A stretch of 47,834 nucleotides of DNA, from IMG/VR virus record IMGVR_UViG_3300048930_000091, positions 1 through 47,834 of that record, one strand, 5' to 3'. Positions 1-47,834 of this stretch are shown in pieces. This DNA is from a virus. How positions within the stretch are numbered: position 1 is the first letter of the stretch; every line of letters starts with the position of its first letter. The translations under genes were made by a program, and so were the position numbers. The notes under the pieces were generated by a model that saw only the letters and a program-made list of their open reading frames with translations, had not been told where the DNA came from and made no database searches.

Positions 1-2
1 CA

Positions 3-71
3 CCGCCATATACGAATGCGTTCAATGCCGATATTGGGGTGTACTCGGTCTGGGTGAAGGAAGAGTCATAA
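3..71 (+). CDS. 3' end of an unidentified protein (partial)
   Basis: The third forward frame is open from the window edge to a TAA and encodes about 22 residues ending in VWVKEES. The composition (aromatic, Asn and Val rich) looks like a real C-terminus, and a well-placed start follows 40 bases later. The second frame is also open across this stretch to about 131, so the frame choice is not certain. The product cannot be recognised from so little. Confidence 0.4.
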   Translation, partial: PPYTNAFNADIGVYSVWVKEES

Positions 72-110
72 TAGAATGGCGTCTAATCACGAAAAAGATA
101 GGAGTACACA

Positions 111-275
111 ATGAAAAAGAGGAACGAAGCTAAAGAAGCAGCAGAGTCGTTTAAACTGGTAAGAGAAAACGTTGAGAAGTATAAAAAAATCAAAGGTAGT
201 TTAACTGTCAACCCTAAAACAGGTAAAGCCGAATATATTGATCCTGATGGCATCAAGAAATATGAACAAGGATAA
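111..275 (+). CDS. small basic hypothetical protein (54 aa)
   Basis: An ATG preceded by GGAG seven bases upstream opens a 54-codon frame. The product is rich in Lys and Glu in its first half (likely helical) and then has a short NPKTGKAEYIDPDG segment that resembles a beta-hairpin. It ends 8 bases before the next gene, so both are probably in one operon. I do not recognise a family. Good ribosome binding site and compact packing are the main support. Confidence 0.6.
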   Translation: MKKRNEAKEAAESFKLVRENVEKYKKIKGSLTVNPKTGKAEYIDPDGIKKYEQG

Positions 276-283
276 ATCTTACT

Positions 284-541
284 ATGAAACCTCGAATTCA
301 TAAAAAAATGCGAACATGCGACGAAAAAGATACTGCATTAAAAGAAATTATCCTTTCTATGATTAGAAAAAGTTTGATAATACACAATCAATGCATTAAA
401 GAAAATAAACATACCGGACACATTATTTGGTCTCAGTATGTAGATTCATACTTTGGGTTTTTACATGCAAAATACGATCGCCCATCTGCAACTTTCAGTT
501 TGTGGATATCTGACGGCGAAATAGAAGAGGATAAATCATGA
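284..541 (+). CDS. hypothetical protein (85 aa)
   Basis: The 85-residue product begins with a basic stretch (KPRIHKK), has a helical middle, and then an aromatic segment (SQYVDSYFGFLHAKYDRP). An AAGG lies about 12 bases before the ATG. Its TGA overlaps the ATG of the next gene (ATGA), the usual sign of translational coupling. No family is recognised. Confidence 0.6.
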   Translation: MKPRIHKKMRTCDEKDTALKEIILSMIRKSLIIHNQCIKENKHTGHIIWSQYVDSYFGFLHAKYDRPSATFSLWISDGEIEEDKS

Positions 542-1059
542 CACCAATTGAAACGATATGCAATTACTTAAACGATATTAACCAAAAAGATCCGATGGTG
601 TTAAAGAGCTTGAGTAATAACAGAATACCATGTAACAACCAAATAGTAAATCATCCACACGCAGTAGTTGGATCAGACAATACTATTGGAATAATGGGGC
701 TGCTTAATGGCGCGTTGGAAGCTGCTGGCATTGGTAAGATTTCTTATACAACAGATGGGAGCAATATAATGAAGTTTGCACCTTACGAATCGACTCACGA
801 TTGCCCTACTCGGATGAGTCAAAGCGCAAAGACATCGGAAACCGCTGATTCATCAGATATCTCGGAAGCAAAGAAACTTGCTTTAGGTCAAGAGCATTGC
901 CCGAATTGCATTCGGGAGGACACAGAACCGCGAGAGAATGAGGGTATGTTTTTGACATCATGCGCATGTCTTGGTATTCCATACGACACTGCTATCCGAC
1001 TAATGAAGCGCCTTCCAAAGAAAGCGGCTCCGGCTTCAAAATACGAAGATGGGCGCTAA
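538..1059 (+). CDS. hypothetical protein with a Cys-rich C-terminal segment (173 aa)
   Basis: The start overlaps the previous stop by four bases. The first half is mixed; the second half contains HCPNCIRED and, about 20 residues later, SCAC, which together could form one zinc site (C-x2-C and C-x-C). No catalytic motif is visible and the family is unknown. It is the last gene before a rho-independent terminator, so it probably closes an operon that begins outside or at the left end of the window. Confidence 0.6.
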   Translation: MTPIETICNYLNDINQKDPMVLKSLSNNRIPCNNQIVNHPHAVVGSDNTIGIMGLLNGALEAAGIGKISYTTDGSNIMKFAPYESTHDCPTRMSQSAKTSETADSSDISEAKKLALGQEHCPNCIREDTEPRENEGMFLTSCACLGIPYDTAIRLMKRLPKKAAPASKYEDGR

Positions 1060-1089
1060 GTAAGATATACCAATCTAAATATAGTAAGA

Positions 1090-1124
1090 AACTCGTCATT
1101 TATCGGTGACGAGTTTTATTTTTA
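1090..1124 (+). terminator. rho-independent terminator
   Basis: A 9-bp perfect stem (AACTCGTCA at 1090-1098 with TGACGAGTT at 1107-1115) closes an 8-base loop and runs into TTTATTTTTATT. It lies about 30 bases after the stop of the 173-aa gene and just before a promoter, so it separates two transcription units. Confidence 0.85.
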
Positions 1125-1131
1125 TTGACAC

Positions 1132-1160
1132 TTGACTTTTGTGAGCCAATTCGATATAAT
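1132..1160 (+). promoter_or_regulatory. promoter, TTGACT-N17-TATAAT with mid-spacer GCC
   Basis: TTGACT at 1132-1137 and TATAAT at 1155-1160 are 17 bases apart. The spacer has GCC at positions 8-10 and GA just before the -10 box, features shared with four other promoters in the window. Transcription would start near 1167, leaving a leader of about 40 bases before the membrane-protein gene at 1208. It follows the terminator directly. Confidence 0.85.
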
Positions 1161-1207
1161 GAGATACGTCGAGACAGTCGAATCTTTAATATAGGGCAAA
1201 TCATATA

Positions 1208-1411
1208 ATGGTTATTATAAATTTAGTGATTATTACTATCGTGGCAGTGATCGTGTCAGTGATCGTGCTAGTACTTGCTCTACTTATATGGATGAGTATA
1301 TCGGATTATAAAGAAACAATGATGTATCAAAGAAAAATCAATACCATCAAAGTTGAGATGTCTGAAATTGAAAGAAGAAAAGCCAGCCTCTTCGGGGATT
1401 ACATACCATGA
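1208..1411 (+). CDS. small single-pass membrane protein (67 aa)
   Basis: Residues 2-29 form one long hydrophobic segment made almost only of Ile, Val, Leu and Ala, followed by a charged helix (about 31-60) that could be a short coiled coil. This predicts an N-terminal membrane anchor with a cytoplasmic tail. It is the first gene after the promoter at 1132-1160, and an AGGG lies about 14 bases upstream of the ATG. Its stop overlaps the next start (ATGA). The function is unknown; small early membrane proteins of phages often act on the host envelope, but nothing here shows that. Confidence 0.6.
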   Translation: MVIINLVIITIVAVIVSVIVLVLALLIWMSISDYKETMMYQRKINTIKVEMSEIERRKASLFGDYIP

Positions 1412-1656
1412 ACAAGAAATATTACGCAATAATTGACAAAGATACCAAGAAATTCTATGCCTTTCTATTACAAGAGGATACTCTTAGACATGAAAGCTGG
1501 TATCAAGTAGAAGAACATAATGAGTTTAGTCTTGGTATTGTATTTGCCACATACGAAATTGCAGAAAAGAATCTTAACGAAATACTAACTTGCAAGCCAG
1601 AATTGAACCTTGCAATAGTAGAGATTGATGCAACAATAGGAAAATACGCGAAATGA
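1408..1656 (+). CDS. hypothetical protein (82 aa)
   Basis: The 82-residue product starts MNKKYYAIIDKDTKKFYAF and continues with alternating strands and helices, suggesting a small alpha/beta domain. It overlaps both neighbours by four bases (ATGA at each junction), so it is translated together with the membrane protein upstream and the DNA ligase downstream. No known family is recognised. Confidence 0.6.
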   Translation: MNKKYYAIIDKDTKKFYAFLLQEDTLRHESWYQVEEHNEFSLGIVFATYEIAEKNLNEILTCKPELNLAIVEIDATIGKYAK

Positions 1657-2582
1657 ACCAACCAATATTAGCGCCAAATGAAATAGTACCGTTAGATAAA
1701 ATTAGCTATCCGAAAATGGCTAGTTATAAACTAGACGGCAACAGGTGTATAGTAATTAATGGCGAATTACTAACACGGAACATGAAACCCCAAGGTAACA
1801 AAAAGCTAACAGAATACTTTAGCGAAATATGCAGAATAAGCAAGAAGTATAATGTAATATTCGATGGCGAAATATACTCGCCACTTCTTGAGTTCAATGT
1901 GTTACAAACTTATATCCGAACACATGATCTTGATATTCCGCCACGCATAGAATTAAAGTATTATATGTTTGACTGTATACCGGCGGTCTATTGGAATAAA
2001 AAGTGCGAATGGGAATATATGGATCGGCTAACGACTTTAAGGACCATAGTCGAAAGCGAAAATATACCCAACGTCGAATGCCTAAATCAAGTTTTGTGTA
2101 AGACTCAAGAGCAAACAGAAGCCCTATTTGCCAAGTCTCTTGCATGTGGATTTGAGGGGTTAATCTTACGGAACCCTAACGGTCTATACAAGAACGGCAG
2201 ATGTACAGTTAAGCAAGACAACATATTTAAACTAAAGGAATTTGAGACCGTTGACGCTAAAATAGTTAGTTTTAACAGCAGGTCTGTTATGAAAGAGGAT
2301 GCTCCTAGGTCTAGGGGTGAGACCGGTGAGCTAAAACGCGTCAATAAAAAGGAATACCGTGAGGAATCAGACGACCTTGGTAGCATTACCGTAGAAACAA
2401 AAGACGGTATACGTGTAGGGATAGGCTTGGGCAAAGGCACCACTCAAGAGTACCGGTTAGAGCTATGGCAAAACAGGGATAAATACATAGGTAAGTACCT
2501 TGAGTTCAAGTATATGCCTCATGGTACCAAGGACCTACCACGGATCGGTACGTTTGTTAGATTCCGTCCGGATAAGGATTAA
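1653..2582 (+). CDS. ATP-dependent DNA ligase
   Basis: The 309-residue product has the nucleotidyltransferase motifs in order. Motif I is YKLDGNR with Lys26 as the AMP-accepting residue; motif III is FDGEI near 70-74; motif IV is EGLILR near 167-172; and motif V is FKLKEF near 190-195. The C-terminal third, with KYMPHGTKDLPRIGTFVRFR at its end, fits an OB-fold. It would seal nicks during phage replication and recombination. The length is that of a minimal phage or viral ligase, well short of T4 gp30, so it is closer to small T7-like ligases in build. It is the fourth gene of a tight operon driven from 1132. Confidence 0.93.
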   Translation: MNQPILAPNEIVPLDKISYPKMASYKLDGNRCIVINGELLTRNMKPQGNKKLTEYFSEICRISKKYNVIFDGEIYSPLLEFNVLQTYIRTHDLDIPPRIELKYYMFDCIPAVYWNKKCEWEYMDRLTTLRTIVESENIPNVECLNQVLCKTQEQTEALFAKSLACGFEGLILRNPNGLYKNGRCTVKQDNIFKLKEFETVDAKIVSFNSRSVMKEDAPRSRGETGELKRVNKKEYREESDDLGSITVETKDGIRVGIGLGKGTTQEYRLELWQNRDKYIGKYLEFKYMPHGTKDLPRIGTFVRFRPDKD

Positions 2583-2587
2583 TTTGT

Positions 2588-2761
2588 ATGGAAAGCGCCA
2601 ACCAACAGAATACGGCTGACCGTGTATCTAGTAAACCAAAAGATACTAAGTTCGATATTCAATCAGAAATACAAAAACGTATTAATCGAATAATCGACAA
2701 GCAGCGTCAATCGGACCTCAAAATATACAGAGGTACCTTCGGTCTGTCTACCACCGTATAA
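2588..2761 (+). CDS. small hypothetical protein (57 aa)
   Basis: An ATG six bases after the ligase stop opens a 57-codon frame, with AAGGATT overlapping the ligase end as a possible ribosome binding site. The product is polar and charged (SEIQKRINRIIDKQRQSD in the middle, likely helical) and ends in a short hydrophobic tail. An overlapping minus-strand frame is also open here, but the position right behind the ligase favours this one. No family is recognised. Confidence 0.5.
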   Translation: MESANQQNTADRVSSKPKDTKFDIQSEIQKRINRIIDKQRQSDLKIYRGTFGLSTTV

Positions 2762-2797
2762 TCCACCTGTAAATAAGGATTAAACTCAAAACAAGCC

Positions 2798-3022
2798 GCG
2801 CAGCTTTCGAGCGAAGCGAGAAACCTCAATAAGCCATGATTGGATATAAATCTGACCGTGGCCTTCTTTATATCCATACACAAAATCTCTCTGGAACCAG
2901 GCTGTACTACTTCGCTTGAAACTATAAAGTTAGTTTCACTTATGGTTTTATCTGTTTATCAACCATTACTTTTTATAAGACCATTGGAGTTAGAGGTTTC
3001 TCGCTTCGCTCGAAAGCTGCGC
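2798..3022. repeat. 29-bp perfect inverted repeat flanking about 167 bp
   Basis: The arms at 2798-2826 and 2994-3022 are exact reverse complements (core CTTTCGAGCGAAGCGAGAAA). The 167 bases between them contain a second small inverted repeat, GGATATAAA near 2843 and TTTATATCC near 2868. The segment lies in a non-coding gap of about 490 bases between the ligase operon and the tail-tube-like gene. It has no terminal signature of a known insertion sequence. No protein in the + direction is evident inside it. Confidence 0.8.
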
Positions 3023-3108
3023 ATCGCCCTGTTTCCTTTAACGGTTGGACTCCAAAAGGCGGCTATATTGATATCTTTTATATTAACTGTCTTACATACA
3101 TCACTCAT
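2959..3108 (-). CDS. possible small protein (49 aa), doubtful
   Basis: On the minus strand an ATG with AAAGGAG six bases upstream opens a 49-codon frame, MSDVCKTVNI at its start, which is the only reason to list it. Its last third runs through one arm of the 29-bp inverted repeat. The same frame is open further upstream to 3282 and there overlaps the start of the tail-tube-like gene. The composition is not distinctive and it may not be expressed. Confidence 0.3.
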   Translation of the reverse strand: MSDVCKTVNIKDINIAAFWSPTVKGNRAMRSFRAKRETSNSNGLIKSNG

Positions 3109-3236
3109 AACTAACTCCTTTCTCATAAATCCCTGTATCCACTTTGATTCTACGCCGCCAAATCGTACTTGTCTATTTTCGTAAATTGGATTTCTGTTGC
3201 CAACCTTAGATTCACAGGGTGGTTGCGCACCGGTTA

Positions 3237-3244
3237 TATAAATA
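3237..3244 (+). promoter_or_regulatory. T4-type late promoter box (TATAAATA)
   Basis: A perfect match to the T4 late consensus lies nine bases before the ATG of the tail-tube-like gene. Late transcription starts about six bases after such a box, which would place the RNA 5' end within a few bases of the ATG. No Shine-Dalgarno sequence lies between them. The 8-mer is not rare in AT-rich DNA, so position and gene class carry the call. Confidence 0.55.
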
Positions 3245-3252
3245 TCACATAT

Positions 3253-3789
3253 ATGAGCGATATACCAATTATTGATCCGCATATCGAGTTCGGATTATTA
3301 CAAAATCAGCCGTCTGACAGGAACCTGTTACAGCGCACCAGGTTCAAGATGAATATACAACGGTTACCTACTACTACATTTCACTGTCAAAGTATTAATA
3401 TTCCGTCTTTACAGATCGGTATTGCAGAACAAACTACAATGTTTAACCCAATTCCGCGACCTGCTGGCTCAGTCAGTCATGACATTTTAAAGGTCGCATT
3501 CTTGGTAGACGAGACATTAAAGAGTTGGTTAGACATTAGAACATGGCTTATGCAATGCTCAGATTATAGAGATTTCACTGAATATCAGCCACCCAGTCAG
3601 CATTTTGACTCTAAATTAGTAATTTTAATAAACAGCTCTAAGCATAATCCTACTCATAGAATCACCTTTGAAAATGCCTTTCCAGTTATTCTAAGTAGTA
3701 TAGATCTGGATTCTAGTGACCCAATTAGCGATTATATCATTGCTCATGCCGGCTTTGCGTTTACTACCTATTCAGTCGAATCAATCTGA
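3253..3789 (+). CDS. tail-tube-like virion protein
   Basis: The 178-residue product has the layout of the T4 gp19/gp54 tail-tube family: an N-terminal strand with FHCQSINIPSLQIG, a PxxxFNPIPRPAG loop, then LKVAFLVDETLKSWLDIRTWL, and a late ITFENAFPVIL strand pair. The same order (aromatic/Cys strand, proline loop, FxVDE-helix-W) is typical of tube proteins of T4-like phages. The subunit would stack in rings to form the DNA channel of the contractile tail. I chose the ATG at 3253 (MSDIPIIDP) because it follows a late box. The frame stays open upstream to a TTG at 3169. Assignment rests on pattern, not alignment, and a baseplate tube-initiator is an alternative. Confidence 0.6.
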   Translation: MSDIPIIDPHIEFGLLQNQPSDRNLLQRTRFKMNIQRLPTTTFHCQSINIPSLQIGIAEQTTMFNPIPRPAGSVSHDILKVAFLVDETLKSWLDIRTWLMQCSDYRDFTEYQPPSQHFDSKLVILINSSKHNPTHRITFENAFPVILSSIDLDSSDPISDYIIAHAGFAFTTYSVESI

Positions 3790-3794
3790 GATTC

Positions 3795-3823
3795 TTGACT
3801 TTGAGATGCCATAACGATATAAT
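3795..3823 (+). promoter_or_regulatory. promoter, TTGACT-N17-TATAAT with mid-spacer GCC
   Basis: TTGACT at 3795-3800 and TATAAT at 3818-3823 with a 17-base spacer carrying GCC at positions 8-10 and GA before the -10 box. It starts six bases after the tail-protein stop. The ATG of the SNF2 helicase is at 3832, only eight bases beyond the -10 box, so the transcript would begin at or within two bases of the start codon. Confidence 0.85.
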
Positions 3824-3831
3824 GATTAACG

Positions 3832-5721
3832 ATGAGTACAACTGCAATGACAATAAAGACGTTATCAACTAGATACGATCCGTCTAGTATCATACGCAAA
3901 TCTCGGCTGATATCTGCAACTAGCCCTCTAGATGTAGAAATTAATAACATTAGAAGTAAGATATATGAAACTGTATATGATATTGTACTAAATGATAATA
4001 CCGACTATTTGAGTATAGACTTTATCGACAAGGCTAAACACAAGTCTCATATTGAGATTTATGACAGTATAAACCATTGCTGCTCTTGTGATTTGTATTG
4101 CCGTTCTGGTACAGGCACATGTAAGCATCTAGAGATTCTGAAACTAATGGCTAAGAATCCAGCTAGTGCATCTGAAAATGAAATCGTAGATTATATCGAA
4201 ACCATTTCTAAAAGATTAGATCGCCACAAGAAATCTAAGAATTATATATTCTTTAACGGTATGACTCGCAAAATACTACGGATCAAAACAGATCCTGCAT
4301 ATTGCGATCATAATTCGTATAGCATCGATACTTATAATAAGAATTATACATATTCTCAGGTAGAAGATGAAAGTGTATTATTTACTGATAATTATGTATT
4401 AAGCAAAGATATAACTCTGTTTGATTATCAAACTGAAATATTGCAGAAACTATTGCGAGTTAAGCGAGGGTTATGCTCAATGACGATGGGATCTGGTAAA
4501 ACTCTAATGAGCATTGCTGGTATGCACTACTTGAATACTAGTAATGTACTAATAGTGTGCCCTAAGAGCATTGCATTGCAGTGGCAAGAGGAAATCAGCA
4601 AAAATACTGGATTCCCGACTGTGATAGCCACTAGTGCCAATATTAGCACTATACCAGATGAAGTTATTACAATTGTAAGTTATCAGACGTTCATGAGAAA
4701 CGTAGATGCCTTCAAGACTAGGCATTACAAAATGTGCATCGCAGACGAAATCCAATACATTAGAAACGACGAATCTAAGATTTGGAGTGCATTTCGTAAA
4801 ATTGATTGTGAATACTTTTGGGGTCTTAGTGGTACTCTAATTGAAAATAAGCTAGACGATCTGTATAATGTTCTAGAAATAGTTAGACCTGGTATGTTGG
4901 GACCAAAGTGGTCATTCGACGCCAAGTATAAGCCGATTACTAGTGTTCATAACATGAAGGTATTGTACGAGAATTCTATACAAAACCTAGAAGAACTAAA
5001 GAAAGAAATTTCTGGCTGTGTGTTTGCATACGACGGATTAATATTACCAAAGATTCATAAGCAAGTAATTCGCATAGACATGATACCAGAAGCAAGAAAA
5101 ATGCATAACGATGCAATTAATTCTGCTGCTATGTTGGTCGCAAAGAGCCTTAGTAGAGGTCTTTCGTTCAAAGAACGAGCAATGGTTCAGGCTTACTATC
5201 TCAAAGCCAGACAGTGCTGCAATACACTAGAATTACTTGATTCATCTAGCACATATACAAGCCCCAAGATAGATGCTGTTATTGCAAAGATAGTAGAGAT
5301 TATTAAAACTGGTAATAACGTAGTTGTGTATTCTGAGTGGACTAGTATGCTTAGTATTATCGAAGATAGACTTCGTAGTAATAAAATCTCGTATCAGCGA
5401 TACGACGGCAGCATGAATACCCAAAAGCGTAAAGATGCAATTGATACATTCAAGGCATCTAATGGTATAGTATTTACAAGCAGCGATGCTGGTAGTATTG
5501 GTGTAGATGGTTTACAAATGTGCTGCAATCATATTATACATATCGAGCTGCCATGGAATCCTGCAAAGTTAGATCAAAGAAATGGCCGTTTGCATCGATT
5601 GAAGCAAGTAAACGAAGTTTATGTGTATAATTTCGTTACTAATGATTCTATTGAAACTAAGATAGAAAAGTTGCTTGATCAAAAGAAGAAGATTAGATAT
5701 GAGGCATTGTATGAGCACTAA
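3832..5721 (+). CDS. SNF2-family helicase with N-terminal SWIM zinc finger
   Basis: The 629-residue product joins a SWIM-type zinc finger (C84-x-C86, then C97-x-H99) to a superfamily 2 helicase core of the SNF2 type. Visible motifs are MGSGKT near 222-227 (Walker A), ADEIQ near 304-308 (motif II), GLSGT (motif III) and DQRNGRLHR near 580-588 (motif VI). Such ATPases move along double-stranded DNA and remodel protein-DNA complexes; bacterial RapA and SWIM/SNF2 proteins are relatives. The phage role is probably in replication, recombination or displacing bound proteins. It heads a long operon that continues into UvsY and UvsW. No Shine-Dalgarno precedes the ATG. Confidence 0.88.
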   Translation: MSTTAMTIKTLSTRYDPSSIIRKSRLISATSPLDVEINNIRSKIYETVYDIVLNDNTDYLSIDFIDKAKHKSHIEIYDSINHCCSCDLYCRSGTGTCKHLEILKLMAKNPASASENEIVDYIETISKRLDRHKKSKNYIFFNGMTRKILRIKTDPAYCDHNSYSIDTYNKNYTYSQVEDESVLFTDNYVLSKDITLFDYQTEILQKLLRVKRGLCSMTMGSGKTLMSIAGMHYLNTSNVLIVCPKSIALQWQEEISKNTGFPTVIATSANISTIPDEVITIVSYQTFMRNVDAFKTRHYKMCIADEIQYIRNDESKIWSAFRKIDCEYFWGLSGTLIENKLDDLYNVLEIVRPGMLGPKWSFDAKYKPITSVHNMKVLYENSIQNLEELKKEISGCVFAYDGLILPKIHKQVIRIDMIPEARKMHNDAINSAAMLVAKSLSRGLSFKERAMVQAYYLKARQCCNTLELLDSSSTYTSPKIDAVIAKIVEIIKTGNNVVVYSEWTSMLSIIEDRLRSNKISYQRYDGSMNTQKRKDAIDTFKASNGIVFTSSDAGSIGVDGLQMCCNHIIHIELPWNPAKLDQRNGRLHRLKQVNEVYVYNFVTNDSIETKIEKLLDQKKKIRYEALYEH

Positions 5722-6217
5722 TATTGATTATAAGACATATCAGAAGATATATCGAGAGAAATATGAAAAGATAAAGATTCTGCCGACCAAGTTTCAAGAA
5801 TCGTATTTTGGTGAATGGCTTACATATGAAAATGAACCTATCCATTATACTACCACGACTACTACCAATACCAATCCTTGCCAAGAAATAGTATTGCCGC
5901 ACACTAAAATAGATGAAAATTATATATTTGGCATTCTTTTGGCGATGAAGAGTTATTTCTATATCGAGGCTTATTATAACGAAAAGCCGCCAAGACGGAG
6001 TTATCGCGACAGTGATATGGATTTGTATGCACATATACAGATTAGCAAAGATAAGGCACCATATCTTAACTTCTATTATGGGCAGTATTTTATTACCAAG
6101 GCAAAACAAATTATGTTAAATAATACTACTTCTTTATTGGATTATTTGTATGCCAATAAAGAAGTAATGGAAAGATTCATTGCATCTGGTGATCCAAGAA
6201 TAGTATGGTGTATATGA
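5711..6217 (+). CDS. hypothetical protein (168 aa)
   Basis: The start chosen is the ATG at 5711 (MSTNIDYK), which overlaps the helicase stop by 11 bases; the frame continues upstream but inside helicase coding sequence. The product is rich in Tyr, has a threonine run (TTTTTTNTN) near residue 50 and a FYYGQYF segment. No motif or family is recognised. Its stop overlaps the UvsY start (ATGA), placing it between the helicase and the recombination mediator, so a replication-related role is possible but only by context. Confidence 0.65.
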   Translation: MSTNIDYKTYQKIYREKYEKIKILPTKFQESYFGEWLTYENEPIHYTTTTTTNTNPCQEIVLPHTKIDENYIFGILLAMKSYFYIEAYYNEKPPRRSYRDSDMDLYAHIQISKDKAPYLNFYYGQYFITKAKQIMLNNTTSLLDYLYANKEVMERFIASGDPRIVWCI

Positions 6218-6651
6218 CTATTGATGAAATTCGAAAAGAAATAGAAAAAGATACTGTAATAGATTCTATCCAGCTAGATAACGAATCTCTTAAAATTCCT
6301 AGTTTACACGGAAAATATCTAAGTTTCTTGACAGATGAGAAGCGTGTTCTTAGAATGTTAAAGAACAAATACGATGAAATTGTCAGAGAAAAGTGGGAAT
6401 ATTATACCGGTAAGTCTGATCCGTTGGTACTAAAACAAAAAGGCATAGATCAGTTCCCACATAAAATTCTGCGCCAAGACCTGGATATCTATCTGAATTC
6501 TGACACCGACGTACAGAAAATAGTATTAGATGTAACTAATCAAACTGTTAAAGTAGAGATGATTGAGGGGTTTATTAAAGAAATAAATTCTCGTCAGTGG
6601 ACAATAAGAAACGCTATAGAATGGAGAAAGTTTACTAATGGTATTAACTAA
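6214..6651 (+). CDS. uvsY: UvsY-like recombination mediator
   Basis: The 145-residue product resembles T4 UvsY (137 aa) over its whole length. It shares the opening TIDEIRKEIEKDTVIDSIQL, the central KWEYYTGKSDP (YYSGRGD in T4), the DLDIYLNSDTDVQKI stretch (VLSADKDVLKV in T4), and the C-terminal helix ending IEWRKF. UvsY helps UvsX load on single-stranded DNA covered by gp32. I chose the ATG at 6214, which overlaps the upstream stop, rather than the in-frame GTG/ATG nine bases earlier. Its neighbours include UvsW and, 11 kb on, UvsX. The assignment is by recalled sequence pattern. Confidence 0.82.
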   Translation: MTIDEIRKEIEKDTVIDSIQLDNESLKIPSLHGKYLSFLTDEKRVLRMLKNKYDEIVREKWEYYTGKSDPLVLKQKGIDQFPHKILRQDLDIYLNSDTDVQKIVLDVTNQTVKVEMIEGFIKEINSRQWTIRNAIEWRKFTNGIN

Positions 6652-7258
6652 TTTGACAGATTGTTGTGTTACTGATCCAAAAACACTGACGTACATTGCC
6701 GACGCTCTTGACTGGGACGATAGAAATCTGAAAGATGTGTTAAATAATACCAAAGAGTATTTGAATCATTGCTATACCATCGCCAAAAATTATAGCCATG
6801 ATCCAGTAACTCAAATCGGATCGTGCTTAGTCAATGAGCGAGGCGAATCAATTTCTACTGGGTATAATGGCTTTATTAAGCAAATTGATAATTTATCTGT
6901 CGTAGAAATGCGCGCACATCCAGACGCCCAAAAGCCCAATAAATATACTGTGTTCGAACACGCAGAACGCCGCGTCATATTTAACCATATCAGTGGTCGC
7001 GATAGTTGTGTCAAAATGAATTCTCTTGTTATGTTTTGCCCATACTTTAGTTGTGCAGAATGTTCGAGAGCAATTTGTCTTAGCGGCATTAAGTTGGTTA
7101 TTGGTCACAAGACACCCATTAGTCATTGCCCAGAAAGATGGCGAGAAAGCATTCTTGCTGGTAGAAAAATGTTTGATGAATACGGTGTAATGTATTATGA
7201 ATGGGGCGGTATAGTTGGAAACACCATGATGATAAATGGTAAAAATATAGAAGTATAA
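6638..7258 (+). CDS. deoxycytidylate (dCMP) deaminase
   Basis: The 206-residue product has the zinc deaminase signature: EHAERR (His and catalytic Glu near 108-110) and a C-x2-C site, SCAEC near 138-142, within the typical MFCPYFSCAECSRAI strand-helix. Converting dCMP to dUMP supplies thymidylate synthesis and helps set the base balance of phage DNA; T4 gene cd does the same. It lacks the usual Pro immediately before the first zinc Cys (SCAEC instead of PCxxC), a mild deviation. The start overlaps the uvsY stop by 14 bases. Confidence 0.88.
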   Translation: MVLTNLTDCCVTDPKTLTYIADALDWDDRNLKDVLNNTKEYLNHCYTIAKNYSHDPVTQIGSCLVNERGESISTGYNGFIKQIDNLSVVEMRAHPDAQKPNKYTVFEHAERRVIFNHISGRDSCVKMNSLVMFCPYFSCAECSRAICLSGIKLVIGHKTPISHCPERWRESILAGRKMFDEYGVMYYEWGGIVGNTMMINGKNIEV

Positions 7259-7262
7259 ACAT

Positions 7263-8639
7263 ATGCCAGACATCAACATTCTACACATTGACCATACTTA
7301 TATCAAGATTACTAGCGACGATCCGGGTAAACTGATGCAGCTTAGTGAGACTTTAACTTTTAGTATACCAAATGCTAAGTTCCATCCTAAAGTCAGAGCT
7401 AGAATATGGGACGGTAAAATTCGTCTTTTTAATTTGAAAACTAGGTCTGTGTATAAGGGCTTACTTAAAAACATTCTAAGATTTTCTGCCGACAATAATT
7501 ATAGTGTTGGCATTGATGAAGCCTTGTCTAAAGATATACTACCAGAAACTTCTATCGAAGATACTACCAAATACTTCAATTCTTTGAATCCGCAGTACAA
7601 AGGCGAACATCTTAAGCCATATGACCATCAGATTGTTGCTCTAAATCATGCAATGAACAATAAGAGAGCATTGATGCTTTCACCAACAGCAAGTGGTAAG
7701 AGTCTTGTTATATACGGCTTAATGAGATGGTTGCAGAAAGAAAACTGCAAGAAAATAATGTTGGTTGTGCCAAGTGTCAGTCTTGTTTATCAGATGGAAA
7801 ATGATCTAAGTGAATACTCAAAGAATGATAGTTCGTGGGACGCTGAAGAAAATATACACAAGATATTTGAGGGCCAGTGTAAAACTACAGATAAGCCAAT
7901 TGTAATTAATACGTGGCAAAGTGTGTATAACCAGCCCAAAGAATTCTTTGAAGAATATGACGCCGTTATTGTAGACGAAGCCCACCAGTTAAAAGCTGAA
8001 TCTATCAAGGGAATATTAGAAAAGTGCTCGAATTCCGCGTTTAGATATGGTTTAACAGGTACATTAGATGGTATCAAGACTAATAAGATGATCATTGAGG
8101 GTCTAACTGGACCTGTATTCAAAGTAACTTCTACCAGAGAGTTGATGGACAAGAAGTTAATATCGGATTTTAGTATCCGATGCATAGTCTTGGATTATTC
8201 AAAAGAATCTCGCAAATTCTGTAAAGACTTTAAGTACCATGAAGAATTGGAATACCTTGTCGGCCATAAGAAGCGCAATTCGTTTATAGCAGGTCTTGCG
8301 ATGTGTTTAAAGGGTAACACATTAATATTATATCAGTATGTTGAAAAGCACGGTGAAATACTATTTGAACTGATATCTAAGAAATGCGAAGGCACTAATC
8401 GTAAGGTATTCTTCATCAGCGGTGATGTAGAAGCTGAGGTTAGAGAAGAGATTCGCAATATTGTAGAAGCAGAAAAATTAAGAACTATAATATACTTAAA
8501 ATTTGGTGATAAAGAGATATCTTGCGATTCTGATGAAAATGTAATTTTATCTAATAGCAAAATTAAAAAAGCAATTGATATAACTATTAATGACGATGTT
8601 GATGATAATTGGATCAAAAATAAACTAAATAAACTCTAG
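7263..8639 (+). CDS. uvsW: UvsW-like helicase, N-terminal part, interrupted
   Basis: Residues 1-405 match a T4 UvsW-type superfamily 2 helicase: an N-terminal DNA-binding domain (KVRARIWDGKIRLFN), SPTASGKS near 140-147 (Walker A), DEAH near 238-241, and GLTGTLDG. UvsW unwinds and regresses branched recombination and replication DNA. After codon 8475-8477 the family sequence stops and 53 unrelated residues follow to a TAG. Their KFGDKEISCDSDENVILSN... pattern resembles the block B region of inteins. The helicase resumes at about 9421, beyond a GIY-YIG gene. The N-part alone lacks motifs V and VI and should not be an active helicase. Confidence 0.88.
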   Translation: MPDINILHIDHTYIKITSDDPGKLMQLSETLTFSIPNAKFHPKVRARIWDGKIRLFNLKTRSVYKGLLKNILRFSADNNYSVGIDEALSKDILPETSIEDTTKYFNSLNPQYKGEHLKPYDHQIVALNHAMNNKRALMLSPTASGKSLVIYGLMRWLQKENCKKIMLVVPSVSLVYQMENDLSEYSKNDSSWDAEENIHKIFEGQCKTTDKPIVINTWQSVYNQPKEFFEEYDAVIVDEAHQLKAESIKGILEKCSNSAFRYGLTGTLDGIKTNKMIIEGLTGPVFKVTSTRELMDKKLISDFSIRCIVLDYSKESRKFCKDFKYHEELEYLVGHKKRNSFIAGLAMCLKGNTLILYQYVEKHGEILFELISKKCEGTNRKVFFISGDVEAEVREEIRNIVEAEKLRTIIYLKFGDKEISCDSDENVILSNSKIKKAIDITINDDVDDNWIKNKLNKL

Positions 8640-8655
8640 AAAAGAGGGTCTATTT

Positions 8656-9381
8656 ATGTATTATTTGGTGTATAAAATTACAAATTTGATTAATGGTAAA
8701 TACTATATCGGAAAACATTGTACAGATAAATTAGATGATTCTTACATGGGTTCTGGCAAATTAATAAAAGACGCTATTAAAAAATATGGAAAAATAAACT
8801 TTAAAAAAGAAATATTGGTTAGTTGTGACAATGAATTTGATATGAATGTTATAGAGTCGTGCTTAATAAATCCATTCCCAAATAATAAACTGTCATATAA
8901 CTTAACAGAAGGTGGTAATGGTAGTTTTAAGTACATAAATCAAAATGGATTATCTCGCACAGAAGAATGCAAAATTAAGGTAAAGACTAGCCTCAAAAAT
9001 TATTGGAATAAGCCTGAATCTAGAGAAAAGAAAAGTAAAGAGAAAAAAGACTATTTTGCAATGTACGGATCTGCACATATTTCTGTTGGGCTCAAAAAAA
9101 GATATGAAAATAAAGATTTCCGTGAAAAATTTAAAACAAAAATGTCAGAAGTTAATTCTCGTTTAGATAAAAGACTTGATGCCGGTGCAAAAATTAAAGA
9201 TAAGTGGAAAAATGATCCCGTCTTTAGAGATAAAATGCGAAATCGCAAAAAAAGAGGACCCGATAACGGCAAAATAAAAGAATACTGGAAAAATCCAGAT
9301 TTTAGGAATAAAATGTTGTCTGCAAGAAAAGAAAAAAGAGAAAAGAAATTGCAAGCAAAAAATAATTCTAAAATAGACTAA
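8656..9381 (+). CDS. GIY-YIG homing endonuclease inserted in uvsW
   Basis: The 241-residue product begins MYYLVYKITNLINGKYYIGKH, the GIY-YIG motif (VYK...YYIGKH) with the following DSYMGSGKLIKDAIKKYG, and keeps the catalytic-type Glu in ESCLI. The C-terminal half is highly basic with repeats around YWKNPDFRNKM / KNDPVFRDKM, which look like DNA-contacting modules. Homing enzymes of this class cut an allele lacking the insertion and are copied in by repair. It lies inside uvsW, with its own GAGG ribosome binding site eight bases from the ATG. The repeats and position suggest a selfish element rather than a phage function. Confidence 0.87.
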   Translation: MYYLVYKITNLINGKYYIGKHCTDKLDDSYMGSGKLIKDAIKKYGKINFKKEILVSCDNEFDMNVIESCLINPFPNNKLSYNLTEGGNGSFKYINQNGLSRTEECKIKVKTSLKNYWNKPESREKKSKEKKDYFAMYGSAHISVGLKKRYENKDFREKFKTKMSEVNSRLDKRLDAGAKIKDKWKNDPVFRDKMRNRKKRGPDNGKIKEYWKNPDFRNKMLSARKEKREKKLQAKNNSKID

Positions 9382-9393
9382 GAAAGATTTTAT

Positions 9394-9733
9394 ATGAAAC
9401 CAACGTCAATTAGAAAGAAAGAAGGTGTAGGGTGCATTATTATTGCATCTTACGGTACGTTTTTCAACAGGAATTTCCTTAAGGCGATTGCATGGTATTA
9501 TATTTGCGTCGCCAAGCAAGAGCCGAGTACGAGTATTGCAAAGTATTGGTCGTCAATTAAGACTAGCAAAAAATAAAGGATCTGCTGTTTTATATGACAT
9601 ATCTGATAATTTAAAGCATAAGAGCAAAGCAAATTATACGTTAAACCATTTTCTTGAGCGGCTCAAGATATACGATCAAGAGAAGTTTGATTACACTATA
9701 AATAACATAGATCTTGAACCAGGAGAAAAGTAA
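9394..9733 (+). CDS. uvsW: UvsW-like helicase, C-terminal part, frameshifted
   Basis: The ATG at 9394 opens with EGVGCIIIASYGTF, which is helicase motif V and continues the UvsW N-part. After TTTTT at 9460-9464 the frame is lost, and the family sequence continues one frame over as STGISLRRLHGIIFASPSKS and VLQSIGRQLR (motif VI), ending at 9733. Removing one T restores a single frame. As written, the first frame stops after 60 residues and the rest could only start at an internal ATG (9443). Possible causes are a sequencing error in the T run, a +1 ribosomal slip on UUU, or a real lesion. Confidence 0.8.
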
Positions 9734-10180
9734 ATGGAACTTAAAAATATTTGTTTATTTAAGTTGGTCAGTGGAGAAGTCCTGGTTTCAGAATACAGGC
9801 TAGTTAAAAGTAATTACGCATTAATTAGACCAATGAGTATACAGACGTTAGATGTATATAACAAGAATATGGAAATAAGAGGCACTCAAGTTTCTGTGAA
9901 GCCATGGATAGATCATAGCCCAAATGACTTTTTTATGCTTTCGAAAAAACTCGTTCTTGTTAAATGCCAGCCGTATCCAGAGATTCTGAAAACATACGAA
10001 GAAATTAGAAATCAAGAAGATATATTAGATGCTGGTGATGAATTAGATGAGATAGCAGATCAATACTTGAATTCTCTTGCAGGAGTTACTTCCAGCAATA
10101 AGAAGATAGATCCAGACGATGAGTATGATGTATTTGATGACCTAGAAGACGGCCCCCAAAACCCTAGAATAACCTTTTGA
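9734..10180 (+). CDS. hypothetical protein with Sm-like N-terminal fold (148 aa)
   Basis: The first 85 residues have the strand pattern of an Sm/LSm-like barrel (ICLFKLVSGEVLVSEYRL, then KNMEIRGTQVSVKPW and KLVLVKC). The rest is acidic (DDEYDVFDDLEDG). A similar pattern occurs in the minus-strand gene at 33967. This is pattern resemblance only. AGGAG lies nine bases before the ATG, inside the end of uvsW. The gene sits between uvsW and the late sigma factor, so involvement in RNA or transcription is conceivable but not shown. Confidence 0.55.
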   Translation: MELKNICLFKLVSGEVLVSEYRLVKSNYALIRPMSIQTLDVYNKNMEIRGTQVSVKPWIDHSPNDFFMLSKKLVLVKCQPYPEILKTYEEIRNQEDILDAGDELDEIADQYLNSLAGVTSSNKKIDPDDEYDVFDDLEDGPQNPRITF

Positions 10181-10196
10181 AAGTGCAGTGCATATT

Positions 10197-10877
10197 ATGA
10201 AAAAGACTAAAAAAGTTCCTGTTAATGTTGACGAAGATGTAGTAGAGCCAATTATAGAAGAAATTGTCAAAAAAGATAAAAAGCTAAAGCATTATATCGA
10301 TAACGATAAGCTGCTTATTGAAATGACCAAGTATGCTAAGGAAATGAAAGAATATAAGCAAAATCGTGAAGCTAATCCTGAGATGAAAAGTCCAAGAATG
10401 ACAGAGTATGTCGGATCTTGTATTCTCAAGATTGCTGAAAGATTGAGTTCAAGACCAAACTTCTGTGGCTATACATACAAAGATGAAATGGTTAGTGATG
10501 GTGTAGAAAACGCCATGATGTATAGCCATAACTTTAATCCCGAAATTAGTAAGAACGCATTTGCATATCTTACTCAAATCATCTATTTTGCATTTCTTCG
10601 CCGAATAAGCAAAGAAAAAGAACAGTTTTACGCTAAGATGAAGTTGGTTAGAGATAGTGATATTGATGGTAAATTTAGAAATAGACTTCTTAAGAATTAC
10701 GCAGATAAGGGTGAGTATATCGACCCAGAAGAAGTTTATTTAAAGCATTTTAGTCTAAAAGAACTAGATGTTAAGAACATTGAAGATAAGATTACCTCGA
10801 AGTCTAAAATCATTGAGAAAAAGCAAAAGAATCAAAAGAAGATTAAGCCTAAGATTTTAGACGAATTCATGGAATAA
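10197..10877 (+). CDS. 55: late-transcription sigma factor (gp55-like)
   Basis: The 226-residue product has a stretch matching T4 gp55. It reads IAERLSSRPNFCGYTYKDEMVSDGVENAMMYSHNFNPEISKNAFAYL...FLRRISKEKEQF, compared with [35 protein letters not shown]...AYITQACFNAF in T4. This is the sigma region 2 core that reads the late -10-like box. With host RNA polymerase it should recognise TATAAATA-type promoters, which are present in the window. The N-terminal 60 residues are an acidic/basic extension absent from T4. I prefer the ATG at 10197 over the in-frame GTG at 10188, although neither has a clear Shine-Dalgarno. Next to gp47, as in T4-like phages. Confidence 0.85.
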   Translation: MKKTKKVPVNVDEDVVEPIIEEIVKKDKKLKHYIDNDKLLIEMTKYAKEMKEYKQNREANPEMKSPRMTEYVGSCILKIAERLSSRPNFCGYTYKDEMVSDGVENAMMYSHNFNPEISKNAFAYLTQIIYFAFLRRISKEKEQFYAKMKLVRDSDIDGKFRNRLLKNYADKGEYIDPEEVYLKHFSLKELDVKNIEDKITSKSKIIEKKQKNQKKIKPKILDEFME

Positions 10878-10883
10878 TTTATT

Positions 10884-11927
10884 GTGAAAATTGCAATTAT
10901 TGGGGATTCTCACTTTGGTGCTAGGTCCGATTCGCCCATATTTCGAGATTATTTTGCCAAATTTTATGACGAGATATTCTTTCCGTATATCTTAAAGAAT
11001 AATATTAACACTGTTGTCCACCTTGGAGACTTTCTAGATCGTAGAAAGTTTGTTAATTTTGAGACTTTGAAGAAAAGTGCGGATATTTTAGACAAATTCA
11101 AGGGGTTAGACCTTCATATTATTCTTGGTAACCATGATACCTATTATAAGAATACCTCGTCTATTAACAGCTTAGAATTGCTGTTTAAAGACAAGGCAAA
11201 GATATATAAAGACTGTACCGATATCGTAATAGATGGCAAGTTTATTGCATTAATACCCTGGATAAACGACGATAATCATGCAGACTTTAGAATGTTCTTG
11301 GCTAATACAAAGTCTAAAATAGCATTCGGGCACTTCGAACTTCAAGGATTTCAGGTGATGCGAAATGTTGCGTGTGATCACGGGTTAGATCCTATAGAAC
11401 TTAGCCAGTTTGATGCTGTATATAGTGGGCACTTTCATCAGAAGCATGATAACGGCAAGATATTTTATCTTGGTACTCAATATGACATGACGTTTGCCGA
11501 TGTCGATGAAGTCAAGGGATTTCATGTTCTTGATACCGATACAATGGAATTGGAATTCATTGTCAATCCACGAAAGTTATTTTACAAAATACATTATAAA
11601 GACGACGTTGATATCTCGAATGTTGACTTGCACGATTCGTTCGCTAAAATTATAGTATCGAGCAAGCCCTCTCAGACGAAGTTCGAGAAATTCTTAGAAG
11701 ATGTATACGCTAAGAATCCGCACGATATTACTGTAATAGAAGAATATGAATTGTTTTCTAATACAGAAGCAAAAATAGACGAAACTAAAGACACCGTAAC
11801 TATCATTTGTGATGAAGTTGACGCTTTAGAAGATATTGGCGATAAGTCTGCTATTAAGAATATAATAACTGATTTGTATGTCATGAGTCAAAGTATTGAA
11901 GGAACAGATAATGAGTCAGAAGATTAA
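10884..11927 (+). CDS. 47: recombination nuclease subunit gp47 (SbcD/Mre11-like)
   Basis: The 347-residue product starts at GTG and carries the metallophosphoesterase motifs: GDSHFG (D8, H10), HLGDFLDRR (D49), GNHD (N83, H84) and SGHFHQKH. These bind two metal ions. With gp46 it forms the nuclease that resects DNA ends to give single strands for UvsX-driven replication. Its stop overlaps the nucleotidase start by 17 bases. Gene 46 follows one gene later, the standard phage order with one insertion. Confidence 0.93.
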   Translation: MKIAIIGDSHFGARSDSPIFRDYFAKFYDEIFFPYILKNNINTVVHLGDFLDRRKFVNFETLKKSADILDKFKGLDLHIILGNHDTYYKNTSSINSLELLFKDKAKIYKDCTDIVIDGKFIALIPWINDDNHADFRMFLANTKSKIAFGHFELQGFQVMRNVACDHGLDPIELSQFDAVYSGHFHQKHDNGKIFYLGTQYDMTFADVDEVKGFHVLDTDTMELEFIVNPRKLFYKIHYKDDVDISNVDLHDSFAKIIVSSKPSQTKFEKFLEDVYAKNPHDITVIEEYELFSNTEAKIDETKDTVTIICDEVDALEDIGDKSAIKNIITDLYVMSQSIEGTDNESED

Positions 11928-12468
11928 AATATTTCTAGATATGGATCATGTGTTGTATGATTGGGATAAGAGTGCATTGCGTCTAATTGGTGTAGATTCT
12001 AGTGACTCTGAGGTCCGAGAGATCATTAAGAAAGAATATACAATAGCCAAAGACTTTAACTATCCCAGAGAAAACTTCGACAAGATTCTCGAAAGTCAAA
12101 GAGAAGATTACTGGGCTAATCTAGAATTGTATCCGTGGAGTAAGGATCTGTATAATAGACTATCTGAAATATCAGATGTGGCATTTCTTACAAGCCCAGG
12201 ACCTTACAGTTATGCATATGGTGGTAAACTAATAGCCACTAAGCGAGATTTCAAGTCTGATGCAATAATACTAACCAGACACAAGTATTATTGCGCCGAT
12301 GAGAATTCCATATTAATCGACGATTCTAATCACAATATCGAGCAATTTAAGGACCATGGCGGCCATGTGTTTAGATGGCCAAATGCAAATTGTCTTGTCG
12401 ATGGTGGTAAAGCTGTATGGGATAAATGTATCGACCATTGCATTGAATATATTACTTTAGAGATGTAA
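11911..12468 (+). CDS. HAD-type 5'(3')-deoxyribonucleotidase-like protein
   Basis: The 185-residue product has FLDMDHVLYDW (nucleophile and acid Asp, HAD motif I), FLTSPGP (motif II), a Lys in TRHKYYC, and LIDDSNHNIEQF (motif IV). This arrangement is that of the NT5C family, which removes phosphate from deoxynucleoside monophosphates. Here it may adjust nucleotide pools together with the dCMP deaminase. I start at the ATG at 11911 (MSQKIKIFLDMD), with AAGG about 10 bases upstream. It separates genes 47 and 46. Confidence 0.8.
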   Translation: MSQKIKIFLDMDHVLYDWDKSALRLIGVDSSDSEVREIIKKEYTIAKDFNYPRENFDKILESQREDYWANLELYPWSKDLYNRLSEISDVAFLTSPGPYSYAYGGKLIATKRDFKSDAIILTRHKYYCADENSILIDDSNHNIEQFKDHGGHVFRWPNANCLVDGGKAVWDKCIDHCIEYITLEM

Positions 12469-12472
12469 TTTA

Positions 12473-14194
12473 ATGATTGAATTTAAAAAAGTACGTTGTA
12501 AAAATTTCCTTTCTTACGGCAACTATTGGACTGAAATTGACTTTAGTGCCCTTGGTGGCACCACACTTATAACAGGAAAGAATGCCAGTGGAAAAAGCAG
12601 CATTATACTTGATACCTTGGCATATGGCTTATTTGGTAAACCGTATCGGTTCGTTAATAAACCAAGACTTGTTAATAGTATCAATGGTTCTGATTGCGTC
12701 GTAGAAGTCGAATTTGAAATAAGCAATAAGAAATATAAGATTATACGTGGCATCAAGCCTAATATATTTGAGATTTATTGCGACGGTATTCTATTGAATC
12801 AATCTTCTAAGATATTAGATTATCAACGGTATCTAGAATCTCATATATTGAAGTTAAACTTTGATAGTTTCTGCCAGATCGTTGTGCTTGGTAGCGCAAC
12901 ATTTGTGCCATTCATGGAATTGTCTGCTCAAGACCGTAGAAGTGTTATTGAAGATTTGCTAGATCTTAAAGTGTTTAGTTTGATGAACGATAGCCTAAAG
13001 ACTAAGTATATATTCATTAAAGACGCCATAAAATCATCTGAAAACAAGATATCTAATTTGCAAGATAAACTTGTAATGCAGAAAGATTATTGTGCTAAAT
13101 TAGAAGCCAATCTCAAGATTAATAACGACAACATAAATCAACAGATATCTGATAATCAAGATAAGATCAAAGTACTAGAGGTCGAATTATCTCAAGTAGA
13201 AGATAAACTTAAAGACTTTGATGAATTGAAGGCTAGTTATGCAGCCAAGAACAAAGAAATTAACAAGTACAATTCTGTGTTGAATTCTTTAAAAGATAAG
13301 TTATCAAAGAATAAGTCTGAAATAGACTTCTATACTAACAACGATTCGTGCGGCTCTTGCGGGCAAAATATAGATACAAACTTTAAAGAACAGATTATAT
13401 CTCAAAGAAAATCGTCAGATCAAAAAGTTAGTGCCGCAGTCGAGGATGTAAAAACTACTATATCCAAGATTCAAACAGAAGCTAATGAAATTAATGAAAA
13501 GATAAGTCATCATATTAAGTTGTCGTATTTGCTCGGTGAGAAAAACGCAGAGATATCTTTGTTGAATAAGCAGATCATTAGTTTAACAAAGAGTTTGTCG
13601 TCTGGTGATACCACAGTTTTAGATGATGAAACCAAGAAAATATCGTTGATAGAATCAGACCTAAATAAATCGCAGACCGAAAAAGAATCGTTGATTTCGA
13701 CTAAAAAGAACTACGACATTGTATCTTTGCTATTAAAAGATAGTGGTATAAAGTCCAAAATCATAAAGCAGTATTTGCCTACTATTAACAAATGCATCAA
13801 TAAATATCTAGCCGCAATGGACTTCTTTGTCAACTTTAATCTCGACGAAAACTTCAAAGAAACTATAAAGAGTAGAAACAGAGATGTATTTGAATATAAT
13901 AGCTTTAGTCAGGGTGAGAAGTTTAGAATTGACATGGCATTGATGCTTACATGGCGAGAGATTAGTAAGTCTAAGAATAGTGTGAATACTAATATACTGG
14001 TCTTAGATGAAGTTTTCGATGGTTCTATGGATTCTCATGGTACCGAAGAATTCATGAAGCTAATAAACCATGTGGCAAATGGTGGTGTATCTGTGATAGT
14101 AATTAGCCATAAGAACGATTCATATACCGATAAGTTCAATAATTACATTAAAGTTGAAAAGAAGTCTAATTTTAGTAGAATGGAAATATTGTAA
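12473..14194 (+). CDS. 46: recombination nuclease subunit gp46 (SbcC/Rad50-like)
   Basis: The 573-residue product has TGKNASGKSS near 34-43 (Walker A), long coiled coils on either side of a zinc hook (CGSCGQ, about 293-298), the signature SFSQGEKFR, and ILVLDEVFDGSMD near 507-519 (Walker B). This is the ATPase partner of gp47. The length is close to T4 gp46 (560 aa). It begins four bases after the nucleotidase stop. ATP binding and the hook hold DNA ends while gp47 digests them. Confidence 0.94.
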   Translation: MIEFKKVRCKNFLSYGNYWTEIDFSALGGTTLITGKNASGKSSIILDTLAYGLFGKPYRFVNKPRLVNSINGSDCVVEVEFEISNKKYKIIRGIKPNIFEIYCDGILLNQSSKILDYQRYLESHILKLNFDSFCQIVVLGSATFVPFMELSAQDRRSVIEDLLDLKVFSLMNDSLKTKYIFIKDAIKSSENKISNLQDKLVMQKDYCAKLEANLKINNDNINQQISDNQDKIKVLEVELSQVEDKLKDFDELKASYAAKNKEINKYNSVLNSLKDKLSKNKSEIDFYTNNDSCGSCGQNIDTNFKEQIISQRKSSDQKVSAAVEDVKTTISKIQTEANEINEKISHHIKLSYLLGEKNAEISLLNKQIISLTKSLSSGDTTVLDDETKKISLIESDLNKSQTEKESLISTKKNYDIVSLLLKDSGIKSKIIKQYLPTINKCINKYLAAMDFFVNFNLDENFKETIKSRNRDVFEYNSFSQGEKFRIDMALMLTWREISKSKNSVNTNILVLDEVFDGSMDSHGTEEFMKLINHVANGGVSVIVISHKNDSYTDKFNNYIKVEKKSNFSRMEIL

Positions 14195-14197
14195 ATT

Positions 14198-15760
14198 ATG
14201 AAGCCCTACTATGAGAAAAACAGAATACTAGATGACTATACAGTTAATGTAACATTTCACGAAATTCTTAATATGACGCCTGCCGAGTTTAATTTGTGGG
14301 TGCTTCATATGAGATCATCTTTGTTGTCTTCCTGGGATCAGACTGGAAGCCCAGCTAGATTGGGCAAGAACCTAGAGGGTATTATTGAAGATTTTAACGA
14401 CACCAATGCTGCCGATACGTCTGAGTTTCTGAAAATAGATGAATTAACAAACGAAAAGTGTGTTGTGCAAAATACTCAATATTGTGGGTCTACAGTAGAT
14501 CAATTCTTTACTAACATGATGAAAGTGCCGATGTGTTATGGTAAAGATAAAGTGGGTTATAGTGTTTATGACTTACTAAGTAAAGACGAGCATAAGAATA
14601 GAGTTTTAAAGAGATCTCATAGGCACTTTAGAAAAGATAGCTTTTATCATTATAGTATGTGTGGTAAAATTAATGATAAGAAATCTTGCATGATATCTGT
14701 AAAGACAGCCGATGAATGGCTTAATGCATATTTCGACGGCAAGTTGCATGAAGATTGTGAATTTTGGCTGCATGAAGTCGAAGTAAAGACTGGTAAGAGT
14801 ACTGGCTATAAGCAGTTTGTACAAGATGACTTTTTGAAGTTAAGTTCTACAGAAGTATTGGCTTTATTGCCAAAGTTGAAGGCTAACCATATAGCTAACA
14901 TAGATGTTAATAATCTGAAAGATGATTGTTATTATATGATTAGAATATACGACAAAACATCTAGAATGTTTCCTAAAGCATTTACAGCATTTAGAATTGG
15001 GTATCTTAGTGTACCAGTTAATTTCCCACCATTGACTGCAAAGTTTCTTTACGAAAAGTATACTTCTAATGTACCACAAGATAAAACTGCAATAGTGTAT
15101 GATCCTTCTAGCGGCTGGGGTGGTCGAATCTTGGGCGCAATGAGCGCAAATAGACCGATACATTATATTGGCACAGACCCTAATCCAGACAATGTGTTTG
15201 TTGACGGTAAAACTAAGTATGAGCATATTGCAGAATTCTATAACAACAACGTAAATTCTAGTTTGTTCTTCGACGGCAATACATATGATATATTCACTGA
15301 CGGCAGCGAAGAAATATACAAGAATCCTAGATTTCATCAATATAAGGGCAAAATAGATCTTATCTTTACTTCACCACCATATTTCAATCGTGAATTGTAT
15401 AGTATGGACCCAAATCAAAGTGCTGTTAAATATGGCTCAAGTTACGAGTCATGGCGCGATGGTTTCTTGAAACCAACACTAAATACTTGTTATGAGTATC
15501 TGAAACCTGGTGGATATTTGTTGTGGAATATAGCAGATGTTCTTACAGAAGGTGAGTATTTGCCACTAGAACAAGATAGTATAGATTGCCTATTATCTTT
15601 GGGTATGAAGCAAGAAATAGTATTGAAGATGAAATTAATGGGAATGCCTGGAGCCCAAAGATTGGATGAAAACGGTATACCTAAGTGTAAGAATTATTGC
15701 AAAATTAGTGGAGTTTATCATAAATACGAGCCAATATATGTATTTCGAAAACCAATTTAA
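14198..15760 (+). CDS. DNA methyltransferase (TSPPY type)
   Basis: The 520-residue product carries DPSSGWGGR near 302-310 (SAM-binding loop), GTDPNP, and FTSPPYF near 389-395, the catalytic motif of amino-methyltransferases acting on adenine N6 or cytosine N4. The N-terminal 300 residues are unlike common methyltransferases and may hold target recognition. A phage enzyme of this kind may protect against restriction. Its last 38 residues (from MPGAQRL) are found again, 32 of 38 identical, at 16761-16877, beyond the minus-strand GIY-YIG gene. So this 3' end appears to have been replaced. The stop overlaps the convergent endonuclease stop by four bases. Confidence 0.85.
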   Translation: MKPYYEKNRILDDYTVNVTFHEILNMTPAEFNLWVLHMRSSLLSSWDQTGSPARLGKNLEGIIEDFNDTNAADTSEFLKIDELTNEKCVVQNTQYCGSTVDQFFTNMMKVPMCYGKDKVGYSVYDLLSKDEHKNRVLKRSHRHFRKDSFYHYSMCGKINDKKSCMISVKTADEWLNAYFDGKLHEDCEFWLHEVEVKTGKSTGYKQFVQDDFLKLSSTEVLALLPKLKANHIANIDVNNLKDDCYYMIRIYDKTSRMFPKAFTAFRIGYLSVPVNFPPLTAKFLYEKYTSNVPQDKTAIVYDPSSGWGGRILGAMSANRPIHYIGTDPNPDNVFVDGKTKYEHIAEFYNNNVNSSLFFDGNTYDIFTDGSEEIYKNPRFHQYKGKIDLIFTSPPYFNRELYSMDPNQSAVKYGSSYESWRDGFLKPTLNTCYEYLKPGGYLLWNIADVLTEGEYLPLEQDSIDCLLSLGMKQEIVLKMKLMGMPGAQRLDENGIPKCKNYCKISGVYHKYEPIYVFRKPI

Positions 15761-16599
15761 ACCGGCAATTTCCACCCTTGATGTGTTTTGTATTTGCCAT
15801 TAAGCACATATCGTATACATGTCCTATTAAGACCATGAATTCTACAAAATTCGGATAATCCTGTATACTCTATAATTTCATTATTTGGAGACAACAATTT
15901 AAAGGTGGATTTCATTCCATTAGAGTCGGTATCTTTAATTTCTCTGTTTATTATAAATTCTGGTCCGGGCAATGTCCATCCTTTGTGACTTTTTTGTTTT
16001 CCTCGAAGTACTTCGCGCAGCGCACCTCTGGATAAATTATGAAGTTTGCAAAATTGTGTTAGATTTGCGGCATGTATTATTTCTTTTGATGGTGACATTA
16101 TAGTGAAAGAAGTTTTATTTGGTACTACTTTTCTTTTGTTTTCTCTTTCTTCTTCCGATACTCGTCTACCTCTTAATTTGTTTGCCGCCGCATTTCTTAT
16201 TTCTATTCCTCTTTTGGTTTTATTGAATTCTTGCCCCTTCAAAGAAAGTAATTTTTTCGTTTCTTCTGTTGTTACACTGTTAACTCGTCCTTCGCCACCA
16301 AATGTCATATTATATCCTTTACCATTTAGATAGAAGGAATCATATTTTATTATGTATTTATTTTCTAAAATGAACATATTTTCTATGGAATCTGTTTTTT
16401 CTATGATTTCAATATTGAAATTATCTTTGCCATATTTCGATATAGCTATATGTAGAATCGATTTTCTTCCCGACCAATTAGATCCGCTTATATGTTCTAT
16501 AAATCTGCTGCGAATGTCGGGTCTCGAAGTAACACCTATATAAATTTTACCATTTATCAAGTTGGTAATTTTATAAATAATATATTCTTTGCTTTCCAT
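15757..16599 (-). CDS. GIY-YIG homing endonuclease with repeated NUMOD/IENR-type DNA-binding modules
   Basis: The 280-residue product starts MESKEYIIYKITNLINGKIYIGVTS (GIY-YIG), keeps the Glu in ILENKYI, and has two similar modules near residues 155-215 and 225-280. The modules are FTIMSPSKEII...LTQFCKLHNLSRGALREVLRGK...HKGW and FKLLSPNNEII...LSEFCRIHGLNRTCIRYVLNGK...HQGW. These are the helix-turn-helix modules typical of homing enzymes. It runs against its neighbours and lies between two copies of the methyltransferase 3' end. AAGGA lies nine bases before its ATG, and a late-type promoter box is at 16690-16697. Confidence 0.9.
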   Translation of the reverse strand: MESKEYIIYKITNLINGKIYIGVTSRPDIRSRFIEHISGSNWSGRKSILHIAISKYGKDNFNIEIIEKTDSIENMFILENKYIIKYDSFYLNGKGYNMTFGGEGRVNSVTTEETKKLLSLKGQEFNKTKRGIEIRNAAANKLRGRRVSEEERENKRKVVPNKTSFTIMSPSKEIIHAANLTQFCKLHNLSRGALREVLRGKQKSHKGWTLPGPEFIINREIKDTDSNGMKSTFKLLSPNNEIIEYTGLSEFCRIHGLNRTCIRYVLNGKYKTHQGWKLPV

Positions 16600-16650
16600 G
16601 AGTGAATTCCTTTATATGGAAGATGAAAATCTAAGTGAATTCGATTTTCT

Positions 16651-16670
16651 AGAGGTGTTAGCGCACCTCT
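16651..16670. repeat. small stem-loop in the endonuclease leader
   Basis: AGAGGTG (16651-16657) pairs with CACCTCT (16664-16670) around a six-base loop. It lies between the late box at 16690 and the endonuclease start at 16599, inside the predicted leader. There is no U-tract after it in either direction, so it is not a normal terminator. Confidence 0.5.
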
Positions 16671-16689
16671 CTTCCATTAAATACAGGTA

Positions 16690-16697
16690 TATTTATA
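16690..16697 (-). promoter_or_regulatory. T4-type late promoter box (TATAAATA), minus strand
   Basis: A perfect TATAAATA on the minus strand lies about 90 bases upstream of the GIY-YIG start, with non-coding sequence on both sides. T4 homing endonuclease genes such as I-TevI are known to be made from late promoters, so the placement is sensible. The motif alone could occur by chance. Confidence 0.5.
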
Positions 16698-16760
16698 AAA
16701 ATTGCCCATTTGATTTTTAGGAATAATCAAGATAAATATCATGCCAACCCGTCATCAAAT

Positions 16761-16877
16761 ATGCCTGGTGGGCAACGACTAGATGAAAATGGCATCCCCA
16801 AATGCAAGAATTACTGCAAGATAAATGGTAGATATGTGAAGTATGAACCCATATATGTGTTTAGAAAGGATTTATAA
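16761..16877 (+). pseudogene. orphan 3' end of the DNA methyltransferase gene
   Basis: These 38 codons plus stop encode MPGGQRLDENGIP...YVFRKDL, matching the last 38 residues of the methyltransferase at 14198-15760 with six differences. Many third-codon positions differ, so it is a diverged allele, not a recent copy. Similarity starts sharply at the ATG of MPG; upstream sequence does not match. The TAA overlaps the ATG of the next gene (TAATG). This fits the original gene end, left behind when the endonuclease cassette brought in a replacement. Confidence 0.85.
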
Positions 16878-17554
16878 TGTTTTGGCGAAAAATGAGATGC
16901 CGGTGTGGAGATCCGTGTATGTGTGTTTGTGGAGATAAATCTTTTGTTTCTGAAAATAAGCCTGCAACCAATCCCCTCTTAAGCAATTGTAGTAGATCTT
17001 GTGATGATACCATAAAGTTAAAACAAGAAATAGTCGAATTAAAACAAAAGATTGAATCATTGCGAAATGAAAATATATCTCTTGAAATACGAAAAAACAA
17101 CTATCAAAATGAATACCGTATTACTTTTGATGCATATAAGAAATATTATATTCATTCAAAGTATACCACACCAATGTTTAAGATAGAAGATATTGTAGAT
17201 GGTAAAAAGTTGAATGCCATTAGATTTAATGTGAAGCAAGATGATGGCGGGCCCAAATGGACAAATGACTATCATGCCTCTGGATACGGTATATATACTT
17301 TAGTAAATTATATGATTACTAATGAAAAAGAAAAGTGGATAATGAAAGGTTACGCCAATATTGGAAAACCTGTTCTAAATTCTAAGCATGAAGCATATTC
17401 TTATAATATACCAAGATCTGGAATTTATGAATTCCCGAATTTAGAATTTGATTCTAGAGAAGAATTGCTAAAGTACATTAATGATGAAACCAAGGGATTC
17501 TGCAATACATTTAATAATAAGTGGCTATTTGAATATGAATTCGAAAAATCATAA
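16877..17554 (+). CDS. hypothetical protein with Cys-rich N-terminus and coiled coil (225 aa)
   Basis: Residues 1-20 contain six Cys in a CRCGDPCMCVCGD cluster that could bind metal. Residues 45-80 form a heptad-like coiled coil (LKQEIVELKQKIESLRNEN). The remainder is an alpha/beta region with YGIYTLVNYM and an end in LFEYEFEKS. I do not recognise the family. Its start overlaps the stop of the orphan methyltransferase end, so before the insertion it was probably coupled to the methyltransferase. Confidence 0.65.
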   Translation: MFWRKMRCRCGDPCMCVCGDKSFVSENKPATNPLLSNCSRSCDDTIKLKQEIVELKQKIESLRNENISLEIRKNNYQNEYRITFDAYKKYYIHSKYTTPMFKIEDIVDGKKLNAIRFNVKQDDGGPKWTNDYHASGYGIYTLVNYMITNEKEKWIMKGYANIGKPVLNSKHEAYSYNIPRSGIYEFPNLEFDSREELLKYINDETKGFCNTFNNKWLFEYEFEKS

Positions 17555-17885
17555 AATACATATAATACCAGACGATGATCGAGGATACCATATCTGGTGG
17601 GGGCTAGAAGATTGGAGCCCTTATTCTGCGTGGATTGCAGGCTACATTGAAAAGAAACCGCCATTTAAGGCTACAATTAGTTGCCAGTTAATGAGCAGCG
17701 ATGACAAAACAGAATATAGAAAGTCAGATTTCAAGAAACTTGACAATGCAGTTTCTTGGTGCTTAAATACTATGTCTGAACGAATGAAGCAGATCTCAGC
17801 CGAGATCAGTAAAACTAAAATAAATATAAAGGAAAACAATGTCGAACAACATGCTGAAAAAAACATTAAAAGATCTAAAAAATGA
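17535..17885 (+). CDS. hypothetical protein (116 aa)
   Basis: I start at the ATG at 17535 (MNSKNHKIHIIPDDDRGYHIWWG), which overlaps the upstream gene by 20 bases; an earlier start would lie deeper in that gene. Trp-rich first half (YHIWWGLEDWSPYSAW), then a helical, charged C-terminus. Its end overlaps the UvsX start by 47 bases, a long overlap that implies the last 15 residues are dispensable or constrained by UvsX. No family is recognised. Confidence 0.6.
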   Translation: MNSKNHKIHIIPDDDRGYHIWWGLEDWSPYSAWIAGYIEKKPPFKATISCQLMSSDDKTEYRKSDFKKLDNAVSWCLNTMSERMKQISAEISKTKINIKENNVEQHAEKNIKRSKK

Positions 17886-18900
17886 ATATGCGACAATAGC
17901 AGATGATGGGCTGGTTGGCGATGTAATGGGATGGATTGATACTCAGTCTATGGTTTTCAATGCACTCGTTAGTGGTTCTATTTACGGTGGCATGGCAGAC
18001 AATAAGATTCTTGCTCTTGCCGGTCAAAGTTCTACTGGCAAGACATTCTTTTGCCTGAGTCTTATTCAGAGTTTCTTAGAGCAAAACAAAGAAGGTGTTT
18101 GCCTTTACTTCGACTCTGAAAATGCCATTACTACAGATATGCTGAATACTCGTGGCATTGACAAGACTAGATTTGCTATTATACCCATTAGCACCGTTCA
18201 AGAATTTCAAAAGCAGGCATTTTCAATTGTTGACAACTATCTTAAAATGCCAGCCGATGAAAGAAAGCCTCTGATCATTGCTCTAGACAGTCTTGGTATG
18301 TTGAGTACGTCTAAAGAGATGGGTGACGTTGCAGAAGGAAAAGAAACGCTGGACATGACTAGAGCCAAGACAATTCGTGGCATTTTCAGGGTTCTCACAC
18401 TCAAGCTTGGCATTGCCCGTATTCCAATGATCATCACTAACCATACATATGCCTCAATGAGTTTGTATAGTTCTGCTGTTCAAAGCGGTGGCGAAGGTAT
18501 TAGATACGCAGCCAGTACAACTATTTTCTTGAGTAAGCGCAAAGAAAAAGAGGGTGATGAAGTAGTTGGTAATATCATTCGTTGTACTACCAATAAGTCT
18601 AGATTTACTAAAGAGAATCAAGAGGTAGAAGTGTTGTTGAGATTTGATACCGGTCTCAATAAATACTACGGATTACTCGAAATAGCAGAAAAGTATGGCA
18701 TCTTTAAGAAACTTGGTCACAGATATGAGTTGCCTGATGGCCGTAAAGTCTTTGGCAAAGAAATAAACGAATCTCCGGAAACGATTTATACCAAAGATGT
18801 TTTAGATCAAATTGACGCAGTAGTATCAAGAGAGTTTAAATATGGCACCCACACGATTCCTGATAAAATTTCCGACTCGCAACCGAATACAGAAGTTTAA
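17839..18900 (+). CDS. uvsX: UvsX-like RecA-family recombinase
   Basis: The 353-residue product has GQSSTGKT at 62-69 (Walker A), LYFDSENAI, LIIALDSLGML (Walker B), and IITNHTYASM...GGEGIRYAASTTIFL, the RecA L1/L2 region. It coats single-stranded DNA and drives strand invasion for recombination-dependent replication with UvsY and UvsW. Start at 17839 is supported by AAAGGA eight bases upstream. Length is close to T4 UvsX (391 aa), slightly shorter. The 3' end overlaps the first glycosyltransferase by 59 bases. Confidence 0.92.
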   Translation: MSNNMLKKTLKDLKNEYATIADDGLVGDVMGWIDTQSMVFNALVSGSIYGGMADNKILALAGQSSTGKTFFCLSLIQSFLEQNKEGVCLYFDSENAITTDMLNTRGIDKTRFAIIPISTVQEFQKQAFSIVDNYLKMPADERKPLIIALDSLGMLSTSKEMGDVAEGKETLDMTRAKTIRGIFRVLTLKLGIARIPMIITNHTYASMSLYSSAVQSGGEGIRYAASTTIFLSKRKEKEGDEVVGNIIRCTTNKSRFTKENQEVEVLLRFDTGLNKYYGLLEIAEKYGIFKKLGHRYELPDGRKVFGKEINESPETIYTKDVLDQIDAVVSREFKYGTHTIPDKISDSQPNTEV

Positions 18901-19576
18901 GAATACATTTGAGAAGTATCAAAATTATTTCTCAAAGACCAATTCTTTAAAGTTTCTTGTAAGCATTGACGATGACGATAAGGTAATGAATTCTAAATCT
19001 ACTTTAGAATACCTTAAGTCATTTGATAATGTCATTATAGACTGTGGCACAAGCACAGGCAAAATAGATGCTGTCAATCGTGGTATGCATCTTATACCAA
19101 AGAACAGTTTTGATATTTTAATGCTTGCTAGCGATGATATGGTACCAATGGTGCCAAAGTATGATATTATCATCGATAGCCACTACAAAGAATATTATCC
19201 AGATTACGACGGTGTAATGCATTATAATGATGGTAGATTGGGACCAAAACTGAACACTTTCTGCGTAATGGGCCGTAAATACTATGAACGGTTCAACTAT
19301 ATCTATAATCCAAGATATAAGAGTGTGTTTGCCGATAACGAGTTTACGGCTGTGAGCAGAATCTTAGACAAGACTACTTATATACCTCTTATTATGTTCC
19401 GACATGCATGGCTGGACACTGTTGGTCCAGATGAGCTGTATGTGAGAAATGAGAATCCGGAACTGTACAAATACGACGAAGGTGTATTTAGAGCCAGAAT
19501 AGAAGAAAAGTTTGATCTAGAAGATGTTATAAAGCGCCGTGGCATTAGTTTAACGCTTGAGGTGCCTAAAAGATGA
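18842..19576 (+). CDS. glycosyltransferase-like protein, type A copy 1
   Basis: The 244-residue product begins with an N-terminal alpha/beta fold ending in a strand and acidic cluster (FLVSIDDDDK), then DILMLASDDM, the two acidic sites expected for nucleotide-sugar and metal binding in a GT-A fold. FNYIYNPRYKSVFADNEFTAV is a shared block with the gene at 20305. Donor and acceptor are unknown. It opens a cassette of sugar genes directly behind uvsX and overlaps it. The next gene starts in its stop (ATGA). Confidence 0.7.
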   Translation: MAPTRFLIKFPTRNRIQKFKNTFEKYQNYFSKTNSLKFLVSIDDDDKVMNSKSTLEYLKSFDNVIIDCGTSTGKIDAVNRGMHLIPKNSFDILMLASDDMVPMVPKYDIIIDSHYKEYYPDYDGVMHYNDGRLGPKLNTFCVMGRKYYERFNYIYNPRYKSVFADNEFTAVSRILDKTTYIPLIMFRHAWLDTVGPDELYVRNENPELYKYDEGVFRARIEEKFDLEDVIKRRGISLTLEVPKR

Positions 19577-20157
19577 TCAAATGGTCTATACTAATATTGA
19601 GTTTACCAAATAGACTAGATATGCTAAAAGAGTTGTATGGTAAATTAACTGCTCAAATAGGCGATCGTAAAGACATAGAAGTGCTAACTATAGTAGATAA
19701 CAGGTCAATGACTGTTGGCGAAAAGAGAAACATGGCACTGTCTCTTGCTAGAGGCGAATACCTTAGTTTCTTAGACGACGACGACACCGTTAGTGATAAC
19801 TATGTAAATCAGATATATAATGCGTTGAATAGTAATCCAGATGTAGTAACATTTGATCAACATTGCAGTGTAAATGGAATAGAGTTTAATGTGTCATTTG
19901 GATTAAAGAATCCCAATGAGCCCGCCATACTCCAAAATGGCAGATATAAAGATATTAGACGCAAGCCATATCATATGTGCGTATGGCGTAGTGTAATCGC
20001 AAAGAATACACCATTTCAAACAATATCGTATGGTGAAGACATTGATTGGATTATGAAGTTATCGATGAGAAGTAAAACTGAAACTCATATCAATGAAGTT
20101 TTGCATTATTATAACTATACTGATAATCAAAGTGAAACATTGAAATTTAGAAAGTAA
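19573..20157 (+). CDS. GT2-family glycosyltransferase, type B copy 1
   Basis: The 194-residue product has the GT2 layout: ILILSLPNRLDMLKEL, then MTVGEKRNMALSLARGEYLSFLDDDDTVSDNY (the DxD metal site), and a late YGEDIDWIMKL, where the acidic pair is the likely catalytic base region. GT2 enzymes transfer sugars with inversion. It is short for the family, so it is probably a minimal domain. It is clearly related to the gene at 20976 (MTVGRKRSILFNIAQGKY). Confidence 0.8.
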   Translation: MIKWSILILSLPNRLDMLKELYGKLTAQIGDRKDIEVLTIVDNRSMTVGEKRNMALSLARGEYLSFLDDDDTVSDNYVNQIYNALNSNPDVVTFDQHCSVNGIEFNVSFGLKNPNEPAILQNGRYKDIRRKPYHMCVWRSVIAKNTPFQTISYGEDIDWIMKLSMRSKTETHINEVLHYYNYTDNQSETLKFRK

Positions 20158-20161
20158 TATA

Positions 20162-20308
20162 ATGTGCCCCAATTGCAAATGTGTAGAATGTCAAAAGATT
20201 ATAGCCGAAGAAAAAAGTAAAGAATTTATGCGCAGGCTTAAACAAGCAAGCGAAGTTGTTTCCACTTGGGCTAAGTGGAAACAAGATATCCTTAAAGGAA
20301 AACCATGA
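20162..20308 (+). CDS. tiny Cys-motif protein (48 aa)
   Basis: A 48-codon frame starts MCPNCKCVECQKII, with C-x2-C-x-C-x2-C suited to one zinc ion, and continues as a charged helix (EEKSKEFMRRLKQASEVV). It starts four bases after the upstream stop and its TGA overlaps the next ATG (ATGA). It is spliced between the two duplicated glycosyltransferase pairs. Function unknown. Confidence 0.6.
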   Translation: MCPNCKCVECQKIIAEEKSKEFMRRLKQASEVVSTWAKWKQDILKGKP

Positions 20309-20979
20309 AAATATTAGTCAATTATCCAACACGAGGCCGTCTTAACAAATTTATCAATAATATTGGCATGTGGATTGCAAATGCATCTGCTAACCACGAA
20401 ATTACATATCTAGTAAAGATCGACGCCGAAGATAAAATCATGAATAATGATCATGCAAAGAACTTGATCACCGAATATCTTACTAAGGATCATCCTAACC
20501 AAAAAGTAGTGTTGCGCGTCTTGGACACAAATACCAAAATACAGGCTATTAATGCATGTATTGGTGAATATGACTTTGACGTAGTTGTTTGTGCCGCAGA
20601 CGATATTACACCAAAGGTTAATGATTGGGATCTGGAAATTGCTAAAGACACGAATCTTGACATCGAAGTTTGTCTGAACTATAATATTGATGACAGAGTG
20701 AAGAATTTTAGAGATTTGGTAATTATGCCTGTCTTTACAAAGAAACTTTATAATAGATTCAAGTATATCTATCATCCTACTTATAGAAGTGAATTTTGCG
20801 ATAACGAGCAAACAGAGGTTCTTGCATCTCTTGGTTTGTTAAACCATATTGACAAAAGACCATTTTATCATGATTGGTATGGAAACCAAGATGCATTGAT
20901 GCAACGCAATATGCAAATTGGTCAGATGCACGATAAAAAGAATTACGAAGCTAGGAAGCTTGCAGGATTTACAATATGA
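20305..20979 (+). CDS. glycosyltransferase-like protein, type A copy 2
   Basis: The 224-residue product is a homologue of the gene at 18842. It shares NYPTRGRLNKF (FPTRNRIQKF), the KIDAEDKIMN acidic site, VVVCAADDI, FKYIYHPTYRSEFCDNEQTEV, and a late FYHDW. The shared order of acidic motifs supports a GT-A enzyme. AAAGGA lies eight bases before its start. Its stop overlaps the next start, as in copy 1, so the gene pair was duplicated as a unit. Confidence 0.7.
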   Translation: MKILVNYPTRGRLNKFINNIGMWIANASANHEITYLVKIDAEDKIMNNDHAKNLITEYLTKDHPNQKVVLRVLDTNTKIQAINACIGEYDFDVVVCAADDITPKVNDWDLEIAKDTNLDIEVCLNYNIDDRVKNFRDLVIMPVFTKKLYNRFKYIYHPTYRSEFCDNEQTEVLASLGLLNHIDKRPFYHDWYGNQDALMQRNMQIGQMHDKKNYEARKLAGFTI

Positions 20980-21614
20980 TTAAATTAACTATCGGCATTC
21001 CTAGTTTACCAAGCAGATCTAGAAAGTATCTAGAGCCGCTTATTGCCAAGCTGCAAAACCAGATAGGCGATGCAAAAGATGTTGAGATAATATCTTTAAT
21101 CGACAATAAGGCAATGACTGTTGGCAGAAAGCGATCTATATTGTTTAATATAGCTCAAGGTAAATATGTTTGTCAAATAGATGACGATGATGATGTAACC
21201 GACGACTTTGTAGATACTTTAAGAAATGCTATCAACGAAGATACAGACGTTGACGTTATTTGCTATAATCAAGAAGCAAATATGAATGGTAAAATATGGA
21301 TAGTAGAAACAAGTTTGTCTCATAACCAAGTTCATCCATTCGATCAAATGAAAGTTGATAAGAATGGTGAATCTGTACCATGTAAAAGACCACCATGGCA
21401 TTGGTGTGCCTGGAAGACTAGTCTTGTGAAAAGTATCCCGTTTGGCAATTCTAATACGCAAGAAGATACAGTATTTGTAATAGATGCAATAAAGGCCGCA
21501 AAGACAGAGATTGTTATACCAAAAGTACTTTGTAAGTACAGATGGTTTCCAAGTGTAAGCCAAGCTCAATTTCAAAATATAAGCCCATCAGACGTATCAA
21601 AGGTAATATTATGA
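20976..21614 (+). CDS. GT2-family glycosyltransferase, type B copy 2
   Basis: The 212-residue product resembles the gene at 19573: TIGIPSLPSRSRKYLEPL, NKAMTVGRKRSILFNIAQGKYVCQIDDDDDVTDDF (metal-binding acidic run) and NTQEDTVFVIDAI. It keeps a HWCAW stretch where copy 1 has HMCVW. The donor sugar is unknown. The next gene starts in its stop (ATGA). Confidence 0.8.
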   Translation: MIKLTIGIPSLPSRSRKYLEPLIAKLQNQIGDAKDVEIISLIDNKAMTVGRKRSILFNIAQGKYVCQIDDDDDVTDDFVDTLRNAINEDTDVDVICYNQEANMNGKIWIVETSLSHNQVHPFDQMKVDKNGESVPCKRPPWHWCAWKTSLVKSIPFGNSNTQEDTVFVIDAIKAAKTEIVIPKVLCKYRWFPSVSQAQFQNISPSDVSKVIL

Positions 21615-22567
21615 AGCAAAATGCCTGTATATGTTATATAACTTGTTTGAGAGATGTAAACCTGCTTATTCGCAGTTTGGCACTGTTGCATAATAATTGG
21701 TCGTATGCAAAAGACTATGATACTATAGTATTTCATGACGATTTAACACCAATGCACATCAGCAAGATTAATGTTGAATTGCACAGGAATTTGGGATATG
21801 TTCCGAATATAAAGTGGTCAAAAATTCAGTTTAATATGCCATCGCATGTATCAACAGATCCTTCGAAATATATTGTAGATCTACGAGAGTTTTGGATGGG
21901 ATATCGGCATATGTGCAATTTCCACTCTTGGGAGATTTACGAGAAATTAAAAGACTATGAATACTATCTTAGATTAGATAGTGACAGTTATATATTGGGT
22001 CCGATAAATATCGACTTGTTTGATTTTATGAAACAAAATGACTTGTCGTACGGTTATATGAGAGATGAAGATAGAGAAGTTCCAAGAGTTGCAATAGATC
22101 TCTGGGAAACTACCAAGAAGTTCATGGCTGATAACAATGTAGATAGAAGTATTATAGATAACCATTTGGTGAATGGTGAATGGGATCTAAAGCTATTTTA
22201 TACTAATTTTGAGATATCCAGAGTTGATACATTTTATAATGAAAAGTATAAGAAATATTATGATTGCTTAAATCAAAGTGGTAAAATATACTATAATAGG
22301 TGGGGCGACGCGCCAATACATTGGTTTGGCGTTAGAATGTTTGTACCAGACAACAAGGTTTGGTCTGTATCTTGTGTGCCGTATCAACATAATAATTGGG
22401 TAAAGAATCTTAGATCTATACCAATTTTAAACAATCTTCCGTGTACTTCGCAGCTATTGAATAAGTATATAGATGGATCTAACGAAGCTGGCAGACTTGG
22501 AAGATTTAATTATGCATGGGCCAGATATATGAAAACTGGCATTGATGGAGTAAATTGGGGTGACTAA
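21611..22567 (+). CDS. GT15-like (KRE2/MNT1-type) glycosyltransferase
   Basis: The 318-residue product has two blocks typical of GT15 alpha-mannosyltransferases: YEYYLRLDSDSYILGPI and the pair FYTNFEISRVDTFY...KIYYNRWGDAPIHWFGV (WSNFEI...FYERWGDAPVHS in fungal enzymes). Family members transfer mannose from GDP-mannose with retention and are known mainly from fungi, where they act in the Golgi. I start at the ATG at 21611, which overlaps the upstream stop; an in-frame extension upstream lies inside that gene. No signal or membrane anchor is seen, so this one is cytoplasmic. Specificity is not shown. Confidence 0.7.
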   Translation: MKQNACICYITCLRDVNLLIRSLALLHNNWSYAKDYDTIVFHDDLTPMHISKINVELHRNLGYVPNIKWSKIQFNMPSHVSTDPSKYIVDLREFWMGYRHMCNFHSWEIYEKLKDYEYYLRLDSDSYILGPINIDLFDFMKQNDLSYGYMRDEDREVPRVAIDLWETTKKFMADNNVDRSIIDNHLVNGEWDLKLFYTNFEISRVDTFYNEKYKKYYDCLNQSGKIYYNRWGDAPIHWFGVRMFVPDNKVWSVSCVPYQHNNWVKNLRSIPILNNLPCTSQLLNKYIDGSNEAGRLGRFNYAWARYMKTGIDGVNWGD

Positions 22568-23135
22568 ATATTATTCTAGTTCGTGCCAGGACTATTACGC
22601 CGATAAAGTATTGCAATTAAAATCTGGGTTCTTTTTGGATATTGGTGCAGGCACAGAAGAAGGTGGAGAAGTAGGGAGTAATACATATTATTTCGAGAAT
22701 ATTGGGTGGAAAGGCATTTGTTTAGATCTAGAAGACAAAAGACTATCAAAAAGACTTTGCACCAAGCTGGCTGTAGAAATAACATCAACTAATCTGAATG
22801 ATATACTAAATCGATTAAATTGCCCAGTTAACGTAGATTATTTGAGCATCGATGTTGATGGGCTAGACTATGAGGTATTAGACCAGTATTTGTCTGGCGG
22901 CCGATCTTTTTCGTTTCTTACAATAGAGCATGATATAGGTACACTAAATCCTGGCAGAGAAGAAGTAAAGAATAAAATCTACACTAGGTTAATGAAAGAT
23001 AACTATATTAGAATTGCAAATAACGTGTGCAATAGATCCGTTGTTGGTAATCTAAATATTGGATATCCATTTGAGGATTGGTACGTAAATCCAAGTTTTG
23101 TCAACACACGGAATTTTTATAATGAAGATAGATAA
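22560..23135 (+). CDS. FkbM-type SAM methyltransferase
   Basis: The 191-residue product starts at GTG and shows SGFFLDIGAGTEEG (SAM-binding loop), GICLDLEDKR, and YLSIDVDGLDYEVLDQYL, the acidic motif characteristic of FkbM methyltransferases. These usually add methyl groups to sugars or other small hydroxyl groups. It overlaps the GT15-like gene by eight bases, so it may methylate the sugar added there. A second, more divergent FkbM protein is at 26225. Confidence 0.75.
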   Translation: MTKYYSSSCQDYYADKVLQLKSGFFLDIGAGTEEGGEVGSNTYYFENIGWKGICLDLEDKRLSKRLCTKLAVEITSTNLNDILNRLNCPVNVDYLSIDVDGLDYEVLDQYLSGGRSFSFLTIEHDIGTLNPGREEVKNKIYTRLMKDNYIRIANNVCNRSVVGNLNIGYPFEDWYVNPSFVNTRNFYNEDR

Positions 23136-24000
23136 TGTCATATTTTGCGCATCTGAATATTATGCCCCATTCTGGAATATACAATCTAGAGTATGGAAAA
23201 CTAAATTTGGTATAAACCCAATACTGATGTTATTTTCTGATAAGTCTTCTTCTGAGCTAAGCTTATCAGAAAAGTACGGTCAAATTGTACCACAAAAGTT
23301 CATTTCTGGCTTACCAGATATTATACAGATACAGTTTAAAAAGTTTTGGTATCCTTCGAATGATCCAGACAAAACATATATTATAGGTGATATCGATCAA
23401 ATACCACTTCAAACTAGTCATTTTCTTTCGAATTTAGATTCTGTAGATGATGATGCCTATGCGCATTTTAACTATTCTTTATGCTCTCAAATGATGGGTA
23501 TCGATAGATCTGTAGCTGGCAATATATACTCTTCTCGTGGTGGTTATGTTAACGGTGGATTTGATTTGCCTGGCCACTATCATTGCGCAAAGGGTAAATA
23601 TTATAGAGACATTTACTTCAAAGATAAATCTTTCGAAGAAGTCATACAATCTGTAATTTCTAGTAATAGATATGGTATGATTAAACAAGAAGAACAAAAG
23701 AATCTTAATATGAATATCCATGGTACATTTTGGGTCGCAGAAGAAATGTATACAAGCGAATATTTGTGGTATGCGTACAGATCTAAAGTTATAAAGGGGT
23801 TGTACTTTAAAGATTATCATATATGGGATGGTAAAATTGATAGAGTTGGTAGATTTGGAAATCAATGGAACGGTAAGAATTATGTATATGATGATTCGAA
23901 ACTTAGAAATGGTGGATATGTAGATATCCATTGTCATCGACCATACCATGAGCAGGAAAAGAGTTTGATGGAAGTCTTAGAAAAGAGCCAAATGATATGA
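23122..24000 (+). CDS. glycosyltransferase-like protein with GDID motif (292 aa)
   Basis: I start at the ATG at 23122 (MKIDNVIFCASEYYAPFW), since the upstream in-frame codons lie within the preceding gene. The product has KTYIIGDIDQIPL, an Asp-x-Asp site fitting a GT-A enzyme, and a C-terminal GGYVDIHCHRPYHEQ. The overall look is of a nucleotide-sugar transferase, but I cannot place it in a family. It overlaps the kinase-aldolase gene (ATGA). Confidence 0.55.
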   Translation: MKIDNVIFCASEYYAPFWNIQSRVWKTKFGINPILMLFSDKSSSELSLSEKYGQIVPQKFISGLPDIIQIQFKKFWYPSNDPDKTYIIGDIDQIPLQTSHFLSNLDSVDDDAYAHFNYSLCSQMMGIDRSVAGNIYSSRGGYVNGGFDLPGHYHCAKGKYYRDIYFKDKSFEEVIQSVISSNRYGMIKQEEQKNLNMNIHGTFWVAEEMYTSEYLWYAYRSKVIKGLYFKDYHIWDGKIDRVGRFGNQWNGKNYVYDDSKLRNGGYVDIHCHRPYHEQEKSLMEVLEKSQMI

Positions 24001-25052
24001 AGTTAATATGCGTATCTGGGCCAAGTGGTGTTGGTAAAAGTACAATAAGTTTGATGCTCAAATGCTTATTGGAAAAGTCTTACATTTTCTGCGGTGATAA
24101 TTATCATAAGTATATAAGATCTAGTCCAATCTGGCAAACAAAAACACATTTTGACCCAGAATGCAACGATTTGGTGCCACTCGAAAAAGATTTGGGTGAG
24201 CTTATATCAACTGGTAGTTCATTTGTTCGACATTATAACCATGATACTGGTGTATTTGATGATTTGGATAGAGTGTCTATTGATTCAGATACAACTGTAA
24301 TATATGAGGGGTTGCATTCCTTCTATCTACAGAATATAATACCCGATTTGAAAATATATGTTGATACAGATGAAAATTTGGCAACTGAATGGAAAATTAG
24401 ACGAGACTGTGCTAAAAGAGGATATACAGAAGATCAAGTTAGAGATATCATTTCTAAGCGTAGACCAGATGAATTAAGGTATATAAAATCTGAAAGAAGT
24501 TCTGCTGATATTATAATTAAATTTGAACAATGTAGAGATTGTATTGATATTTCTTATATACCGTCTACTACTAGGGGCGAAGATGATAGTGTAAAAGAAT
24601 TAATGAGTAAATTAGTTCATCTTTATAGAAGTATGGCAGATTATATTAAGTATTCTCGCCGAGTTGCATCTAACGTAAATTTGGTGCAAAATTCTGGTGG
24701 TAATCTTTCATATAAAGTAACCGATGATTTGATGATTATAAAATCGTCTGGATCTTGTATGAATGATTGTAGTCTTTTTGATGGATACAGCATTTGTAAA
24801 ATAAGCCGCGGGTATTATAGAGAAGAACAAGAATATGATGATGAATTAGAATATGTTGCCAAATATTGTAAGCCATCTATGGAATATGGATTTCATGCTA
24901 ATTTAGAGTATCCTGTAGTTCTTCATGTTCACCCACTAAACTTATTGTCTATCTTATGTAGTAAAGAATCTAGAACGATATTCTTTGAGAATTTTAAGAA
25001 CAATTCTATTAACGGTCCATTGATAGAATATACTACCCCGGATACGAATTGA
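23997..25052 (+). CDS. P-loop kinase fused to the N-terminal part of a class II aldolase
   Basis: Residues 1-195 form a uridine kinase/phosphoribulokinase-like P-loop kinase (SGPSGVGKST, CGDNYH, VIYEGLH). Residues 200-351 form the first part of a class II aldolase/adducin domain: NSGGNLSYKV, IIKSSGSCM, and YPVVLHVHP, whose two His bind the metal. The domain is cut off after IEYTTPDT. Its remaining part is encoded at 25049 in another frame. Such a protein could phosphorylate and cleave or isomerise a sugar for nucleotide-sugar synthesis; the substrate is unknown. A T restored at 25049-25050 would give one 470-residue protein. Confidence 0.75.
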   Translation: MKLICVSGPSGVGKSTISLMLKCLLEKSYIFCGDNYHKYIRSSPIWQTKTHFDPECNDLVPLEKDLGELISTGSSFVRHYNHDTGVFDDLDRVSIDSDTTVIYEGLHSFYLQNIIPDLKIYVDTDENLATEWKIRRDCAKRGYTEDQVRDIISKRRPDELRYIKSERSSADIIIKFEQCRDCIDISYIPSTTRGEDDSVKELMSKLVHLYRSMADYIKYSRRVASNVNLVQNSGGNLSYKVTDDLMIIKSSGSCMNDCSLFDGYSICKISRGYYREEQEYDDELEYVAKYCKPSMEYGFHANLEYPVVLHVHPLNLLSILCSKESRTIFFENFKNNSINGPLIEYTTPDTN

Positions 25053-25408
25053 CGAACAGAATACTCGAAGAAAACAAAAATACTCCCATTTACTATTTGG
25101 AAAACCATGGTTTAATTGTATGTGGAAATACTTTTCAAGAAGCAATAGATATTGCATCTCATATTGAAAAATATAGCGCAGACATTCTTGATAAGATGTG
25201 TTTTAATAAGCCATTTATTAAAAATGCATCAACCACAGGAAAAATATATCCAGACCATGCTGTATTTCCAGAAAGAAATTCAGATTATGCAAATTATGTT
25301 CTTAAGAATATGATTAACTGTGGTTTGACGCCGATGTATTTGTCAGACGAAGAAATATCAAAATTATTACAAAAACCTTCTGAAATATATAGAAAGGCTA
25401 AATCATAA
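25049..25408 (+). CDS. class II aldolase, C-terminal part
   Basis: A TTG start overlaps the upstream TGA (TTGA). The 119-residue product has IYYLENHGLIVCGNTFQEAIDIASHIEKYS, the conserved ENHG segment and following helix that complete a class II aldolase. The two parts join naturally as IEYTTPDTN-LTNRILEENK, so this is one domain in two frames. Either the ribosome restarts at the overlap and two chains assemble, or one base is missing. The HG histidine would be the third metal ligand. Confidence 0.7.
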   Translation: MTNRILEENKNTPIYYLENHGLIVCGNTFQEAIDIASHIEKYSADILDKMCFNKPFIKNASTTGKIYPDHAVFPERNSDYANYVLKNMINCGLTPMYLSDEEISKLLQKPSEIYRKAKS

Positions 25409-26238
25409 TGAAAGTTGTAGTTCCTATGGCTGGATTTGGCGACCGGTTTATTAAAGCTGGTTATAAAGATCCTAAGCCATTGATCGAAATAAATGGTAAA
25501 CGAATTATAGAATATGTTGTAGAGATGTTTGATCGAGAAAATGACGAATTTGTATTTATTTGCAATGAAACTCATATTGCAGAAACAAACATGTCGGATG
25601 TATTAAAGTATCTTGTAAACAAATGTGCGATTTTGACTTGCCCACCACACAAGATGGGACCTGTGTACACTTTGAGTAAAGCCTTTGCATTGATAAACGA
25701 TGATGAACCGATTATTGTTAGTTATTGTGATAATCCATTTGTTTGGAACTACAATCATTTCAAAGATTTTGCTACATCAACAGATTCAGATGGTATTATT
25801 TTAACTCATAGAGGTGCACACCCGCACAGTCTAAATAGCACCAAAATGGCTTTCTGTAAAACAGAAGGCGATGATTTGATAGAGATCAAAGAAAAAGAAT
25901 GCTATACTAATAACCACCTTCAAGAACATGCAAGTACTGGTATGTATTACTTCAAGAGTGGAAAGATCTTAAAGAAATACTGTAATGAGTTAATGGATCT
26001 TGACATAAATTACAATGGTGAGTATTATGTTACTTTAGTATACAATTTGCTAGTTAGAGATAAGTTGAAAGTTAAAGTCTATGATAGTAACGATGTTGTG
26101 TTCGTATTTGGTACCCCGGAGGAAGTTGCGTCATTTAAGGCTTGGAAAGCAATAATCGATGGTGGGCAATTAAATAGCGGTGAATACAATGTAGTTAAAA
26201 TATACAGATATTGGAAAGATTACTATGACAAACAGTAA
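25408..26238 (+). CDS. sugar-phosphate nucleotidyltransferase-like protein
   Basis: The 276-residue product begins VVPMAGFGDRFIKAGYKDPKPLIEINGKRII, the nucleotide-binding loop and Lys of the NTP-transferase family (glucose-1-phosphate thymidylyl/cytidylyltransferases). SYCDNPFVW matches the metal-binding Asp of the active site and GEYYVT the late catalytic strand. It should activate a sugar or polyol phosphate as a nucleotide diphosphate for the transferases nearby. The nucleotide and sugar cannot be told from sequence. It starts on the last base of the aldolase stop. Confidence 0.8.
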   Translation: MKVVVPMAGFGDRFIKAGYKDPKPLIEINGKRIIEYVVEMFDRENDEFVFICNETHIAETNMSDVLKYLVNKCAILTCPPHKMGPVYTLSKAFALINDDEPIIVSYCDNPFVWNYNHFKDFATSTDSDGIILTHRGAHPHSLNSTKMAFCKTEGDDLIEIKEKECYTNNHLQEHASTGMYYFKSGKILKKYCNELMDLDINYNGEYYVTLVYNLLVRDKLKVKVYDSNDVVFVFGTPEEVASFKAWKAIIDGGQLNSGEYNVVKIYRYWKDYYDKQ

Positions 26239-26788
26239 AAAGGTCTTCTTTGATGTTGGCACCAATTTATTTCAGGGATATGAATTTTTTAAAAATCATC
26301 TTAATATAACAGACGATTGGATTAAGGTGTTCATAGAGCCAAATCCGAATTTCAACACTCCAGATAATATAAACAAAATACAAAGTATACCAAATTCTGT
26401 ATATTTACCGTTTGCTTTGTGTGACGATATCAATTCTAGTGTGGTCGATTTTTATTACATACCAAATGAAGCAGTCCATAATATGGATCAGGGTGGAAGA
26501 ATATACAACAGATGTTCTAAATGTGTTCAAATAAAAGTTCCAACTATAACAATAGACTCGTTGGTTGCGCCATATTTGGATTGTGAATTGTATTTTAAGT
26601 TTGATTGCGAAGGCGCAGAATATGGTTCTATACCAAAACTTATCGAAAAATATCACAATATTACAAAGTTTGTTGCATGTGAATTCCACTATTTGAACCA
26701 ATCAAATGAAAAGGAACTAATATCTCAAATGGATGCAATAAAGCGCAATATTAGCGGCAAAAATATACAATACATGGAATGGAGATAA
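26225..26788 (+). CDS. FkbM-type SAM methyltransferase (second copy)
   Basis: The 187-residue product shows KVFFDVGTNLFQG (SAM loop), IKVFIEPNPNF (the Glu that binds ribose), TITIDSLV and LYFKFDCEGAEYGSIPKL, the D-x-E-G-x-E segment characteristic of the FkbM family. It differs clearly from the copy at 22560, so it is not a recent duplication. It overlaps the nucleotidyltransferase by 14 bases. Probably methylates a sugar hydroxyl in the same glycan. Confidence 0.78.
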   Translation: MTNSKKVFFDVGTNLFQGYEFFKNHLNITDDWIKVFIEPNPNFNTPDNINKIQSIPNSVYLPFALCDDINSSVVDFYYIPNEAVHNMDQGGRIYNRCSKCVQIKVPTITIDSLVAPYLDCELYFKFDCEGAEYGSIPKLIEKYHNITKFVACEFHYLNQSNEKELISQMDAIKRNISGKNIQYMEWR

Positions 26789-26790
26789 TA

Positions 26791-27276
26791 ATGATTATAA
26801 TATCTCACAGAGGCAATATTAACGGTCCAGAGGCAAATCGTGAAAATTCACCCGATTATATTGACGAAGCCTTAGAAGCTGGATATGAAGTAGAAATTGA
26901 CCTGTATGTAAAAGACGGCAAATTCTTTCTTGGCCACGATGGTCCAGACTATGAAGTATCTAAAGATTGGCTTTACTTTAGACGCGATAGTATATGGGTA
27001 CATGCCAAGAATTATGAAGCTGCCGTGCATTTAGTAAATGAATTGAATTTCTGTAGATGGTTTGCTCATGAAAGAGATCGGTATTGCCTTACAAGTTGCG
27101 GATACATTTGGCTACACGACAGAGCCGCAAAAGAAACAACTGACTGCATCGTGCCTCTATTGTCGATGCTTGACATTTACGATCACTCGTATATAATCTC
27201 TCATAGATCAGCGCACGCAATTTGCACTGATTATCCAGAATATATACGAGATGTTCTCATTAAGGAATCTAAATGA
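26791..27276 (+). CDS. glycerophosphodiester phosphodiesterase-like protein
   Basis: The 161-residue product starts MIIISHRGNINGPEANRENSPDYIDEALEAGYEVEIDLYVKDGKFFLGHDGP. In that stretch the HRG, EN, E-x-D and HD metal and catalytic residues of the GDPD/PI-PLC TIM-barrel family appear in order. The protein is short for the family, so the barrel is reduced. GGAG eight bases before 26791 supports this start over the ATG at 26779. It may hydrolyse a phosphodiester intermediate of the glycan pathway. The gene's stop overlaps the helicase start (ATGA). Confidence 0.65.
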   Translation: MIIISHRGNINGPEANRENSPDYIDEALEAGYEVEIDLYVKDGKFFLGHDGPDYEVSKDWLYFRRDSIWVHAKNYEAAVHLVNELNFCRWFAHERDRYCLTSCGYIWLHDRAAKETTDCIVPLLSMLDIYDHSYIISHRSAHAICTDYPEYIRDVLIKESK

Positions 27277-28688
27277 AGATTGAAGATAGGATACTATCGG
27301 GGTTAGTTAATGATGAAGAATATGTTAGAAAAGTTATACCATTTTTAAAGCCTGAATATTTTCCTACTCGATTAAAGAAAGAAGTGTTTACGATTGTACG
27401 CGATTATTTCAATCGGTATAATACTGTGCCACAGAAAGATGCAGTTGATTTAGCCATTGAAGGTTTATCAGTTTCTCAAGATGAATATAAGACTTTAGAA
27501 ACCATATCCACTGATATGTATGCTTCTTCGCCTACCAAGAATACTGCATGGCTGATAGAAGAAACAGAGAAGTTTTGCCAAGGCAGAGCAATTTACAATG
27601 CTATCCAAGAAAGCATTGAAATCATGGACGGCAAATCTAAGTCGGGTAAGCCATTAAGTGCATTGCCAGATTTGTTAAAAGATGCACTTGGTGTGAGTTT
27701 TGAAACTAACGTCGGCCATGATTACTATGAAGATCAAAAAGAAAGATATGAATTCTATCATAGTGATAGTATTAGATTGCCGTTTGATATCGAACTTCTG
27801 AATAAGATCACTGGTGGTGGTTTAACTCCAAAGACCTTGAATCTAGTAATGGCTCCACCTGGTGGTGGCAAGAGTATCTTTCTATGCCATTGCGCCACTC
27901 ACTATCTTAGACTCGGTAAGAACGTACTGTATATTACACTAGAAATGGCCGAAGAAAGAATTGCCGAAAGAATTGACGCAAATCTGCTTGGCTATCGAAT
28001 TGACGAATTGAAGAACCTAAAAGAAGAATCGTTTGCCAAGAAGATTGCAGATTGCAAAGCCAAGTATAAGGGCAAGCTAATCATCAAAGAGTTTCCGCCA
28101 GACGTTGGCAATAGTTTGCAATTCAGGCACCTGATAGAAGAACTCAAAGTCAAAAAGAAGTTTGCGCCAGACGTTATTGTTATAGATTATTTGAATATCT
28201 GTTCTAGTTCCAGATTCAAGAATAATAGCAATGCCAATACATATTCTATTGTTAAAGCAGTAAGTGAAGAATTGCGTAGTATTGGTATTCAGTACGATGT
28301 GCCTATATTGAGTGCTATCCAGCTCAATAGAACCGGTATCGCAAGTACAGACCCTGGCATGTCAGATGTTGCTGATTCGATTGGTACCCAATATACAGCA
28401 GACCTTGCATTGAGTATTATATCTACACCAGAGCTAGAACGTCAAGGCCAAGTAGTATTTAAGCAGATCAAAAATCGTTATAATGACACTACAACATACA
28501 AGAAGTTTATTGTTGGTTTAGATAAGAGTAGAATGAAGTTTCATGACTTGGGTGAGAAAGCGTATATGCCATCACTTGAAGAGGAAATTAAAGAGAAGAG
28601 TAAGACTAAATCTGCGGTTGCCGATGTCGAGGAATACTCCCAAACACCAAAACCTAAAGATTATTCTAATTGGAACTTCGAAGAGTAA
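27273..28688 (+). CDS. 41: replicative DNA helicase (gp41/DnaB-like)
   Basis: The 471-residue product has the DnaB two-domain build: an N-terminal helical domain, then APPGGGKS near 193-200 (Walker A), LYITLEMAEERIAERIDANLLG, VIVIDYLNI near 299-307 (Walker B), and LSAIQLNRTG (the sensor Gln). It unwinds DNA at the fork as a hexamer with a primase. The size matches T4 gp41 (475 aa). A flexible acidic tail ends in NWNFEE. It follows the sugar cassette with a four-base overlap and is followed by an HNH endonuclease. Confidence 0.93.
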   Translation: MKIEDRILSGLVNDEEYVRKVIPFLKPEYFPTRLKKEVFTIVRDYFNRYNTVPQKDAVDLAIEGLSVSQDEYKTLETISTDMYASSPTKNTAWLIEETEKFCQGRAIYNAIQESIEIMDGKSKSGKPLSALPDLLKDALGVSFETNVGHDYYEDQKERYEFYHSDSIRLPFDIELLNKITGGGLTPKTLNLVMAPPGGGKSIFLCHCATHYLRLGKNVLYITLEMAEERIAERIDANLLGYRIDELKNLKEESFAKKIADCKAKYKGKLIIKEFPPDVGNSLQFRHLIEELKVKKKFAPDVIVIDYLNICSSSRFKNNSNANTYSIVKAVSEELRSIGIQYDVPILSAIQLNRTGIASTDPGMSDVADSIGTQYTADLALSIISTPELERQGQVVFKQIKNRYNDTTTYKKFIVGLDKSRMKFHDLGEKAYMPSLEEEIKEKSKTKSAVADVEEYSQTPKPKDYSNWNFEE

Positions 28689-28699
28689 GGATTCTTTAT

Positions 28700-29209
28700 A
28701 TGCATCAACCTGTTCTGTTGCTTAATTCTAGTGAAGAAGTAATAAATGTTATATCATGGAAACGCGCAGTTTTACTGATATTTGGTGGCAAGGCAGAGAT
28801 CCCTTGTGGATATCAAGACTATCACCGAATATCTACTGTCAAGGGCTACTACGATTTACCCAAGGCTCTGGTGTTAAAGAATTACGTTAGGTTGCCTAGA
28901 ACCAATGCTAATCTAAGTAGAAAGAACGTCTTTTTACGAGATAAGTATGAATGTCAGTATTGTGGTAGCTATCTACCAGAAGATGACAGAACCATTGACC
29001 ATATCTTACCAGTTAGCCGAGGTGGTAAGCATGAGTGGTCTAACGTAACTTCTTCGTGTTCCTACTGTAATTCTAAGAAAGCCGACATGACACCAGAAGA
29101 AGCCAATATGACTTTATTGTCTAAACCGTATAGACCCCAAAAGCAATATTTAAGTGCATCCTTAGAACGTAAATACTTTGAAAGTTGGAAAAAATGGCTA
29201 AAGAAATAA
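28700..29209 (+). CDS. HNH endonuclease
   Basis: The 169-residue product has CQYCGSYLP, TIDHILPVSRGGKHEWSN and CSYCNSKKAD: two C-x2-C zinc pairs, the DH pair and the Asn of the HNH fold. The N-terminal half (VLLLNSSEEVINVISWKRAVLLIFGGKAE) matches the leader domain of free-standing HNH proteins widely found in T4-like phages and bacteria. Start at 28700 is supported by AAGG 10 bases upstream. It lies directly behind gene 41, 12 bases after its stop. It may be a homing enzyme or a resident phage nuclease; no split gene marks the site. Confidence 0.85.
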   Translation: MHQPVLLLNSSEEVINVISWKRAVLLIFGGKAEIPCGYQDYHRISTVKGYYDLPKALVLKNYVRLPRTNANLSRKNVFLRDKYECQYCGSYLPEDDRTIDHILPVSRGGKHEWSNVTSSCSYCNSKKADMTPEEANMTLLSKPYRPQKQYLSASLERKYFESWKKWLKK

Positions 29210-29349
29210 CACCACCAGTCAAAAATGATCAAAAATCTAACATTGAGGACGACTTTGACGATCCAATCTTACATGAAAAGCCTACAAGTTTCTCAGATTT
29301 CGTCGATTTAATGACGAATTTCAAGAAACGAAAAAAGAAGAACTCTTAA
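29194..29349 (+). CDS. small hypothetical protein (51 aa)
   Basis: The ATG at 29194 overlaps the end of the HNH gene by 16 bases. The 51-residue product has an acidic centre (EDDFDDPILHEKP) and a basic tail (KKRKKKNS). It is the last gene before a terminator-like palindrome. No family is recognised. Small acidic proteins of this kind occur next to gp41/primase genes, but that is only context. Confidence 0.55.
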   Translation: MAKEITPPVKNDQKSNIEDDFDDPILHEKPTSFSDFVDLMTNFKKRKKKNS

Positions 29350-29352
29350 AAT

Positions 29353-29360
29353 CATAAATA
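29353..29360 (+). promoter_or_regulatory. late promoter box (CATAAATA)
   Basis: CATAAATA differs from the T4 late consensus only in the first base. It lies four bases after the stop of the previous gene. The predicted RNA start, about 29366, is just before the palindromic hairpin at 29370. The same CATAAATAGTA string occurs at 30443. It precedes the lysine-rich protein gene. Confidence 0.6.
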
Positions 29361-29369
29361 GTATTGATA

Positions 29370-29399
29370 CCGCCTATATCATGATATAGGCGGTTTTTT
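29370..29399 (+). terminator. rho-independent terminator / 5' hairpin
   Basis: Two 12-base arms, CCGCCTATATCA and TGATATAGGCGG, form a perfect 24-bp palindrome at 29370-29393, followed by six T. It should end transcription coming from the helicase operon. It lies inside the leader of the late transcript predicted to start a few bases upstream, so for that RNA it may serve as a 5' end cap against decay. Confidence 0.8.
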
Positions 29400-29418
29400 A
29401 CTTTTGGAGTATATATCA

Positions 29419-30429
29419 TTGGGCAGCTATAGGGATGGTAGAAAATATAGTGTGCGTGGATTGCACTATTCTAATAAGCACGATGCTTTAAGTAGTGTCG
29501 GAAAGCTAGAAAAGTTCGATATTACCAACAATAGAAAATATGCTCTTGCCCGCAGATATTATAGTCTTGCTCGAAAAGAAGCATTGGAAACTAAAGACCC
29601 TAGAACGAAGATTAATAGACTTGGTGCTGCATCAGTTTATCTAAAGTTCATTAATACACTGGTCAAAGATAATAAAATATCAAGTGGAACAAAAAAAGAG
29701 GATATAGACATGGATCAAATTAACGACAAATTCTTGGATTTTATCTGTGAAAAGATATTAACAGAAGATGAAAAATCTGCTGCACGGTTTCTTAAGCACC
29801 AGCATGTTAAGTCTAAGTTTAACAGATATTACAAGGATAATACAGTACCGTATTGGGCTGTGTATCAAAGAATCAAGGGTTCTAAGGGCAAAGGCAAGTC
29901 TGATCAGTCTGGTACTAGTGAGAAAGATCCAGAGATCAAGAAGGTTGTAAACAAGAAGAAAACTAAGAAATCTGCACCTAAAGTTGCAAAGAAAGCAGAA
30001 GCTGCACCAGAACCAAGATCTAAGAAAATATCTCGCGTCGTCGGCAAGAAAGCCAAACCAAAGAAGAAGGTTGAGTTAAAGCGTAAGCCAGTCAAGAATG
30101 CCAAGATAGCTGCCAAGAAGAAGATTACTAAGAAGACAAAGAAGGCAGTAAATGAGGCGTTTAATCGATTGTTTCTTGAGAAAGCTAAGCATACTAGAAT
30201 CTATAGTCGATGGGCAGAACTTTCTAAGATGGGTCCATCTGAACTGAACAAGTATATACGCGGCCGTTCTTCTGGGCATCACACTCTAAAGAATAAGAGA
30301 AACCGTGGCCGCATGACAATTAACATGCTCAAGCGCGGTCATAATAAGTGGGACGATAACGACGTAAAGTGGAATTCTAAGAAATCTAACTTCTTAAGAC
30401 GTAAACCATCTCGCCGCCGCGGCAAATGA
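29419..30429 (+). CDS. lysine-rich basic protein, probably virion- or DNA-associated (336 aa)
   Basis: I use the TTG at 29419 because GGAG lies nine bases upstream; a TTG at 29404 is also in frame. Residues 1-155 are a folded basic domain with helical content. Residues 160-235 are a Lys/Ala/Pro tract (KKKTKKSAPKVAKKAEAAPE and similar) like histone H1 tails. The end is Arg/Lys rich (RRKPSRRRGK). It is likely to bind nucleic acid. The late-type promoter and following virion genes suggest it is packaged or structural. No family is recognised. Confidence 0.6.
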   Translation: MGSYRDGRKYSVRGLHYSNKHDALSSVGKLEKFDITNNRKYALARRYYSLARKEALETKDPRTKINRLGAASVYLKFINTLVKDNKISSGTKKEDIDMDQINDKFLDFICEKILTEDEKSAARFLKHQHVKSKFNRYYKDNTVPYWAVYQRIKGSKGKGKSDQSGTSEKDPEIKKVVNKKKTKKSAPKVAKKAEAAPEPRSKKISRVVGKKAKPKKKVELKRKPVKNAKIAAKKKITKKTKKAVNEAFNRLFLEKAKHTRIYSRWAELSKMGPSELNKYIRGRSSGHHTLKNKRNRGRMTINMLKRGHNKWDDNDVKWNSKKSNFLRRKPSRRRGK

Positions 30430-30442
30430 GATGATAATAATT

Positions 30443-30450
30443 CATAAATA
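30443..30450 (+). promoter_or_regulatory. late promoter box (CATAAATA)
   Basis: CATAAATA lies 27 bases before the ATG of the virion-type gene at 30477, with AGGAG in between. Predicted RNA start near 30456. The string CATAAATAGTA repeats at 29353, which supports a shared element. Confidence 0.65.
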
Positions 30451-30476
30451 GTAAGTACTAAAGAACAGGAGCAAAG

Positions 30477-31199
30477 ATGGCACTGTGGAATAAAAATGAT
30501 CAGGAAAGTTCTAAGCCAAATTGGTTAACAGAAGAACAGAAGCGCGTTTGTGTAAGAACACCTCGCGGTTGGGAAATCCCACTTGTTGGTTGCGGTGTAT
30601 CTGGATCGACAGCGAATCCATTTAATCAGTCGTATGTTACAAGTAGCGCAGATGTAGTGGTTCCCATGGAATTGCTTGTCTGTTTGCCATTGGATCCGAC
30701 GCCAGCCGGTGCTGCGGATTCTGACTATACCAGTCGTGGTTTGACTGGTATTGTACCAGGCGCCACTGCCGGTGACGCAGTTAATAACAGAAACTTTGCA
30801 CCGTACTTTACTGTACCTGCTGATGGTATTAATCTGCATCACACCAAGGGTACTACTGCGTATTATCCAGTAATTGTATCTGATGTGAACCCAACCGAAT
30901 ACGGCTCGCTTCTAACAAGCACCGCAATCACCTTCGGATTCAATCCTACTGCCGGCCATGTCTTGCTTATTAAGAGCATAACTGGATCTGCTACTGGCGC
31001 CTGGGGCGGTGGATATGAATGGCCAGCAGGCAATACTACTACGACTTATCCGTATGGTGGCCTTGGTGGTATTACTCTTGGCGCAGCAATGCTTCGAATT
31101 GGTGCTAGCCTTACTGGTGGCACTTATGGTGCGACTGCTTATTGCTGGGACTCTAGAAGCCTTACTGGCACAACAAGATTCAATATAGTTGTACGATAA
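30477..31199 (+). CDS. virion structural protein (240 aa)
   Basis: The product starts MALWNKNDQESSKPNWLTEEQKRVCVRTPRGWE, a leader typical of a family of structural proteins in T4-like marine and cyanobacterial phages (MALWG...KPK.LT...TPRGWE). The rest is rich in Gly, Thr, Ala and Tyr with a beta-strand pattern (TGGTYGATAYCW), as in a surface or decoration protein. AGGAG lies eight bases upstream of the ATG, after a late promoter box. The exact place in the particle is unknown. Confidence 0.6.
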   Translation: MALWNKNDQESSKPNWLTEEQKRVCVRTPRGWEIPLVGCGVSGSTANPFNQSYVTSSADVVVPMELLVCLPLDPTPAGAADSDYTSRGLTGIVPGATAGDAVNNRNFAPYFTVPADGINLHHTKGTTAYYPVIVSDVNPTEYGSLLTSTAITFGFNPTAGHVLLIKSITGSATGAWGGGYEWPAGNTTTTYPYGGLGGITLGAAMLRIGASLTGGTYGATAYCWDSRSLTGTTRFNIVVR

Positions 31200-31216
31200 A
31201 ATACTGGAGATGTCTT

Positions 31217-32266
31217 TTGAAGAAATATAAAAATATCAGAGAACATTATTCCAGAGTATCTTATACACCACCGTATGCCTCAGAGGCGGCAGACGATCTA
31301 GATATCAATTTGGGTGTATTGGACGAAGAAAGTATCTCTAGAATAAATGCCTATCTACAACAGCAAACTGCTTCTTATATCAATCCAAATAATGCGTTGA
31401 ACAAAATTCAACGCCGTCTTTCTACCATCGGTCTTGTATTTACGTTTCCTAAAGAAAGACCATATGTTCGTACCGAATCTAATATATCTATAACTTCTGA
31501 GTCGTTTCCTATATCTTATATGGGCGGCAGAACTGGTGTATTAGATGCTAACTATAACATCGGCACTGACGATAATATTCGTTGGCGTACTGGTTACGGC
31601 CTAAAATTGAGTGTTCAATATACATTACCTTCAGATGGTGGGCTAGTAACCGTTTCGCCTAGAATTGAGATGGTTGCTGGCGTAACTGAGTCGTTGACTA
31701 CTAAATCACGAGAAGATCAGATACGAAATGCTAAGATTAAAGTAGATCGTAACCGAAAGAAACTCAAGTCTCAATTTTCAAAGTACGGTAATCGCACTAG
31801 CATGAGCCGAGCCGGAATAGAATCATCTCTTAATGATCTTGGTAGCGACTATAAATCTGCTACACCGCCATATACACGAAACCCTTCTATCGGGCGAATG
31901 AAGAGGTCTATAAAGACTCTTCAGCGTAAGAAGTATTCAATTAAAGGTCAATACGATGAAAATGTAACTACTAAGTCGCCAAAAGACCAATTAAAGAGTA
32001 CTGTTAGGCATTACGATAAATTGATGAAGAAACGGTATAGCAAAATTGGCCGTGACGAGCTAAACAGAACCAAAGATTCTGATAGAGCTTACAATATGGT
32101 AAGTGATATTAAAAATGCTACCTACGATAAACTTCGCCTTGCTAAAGTTCACCCAGAGAATGACACTCACCGTAAATTGGCAGATTTAGAACGTAAAGTT
32201 GCTCGTAAGCGGATTAAGAACGCCAATTATGAGCGAGGTAAAAGTAGAGGCAACCGCAAAAAGTAA
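31217..32266 (+). CDS. probable virion protein with basic C-terminus (349 aa)
   Basis: Starts at TTG with GGAG seven bases upstream. Residues 1-160 contain DDLDINLGVLDEESISRINAYLQQQTASYINPNNALNKIQRRL and then a beta-rich stretch with MGGRTGVLD. This resembles a conserved protein of T4-like marine phages of unknown role. Residues 165-349 are strongly basic and helical (RNAKIKVDRNRKKLK, KLMKKRYSKIGRDE), with a Lys/Arg tail. It may contact packaged DNA. Lies in the late gene block. Confidence 0.55.
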   Translation: MKKYKNIREHYSRVSYTPPYASEAADDLDINLGVLDEESISRINAYLQQQTASYINPNNALNKIQRRLSTIGLVFTFPKERPYVRTESNISITSESFPISYMGGRTGVLDANYNIGTDDNIRWRTGYGLKLSVQYTLPSDGGLVTVSPRIEMVAGVTESLTTKSREDQIRNAKIKVDRNRKKLKSQFSKYGNRTSMSRAGIESSLNDLGSDYKSATPPYTRNPSIGRMKRSIKTLQRKKYSIKGQYDENVTTKSPKDQLKSTVRHYDKLMKKRYSKIGRDELNRTKDSDRAYNMVSDIKNATYDKLRLAKVHPENDTHRKLADLERKVARKRIKNANYERGKSRGNRKK

Positions 32267-32297
32267 AGGGGTGCGTAGCCGTTTACGAAGATAATAT

Positions 32298-32684
32298 ATG
32301 AATTTTGAAAATTTGAATGATGCTAACTTTCTTTTATATGCAGCCACCAACTACAATAACCCACAGTGTAAGGGCCTTGATGAATTTCAAGAAGATCTAA
32401 ACCGCATTGTTTACATTAAGCGCCTATTGAATCGTCATAAGCGTGGTGGCGAACTAAGAGAAAGATTGATATTAAATCATATAATTATTATCTGCAACGT
32501 ATTTGGCATCGAACCCGGCATACGGATAATGTTATATAAGCTAGAAGAGTCTTTATACGATAGTTTAAAGACTTTTTTCATTTATTTAAAATACTTAAAA
32601 CCAGATACTAAATATATACATGGTGTCGATTTTCAGAAGGTTGGTATTGACTATCTGATTTATAAACGATTAAAGGATATCTAA
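32298..32684 (+). CDS. conserved T4-like phage protein, DUF7207-like (128 aa)
   Basis: The product contains NFLLYAATNYNNPQCKGLDEFQEDLNRIVYIKRLLNRHKRGGELRERLILNHIIIICNVFG. This pattern (YAAxxYDNPxC..EEF..DLxRIxYIKRLF...GELKERLILNHLI) recurs in many T4-like phages and has no known function. It is mostly helical, with no enzyme motif. It starts one base-pair turn after a basic virion-type gene, and two bases separate it from the next. Confidence 0.7.
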   Translation: MNFENLNDANFLLYAATNYNNPQCKGLDEFQEDLNRIVYIKRLLNRHKRGGELRERLILNHIIIICNVFGIEPGIRIMLYKLEESLYDSLKTFFIYLKYLKPDTKYIHGVDFQKVGIDYLIYKRLKDI

Positions 32685-32685
32685 T

Positions 32686-33048
32686 ATGATAAGATTTATT
32701 TCGTTTATCGAAAAGTGTCAACTGGGGGGCCTGGCTAAAGGCAAAACACCAGAAGATCTGGCCAAGAAGCACCAAGTTAGTATTGATCATATTAAGACCC
32801 AGTTAGACATGGGATCTAAGGTCGAAATAGAACACACCAAAGATCATTCAGCCGCTTTAAAGATAGCCATGGACCATGTGTTTGAAGATCCCAACTATTA
32901 TACTAAATTGAAGAAGATGGAATCTGAAAATGCCAACACAACTGCGTCTGGCATTGCAGGTGTTTCGCCTGGTGAACCAACAGTTGTTAAGAGAAATGGC
33001 CAGGGATTATTGTTCGGCCGACGAAAGTTGAGGAGAAGATCAAGATGA
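32686..33048 (+). CDS. DUF5661-like protein (120 aa)
   Basis: The product has LAKGKTPEDLAKKHQVSIDHIKTQLDMGSKVEIEHTKDHSAALKIAMDHVFEDPNYYTKLKKME. This is the usual DUF5661 pattern (G.KVE.EHT.D...A..IA.DHL.EDP.YYTKL). The first part may be a helix-turn-helix. Function unknown; it recurs in phage and bacterial genomes. The basic tail ends GRRKLRRRSR. It overlaps the next start by four bases. Confidence 0.72.
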   Translation: MIRFISFIEKCQLGGLAKGKTPEDLAKKHQVSIDHIKTQLDMGSKVEIEHTKDHSAALKIAMDHVFEDPNYYTKLKKMESENANTTASGIAGVSPGEPTVVKRNGQGLLFGRRKLRRRSR

Positions 33049-33980
33049 AATGTCTTAAAGTTATATCTATGACAATGATATCTTTATTGATGGCTTCTTG
33101 TGAAGCCAACTCCAAAACTAAGCCAATTGTTTCTGATAATCAGACAATTTCTGATGTTAGATCGTCCATGGTCGAGTCTACTAATAAGATTGGTAATAAT
33201 ACCAAGATTATTGACAATGCTGTAGTTAATATAGACCATCATACTGATGTAGCTACAAGTTCTCACCCAGATAATGCAGATTTAATTAGTTATAGCGATT
33301 TGGTTGCCGGTGAGGCATCTAAGATCAAAGAAGCAAATAACTCTACCGCTGATGTTATACCAAATTTGATATCTGATAGCAAAAACCTACAAAAAGTTGA
33401 TCAGAAGATAAAAGATCTTACAAATAAAATAGTTGATCTGGAAAATGAAAAGGGTAAGCTTCAAAATGAAGCAGTTAAGAATATATACTCTTATTTGGGT
33501 ATAATCTTTGCTATCGGCACGCTTACTGTTATCGCCGGCGCAGCTTTGGCATTCTTTATTAATCCAAGAAGCGGTTTATTTGTGTGTGGCTTGGGATTAA
33601 TCGGGCTTGCAGTTGCAGCCGGTGCCACGTACTATCTCAAAGTAGTTGCTCTTGTTGGTATAATTGGAGTGGGAGCTGTTATTGTTGGCATAATTGGTTA
33701 TATTGTTTATGTAGCCATCCGTCAGAAGAAAGAAGTTAAGGTTCTAACTACTGCAACTGAGGAAACAGTCAATCTAGTTGAGAAAATCAAAGATCAAATG
33801 CCAGTAGAAAAGAAACTGGAGATCTTTGGTACAAATATGGTTCCTGGCAAGGCTCAAGAAATAATCAAGTCAGAATCTTCTAGAAAGATCATTGATAAGA
33901 TCCGCAAGAGTACAAAAAACAAGGCAGTTAGTCATAAACCAACTGCCGAGATCGAGGATATTAAAGTTAAGAAAGAATAA
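33045..33980 (+). CDS. lipoprotein-like multi-pass membrane protein (311 aa)
   Basis: The N-terminus (MKCLKVISMTMISLLMASC) looks like a lipoprotein signal peptide with Cys19 as the lipid site; the -3 residue is Met, so the lipobox is imperfect. Residues 40-145 are polar and coiled-coil-like (KDLTNKIVDLENEKGKL). Residues about 148-227 hold three hydrophobic segments (YLGIIFAIGTLTVIAGAALAF and two more). The C-terminus is basic. It may face the periplasm and act in lysis or exclusion, but no family fits. It converges on the minus-strand gene with 14 bases overlap. Confidence 0.65.
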   Translation: MKCLKVISMTMISLLMASCEANSKTKPIVSDNQTISDVRSSMVESTNKIGNNTKIIDNAVVNIDHHTDVATSSHPDNADLISYSDLVAGEASKIKEANNSTADVIPNLISDSKNLQKVDQKIKDLTNKIVDLENEKGKLQNEAVKNIYSYLGIIFAIGTLTVIAGAALAFFINPRSGLFVCGLGLIGLAVAAGATYYLKVVALVGIIGVGAVIVGIIGYIVYVAIRQKKEVKVLTTATEETVNLVEKIKDQMPVEKKLEIFGTNMVPGKAQEIIKSESSRKIIDKIRKSTKNKAVSHKPTAEIEDIKVKKE

Positions 33981-34332
33981 GCTTCGGTGTATTCTTTACG
34001 TTATTAACTTCTTCTGGTGTGGCTGTAGCAATGTTATTGACATCTGCAAGATATGTTGTCTTTGTTTTCTCGTTCATCTTCATGTAAGATACGACGGCAC
34101 TCAAAGAACATCTAAAGCATGATTTATAACTATCATGATACAGATATGGTAATGTAAATATTACTAATCTACCAGTACTTGGATCTGCAACCAACTGTCG
34201 TGGATCCTTATACTCTAGGTACTTAATCCCCAGAGTTTCATCGACTACTACGCCAACGTGAGTAACCATAAATTCTTCGCCATTGAGCAGCTTTAAGACA
34301 CGCGCATCGCCAGGAACACATTTGTCGTCCAT
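33967..34332 (-). CDS. Sm-like hypothetical protein (121 aa)
   Basis: The product has VLKLLNGEEFMVTHVGVVVDETLGIKYLEYKDPRQLV, the strand order of an Sm-like barrel, followed by VIFTLPYLYHD. A loosely similar protein lies at 9734. AAAGGG lies before its ATG, and the same AGAAAGGGTT string occurs twice in a row in that leader. It is the last gene of the minus-strand block. Function unknown; binding to RNA is possible but not shown. Confidence 0.6.
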   Translation of the reverse strand: MDDKCVPGDARVLKLLNGEEFMVTHVGVVVDETLGIKYLEYKDPRQLVADPSTGRLVIFTLPYLYHDSYKSCFRCSLSAVVSYMKMNEKTKTTYLADVNNIATATPEEVNNVKNTPKLILS

Positions 34333-34361
34333 AATAACCCTTTCTCATTTAAACCCTTTCT

Positions 34362-34997
34362 TCATTCAAAACATTTTGACATTATTTTGTAATATTTCTT
34401 GGGCATTTTTTCTGCGTAATTCGATTGTATGCGAGTAGGCATACAACTGAGTATATTTCTAGAATAGTAGTCTTTGCACTTCCATGTTTTATTTTCTTCT
34501 ACTAAATGATGATAAAATATGTAAGCGTTACTTACTTTGGCCGACTCTATTACGTCAATTGGCAAATCATAGAACTTAATCAGACCAATGCTCATTTTGC
34601 AACATTCTGTTTCCATTTGTCTTATTATATGCATCTGATCTTCTATTAACTTTTGACTATTAGTTTTTAAATCTTTTTCAGTGTGTATTATGCTTTTTAG
34701 TGGTTTCCAATATGTTTTATAAATTGGGGTTTCATAATACGATTGAAGAAAGTGGCAATATTCATGCACATAGGTATCTAGCCAAGATTTGGTAGTCCTT
34801 AAAAATTTCTCTGGTCTACTGATTCTTAGCTCTCGATCTTCGTAAATATATAAGCCAAAACGATCGTCATAGTTAAGTAGTTTCAAGTGTGCTTTGTTTT
34901 GACGTAAAAATCCAACACTATCTTTAAGAAATTTGTCTGTATTTTTGTTCGTGGAATATAACATTCCTCTATCAGAGTTAATCTTAAGCGACGCCAA
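34362..34997 (-). CDS. zinc metallopeptidase-like protein
   Basis: The 211-residue product has TYVHEYCHFLQSY, an HEXXH zinc site (H78, E79, H82), and a downstream METECCKM whose Glu could be the third ligand. Such domains are seen in small phage proteins of unknown role. I start at TTG 34997, since AAGGAG lies seven bases upstream. That site is in the 3' arm of a hairpin (35001-35044) with a late promoter box in its loop. It lies downstream of a DNA methyltransferase gene on the same strand. Confidence 0.65.
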   Translation of the reverse strand: MASLKINSDRGMLYSTNKNTDKFLKDSVGFLRQNKAHLKLLNYDDRFGLYIYEDRELRISRPEKFLRTTKSWLDTYVHEYCHFLQSYYETPIYKTYWKPLKSIIHTEKDLKTNSQKLIEDQMHIIRQMETECCKMSIGLIKFYDLPIDVIESAKVSNAYIFYHHLVEENKTWKCKDYYSRNILSCMPTRIQSNYAEKMPKKYYKIMSKCFE

Positions 34998-35000
34998 GAT

Positions 35001-35044
35001 AGTGCTCCTTGTTACTTGTAGTATTTATAACAACAAGGATCACT
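35001..35044 (-). promoter_or_regulatory. late promoter inside a hairpin that hides the ribosome binding site
   Basis: On the minus strand AGTGATCCTTGTT (35044-35032) can pair with AACAAGGAGCACT (35013-35001): 12 of 13 bp around an 18-base loop. The loop encodes a perfect late box TATAAATA (35029-35022). The 3' arm holds AAGGAG, the ribosome binding site of the metallopeptidase. RNA read through from upstream would form the hairpin; RNA started at the late box would lack the 5' arm and leave the site open. This matches the known logic of T4 gene e. Confidence 0.65.
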
Positions 35045-35049
35045 ATATT

Positions 35050-35879
35050 TTATTCTAATAAATCTGATATTGTGTTTGTTGTAAGTCTAGGAATAACACA
35101 TTCGTCGATGTATTTCTTACTATATTCTATGCCTATATACTTTCTATTATTGTGTTTGGCGATTACTGGAGTTGTACCAGATCCACACATTGGATCAAGC
35201 ACGGTGTCGCCTTGATCAGAAAATAACAATATTAGATCTTGTGCCAGTTTGTCTGGAAACGTAGCAGGATGATTATTCTTGATTTCATTGTTTTCGTTAT
35301 TAGAAGTATAGCCGTTGTAGTTCCATATAGTACCACAGCACTTTGTATCGTCGCATACAAAGTAAGTTTTTTTGTCGAAAGATCCGTCTTTTTTCTCTTC
35401 TGTACACTCATCTTTTTGCCTGGGTGTAGGGTGGGAATTTTCATATGTTCTTTATTAAAATATCTGGGTGTATCACCCTTAACAAAGATGTGTATATATT
35501 CGTGATCTACTCTAAATCTTCTGTTCCAGTATTTACCGGGTATGCCATTTCTTTGATAGATGGTTGTCTCAAACAACGACCAGCCGCATTCTCTTATTAG
35601 GTCTGCGGCTAGCATCATGCTGGTACCAGTCTTTACTTTCTTAGTTTGATCTTGAATTACCACACACAATACACCACCATCACAAGTTGCTTGGTATAAC
35701 AACTTACCATAATTTATAATATCCATTTTAGGATATTCGTTATAGGTGCGCATACTGTCATATGGTGGGCTTGTGACAGTTAGGTGTACAGATCCAGGAT
35801 CAATATCTTTTAGCGCAGTATAACAGTCATCATTTATTATGATGCCATCATTATCCGAGTATGTAATATTTTTAATCAT
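35050..35879 (-). CDS. DNA methyltransferase, frameshifted
   Basis: The N-terminal part has VTSPPYDSMR (catalytic motif, residues 36-40) and continues normally to LHPGKK. At an A run on the minus strand (35413-35417) the frame slips. The next frame then gives TEEKKDGSFDKKTYFV, HPATFPDKLAQDLI, VLDPMCGSGTT (SAM loop) and YIGIEYSKKYIDECV, ending at 35050. Adding one A gives a single 276-residue enzyme of the adenine-N6/cytosine-N4 class with motif order IV to I. As written, the unshifted frame runs to 35232 with a nonsense tail. The site reads C-AAA-AAG, which could allow -1 slipping. Confidence 0.8.
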
Positions 35880-37161
35880 TAGATGTATAGTCTTTCAGTT
35901 TGTGTATATGGCATCCATCAGGTATCGAAAATTTCAGACCACCTTCAGTCAAGAACCAGTGCCATACATCTGGATTTTCTACTGACTTGAAGGGTGATGG
36001 TGCGCAATCGCCGCCGTCTGTGATATGAAATATTGCGTCTGGATATTTCTTAAGCGTACCACTGGCAATCTCTTTCTGAATGTATCTTTCCATGCACGCA
36101 AAGTCATCACTACCACCACCGCCATGCCATGAAACCATGTCTACGTCAATTTTGATTTCTTTGACTGATGTAGTACGAGTGAATGCCCTTACGTCGAATC
36201 TCTTTGGATCAAGACTCTTGCAAGCATCCAGAAATTCTTTGCGCAAGTGCCAACAACTACCAGAGGCGTCTAGGAAGAAGTATACAGTTATTCTACTTCT
36301 AGAAATTGCAATATCATCTCTATCGCTTGGCAACATCATACCATTAGTTAGATTTGCATGTCTGCGGCCTCTGTGTGACCATTGCTCACATTCAATATCT
36401 TCATATTCTACCTTAGTGAATTTCTTAATTAGATTTGCCCATTTTCTGTTAATTTTGGGTTTAGATTTAATCTTATCTTCGTTTTTACCTTCGATTAGCG
36501 GATCACCGGGGCGGCCTCGATTGTAAGCATTGGCTCTTTGCTTGATCTTATCTGAATCGTCGCTAGAAACATTTTGGCTCATTTCATCGTGTAGTGCCTC
36601 TGAAAGTTCGTTACCAAATTGATCTAGGAACTTATTCATTGCATTAGACATTTCACACATTTTATCAAAATTCTTAGATCTATTTTCTTTTTTCTTTAGT
36701 AAATCGTAGTAATATTCAAATGTACCTTCTGGGTCTATCTTATCTGGTTCTTTGAAGATAGTATCTATCCAGCAAAATGGATTTAATTTATCTGTGCGTT
36801 CGAATTTGAAGTAATTTACTAGTGTGTGATTAACTATAAGGTCTAACGCAACATTTATTAAAGACCTATCTTCTGGATCTAATTTTTCATCTGTTAGCGA
36901 TCGCATACCGTGGCCCATGATGACGTGTAGGCATTCATGTGCCACAACGAATCCTTTGTTGTTGTTTGTGTCAAGATAGTCCCAAAAGTCAGGATTAAAA
37001 TGGAAATCCATGTATGTACCGACAACATCAAATGATACACACGCCGTATCTATACTTTGATCTAGTACTGGCCGCCCCATTTTCATGGCAGCGTAAAATA
37101 TTAGAGGTCTAGATTCCATTGAATATATGACCTCGTCGAATTCATTATAAAAGTTATTCAT
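35872..37161 (-). CDS. metallopeptidase-like plus VWA-domain protein (module 1)
   Basis: The 429-residue product pairs VVAHECLHVIMGHG (HEXXH, H75-H79) with a C-terminal VWA-like domain whose YFFLDASGSCW (near 293-303) is a MIDAS metal site. This is the layout of the DUF2201-type VWA proteins that work with MoxR ATPases. The middle is charged and may be flexible. I start at the ATG at 37161, which overlaps the stop of the upstream MoxR gene (ATGA). The two probably act as a chaperone or remodelling pair; the target is unknown. Confidence 0.8.
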   Translation of the reverse strand: MNNFYNEFDEVIYSMESRPLIFYAAMKMGRPVLDQSIDTACVSFDVVGTYMDFHFNPDFWDYLDTNNNKGFVVAHECLHVIMGHGMRSLTDEKLDPEDRSLINVALDLIVNHTLVNYFKFERTDKLNPFCWIDTIFKEPDKIDPEGTFEYYYDLLKKKENRSKNFDKMCEMSNAMNKFLDQFGNELSEALHDEMSQNVSSDDSDKIKQRANAYNRGRPGDPLIEGKNEDKIKSKPKINRKWANLIKKFTKVEYEDIECEQWSHRGRRHANLTNGMMLPSDRDDIAISRSRITVYFFLDASGSCWHLRKEFLDACKSLDPKRFDVRAFTRTTSVKEIKIDVDMVSWHGGGGSDDFACMERYIQKEIASGTLKKYPDAIFHITDGGDCAPSPFKSVENPDVWHWFLTEGGLKFSIPDGCHIHKLKDYTSND

Positions 37162-38708
37162 ATTATATTCTTGTACTTTATTGGAATAAACTTGGCATTT
37201 GCAGCTGTCGAAGATAACCAACCCATTTCTGCCAGAATGAATTGATAGTTATCGACCATGTCTTTGATATTAAACAACCCAGTCTTGTAAATATACGCAA
37301 ATGTTTCTAAGATTTTATCTCTGTTATCATTTAGGGTTTTGCGCTGAGAACTAGCAACAAAGTAGTTTAAGAACCCCATTATTTTATCGCATTGTGATTT
37401 GTCGGGTACTGTGATGGGTATAACCGAAGTGCCTCTTGACATGGTTTGACTAGTTGCAGCTAGTGAATATAGGATAGTAGATTTGATTGGCGATATTTTA
37501 TACCCAGCCTTTTTTTCAAACATTGATATACTAGTAGAAAATTCTGTGCTTATAGAACCAATTTTTGGTATAGTATTTGGCATTGTAAAGCCCATCACTT
37601 CTTCGTACATGGATTCTACGACAAGTGGTGGTTTCTTGGAGATTGCAATTGTGGCGGTCTTTCTTGTTTTTACAGTCTTAGACTTGATGATCTTATCTGC
37701 AACTTTAGCCAGTTTAGATGACTTCGGCGATTTAGACTTGATATCTTTTAGTAAAGTCTCATGGTCGTCATAGTTTGCAGTAAAGTATGTTTCCAGTTGG
37801 CTTGGATATGTACTAAACAGCGAAGATAGATTCTCTTTATTCAAAGAAGATATGAGGGTTTCGTTGCCGACGATTTCTTTTTCTAGAGCCTTGAAGTTAT
37901 TCATATCATTTATGAATGTAACAATATCCTTGTCGGGCGTTTTGCTTTCTGGATCCAGTAATTTCTTCAATCGTCTAGATGGCGATCCGTTGTTAACAGT
38001 TTCAATTAGTGCATCTACGTTGCAGCATGGCGGTAGAACATGGCGAACATTACCACCCAATTGCATGAATTCTACTGCGCCGTCTAATTTACGGGGGCTA
38101 ACATAGTCCTTTACCTTGTCAGGCAAAGCATCCCACCATGCGCATACGTCATAGCCAATATCTTCGCCGTACTTATTGACAAAGTATTTCTTGCTTGGCT
38201 TGTATGGAATTTCTACTTGAACCAAGAAACGATCTCGCTGAGCAGGATCCAAATCTTCAACGTCGTATGGATCGTTATCAGTTTTTGGATTGATAGCACC
38301 CCAAATCATTTTGAGATTGGGGAATTTCTTGCCGTTAATGCTCTTAAACTGAATCAGTTCCATGATAGCATTACGTACTTTCTTGTGCGAACGGTTAAGT
38401 TCGTCAAAGAAAATTGCTTCTACTTCGTCGTCACGGAATTCCTTTGGTTTAATAAGCTCAAGATATGGCTTACCATTTTCGTCCATTACTTCCTTTGGAA
38501 TACCGATAAAGTCTACCCACGGGTCCATTGTAGAAGCACTAAAGTAACGACTTTTGAGTCCGTTTCTCTTAAAAGCTTCTTCGATCATGGTAGTTTTACC
38601 AACACCGTGCTTACCAATGAAGAGCACGTTTTGCCGGTGCTTTATCCAGAAGTCCAGAGTCTTTTCGTCTGGCATATACGATATAGCTGTTTTAATCAAA
38701 TCACTCAT
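37158..38708 (-). CDS. MoxR-type AAA+ ATPase (module 1)
   Basis: The 516-residue product has IGKHGVGKTT at 31-40 (Walker A), AIFFDELNR at 98-106 (Walker B), MIWGAINPKTDND (sensor 1), and DPAQRDRF (arginine finger region), as in MoxR/CobS ATPases. Residues beyond about 280 are an extra region with a Lys/Ser stretch. Hexamers of this type remodel proteins with a VWA partner, encoded next. A TTGACT-N17-TACAAT promoter lies about 40 bases upstream of the start. Confidence 0.87.
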   Translation of the reverse strand: MSDLIKTAISYMPDEKTLDFWIKHRQNVLFIGKHGVGKTTMIEEAFKRNGLKSRYFSASTMDPWVDFIGIPKEVMDENGKPYLELIKPKEFRDDEVEAIFFDELNRSHKKVRNAIMELIQFKSINGKKFPNLKMIWGAINPKTDNDPYDVEDLDPAQRDRFLVQVEIPYKPSKKYFVNKYGEDIGYDVCAWWDALPDKVKDYVSPRKLDGAVEFMQLGGNVRHVLPPCCNVDALIETVNNGSPSRRLKKLLDPESKTPDKDIVTFINDMNNFKALEKEIVGNETLISSLNKENLSSLFSTYPSQLETYFTANYDDHETLLKDIKSKSPKSSKLAKVADKIIKSKTVKTRKTATIAISKKPPLVVESMYEEVMGFTMPNTIPKIGSISTEFSTSISMFEKKAGYKISPIKSTILYSLAATSQTMSRGTSVIPITVPDKSQCDKIMGFLNYFVASSQRKTLNDNRDKILETFAYIYKTGLFNIKDMVDNYQFILAEMGWLSSTAANAKFIPIKYKNII

Positions 38709-38745
38709 GATAGCCTTTCATTATATATTTCTCATCTCGACTGTA

Positions 38746-38774
38746 ATTGTATCAGTTTGGCGATTCTGAGTCAA
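38746..38774 (-). promoter_or_regulatory. promoter, TTGACT-N17-TACAAT with mid-spacer GCC (minus strand)
   Basis: Minus-strand TTGACT is at 38774-38769 and TACAAT at 38751-38746, with a 17-base spacer carrying GCC at positions 8-10 and GA before the -10 box. It lies in the 3' end of the DUF4326-like gene. Transcription would start near 38739, 31 bases before the MoxR start at 38708. Confidence 0.82.
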
Positions 38775-39099
38775 GTTTCGCGTATTCGATCGACATATCT
38801 TCGACCCTATTCAAAAATTCCGCAATAACTTCTGCATGGCAGCCGTCGTCACAGAAGCAGCCAAGAGACTTGCCACTGCATTTCAACACCTCTGCACGAA
38901 ATTTCTCATCTCGCATTAATCTACTATAGAAGTAGTCTTTAAACATCGGCACTGCTTGATCGCCAAACTTTTCGAGTGTGTATGGATTACCAAGCCAGCC
39001 GTATTCACCTGGTGTCTGAGGTACTTTACCCTTTTTGCCACGACCCGCGTATACATCATAACTTTCTTTATTCAAATTTACTGCGCGTGCTTTTTTCAT
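38752..39099 (-). CDS. DUF4326-like protein (115 aa)
   Basis: The product has VNLNKESYDVYAGRGKKGK, WLGNPYTLEKFG, and KSLGCFCDDGCHAEVIAEFL. This matches the DUF4326 pattern (vNl...yDvyiGR...wGNPf...L.GK.L.CwC.p..CHg.vL), which is common in phages and of unknown function. The C-x-C and CH could bind a metal. I start at the ATG at 39099 since GGAG lies six bases upstream. It overlaps neither neighbour, but its 3' end contains the MoxR promoter. Confidence 0.8.
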   Translation of the reverse strand: MKKARAVNLNKESYDVYAGRGKKGKVPQTPGEYGWLGNPYTLEKFGDQAVPMFKDYFYSRLMRDEKFRAEVLKCSGKSLGCFCDDGCHAEVIAEFLNRVEDMSIEYAKLDSESPN

Positions 39100-39100
39100 A

Positions 39101-42100
39101 TTATACTCCAAATCCGTTGTTCTTTCGTATCTTTCTTGCATAGTCAGTATTCAAAACGCTATACAACGACCTTTCGTTTGATGAGACTGGCAAAACATTG
39201 ATGTAGTTATTTATTGTGTAAGTATCTGAACCGTATTGATTGTATGCCTCTAGTGTTATAGTATATGTTCCGGGTGTATCATACGATATGGCCGGATTCT
39301 CTATTTTAGAAGAGACATCTGCCGTGTTGCCGTACAGATACCAATTATAACCAGATATGCCACCTTCGCTTAATGTTTGATTGATATAATTTACAAATAG
39401 TCTGGGCTGCCCAGATGTTACACTAGCAGAAAATAGTGATACAGGAGATCTGCCATGAGAATCTGGCACACCGTATACACTATAGGCTGCCTCGTAGTCG
39501 GCAGTATCCACTCTACTGAATCGGTCATTGTTGTCGAGCATTTTAATTGCTCCAGAAACACCTGTTTCGCCTACTCTGTAAATTAGTTGTGGCATTTTGA
39601 ATACAATAAATCCTTCTGTATTGTGATCAAACAACATTGTTCTAATATAGTTAAATGTATCATATTCAGTTGACACCGGCAATACAGATGTACCAGTAGT
39701 AAACAAGTTCGTTGTTGATACTGGTCCATCGGATTCATTGATAGTTAACCAAGGAAATAATGGCTTACCAGCCGATCTTGTTTCGTCGAAGTAATTCATT
39801 AAATTGTTATAATTTTTAGCAGTTTCGATGCTATTTTTAAATCTATAATTAACAAAGTCTTGGACATTTAGATAGCTTTCTTTTGGGTTAGAAGTTAGCC
39901 CATTATATGCAGTTATCGACATATCACCGCTTAGGCCGCGATCACCAGACAAACCTGTAATAACCCGAGTTAAAGATATACTATCTAAGAATCCTCCATA
40001 GCTACCAAGGTTGTTATTTGCAAACGATCCGGTTAGATTTATTCCATTATATCTATCAGAAGCGATCGGGCTAGTTCCTCTAAACGCACTGTTAATATTT
40101 ACAGTGTATTTTGTTGCTATTCCCATTGGCAGATTTGGAGAATGAAAATCACAAAATGATATACCTGTAATATCCGGTGATGCAAATCCTGTACCAGTAT
40201 GGCCAGCAAGAATGTCTAAACAGTAGCCAACTGCGAATGGTTTTTCACCCGACGCCAAGAACCGTTTGCTGCCCATACTAGAAGAGTAATCTGTACCCAC
40301 TTTTATATTAGGGAAATGCGTCTTTGCTGGAGCAAATACTTGATCCATTAACCAAATATGGTGAGCTTCGTGTAAACTAAGTATGAAATTGAAGAAATAT
40401 GGATTCTTATCAAATATACTGCTTGTGCCATGTGGAGCATAATAGTATTTTACGTTAGTTTGGGTATATTCTGCTGATCCAGTATATGGGCTAGGAGAAT
40501 ATAATGTATATTCTGGTGTATATTGATATGGGCTATAGTTGCAGCCAGCGGTGCTATCTTTATTGCCTTCTACATATGGTCCAGTTTGACCCCATAGTTC
40601 GAATAGTGTGTACTTGTCAAAGAATTTGTATGTAGTTGCTCTGGGATCATTAATGTGCTGATTCCATTGACCAAGGTCGGCAGTTTTGCCAAAGTAATTA
40701 ATTAGTGTATTATATGGATATCTATTATAGTCACTAGATGATATACCAGAAGATTTTGTCCAATAGTACGGGCCATTACCAAAGTTTGCAACGCTAACAT
40801 TTGAATATGGCTGATAGTTGGCATATGATTGTGGTTTGTCTGCCCACTGAGAAATGAAACTTTGATCTCTTGCTTTTGTGTAATATTTTGGCGATGAGTT
40901 TAGACTTAGTATTGGTATTCTATTTGTGCCTGGTATATTAGTTGCGATATATGTAGGTCCAGAAAGAGTCCATTGATTTATGAATTGTGTCTGTGATTGA
41001 TTTGCTGCATTTCTGCAAATCTGCATCTTTGCTTCGTATCCGTCGCCATAGTACGTGTATCCTTCAGAAAAGTCTGATGGGAAGCCATCAAGATTGTTTG
41101 CTGTATAGCCATCATTAACTTTATAATAAGATCCTTCATTAGGATCGTATACAATATTATTTGAACCATATTCTATTTCTTCAATTTCCGGATCAATCCA
41201 CGGCGACACGTCATGGTGAAATATCATCTGTCTTAATGAGCCTTGAGCAACATAGTTTGTTGCTGAGGCATTCGTAAAGCCATATACATATGTGTCGTAT
41301 GGCGCAGCTGTATCGAATGGTGTTGGTTGACCCTGAGATCCAGCTGGGTTATATCCAGTTATATTCAATTCTAAAATTGTATCATATGAAGAATATTCTC
41401 TTATCGACGGTAACAATACTGTTGTCGTTTCGTCGTCACTAAAGATGTATTTTGGATATGTTATTCCCGAAGTATATTGAGATCGTAAATCTATTGAAGA
41501 CTTCATAGAAGAGAATATTGTGTTTATTGCGTATCTCGCGCCACTCAATCCTTGGGTGGTATACATCGAAGTTCTGCTTATTGCCAGAATATCTTTTTCG
41601 GCTATACCATATGTTTGCCCGTGCATTGAAAGAGCATCTGATGGGTGGTAGTATACCGACAGCCAAGGCGCATCCGGGCCACTAGATGAATCACTTGAAA
41701 GTGGTGGGAAATCTCTGTTACTGCCGAATATCCCATCGTGTTCTGCCTGTGAAGTAAATATGTTTTGAAATAGAACCGCCGGGGCATCGTGCGAAAGGCC
41801 ACGGGCATTATAATACCTTGTATGCATATCTATCATGGCTGCATACGCTTTGCCTAGTCTATCTTCTCTGTTCGGGCCAGACACAGAATTTTGCCAGTCA
41901 GATAAAGTAGATTCGTTGAACGCACCTGTTAGACCGGTTAGAATATAATTTCCTGCCACTCTATTGAAATCGTTTAACCATGCACCATGATCTACTCTGA
42001 TTCTTACAATTGGATTTACATATTTGTAAAATTCGTCCTCGAATACTGGTGCCGATAAACCAGTGAAATAACTGTTTGTTTTTGCTTTTTCTAGTGGATA

Positions 42101-42247
42101 ATTTACAAGACCCCTGCCGTCATTAAATTGATATCCTTCGAGATCTACTGCTTGTTTTGTTTTCTCGAAAACGCTTTCCCAAGTATACAATTTTAGATGC
42201 TTGTGGCCAGTAGCTGATCTATTATAGACATTTGCACCAATTATCAT
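39101..42247 (-). CDS. large virion protein with PKD-like domain (1048 aa)
   Basis: The 1048-residue product is rich in Tyr, Ser, Gly, Asn and Thr, as in phage fibre or adhesin proteins. Near residues 960-1020 the pattern ISYDTPGTYTITLEAYNQYGSDTYT is that of a PKD immunoglobulin-like fold. Near residue 625 LHEAHHIW has the HEXXH form. Leu-Ser-Gly or Thr-Gly-Leu turns recur in the middle. CATAAATA (late box) and GGAG precede the ATG. It probably sits on the tail or capsid surface, but I cannot name the structure. Confidence 0.6.
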   Translation of the reverse strand: MIIGANVYNRSATGHKHLKLYTWESVFEKTKQAVDLEGYQFNDGRGLVNYPLEKAKTNSYFTGLSAPVFEDEFYKYVNPIVRIRVDHGAWLNDFNRVAGNYILTGLTGAFNESTLSDWQNSVSGPNREDRLGKAYAAMIDMHTRYYNARGLSHDAPAVLFQNIFTSQAEHDGIFGSNRDFPPLSSDSSSGPDAPWLSVYYHPSDALSMHGQTYGIAEKDILAISRTSMYTTQGLSGARYAINTIFSSMKSSIDLRSQYTSGITYPKYIFSDDETTTVLLPSIREYSSYDTILELNITGYNPAGSQGQPTPFDTAAPYDTYVYGFTNASATNYVAQGSLRQMIFHHDVSPWIDPEIEEIEYGSNNIVYDPNEGSYYKVNDGYTANNLDGFPSDFSEGYTYYGDGYEAKMQICRNAANQSQTQFINQWTLSGPTYIATNIPGTNRIPILSLNSSPKYYTKARDQSFISQWADKPQSYANYQPYSNVSVANFGNGPYYWTKSSGISSSDYNRYPYNTLINYFGKTADLGQWNQHINDPRATTYKFFDKYTLFELWGQTGPYVEGNKDSTAGCNYSPYQYTPEYTLYSPSPYTGSAEYTQTNVKYYYAPHGTSSIFDKNPYFFNFILSLHEAHHIWLMDQVFAPAKTHFPNIKVGTDYSSSMGSKRFLASGEKPFAVGYCLDILAGHTGTGFASPDITGISFCDFHSPNLPMGIATKYTVNINSAFRGTSPIASDRYNGINLTGSFANNNLGSYGGFLDSISLTRVITGLSGDRGLSGDMSITAYNGLTSNPKESYLNVQDFVNYRFKNSIETAKNYNNLMNYFDETRSAGKPLFPWLTINESDGPVSTTNLFTTGTSVLPVSTEYDTFNYIRTMLFDHNTEGFIVFKMPQLIYRVGETGVSGAIKMLDNNDRFSRVDTADYEAAYSVYGVPDSHGRSPVSLFSASVTSGQPRLFVNYINQTLSEGGISGYNWYLYGNTADVSSKIENPAISYDTPGTYTITLEAYNQYGSDTYTINNYINVLPVSSNERSLYSVLNTDYARKIRKNNGFGV

Positions 42248-42281
42248 TAAAGTCTCCGGAATACTTTTAGAAATTCATAGT

Positions 42282-42289
42282 TATTTATG
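42282..42289 (-). promoter_or_regulatory. late promoter box (CATAAATA), minus strand
   Basis: CATAAATA on the minus strand lies about 35 bases upstream of the 1048-aa protein start, with CCGGAG ahead of the ATG. It is the same variant as at 29353 and 30443. A strong inverted repeat lies six bases further upstream. Confidence 0.62.
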
Positions 42290-42295
42290 ATAATA

Positions 42296-42330
42296 TGTGT
42301 CGGATCCTCGTAGTACGAGGATCCGACACA
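42296..42330. repeat. 35-bp near-perfect palindrome
   Basis: Two 17-base arms, TGTGTCGGATCCTCGTA (42296-42312) and TACGAGGATCCGACACA (42314-42330), surround one base. No T-rich run follows on either strand, so it lacks the usual terminator form. It lies between the end of the 94-aa gene and the late box for the 1048-aa gene. It could be a hairpin or a protein-binding palindrome. Confidence 0.8.
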
Positions 42331-42381
42331 ATCAGCACGTACATATTATTGTATAATTGATGATTTGATGCTCTTGGTGTG

Positions 42382-42666
42382 TTAGATTTTGTGCTTATAG
42401 TATTTTACACGACCAGATTTCTTCTCAAAGGTATACCTGGTGTTTTTATCTGGGTAGACAATCTCAATTTTAACTACACCCCGTAACTTAAGGAGTTTGT
42501 CTTTTATTAAAGACGCATGACAGTTGTTATCTGCGTAAAATGATATATCTCTGTAACCAAATCCGTATCCAGAACCAAAACTTTCTGCATTTGCAGTTTG
42601 TTTAATCAATTCGTCATTATTTGCATTGTTTTTCGAATATACCCAAACTTGTATTTTGTTGTTCAT
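42382..42666 (-). CDS. hypothetical protein (94 aa)
   Basis: The product opens with a beta-strand (KIQVWVYSKNN), has a GSGYGFGYRDISFYADNN segment, and ends in a basic strand pair (RYTFEKKSGRVKYYKHKI). AAAGG lies before the ATG. The frame is compact and isolated, preceded by a promoter about 210 bases upstream. No family is recognised. Confidence 0.6.
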   Translation of the reverse strand: MNNKIQVWVYSKNNANNDELIKQTANAESFGSGYGFGYRDISFYADNNCHASLIKDKLLKLRGVVKIEIVYPDKNTRYTFEKKSGRVKYYKHKI

Positions 42667-42753
42667 TTTGTATTATCCTTTCACCTCGCCTTGGCTATTT
42701 GTGCCGTCGTATTATATCGCTGGCAATAGTTCTTGGTATTAATTTTTTGTAAT

Positions 42754-42811
42754 ATGTTATAATCCATATTTACTCATTGGTGGTTGATGGTAGATGTTAT
42801 AATCCATATTT
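42754..42811. repeat. direct repeat of 18 bp, 40 bp apart
   Basis: ATGTTATAATCCATATTT occurs at 42754-42771 and again at 42794-42811. The 40-base step equals nearly four turns of B-DNA, so both copies face the same side. They lie in the long leader of the 94-aa minus-strand gene. They could be binding sites for one regulator. Confidence 0.75.
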
Positions 42812-42853
42812 GTTTGTTAATATTGTAATCGTTTATCATTTTTATGAATCTCT

Positions 42854-42899
42854 GTATCTGAGATGTAATCGTATCTGAGATATTATACGCGCGTATCTC
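42854..42899. repeat. GTATCTGAGAT repeats at the divergent control region
   Basis: GTATCTGAGAT occurs at 42854-42864 and 42871-42881, 17 bases apart, and a partial copy GTATCTC at 42893-42899. The last two overlap the -10 box and spacer of the minus-strand promoter at 42882-42910. That placement fits an operator. Confidence 0.65.
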
Positions 42900-42910
42900 G
42901 TATAAGTCAA
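42882..42910 (-). promoter_or_regulatory. promoter, TTGACT-N17-TATAAT (minus strand, no GCC)
   Basis: TTGACT at 42910-42905 and TATAAT at 42887-42882 with a 17-base spacer. Unlike the other TTGACT promoters the spacer centre reads GAT instead of GCC. It should serve the 94-aa gene after a leader of about 210 bases. It lies back-to-back with the plus-strand promoter at 42986. Confidence 0.7.
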
Positions 42911-42985
42911 AAATCGTCAATTCGGCGTCATAATAGTATATGTGCCGGTAACGAGGTATCCAAATTTAATTATTTTGCTATCGAC

Positions 42986-43014
42986 TTGACTCTGACTAGC
43001 CACGAGTCTAGAAT
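42986..43014 (+). promoter_or_regulatory. promoter, TTGACT-N17-TAGAAT with mid-spacer GCC
   Basis: TTGACT at 42986-42991, TAGAAT at 43009-43014, 17-base spacer with GCC at positions 8-10. The ATG of the large VWA gene is at 43021, seven bases after the -10 box, where RNA synthesis is expected to start. The mRNA should therefore have no leader. Confidence 0.82.
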
Positions 43015-43020
43015 ATATCG

Positions 43021-45621
43021 ATGAAAAATACTCTCAATCAAGATAGGCGTATGTCTTCTGGTGACATCGAAATTGAAAGTGGACTCGCCAGGCTATTGGC
43101 CGGCGAGAACCTTACAATTCAACACGATGTAAAGGCACAATCCGCTTCGTTCAATGTTGATACCAGAACATTGACAATGCCGGCATTTGCTCAAATTGAC
43201 GCCGACTTTTATGAAATGAACATATGCCATGAAGTTGGTCATGCTATGTTCACTCCTAAGAGTGACGTAATTGGTCAGACTATTGGCAGGATTGATGAAG
43301 ATCCAACAGTTGCAGATAAGGTTAAGTATGTTGTTAATACCGTAGAGGACGCCAGAGTTAATCGTCTGGTTAAGCGCAAGTACCCCGGTGTTGCCATCAC
43401 TTATCGTAATGCCGGTGATTACTTGATGAGCACTGGTATGTTTGGCGATCTCGCCGAAGTCAAAGTCGATGATTATGGCTTTCTTGATCGTATTAACCTG
43501 ATGTTTAGTATTGGTGTTGGTAATCCCGATGTTCATGTTGAATTTAAGGATGCAGAAATGCGCCTTGTTCAGCGCATGATGAATACAGAAAACTGGCAAG
43601 ATGTAGAGGCCCTGTCTAAGGATCTGTATCGGTATTGCAAGGATAATGACGAAGAGATCCCAGAAGAACAGGGCCAACAGGGTCGGGGCCAACAGGGTCA
43701 GGGCCAACGGGGTCAGGGCCAACAGGGTCAGGGCCAACAGGGTCAGGGCCAACAGGGTCAGGGCCAACAGGGTCAGGGCCAACGGGGTCAGGGCCAACAG
43801 GGTCAGGGCCAACAGGGTCAGGGCCAACAGGGTCAGGGCCAACAGGGTCAGGGCCAACAGGGTCAGGGCCAACGGGGTCAGGGCCAACAGGGTCAGGGCC
43901 AACAGGGTCAGGGCCAACAGGGTCAGGGCCAACAGGGTCAGGGCCAACAGGGTCAGGGCCAACAGGGTCAGGGCCAACAGGGTCAGGGCCAACAGGGTCA
44001 GGGCCAACAGGGTCAGGGCCCGGGCGAGAGCAATTCAAATTCTGGCAAACCAAGTATAAGGGGTGGGGGATCGAGTGGTCCTGCAACTGGCGGGGGTGTT
44101 GGAAGTGCTGGTCTTGGATCTGGCACTAAAGTCAGAGTTTCCAACTTCAAGAATGGTGTTCAGTCCAAGATTGATGAACACCTTGTAAAGCATAAGACTA
44201 CCAATTCTGACTTTGTGTATATCAACATCCCAGAAGTTGATAGCTCGAAGTATATTATTCCATCCAATAAATTGTGGGAAGCAATCGATAAGCAGATAGC
44301 TGCCAAATATCAAGTGTTGCCAACAGACGTTTCACCCAGAGAAATCTATAACAGATATGCCGCAAAGTCGCGTAAGATCATCAGTGGTCTTGTTACTGAA
44401 TTTAATGTTCGTAAATCTGCCGACGAGTCTCAGCGTACTTCTACCGCAGAAACCGGCCGAATCAATCCCAATAAACTTCATCATTATAAGTATGACGACA
44501 ATATCTTCCTGAGAGGTCAAGTTGTACGCGAAGGAAAGAATCACGGATTTGTGATGATTATTGATGGTAGTGGTTCTATGGATTCTATCATTGGATCTGT
44601 TGTAGAGAAAACCGTAGAACTTGCAACCTTCTGCCGTCAAGTCAATGTTCCCTTTGAAGTCATGATCTTCAATGATAATTCATATGCCTTTAACCTACTT
44701 ACAGCTACTCTTAAAGACAAAAATGTTGATATCAATAGTTCAAATGGCGGGTATCTTGATGGTAAGCCAAAGGATGGCGATGCTAATTTGAGTAATTGCA
44801 TTATGTTAAATGTTTTGAGTAGTAAGATGAGCGCGGCTCAATTTACTGCTGCTTGTGGTAAACTTCTTTGTTGGTCTAAGGCTGCAAGAAATTATGTTAC
44901 TGGCAACGAAACATTTTGTAGTTATGATGCCAGTTACATGAAGTTGAATGGCACACCACTAAACGAATCTATTCTTGTTGCCACTGACTATCTTCCTAAG
45001 TTCCAAAAAGATCACAAGGTTCAAATTGTAAACCTTATTGTGCTTACTGATGGTGAAGGTAACGAGAACATGACCAGTTACCGATATGATTCTAAGAAGG
45101 GTAGTTATGATTATTATTATCGCTCTAGTGGTAACTTGATCGCAAGAGATAATAAGTGTAAGATTTCTGCCAATTTGGCCACCAGATATACCAATATCAA
45201 TTGCTCTGGATATGCTTCTAGAATGACCGCTTTCTTGATCGATCGGTTGAAGTATAGAACTGGTGCAAATGCTATTGGATACTATGTTGGCGATCGTAGT
45301 TTTATGAAGCACCGTTGTGATGACACCACCAAACTTCAAAAGTTGTATGATGATTATGATAAGAATGGATCTGCCATGATCTTAGAAAATGGCTATGATG
45401 CGTATTTTATCATGTCCTATAGTTCTTTGAATAAATCAATTGTTGACGAGACCGGCAATCTGCAAAGTAATAAGAACCTGTCAGCCGAAGAAAAGTTGCG
45501 TCTTATCTCCAGTGAGGCTGCTGGTAATCGTGGATCTAGAGTGTTCCTCACACAATTCACCAATATTGTGAGTGGTAAAGCAAAGTTAGATAAACCAAAG
45601 ACTAAGAAAGTAACGGAATAA
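43021..45621 (+). CDS. CobT-like metallopeptidase-VWA protein with Gly-Gln repeat (module 2)
   Basis: The 866-residue product has three parts. The N-terminal domain has NICHEVGHAMF (HEXXH, H70-H74) and NTVEDARVNRLVKRKYPG. A low-complexity stretch of 23 GQQGQ units follows (residues 218-332). The C-terminal VWA domain has VMIIDGSGSMDS (MIDAS, about 511-522) and VLTDGEG. This build is that of the phage CobT-like proteins, partners of CobS-like MoxR ATPases. True cobaltochelatase activity is unlikely, since no CobN is seen. It has no ribosome binding site and a promoter directly at its start. Confidence 0.83.
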   Translation: MKNTLNQDRRMSSGDIEIESGLARLLAGENLTIQHDVKAQSASFNVDTRTLTMPAFAQIDADFYEMNICHEVGHAMFTPKSDVIGQTIGRIDEDPTVADKVKYVVNTVEDARVNRLVKRKYPGVAITYRNAGDYLMSTGMFGDLAEVKVDDYGFLDRINLMFSIGVGNPDVHVEFKDAEMRLVQRMMNTENWQDVEALSKDLYRYCKDNDEEIPEEQGQQGRGQQGQGQRGQGQQGQGQQGQGQQGQGQQGQGQRGQGQQGQGQQGQGQQGQGQQGQGQQGQGQRGQGQQGQGQQGQGQQGQGQQGQGQQGQGQQGQGQQGQGQQGQGQQGQGPGESNSNSGKPSIRGGGSSGPATGGGVGSAGLGSGTKVRVSNFKNGVQSKIDEHLVKHKTTNSDFVYINIPEVDSSKYIIPSNKLWEAIDKQIAAKYQVLPTDVSPREIYNRYAAKSRKIISGLVTEFNVRKSADESQRTSTAETGRINPNKLHHYKYDDNIFLRGQVVREGKNHGFVMIIDGSGSMDSIIGSVVEKTVELATFCRQVNVPFEVMIFNDNSYAFNLLTATLKDKNVDINSSNGGYLDGKPKDGDANLSNCIMLNVLSSKMSAAQFTAACGKLLCWSKAARNYVTGNETFCSYDASYMKLNGTPLNESILVATDYLPKFQKDHKVQIVNLIVLTDGEGNENMTSYRYDSKKGSYDYYYRSSGNLIARDNKCKISANLATRYTNINCSGYASRMTAFLIDRLKYRTGANAIGYYVGDRSFMKHRCDDTTKLQKLYDDYDKNGSAMILENGYDAYFIMSYSSLNKSIVDETGNLQSNKNLSAEEKLRLISSEAAGNRGSRVFLTQFTNIVSGKAKLDKPKTKKVTE
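43672..44016 (+). repeat. 23 tandem copies of a 15-bp unit (Gly-Gln repeat)
   Basis: The unit GGCCAACAGGGTCAG repeats 23 times without length change and encodes GQQGQ. Variants are GQQGR in unit 1 and GQRGQ in units 3, 8 and 14. The unit has no stop in any of the six frames, so all frames read open here; only the coding one fits the flanking domains. It lies between the metallopeptidase-like and VWA domains and is probably a flexible linker. Confidence 0.95.
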
Positions 45622-45634
45622 GGAGTTAGATAAA

Positions 45635-45946
45635 ATGAGTGTAAGATGTAAGTTTATGGCTTGCTTAGAGCGTAGACTGGGTAGGGTTCCTACAATAACC
45701 AGAAAGGATCTTATTAATTTTATAGAAAATTACAACAAGAATCCGTATGAGGGTATTTCTCTCAAAATGCCAACATGGCTGATTCATGGTGAAAAGTATC
45801 GTCAAGTTGGCGCTCGCGGAGTTTATAGATTGCCGTGGCAAGAATTAGACGATTTCTATAAGGAAAATCAAGCGTTTAAGGCACATCTTGATAAGCAGGA
45901 TGATGCCGGGCACGATGCCGTTAAATCTAGTGGATTGGCTACTTAA
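45635..45946 (+). CDS. hypothetical protein (103 aa)
   Basis: AAGGAG lies eight bases before the ATG. The product has a basic first part (RCKFMACLERRLGRVPTITRKDLINFIENYN) that looks helical, then GARGVYRLPWQELDDFY, and a polar tail. It sits between the VWA and AAA+ genes of module 2 and may share their pathway. No family is recognised. Confidence 0.6.
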   Translation: MSVRCKFMACLERRLGRVPTITRKDLINFIENYNKNPYEGISLKMPTWLIHGEKYRQVGARGVYRLPWQELDDFYKENQAFKAHLDKQDDAGHDAVKSSGLAT

Positions 45947-45962
45947 TAATTCGTTTCATAAC

Positions 45963-45991
45963 TTGACTTTAATCTGCCTTGATGATACAAT
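45963..45991 (+). promoter_or_regulatory. promoter, TTGACT-N17-TACAAT with mid-spacer GCC
   Basis: TTGACT at 45963-45968, TACAAT at 45986-45991, 17-base spacer with GCC at positions 8-10 and GA before the -10 box. Transcription should start near 45998, leaving a leader of about 50 bases with AAAAGG before the ATPase start. So the ATPase can be made independently of the upstream VWA gene. Confidence 0.82.
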
Positions 45992-46048
45992 TGTGTGCGA
46001 TAGAATAAAAATTCACGATATGCGCAGAGTTAATATAAAAAGGATATT

Positions 46049-47050
46049 ATGACAGATTCACCAAATATCGTTGCTTCTCCGGCAAAGCCAACCAACAAAG
46101 GTCGTGTTATCGGCGTAATGAGCGATAATCCACCTTCTGTGCCGCCTATTGATAAGGGCTTTGTTAAGTATGGAGAATATTACGACAATATTCGGACCAT
46201 TCTTCAAAGTCGTAAGTTTTATCCCACGATGGTCACTGGCTTGAGTGGTAATGGTAAGACCAAGACGATCGAACAAGTGTGCGCCGAGCTTGGTCGCCCA
46301 TGGACTCGTGTTAACATTACCGTAGAAACCGACGAAGATGATTTGTTCGGTGGGCTTCGTTTGATTAATGGTGAAACTGTATTCAATTATGGCCCAGTTG
46401 CTCAAGCAATGCACGACGGGGCAGTATTGCTGCTAGATGAGTTGGATCTTGCATCTGATAAGATCATGTGTATGCAGCCTATTCTCGAAGGCAACCCCGG
46501 CTTCATCAAGCGAATTGGTGAACGTATTATGCCCAAAGATGGATTTACTATTATTGCTACCGCAAATACCAAGGGGCAGGGCAACGAAACTGGTAAGTTT
46601 GTTGGTACTCGCGTTATGAACGAGGCTTTCCTCGATCGATTCCCATTCATGATTGAGCACGATTATCCTACTGCTGAAATCGAAAAGCAGATTCTAGAAG
46701 TTAGAATGGCAAATAATGGCTTGGCTGCGAATAACTTCCCCGAGTGCCTCGTGAAGTGGGCATCACAGAATCGTATCGATTATAAGAATGGTAATACAGA
46801 AGATGTTATTACCACTCGTCGTCTTATTCACATCATTGATGCTTATACCATCTTTAATGCTCGTAAAGATGCCAGAATCTTTGCAGTTATGAAGTGTCTT
46901 TGCCGATTCAATGTCGAAGCCCAAAGTGTGTTGCTAAAGGGGTATAAGGCTATTGATACTAAGGCTTTGACTGACGACGAGCAGAAGAAGATTGAGGATA
47001 TGAAGAAGATTTCTAGCCGTCTCGTTGATTGGAATCCAGTTAGTACCTAA
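46049..47050 (+). CDS. CobS-like MoxR AAA+ ATPase (module 2)
   Basis: The 333-residue product has VTGLSGNGKTKT at 62-73 (Walker A, K70), AVLLLDELDLAS at 125-136 (Walker B, D130 E131), TIIATANTKGQG (sensor 1), and MNEAFLDRFPF (arginine finger region). This is the MoxR/CobS family. It should act as a ring ATPase with the VWA protein at 43021. Unlike the module 1 ATPase it lacks the long C-terminal extension. It has its own promoter. Confidence 0.9.
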   Translation: MTDSPNIVASPAKPTNKGRVIGVMSDNPPSVPPIDKGFVKYGEYYDNIRTILQSRKFYPTMVTGLSGNGKTKTIEQVCAELGRPWTRVNITVETDEDDLFGGLRLINGETVFNYGPVAQAMHDGAVLLLDELDLASDKIMCMQPILEGNPGFIKRIGERIMPKDGFTIIATANTKGQGNETGKFVGTRVMNEAFLDRFPFMIEHDYPTAEIEKQILEVRMANNGLAANNFPECLVKWASQNRIDYKNGNTEDVITTRRLIHIIDAYTIFNARKDARIFAVMKCLCRFNVEAQSVLLKGYKAIDTKALTDDEQKKIEDMKKISSRLVDWNPVST

Positions 47051-47106
47051 GTTGAGTGTTGTTCCGTGTATTTTGTGTAATTGTAAAAAGAAAGGAATCA
47101 CATCGT

Positions 47107-47607
47107 ATGAGTACCACCAATAATGAGATTTTCTTCCATCAGTATATTCGTCGTGGCCGACGCAATGAGAAGCGGGGTGTCATTGTCGTAAAGATTAATC
47201 CAATCACTGGCGTGGCCAATGTTGGCTGGTCATTGTGCTCTGGCAACGACGACTATGATCGTACCGTTGGATTTGACATTGCACTGGCACGAATGAATCT
47301 GATTTCTATGAACCCCAAGAACCCCGACGACCAGCAACGAGTTGTTGACTTGATGCCGCATAGTGTTTATAAGATGTGGCTTGATGGCGGTGTGTTCAAC
47401 CGCATCATGATGTGCCTTGATAACTATGGTAGTCGTATTCCTTTGGATAGTTATGTGAGTGGGCATTCTCACTTTGCAGATTCTGGATCGTTGAATGGTG
47501 TTGATGAAGCGGATAATGCCGATCACGAGGCTGTTTCCTCAGCAAACGATAGTTATTATCGCCGGTCGTCGTTCGATAATGACTATTCTGGCTATGGTGA
47601 GCAGTAA
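47107..47607 (+). CDS. hypothetical protein (166 aa)
   Basis: I start at the ATG at 47107 (MSTTNNEIFFHQY), with AAGGA 11 bases upstream; the frame is open back to 47056 without a better start. The product has a mixed alpha/beta first part (GVIVVKINPITGVANVGWSLCSGNDDYDRTVGFDIALARM) and an acidic, Ser/Tyr-rich tail. No family is recognised. It follows the ATPase by 56 bases and may belong to module 2. Confidence 0.6.
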   Translation: MSTTNNEIFFHQYIRRGRRNEKRGVIVVKINPITGVANVGWSLCSGNDDYDRTVGFDIALARMNLISMNPKNPDDQQRVVDLMPHSVYKMWLDGGVFNRIMMCLDNYGSRIPLDSYVSGHSHFADSGSLNGVDEADNADHEAVSSANDSYYRRSSFDNDYSGYGEQ

Positions 47608-47672
47608 AGAAAAGTAAAGAGATTCAAAACTTTGGATTCATTTTCGCCCTACCAGGGCAAGGAGTTTGGTAT

Positions 47673-47834
47673 ATGAGTAGCGCACGTAAGGTTTCGAAGA
47701 AGTCGGCCACTAAGAAGGCATCGCGCGGCACCCGTGGCAAGTCTGTTGCCTCTAATATGCGGGTCAGCGCAGAGAATCTTCTTGTTGGTGACAAGTTTGT
47801 GATGAATGGTCAGAAGCCTGCTGTTGTTATTGAC
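47673..47834 (+). CDS. basic hypothetical protein (partial, 5' part)
   Basis: AAGGAG lies nine bases before the ATG, and the frame is open to the window edge (54 codons). The start is rich in Lys, Ser and Ala (SSARKVSKKSATKKASRGTRGKS), then VSAENLLVGDKFVMNGQKPAVVID, which looks like the first strands of a folded domain. A short inverted repeat (GCCCT/AGGGC) sits just upstream of the ribosome binding site. The rest is outside the window. Confidence 0.6.
   Translation, partial: MSSARKVSKKSATKKASRGTRGKSVASNMRVSAENLLVGDKFVMNGQKPAVVID

Follow-up and report, generated by a model that had tools for sequence, protein, structure and literature searches.

The window analysed here, an IMG/VR virus record of 47,834 nucleotides (47.8 kb), showed a T4-like gene order around uvsW. 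The uvsW gene spanned positions 7263-9733 and was interrupted at 8656-9381 by the gene of a Seg-type GIY-YIG homing endonuclease. The following features were assigned:

7263..8477, + strand: UvsW N-part with the UvsW_N and DEAD/ResIII helicase domains (Pfam UvsW_N, ResIII), ending in ...REEIRNIVEAEK.
8478..8639, + strand: N-part tail, 53 residues in frame plus a stop codon, predicted with AlphaFold2 to be a Hint (block B)-like mini-domain without catalytic residues; homologues in contigs L151-L153, L287, L288 and L289 and in Vibrio and Dickeya phages.
8656..9381, + strand: free-standing Seg-type GIY-YIG homing endonuclease of 241 amino acids, assigned by domain and family matches.
9394..9432, + strand: C-part leader MKPTSIRKKEGVG, the MKPT/MKPS-type start of which was kept in all split relatives.
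9417..9465, + strand: predicted RNA hairpin with the 5' arm GAAAGAAGGTGTAGGGTGC, the loop ATTATTATT and a 3' arm consisting of the motif V codons including the T run.
9460..9464, + strand: TTTTT, with an extra T compared with intact uvsW; proposed +1 frameshift site ACG_TTT_T.
9464..9733, + strand: UvsW C-part in the second frame, STGIS...GEK, with helicase motif VI and the stop codon.

Uninterrupted homologues of uvsW exist, and the insertion breaks one conserved open reading frame (ORF) into two. Intact relatives read straight through ...EKNAIIVASYGTFSTGIN..., and in the window the similarity ran up to residue 405 (position 8477) and resumed at about 9433 (CIIIASYGTF). Such a split had been predicted earlier from the window sequence, together with a 53-codon in-frame extension and a free-standing GIY-YIG gene with its own ribosome binding site, and all three were borne out, the extension occupying positions 8478-8636. 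The N-part was 44% identical to UvsW of phage HTVC008M, and the C-part was 59% identical to residues 402-486 of the same protein; it was conserved, with a length of 84-89 amino acids, in eight lineages. The GC content was 22% in the tail, 28% in the endonuclease gene and 36% in uvsW, the insert being AT-rich. Based on the sequence alignments, a cassette is placed just before helicase motif V of uvsW.

The ORF at 8656-9381 matched PHROG 314 (GIY-YIG homing endonuclease) with an E-value of 3.5e-34, and the Pfam SegE_GIY-YIG match reached 22.2 bits, under the 25-bit cut-off. A Seg/GIY-YIG endonuclease was predicted from the conserved Tyr and Glu residues, the separate ORF with its ribosome binding site and the similarity to phage Seg genes. 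In contigs L151-L153 an endonuclease 49% identical to that of the window occupied the identical uvsW site. A second free-standing GIY-YIG endonuclease gene was present in the window at 15757-16599 (- strand), its product being 23% identical to the one within uvsW. Another endonuclease-like ORF (234 amino acids) was located just upstream of the split uvsW in L286 (381-1085, reverse complement) and in L296, both of which were near-copies of L151.

L151-L153 were found by the search with the endonuclease family rather than by the search for the extra T, and they showed the same gene order, tail, leader and frame change. They were 98% identical to each other, and their UvsW was about 42% identical to that of the window. 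The order of N-part, endonuclease and C-part, likened in the original prediction to that of fractured genes, was kept in the relatives. Contig L288 retained the tail, the leader, the extra T and the hairpin and had no endonuclease. When the tail of L289 was used as the query, 58 Vibrio and 19 Dickeya phages were matched. In Vibrio phages K471 and K475 the UvsW parts were adjacent ORFs with an ATGA overlap, a tail and the leader MKPTK, so that uvsW was split with neither an endonuclease nor a frame change. In Dickeya phage LIMEstone1 the parts flanked an endonuclease gene, which its authors name intron I-LimI and list as GIY-YIG in their table (PMC3296691). The I-LimI protein appeared HNH-like by eye. 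Neither the extra T nor such a hairpin was found in K471 and LIMEstone1, and the split by itself therefore does not depend on the frameshift. Since the Vibrio phages and L288 have no endonuclease, the tail and the leader are the lasting elements, and the endonuclease is variably present.

The N-part tree showed the split lineages scattered among the intact ones, with five changes, at least two of which were forced by well supported branches. The L287 group (L287 with L291, L293 and L295) adjoined the intact L085 and L225, the latter carrying a Seg-type gene just upstream of its uvsW; the T4 SegE likewise targets uvsW from outside (PMC2988022). A mobile cassette composed of the tail, the endonuclease, the leader and the extra T would fit this scattered distribution. 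A differently broken UvsW was noticed in L005 (Synechococcus phage ACG-2014d, 3001-4556), where UvsW is annotated as two ORFs, both containing about 45 residues of similarity, and the break was located upstream of that of the window.

The tail frame (8478-8636) was open by chance in just 0.07% of dinucleotide shuffles, the other two frames contained 6 and 15 stops, and its stop codon was located at 8637-8639. The tail was conserved in four metagenomic lineages besides the window and in the cultured Vibrio and Dickeya phages; the tails of L151-L153 and the window were 41% identical (E 2e-6). The AlphaFold2 model built from five tails was a confident small domain with a pLDDT of 92.9. Inteins or intein-like domains accounted for 12 of the 13 PDB chains with Z >= 2, aligned on the block-B half (Z 5.0-2.7), and many of the top viral fold matches were intein-containing proteins. 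These matches to Hint domains were modest (Foldseek E > 1, Z <= 5, hhalign probability <= 5%). In a search of the single tail with a block-B profile, 19% of random phage segments scored at least as well, a second profile gave 15/8991, and the profile-profile comparison was weak; these intein profile tests were weak or mixed, and some of their control intein sequences were approximate. For the proposed resemblance of the tail to intein block B, the fold comparison alone was suggestive, and the sequence library searches of the 53 residues assigned them to no Hint or intein family. Single-sequence search returned no close relatives of P0001, P0002 or the tail, and the genome contigs searched contained no useful relative. 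An AlphaFold2 model of the whole N-part, in which TIIYLKFG took the place of the motif V strand, was rejected as it was of low confidence and probably alignment-driven.

The residues required for splicing were missing. No block A residue (Cys/Ser/Ala at the N-extein junction) was present in the window, where the tail starts right after EAEK, or in the relatives. The catalytic His of block B was replaced by Glu in the window and L151, and no tail had His at this position. The C-terminal His-Asn and the +1 Cys/Ser/Thr were absent from the C-part, the leaders reading MKPT...GC(III)ASYGTF. The lack of block A and His-Asn, already pointed out in the original prediction, was thus common to all relatives. 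Because block A, the block-B His and the C-terminal His-Asn are all missing, the tail cannot splice. Joining of the halves by active protein trans-splicing of a split intein, suggested by a gene order and a predicted tail fold like those of fractured genes (for instance, gp41 of Shigella phage ESh36), is consequently very improbable, as the block A nucleophile, the block-B His, a C-intein and the His-Asn before the C-extein were absent in every relative. The modeled fold suggests that the tail is likely a Hint-derived docking tag.

The second model raised earlier, a group I intron that carries the endonuclease and is removed from the mRNA, did not hold up and is given equally little credence. 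The authors of LIMEstone1 call the equivalent gene an intron (PMC3296691). However, no Rfam group I match was obtained in 8000-9800 at E-values up to 10, when the T4 td control was found with an E-value of 2.3e-8 at identical settings; moreover, conservation of the tail is at the protein level, translation of the C-part has a start codon of its own, and a single splice would be unable to mend the frame at the T run.

The ORF of the C-part started at ATG 9394 (MKPTSIRKKEGVGCIIIASYGTF), switched frame once at the T run and then remained open to 9733. The frame of 9394 was followed through ...CIIIASYGTF and continued in the frame of 9464 (STGIS...). If one U is skipped at UUU_U, the exact protein sequence of intact UvsW is obtained. 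Of the original prediction, the intein-like tail on a fractured gene was the better supported half; this +1 frame change (9460-9464) had been missed. The window contig alone is not trustworthy for the extra T because two other likely homopolymer indels were present in it. That the frame change stems from a sequencing error was considered and rejected, as the same shift occurred in independent contigs. A search for the extra T in motif V yielded 13 contigs from seven lineages besides the window, namely L284-L286 (the same as L151-L153), the near-copy L296, the L287 group, L288, L289, L290, L292 and L294; many of these were near-copies of one another. All had a split C-part and an MKPT-type leader, and the tail was present in every one reaching far enough upstream, which made eight lineages with the C-part and five with the tail, the window included. 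Of 141 distinct uvsW sites lacking the extra T, many of which had been fetched by a pattern requiring AAGGAG upstream, 138 were intact, three were contig edges and none was split. It was concluded from the 13 split contigs against 0 of 138 intact genes that the extra T is linked to the split and is not an assembly error. No second UvsW copy was detected on the five sister contigs searched.

The leader in frame 1 had an in-frame start in all eight lineages despite length differences, and it contained no stops. Its pairwise amino acid identity was 67% compared to 46-49% in the other frames, which contained 10 and 5 stops. The differences occurred mostly at third codon positions, and the frame after the T run was likewise constrained. 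Hence two overlapping frames and a slippery site were conserved, with purifying selection on both frames. Such conservation bears on the proposal of a decayed fractured gene, according to which the residues for splicing were lost from an old split intein and the C-part is a pseudogene on its way out, with the frame change as its inactivating lesion. A Hint-like tail without catalytic residues and the further homopolymer indels in the window contig would agree with it, but the tail, the leader, the extra T and both C-part frames were conserved across lineages whose UvsW proteins are about 42% identical, and the motifs and the stop position of the C-part were kept in eight lineages. We regard this proposal as improbable. 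As for the earlier wording "decayed or unusual form", conservation in five metagenomic lineages and cultured isolates speaks against simple decay.

It may also be asked whether the C-part starts directly in the second frame, for instance at TTG 9443, with no frameshift. This codon is preceded by a weak AGGGTG, and frame-2 starts are also available in L284, L288 and L289. In the L287 group and L292, however, a frame-2 stop occurred shortly before STGI, and no ATG, GTG, TTG, CTG or ATH was found in frame 2 between the last stop and STGI; the C-part containing motif V therefore requires a frameshift there. Over the last codons before the T run, three of the four changes between the window and L151 were synonymous in frame 1 and none in frame 2, and a product started in frame 2 would be without ASYG of motif V. 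A direct start is thus rather unlikely, though less so than decay. From the sequences we infer that +1 frameshifting takes place at the T run itself. In E. coli assays UUU_U was a much weaker +1 site than CUU_U (PMC5009743). The A-site codon at the shift site is UUC, neither a stop nor a rare codon.

The 3' section of the C-part leader doubles as the 5' arm of the predicted hairpin. In each of the eight lineages the leader formed base pairs with the codons of motif V as far as the T run, with energies of -17 to -20 kcal/mol, and the median for the same stretch in 23 intact genes was -9.8 kcal/mol. Shuffling of the leader only gave p values of 0.002-0.024 in each of the eight lineages, the single-sequence folding z-scores were -1.8 to -3.9, and 6 of 20000 random assignments of leaders to arms were as stable as the native ones, which indicated covariation; these statistics overstate independence because the lineages are related. 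AAGGAG(G) was present in the 5' arm of most leaders in a frame that differed between lineages, and therefore it is kept as a nucleotide sequence. No consistent signal of a stem-loop downstream of the shift site was obtained. The hairpin is proposed as a probable stimulator of the shift.

The extra T might instead be a cleavage-immunity mark that spoils the endonuclease target in motif V, with only a little C-part being made through leaky frameshifting. The distance between the extra T and the insertion point is about 30 nt, and the T was seen only with the cassette, which is scattered among intact lineages as a mobile co-converted tract would be; a precedent is T4 gene 60, whose bypassed insert of 50 nt may give protection from the endonuclease (PMC5009743). 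Nevertheless, L288 holds the T and the hairpin without an endonuclease, LIMEstone1 has an endonuclease and no extra T, and the covarying hairpin is left needing another reason. We consider this explanation somewhat unlikely, though a serious competitor.

It was proposed, with reasonable though not high confidence, that a mobile cassette leaves UvsW as two docking polypeptides, the smaller of which is produced by programmed +1 frameshifting. The comparisons behind this proposal are the split, the conservation of the tail, the association of the extra T with the split, the covariation of the hairpin and the missing frame-2 starts in two lineages. The homing-endonuclease cassette would split uvsW so that UvsW is made as two polypeptides, an N-part ending in a tail of about 50 residues, putatively a non-splicing Hint (intein) remnant, and a C-part that begins at a start codon of its own with a short basic leader. 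At UUU_U the P-site tRNA-Phe would re-pair from UUU to UUU, giving ...ASYGTF/STGIS... as in intact UvsW. The hairpin between the leader and the shift site would boost the shift, possibly through refolding once the ribosome has passed; alternatively, it may bring AAGGAGG of the 5' arm near the shift site, in the manner of prfB. Through the tail and the leader the two polypeptides would then dock and form the helicase. We infer the docking, the helicase activity and the stimulatory role of the hairpin from sequence data. A bolder version, considered less likely than not, is a cassette that carries its own repair kit for the gene it disrupts, with a domesticated, non-splicing intein fragment as a docking tag for the halves and a hairpin-guided +1 element, in which the cassette's leader pairs with the motif V codons of the host gene and places an internal AAGGAGG close to the slippery site; the extra T may also shield the host copy against cleavage.

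The closest parallel is T4 gene 39/60 with mobA, where a T4-like gene is likewise broken up by a homing endonuclease and gene 60, the C-terminal piece, needs recoding a few dozen codons from its start and beside an RNA structure (PMC5009743, PMC2988022). The uvsW case differs in having a GIY-YIG instead of an HNH enzyme, a one-base shift in place of a 50-nt hop, a helicase instead of a topoisomerase, and a Hint-like tail on the N-part. In nrdA/mobE of Aeromonas phage Aeh1 and in gene 43A/B with seg of phage 25, a free-standing endonuclease similarly splits an essential enzyme, which works as two polypeptides (PMC2988022); neither a conserved tail and leader pair nor a frameshift is described for them in that review. 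Fractured split-intein genes of the gp41-1 and NrdJ-1 type share the order of N-part, intein-like part, endonuclease and C-part, and the predicted fold of the uvsW tail resembles their block-B half, whereas the uvsW case has no splicing residues or C-intein and its endonuclease is of the GIY-YIG type. The split site, a homologous tail and the MKPT leader are shared with UvsW of LIMEstone1 (ORF122-124) and of Vibrio K471/K475, which, unlike the window, have neither the extra T nor the hairpin, the Vibrio phages also having no endonuclease. The T4 SegE is relevant as a Seg-family GIY-YIG endonuclease that targets uvsW, but segE is located beside uvsW and not within it (PMC2988022).

Among titles and abstracts, neither a link of uvsW to programmed frameshifting nor a description of the tail as intein-derived was found. 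The tail fold, the +1 shift and the hairpin appear to be new, and the split itself was already annotated, as an intron, in LIMEstone1. T4 gene 60 has so far been the outstanding phage case of an endonuclease-split gene dependent on recoding. If the proposal is true, uvsW would add another such case, independent of it and widespread, in which the event is much simpler (one base, +1), and would point to homing endonucleases as a recurrent driving force behind the emergence of recoding signals; a non-splicing intein fragment serving as an assembly tag would likewise be a new fate for inteins. Since relatives carrying the split gene are in culture, the two-part helicase is open to testing.

Other irregularities were noted in the window. 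At 25032-25054 a kinase/aldolase-like gene shifted frame at CCCC, so that ORFs of 351 and 119 amino acids apparently represented one protein; this was likely a one-base homopolymer sequencing error, or else a real break. A DNA methyltransferase ORF (35232-35879, - strand) was cut short by a break near 35381-35400, and its end (HPATFPDKLAQDLI...LDPMCGSGTT) continued in another frame near an A6 run. Finally, a long Gln-Gly repeat (GQGQQGQ...) was present at 43646-44059 within an 866-amino-acid ORF (43021-45621), where several frames were open.

Follow-up and report, generated by a model that had tools for sequence, protein, structure and literature searches.

A probable late promoter inside a predicted ribosome-binding-site hairpin upstream of a putative metallopeptidase gene in an uncultured T4-like virus

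Does the hairpin that precedes the gene of a HEXXH protein in an uncultured virus act as a timing switch of the T4 gene e type, keeping the gene silent on long RNA and freeing it on RNA begun at a late promoter in the hairpin loop? We consider this to be the case with a probability of roughly two in three, and we infer the read-through RNA, the late start, the repression and the timing from the sequence. The gene (34362 to 34997, minus strand; 211 amino acids) lies in an IMG/VR virus record; the 47,834 bases of this record are the whole stretch of DNA analysed and are called the window below. Based on its matches to a gp55-type late sigma factor (10188 to 10877, plus strand; phrog_234, E 3e-48), a gp41-type helicase (48% to named phages) and UvsX (best identity 55% among viral contigs), the source is a divergent, uncultured T4-like phage. 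In T4-like phages gp55 reads TATAAATA promoters.

The hairpin spans positions 35046 to 34999 of the minus strand and has 15 pairs (6 + 9) around one A.G mismatch. Its 5' arm (35046 to 35031), both as read from the letters and as folded, consists of AUAGUG, an unpaired A at 35040 and UCCUUGUUG. In the fold it is followed by a loop of 16 nt, UUAUAAAUACUACAAG (35030 to 35015), and by a 3' arm (35014 to 34999) made up of UAACAAGGA, an unpaired G at 35005 and CACUAU. The Shine-Dalgarno sequence AAGGAG (35010 to 35005), located 7 nt 5' of the start codon, is part of the 3' arm, with its first five bases in the stem and its last base being the mismatched G. A single C separates the end of this arm (34999) from the UUG start codon (34997 to 34995), which was assigned from the reading frame and in part inferred; the next in-frame AUG is codon 12 and lacks a suitably spaced Shine-Dalgarno sequence, and the UUG start is confirmed by no relative. 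The original prediction had proposed that the two arms pair and thereby hide AAGGAG, and that a perfect TATAAATA lies in the loop. The pairing was borne out by the fold, with the A.G mismatch as a detail that had been omitted, and the T4-type late promoter box (35029 to 35022, minus strand), 24 nt 5' of the start codon, was indeed a perfect match that fell entirely within the loop. The T4 late box spans positions -13 to -6 relative to the transcript start, and with the same spacing the late transcript would start at 35016, still in the loop and 2 bases 5' of the 3' arm. As the box is in the loop and the T4 start-site rule is followed, the predicted late RNA would lack the 5' arm. One T4 study likewise puts roughly one helical turn between the late box and the start (PMC2988020).

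The leader hairpin folded at -15.6 kcal/mol in a 67-nt segment, and none of 200 dinucleotide shuffles of this segment folded equally well (z -2.9). A longer segment of 97 nt, which takes in more of the coding sequence, did not fold exceptionally well, with a z of only -1.4 and 22 of 200 shuffles as good. A search of Rfam gave no match above the gathering score.

On the minus strand the HEXXH gene comes last in the order AAA ATPase (37158 to 38708), DUF2201/VWA-like protein (35872 to 37221), DNA methyltransferase region (35050 to 35879) and HEXXH protein, in a series of genes on the same strand. The AAA ATPase gene is the first one past a candidate sigma-70 promoter with an extended -10 element (TTGACT-17-TACAAT, TG before; 38774 to 38746, minus strand). 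Since the number of promoter-like matches in the region was close to that expected by chance (44 versus 36 +/- 6.8), this promoter is put forward as a suggestion only for the source of the read-through RNA. No strong terminator was found between it and the HEXXH hairpin, the sole terminator-like site on that strand having 5 pairs and lying within the methyltransferase region. Downstream, a gene for a protein of 121 amino acids (33967 to 34332, minus strand), which is not among the 12 hardest-to-open Shine-Dalgarno sites of the window, is followed by a terminator-like hairpin from the scan with 11 pairs and a U-rich tail (33947 to 33923, minus strand) at the end of the series.

In the proposed switch, RNA begun at an early or middle promoter that lies upstream of the AAA ATPase, VWA and methyltransferase genes would carry both arms, and the stem in this long RNA would lock the Shine-Dalgarno sequence and leave the HEXXH gene untranslated. 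Once gp55 is made, the polymerase would initiate at the TATAAATA within the loop; the late RNA would then begin about 2 nt before the 3' arm, making the stem impossible, and the gene would be translated. The calculated accessibility of AAGGAG is consistent with this. Opening it cost 9.4 kcal/mol in the read-through RNA and 8.0-9.2 kcal/mol when up to 140 nt of extra upstream sequence was included, and only 0.5-0.8 kcal/mol in late RNAs starting 2-9 nt after the box. The late value rose to 2.7 kcal/mol when the 3' context was shortened to the 6 nt that begin with the start codon, probably due to CAAG/CUUG pairing, and opening the late RNA from the Shine-Dalgarno sequence through the start codon cost about 4.1 kcal/mol. 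The late RNA of the HEXXH gene is therefore not fully open.

This arrangement resembles that of known T4 genes. According to two papers, genes controlled in the e-type manner are late genes that are also carried on long early or middle transcripts (PMC3014915, PMC2988022), and such or similar structures are described there for e, soc, 49, I-TevI to III, segB, mobE, 39, 25 and 26 (PMC2988022, PMC3014915). For T4 e on long RNA, the repression is about 100-fold (PMC3014915). When folded in the same way, the T4 gene e leader behaved in a like manner: its Shine-Dalgarno sequence is masked in the long early RNA, TATAAATA is placed such that the late RNA is without the 5' side of the stem, and the upstream gene, nudE in T4, ends close to the hairpin. 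The T4 gene e-like anatomy that had been predicted for the window holds as far as sequence can show, with a masked Shine-Dalgarno sequence, a box in the loop, a predicted start 3' of the 5' arm and a gp55 encoded by the same virus. T4 differs in having two late boxes, the first of which is overlapped by the 5' arm, whereas the HEXXH leader has one box that is wholly in the loop; the start codon is AUG in T4 and UUG in the HEXXH gene, and the products are unrelated. T4 I-TevI and segB and Aeh1 mobE share a late promoter within a hairpin that masks the ribosome binding site, and lie on longer early or middle transcripts (PMC2988022). In the I-TevI and segB leaders folded here, however, the 5' arm includes the late-type box, which is not in the loop, and I-TevI, segB and mobE are homing endonucleases, whereas the HEXXH gene is not.

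The main rival to the switch is translational coupling, which we regard as rather unlikely. According to this explanation, ribosomes that terminate at 35050 unfold the 5' arm, so that the HEXXH gene is made early as well; the stem would mask only RNA with an untranslated methyltransferase frame, and the late promoter would merely add RNA. The geometry is suitable, as the TAA of the methyltransferase frame (35052 to 35050) is followed by 3 nt and then by the 5' arm (35046), which terminating ribosomes could melt. However, the methyltransferase frame is split here, and ribosomes from the N-terminal frame would stop at 35232. In addition, T4 nudE also ends near the e hairpin, and T4 e is nonetheless repressed about 100-fold on long RNA (PMC3014915). 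The frame change lies near 35425-35450, with the N-terminal frame ending at 35232 and the frame that encodes DPMCGSGTT ending at 35050; its cause may be real decay, a frameshift device or a sequencing error.

We also considered that an accidental inverted repeat lies near a real or accidental TATAAATA, and compared the masking of the HEXXH gene with several backgrounds. Masking of equal or greater strength was given by 10 of 4000 random 40-mers of the window that replaced the 5' flank, by 2 of 2000 shuffles of its own 5' flank, and, among the natural flanks of other TATAAATA units, by 4 of 221; this pool includes loci picked for TCCTT. Of 54 hand-listed genes in the window, 32 had a Shine-Dalgarno-like motif and were scored, and 22 had none; the HEXXH gene was a clear outlier at 9.4 kcal/mol, the second-hardest gene reaching 4.5 kcal/mol. 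The leader is AT-rich, the window has no excess of the word TATAAATA (5 observed versus 8.65 expected), and 10 of 4000 random flanks applied to 32 scored genes amount to about one case per 12-13 windows when the box is not required, all of which leave some room for coincidence. Against this stand the two rare features, which are in register with the Shine-Dalgarno sequence, the start codon and a predicted start just beyond the 5' arm, and the position of the HEXXH gene as the only one above 4.6 kcal/mol among the 32 scored. An origin by chance is therefore judged to be improbable.

T- or C-ATAAATA was also found 26-34 nt before the starts of the genes at 30477, 39101 and 9734, and CATAAATA stands 26 nt upstream of the 30477 gene and 34 nt upstream of the 39101 gene. 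At the 39101 gene there was no strong masking (4.0 kcal/mol), and the late-type unit of the 30477 gene was not among the 12 hardest-to-open Shine-Dalgarno sites of the window.

The product of the HEXXH gene had no match in Pfam, PHROGs, NCBIfam or PDB sequences. Searches with the protein gave a single remote relative in viral contigs (L001, 32% over the matched part), a single one in phages (LR756502, a 642-kb record, 26%) and no match in genome contigs. An HExxH motif, a later Gln and ExxC are common to all three proteins, and in their alignment of three sequences, i.e. the HEXXH protein and the two remote relatives, H77, E78, H81, Q84, E128 and C131 are invariant. This conserved pattern fits a putative zinc metallopeptidase. 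The AlphaFold model, made from a two-row alignment, was of low confidence (mean pLDDT 37.8). Both relatives belong to other phages and other gene contexts, and neither L001 nor LR756502 has a box or a hairpin before the start of its HEXXH homologue. A DNA search for relatives of the window in phages found none, and the VWA protein had no match in viral contigs and one match, at 32%, in phages. As the T4 genes controlled in this way include lysozyme and several endonucleases, the analogy suggests that early synthesis of the HEXXH protein may do harm.

To find out whether a design of this kind is under selection, we searched viral contigs for TCCTT-TATAAATA-AAGGA and for two altered versions of this pattern, with at least 120 stretches for each, and the make-up of each sample was compared and not the totals. 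Among the matches listed, 22 of 110 distinct ones to the true pattern had both a start codon and a stem of 10 pairs or more, compared to 4 of 116 when the 5' arm of the pattern was altered (Fisher p 7e-5) and 4 of 115 when its box was altered (Fisher p 8e-5). Fifteen of the 22 genes were scanned against PHROGs. Two had no match, and the others belong to a gp13-type adaptor, tail tube, baseplate hub, terminase, homing endonucleases, a transcription regulator and a family that is listed under tail-fibre assembly.

Conservation was assessed at gp13 (neck) and gp5-like (baseplate hub) genes. These queries were chosen since members already showed the switch and do not sample late genes at random, so the results test conservation and not frequency; within each family, hairpins played no part in the choice of loci. 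Of the 80 gp13 loci, 76 were scored, the other four being without a start region. A masking stem-loop was present in all 25 distinct leaders from 37 loci with 67-100% identity, 24 of them with T-ATAAATA and one with C-ATAAATA, and opening cost 7.7-15.7 kcal/mol in the read-through RNA and 0-1.3 kcal/mol in the late RNA of these leaders (at least 67% identity). At 42-45% identity (39 loci, 19 distinct leaders) no masking above 3.6 kcal/mol was seen. Covariation was counted with a structure-based anchor, namely the base that pairs with the Shine-Dalgarno G in the fold. The core pairs are partly circular under this anchor, and the comparison was therefore limited to pairs beyond the Shine-Dalgarno core. 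Outside the core, 225 of 299 arm positions were matched (0.753), compared to 0.526 for arms swapped between contigs, and G-C, A-U, U-A and C-G were exchanged at several positions with the pairing kept. The gp13 arms thus covary between contigs. A MAFFT alignment of 12 gp13 leaders was dropped, as differing loop lengths caused the arms to be misaligned.

For the gp5-like genes, 71 of 80 loci were analysed, giving 41 distinct leaders. Of the 13 distinct leaders with at least 60% identity, ten were masked (8.8-13.4 kcal/mol in the read-through RNA versus 0-1.4 kcal/mol in the late RNA), and the masking faded below 60% identity. L550, L553 and L557, at 60-63% identity, had no Shine-Dalgarno sequence at the start used. 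The conserved hairpins before virion genes are found at L438-L474 for gp13 and at L519-L542 for the gp5-like genes. Like the HEXXH leader, the hairpins of both families have TATAAATA in or near the loop, a Shine-Dalgarno sequence in the 3' arm and a 5' arm that extends upstream of the box. Their stems, however, are longer and in most cases unbroken, they precede virion genes, and the gp5-like hairpins and about half of those of gp13 have a U-run after the stem, which the HEXXH hairpin lacks. The e-type design is strongly supported by these gp13 and gp5-like genes of T4-like contigs; this support lies at those genes and not at the HEXXH gene itself.

The U-runs bear on a last explanation, to which we give a low probability: that the HEXXH hairpin is mainly a terminator or an RNA-processing or stability stem with a late promoter placed inside, the masking being a by-product, as might be proposed from the gp5-like leaders of this design in viral contigs, nine of ten of which have at least 5 T in the 8 positions after the stem; a terminator role is nevertheless unlikely at the HEXXH hairpin, because its stem is followed by CUUGGCG and no U-run, it is absent from the list of the terminator scan (which covered loops of 3-8 only), and at gp13 the masking stem is kept without TTTT after it in 13 of 25 leaders. 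In the other 12 gp13 leaders TTTT does follow the stem, and the gp5-like hairpins and about half of the gp13 hairpins may be a merged terminator, promoter and mask of the ribosome binding site.

Returning to the timing switch, we determined how often late promoters in general carry it. We found 233 late-box units and scored 224, nine having a Shine-Dalgarno sequence too near the assumed start, and set the cut for masking at 7 kcal/mol. A comparison of duplex energies between 5' and 3' segments was too blunt, as it did not require pairing of the Shine-Dalgarno sequence, and was replaced by the opening cost. For T4, where the count covered 65500-67500 and 70001-120000, 4 of 12 units were masked versus 19 of 180 swapped flanks. 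The corresponding values were 1 of 14 versus 5 of 208 for Melnitz, 0 of 21 versus 5 of 312 for the UvsX loci, 0 of 10 versus 4 of 150 for the ctlB loci, and 2 of 59 versus 24 of 871 for the ctlA loci. In Melnitz, a cultured T4-like phage, the gp5-like leader had opening costs of 13.8 versus 0.1 kcal/mol. Late-box units at large thus show little or no excess of masking over swapped flanks, indicating that the switch is selective and not a property of every late promoter.

With somewhat less than even odds in its favour, we tentatively propose that hairpins that mask the ribosome binding site and hold a late promoter could form a general timing layer in environmental T4-like phages. They would be placed ahead of virion genes (gp13 neck, gp5-like hub, tail tube, terminase) as well as of late genes located on early operons, would be maintained by covariation and, in certain lineages, would have merged with a terminator. 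If this is true, the merged element of about 50 bp would end the upstream RNA, start the late RNA and mask the start codon region in read-through RNA. The survey of other contigs also raises the testable questions of what virion genes, gp13 among them, need this switch for and whether it works by masking, by termination or by both.

The HEXXH gene had been predicted to be a new case of a known design. It does add an uncharacterised putative metallopeptidase of an uncultured T4-like virus to the e-type genes, and the gene itself appears new in that the papers covered name other genes; the design was already known, and it is not limited to a few cases. In the literature covered, in which most subscription papers are not included, we recognised no account of such a switch for gp13, gp5 or a metallopeptidase.

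Some other features of the window were observed. A perfect 16-bp inverted repeat (GTGTCGGATCCTCGTA / TACGAGGATCCGACAC; 42329 to 42282, minus strand) directly precedes the CATAAATA late-type box of the PKD-domain gene at 39101-42247. A GIY-YIG endonuclease gene (15757-16599, minus strand) with an I-HmuI-like NUMOD match is oriented opposite to its neighbours and has TATAAATA about 90 nt 5' of its start, where no strong masking hairpin is present. At 7263-9733 (plus strand) the frame of a helicase, which we take to be UvsW, appears to be broken by an ORF of 241 amino acids (8656-9381) with a weak SegE GIY-YIG match, and the C-terminal part of the helicase seems to restart at 9443. Additionally, a protein of 866 amino acids (43021-45621, plus strand) has a long GQGQQ-type repeat in its middle.
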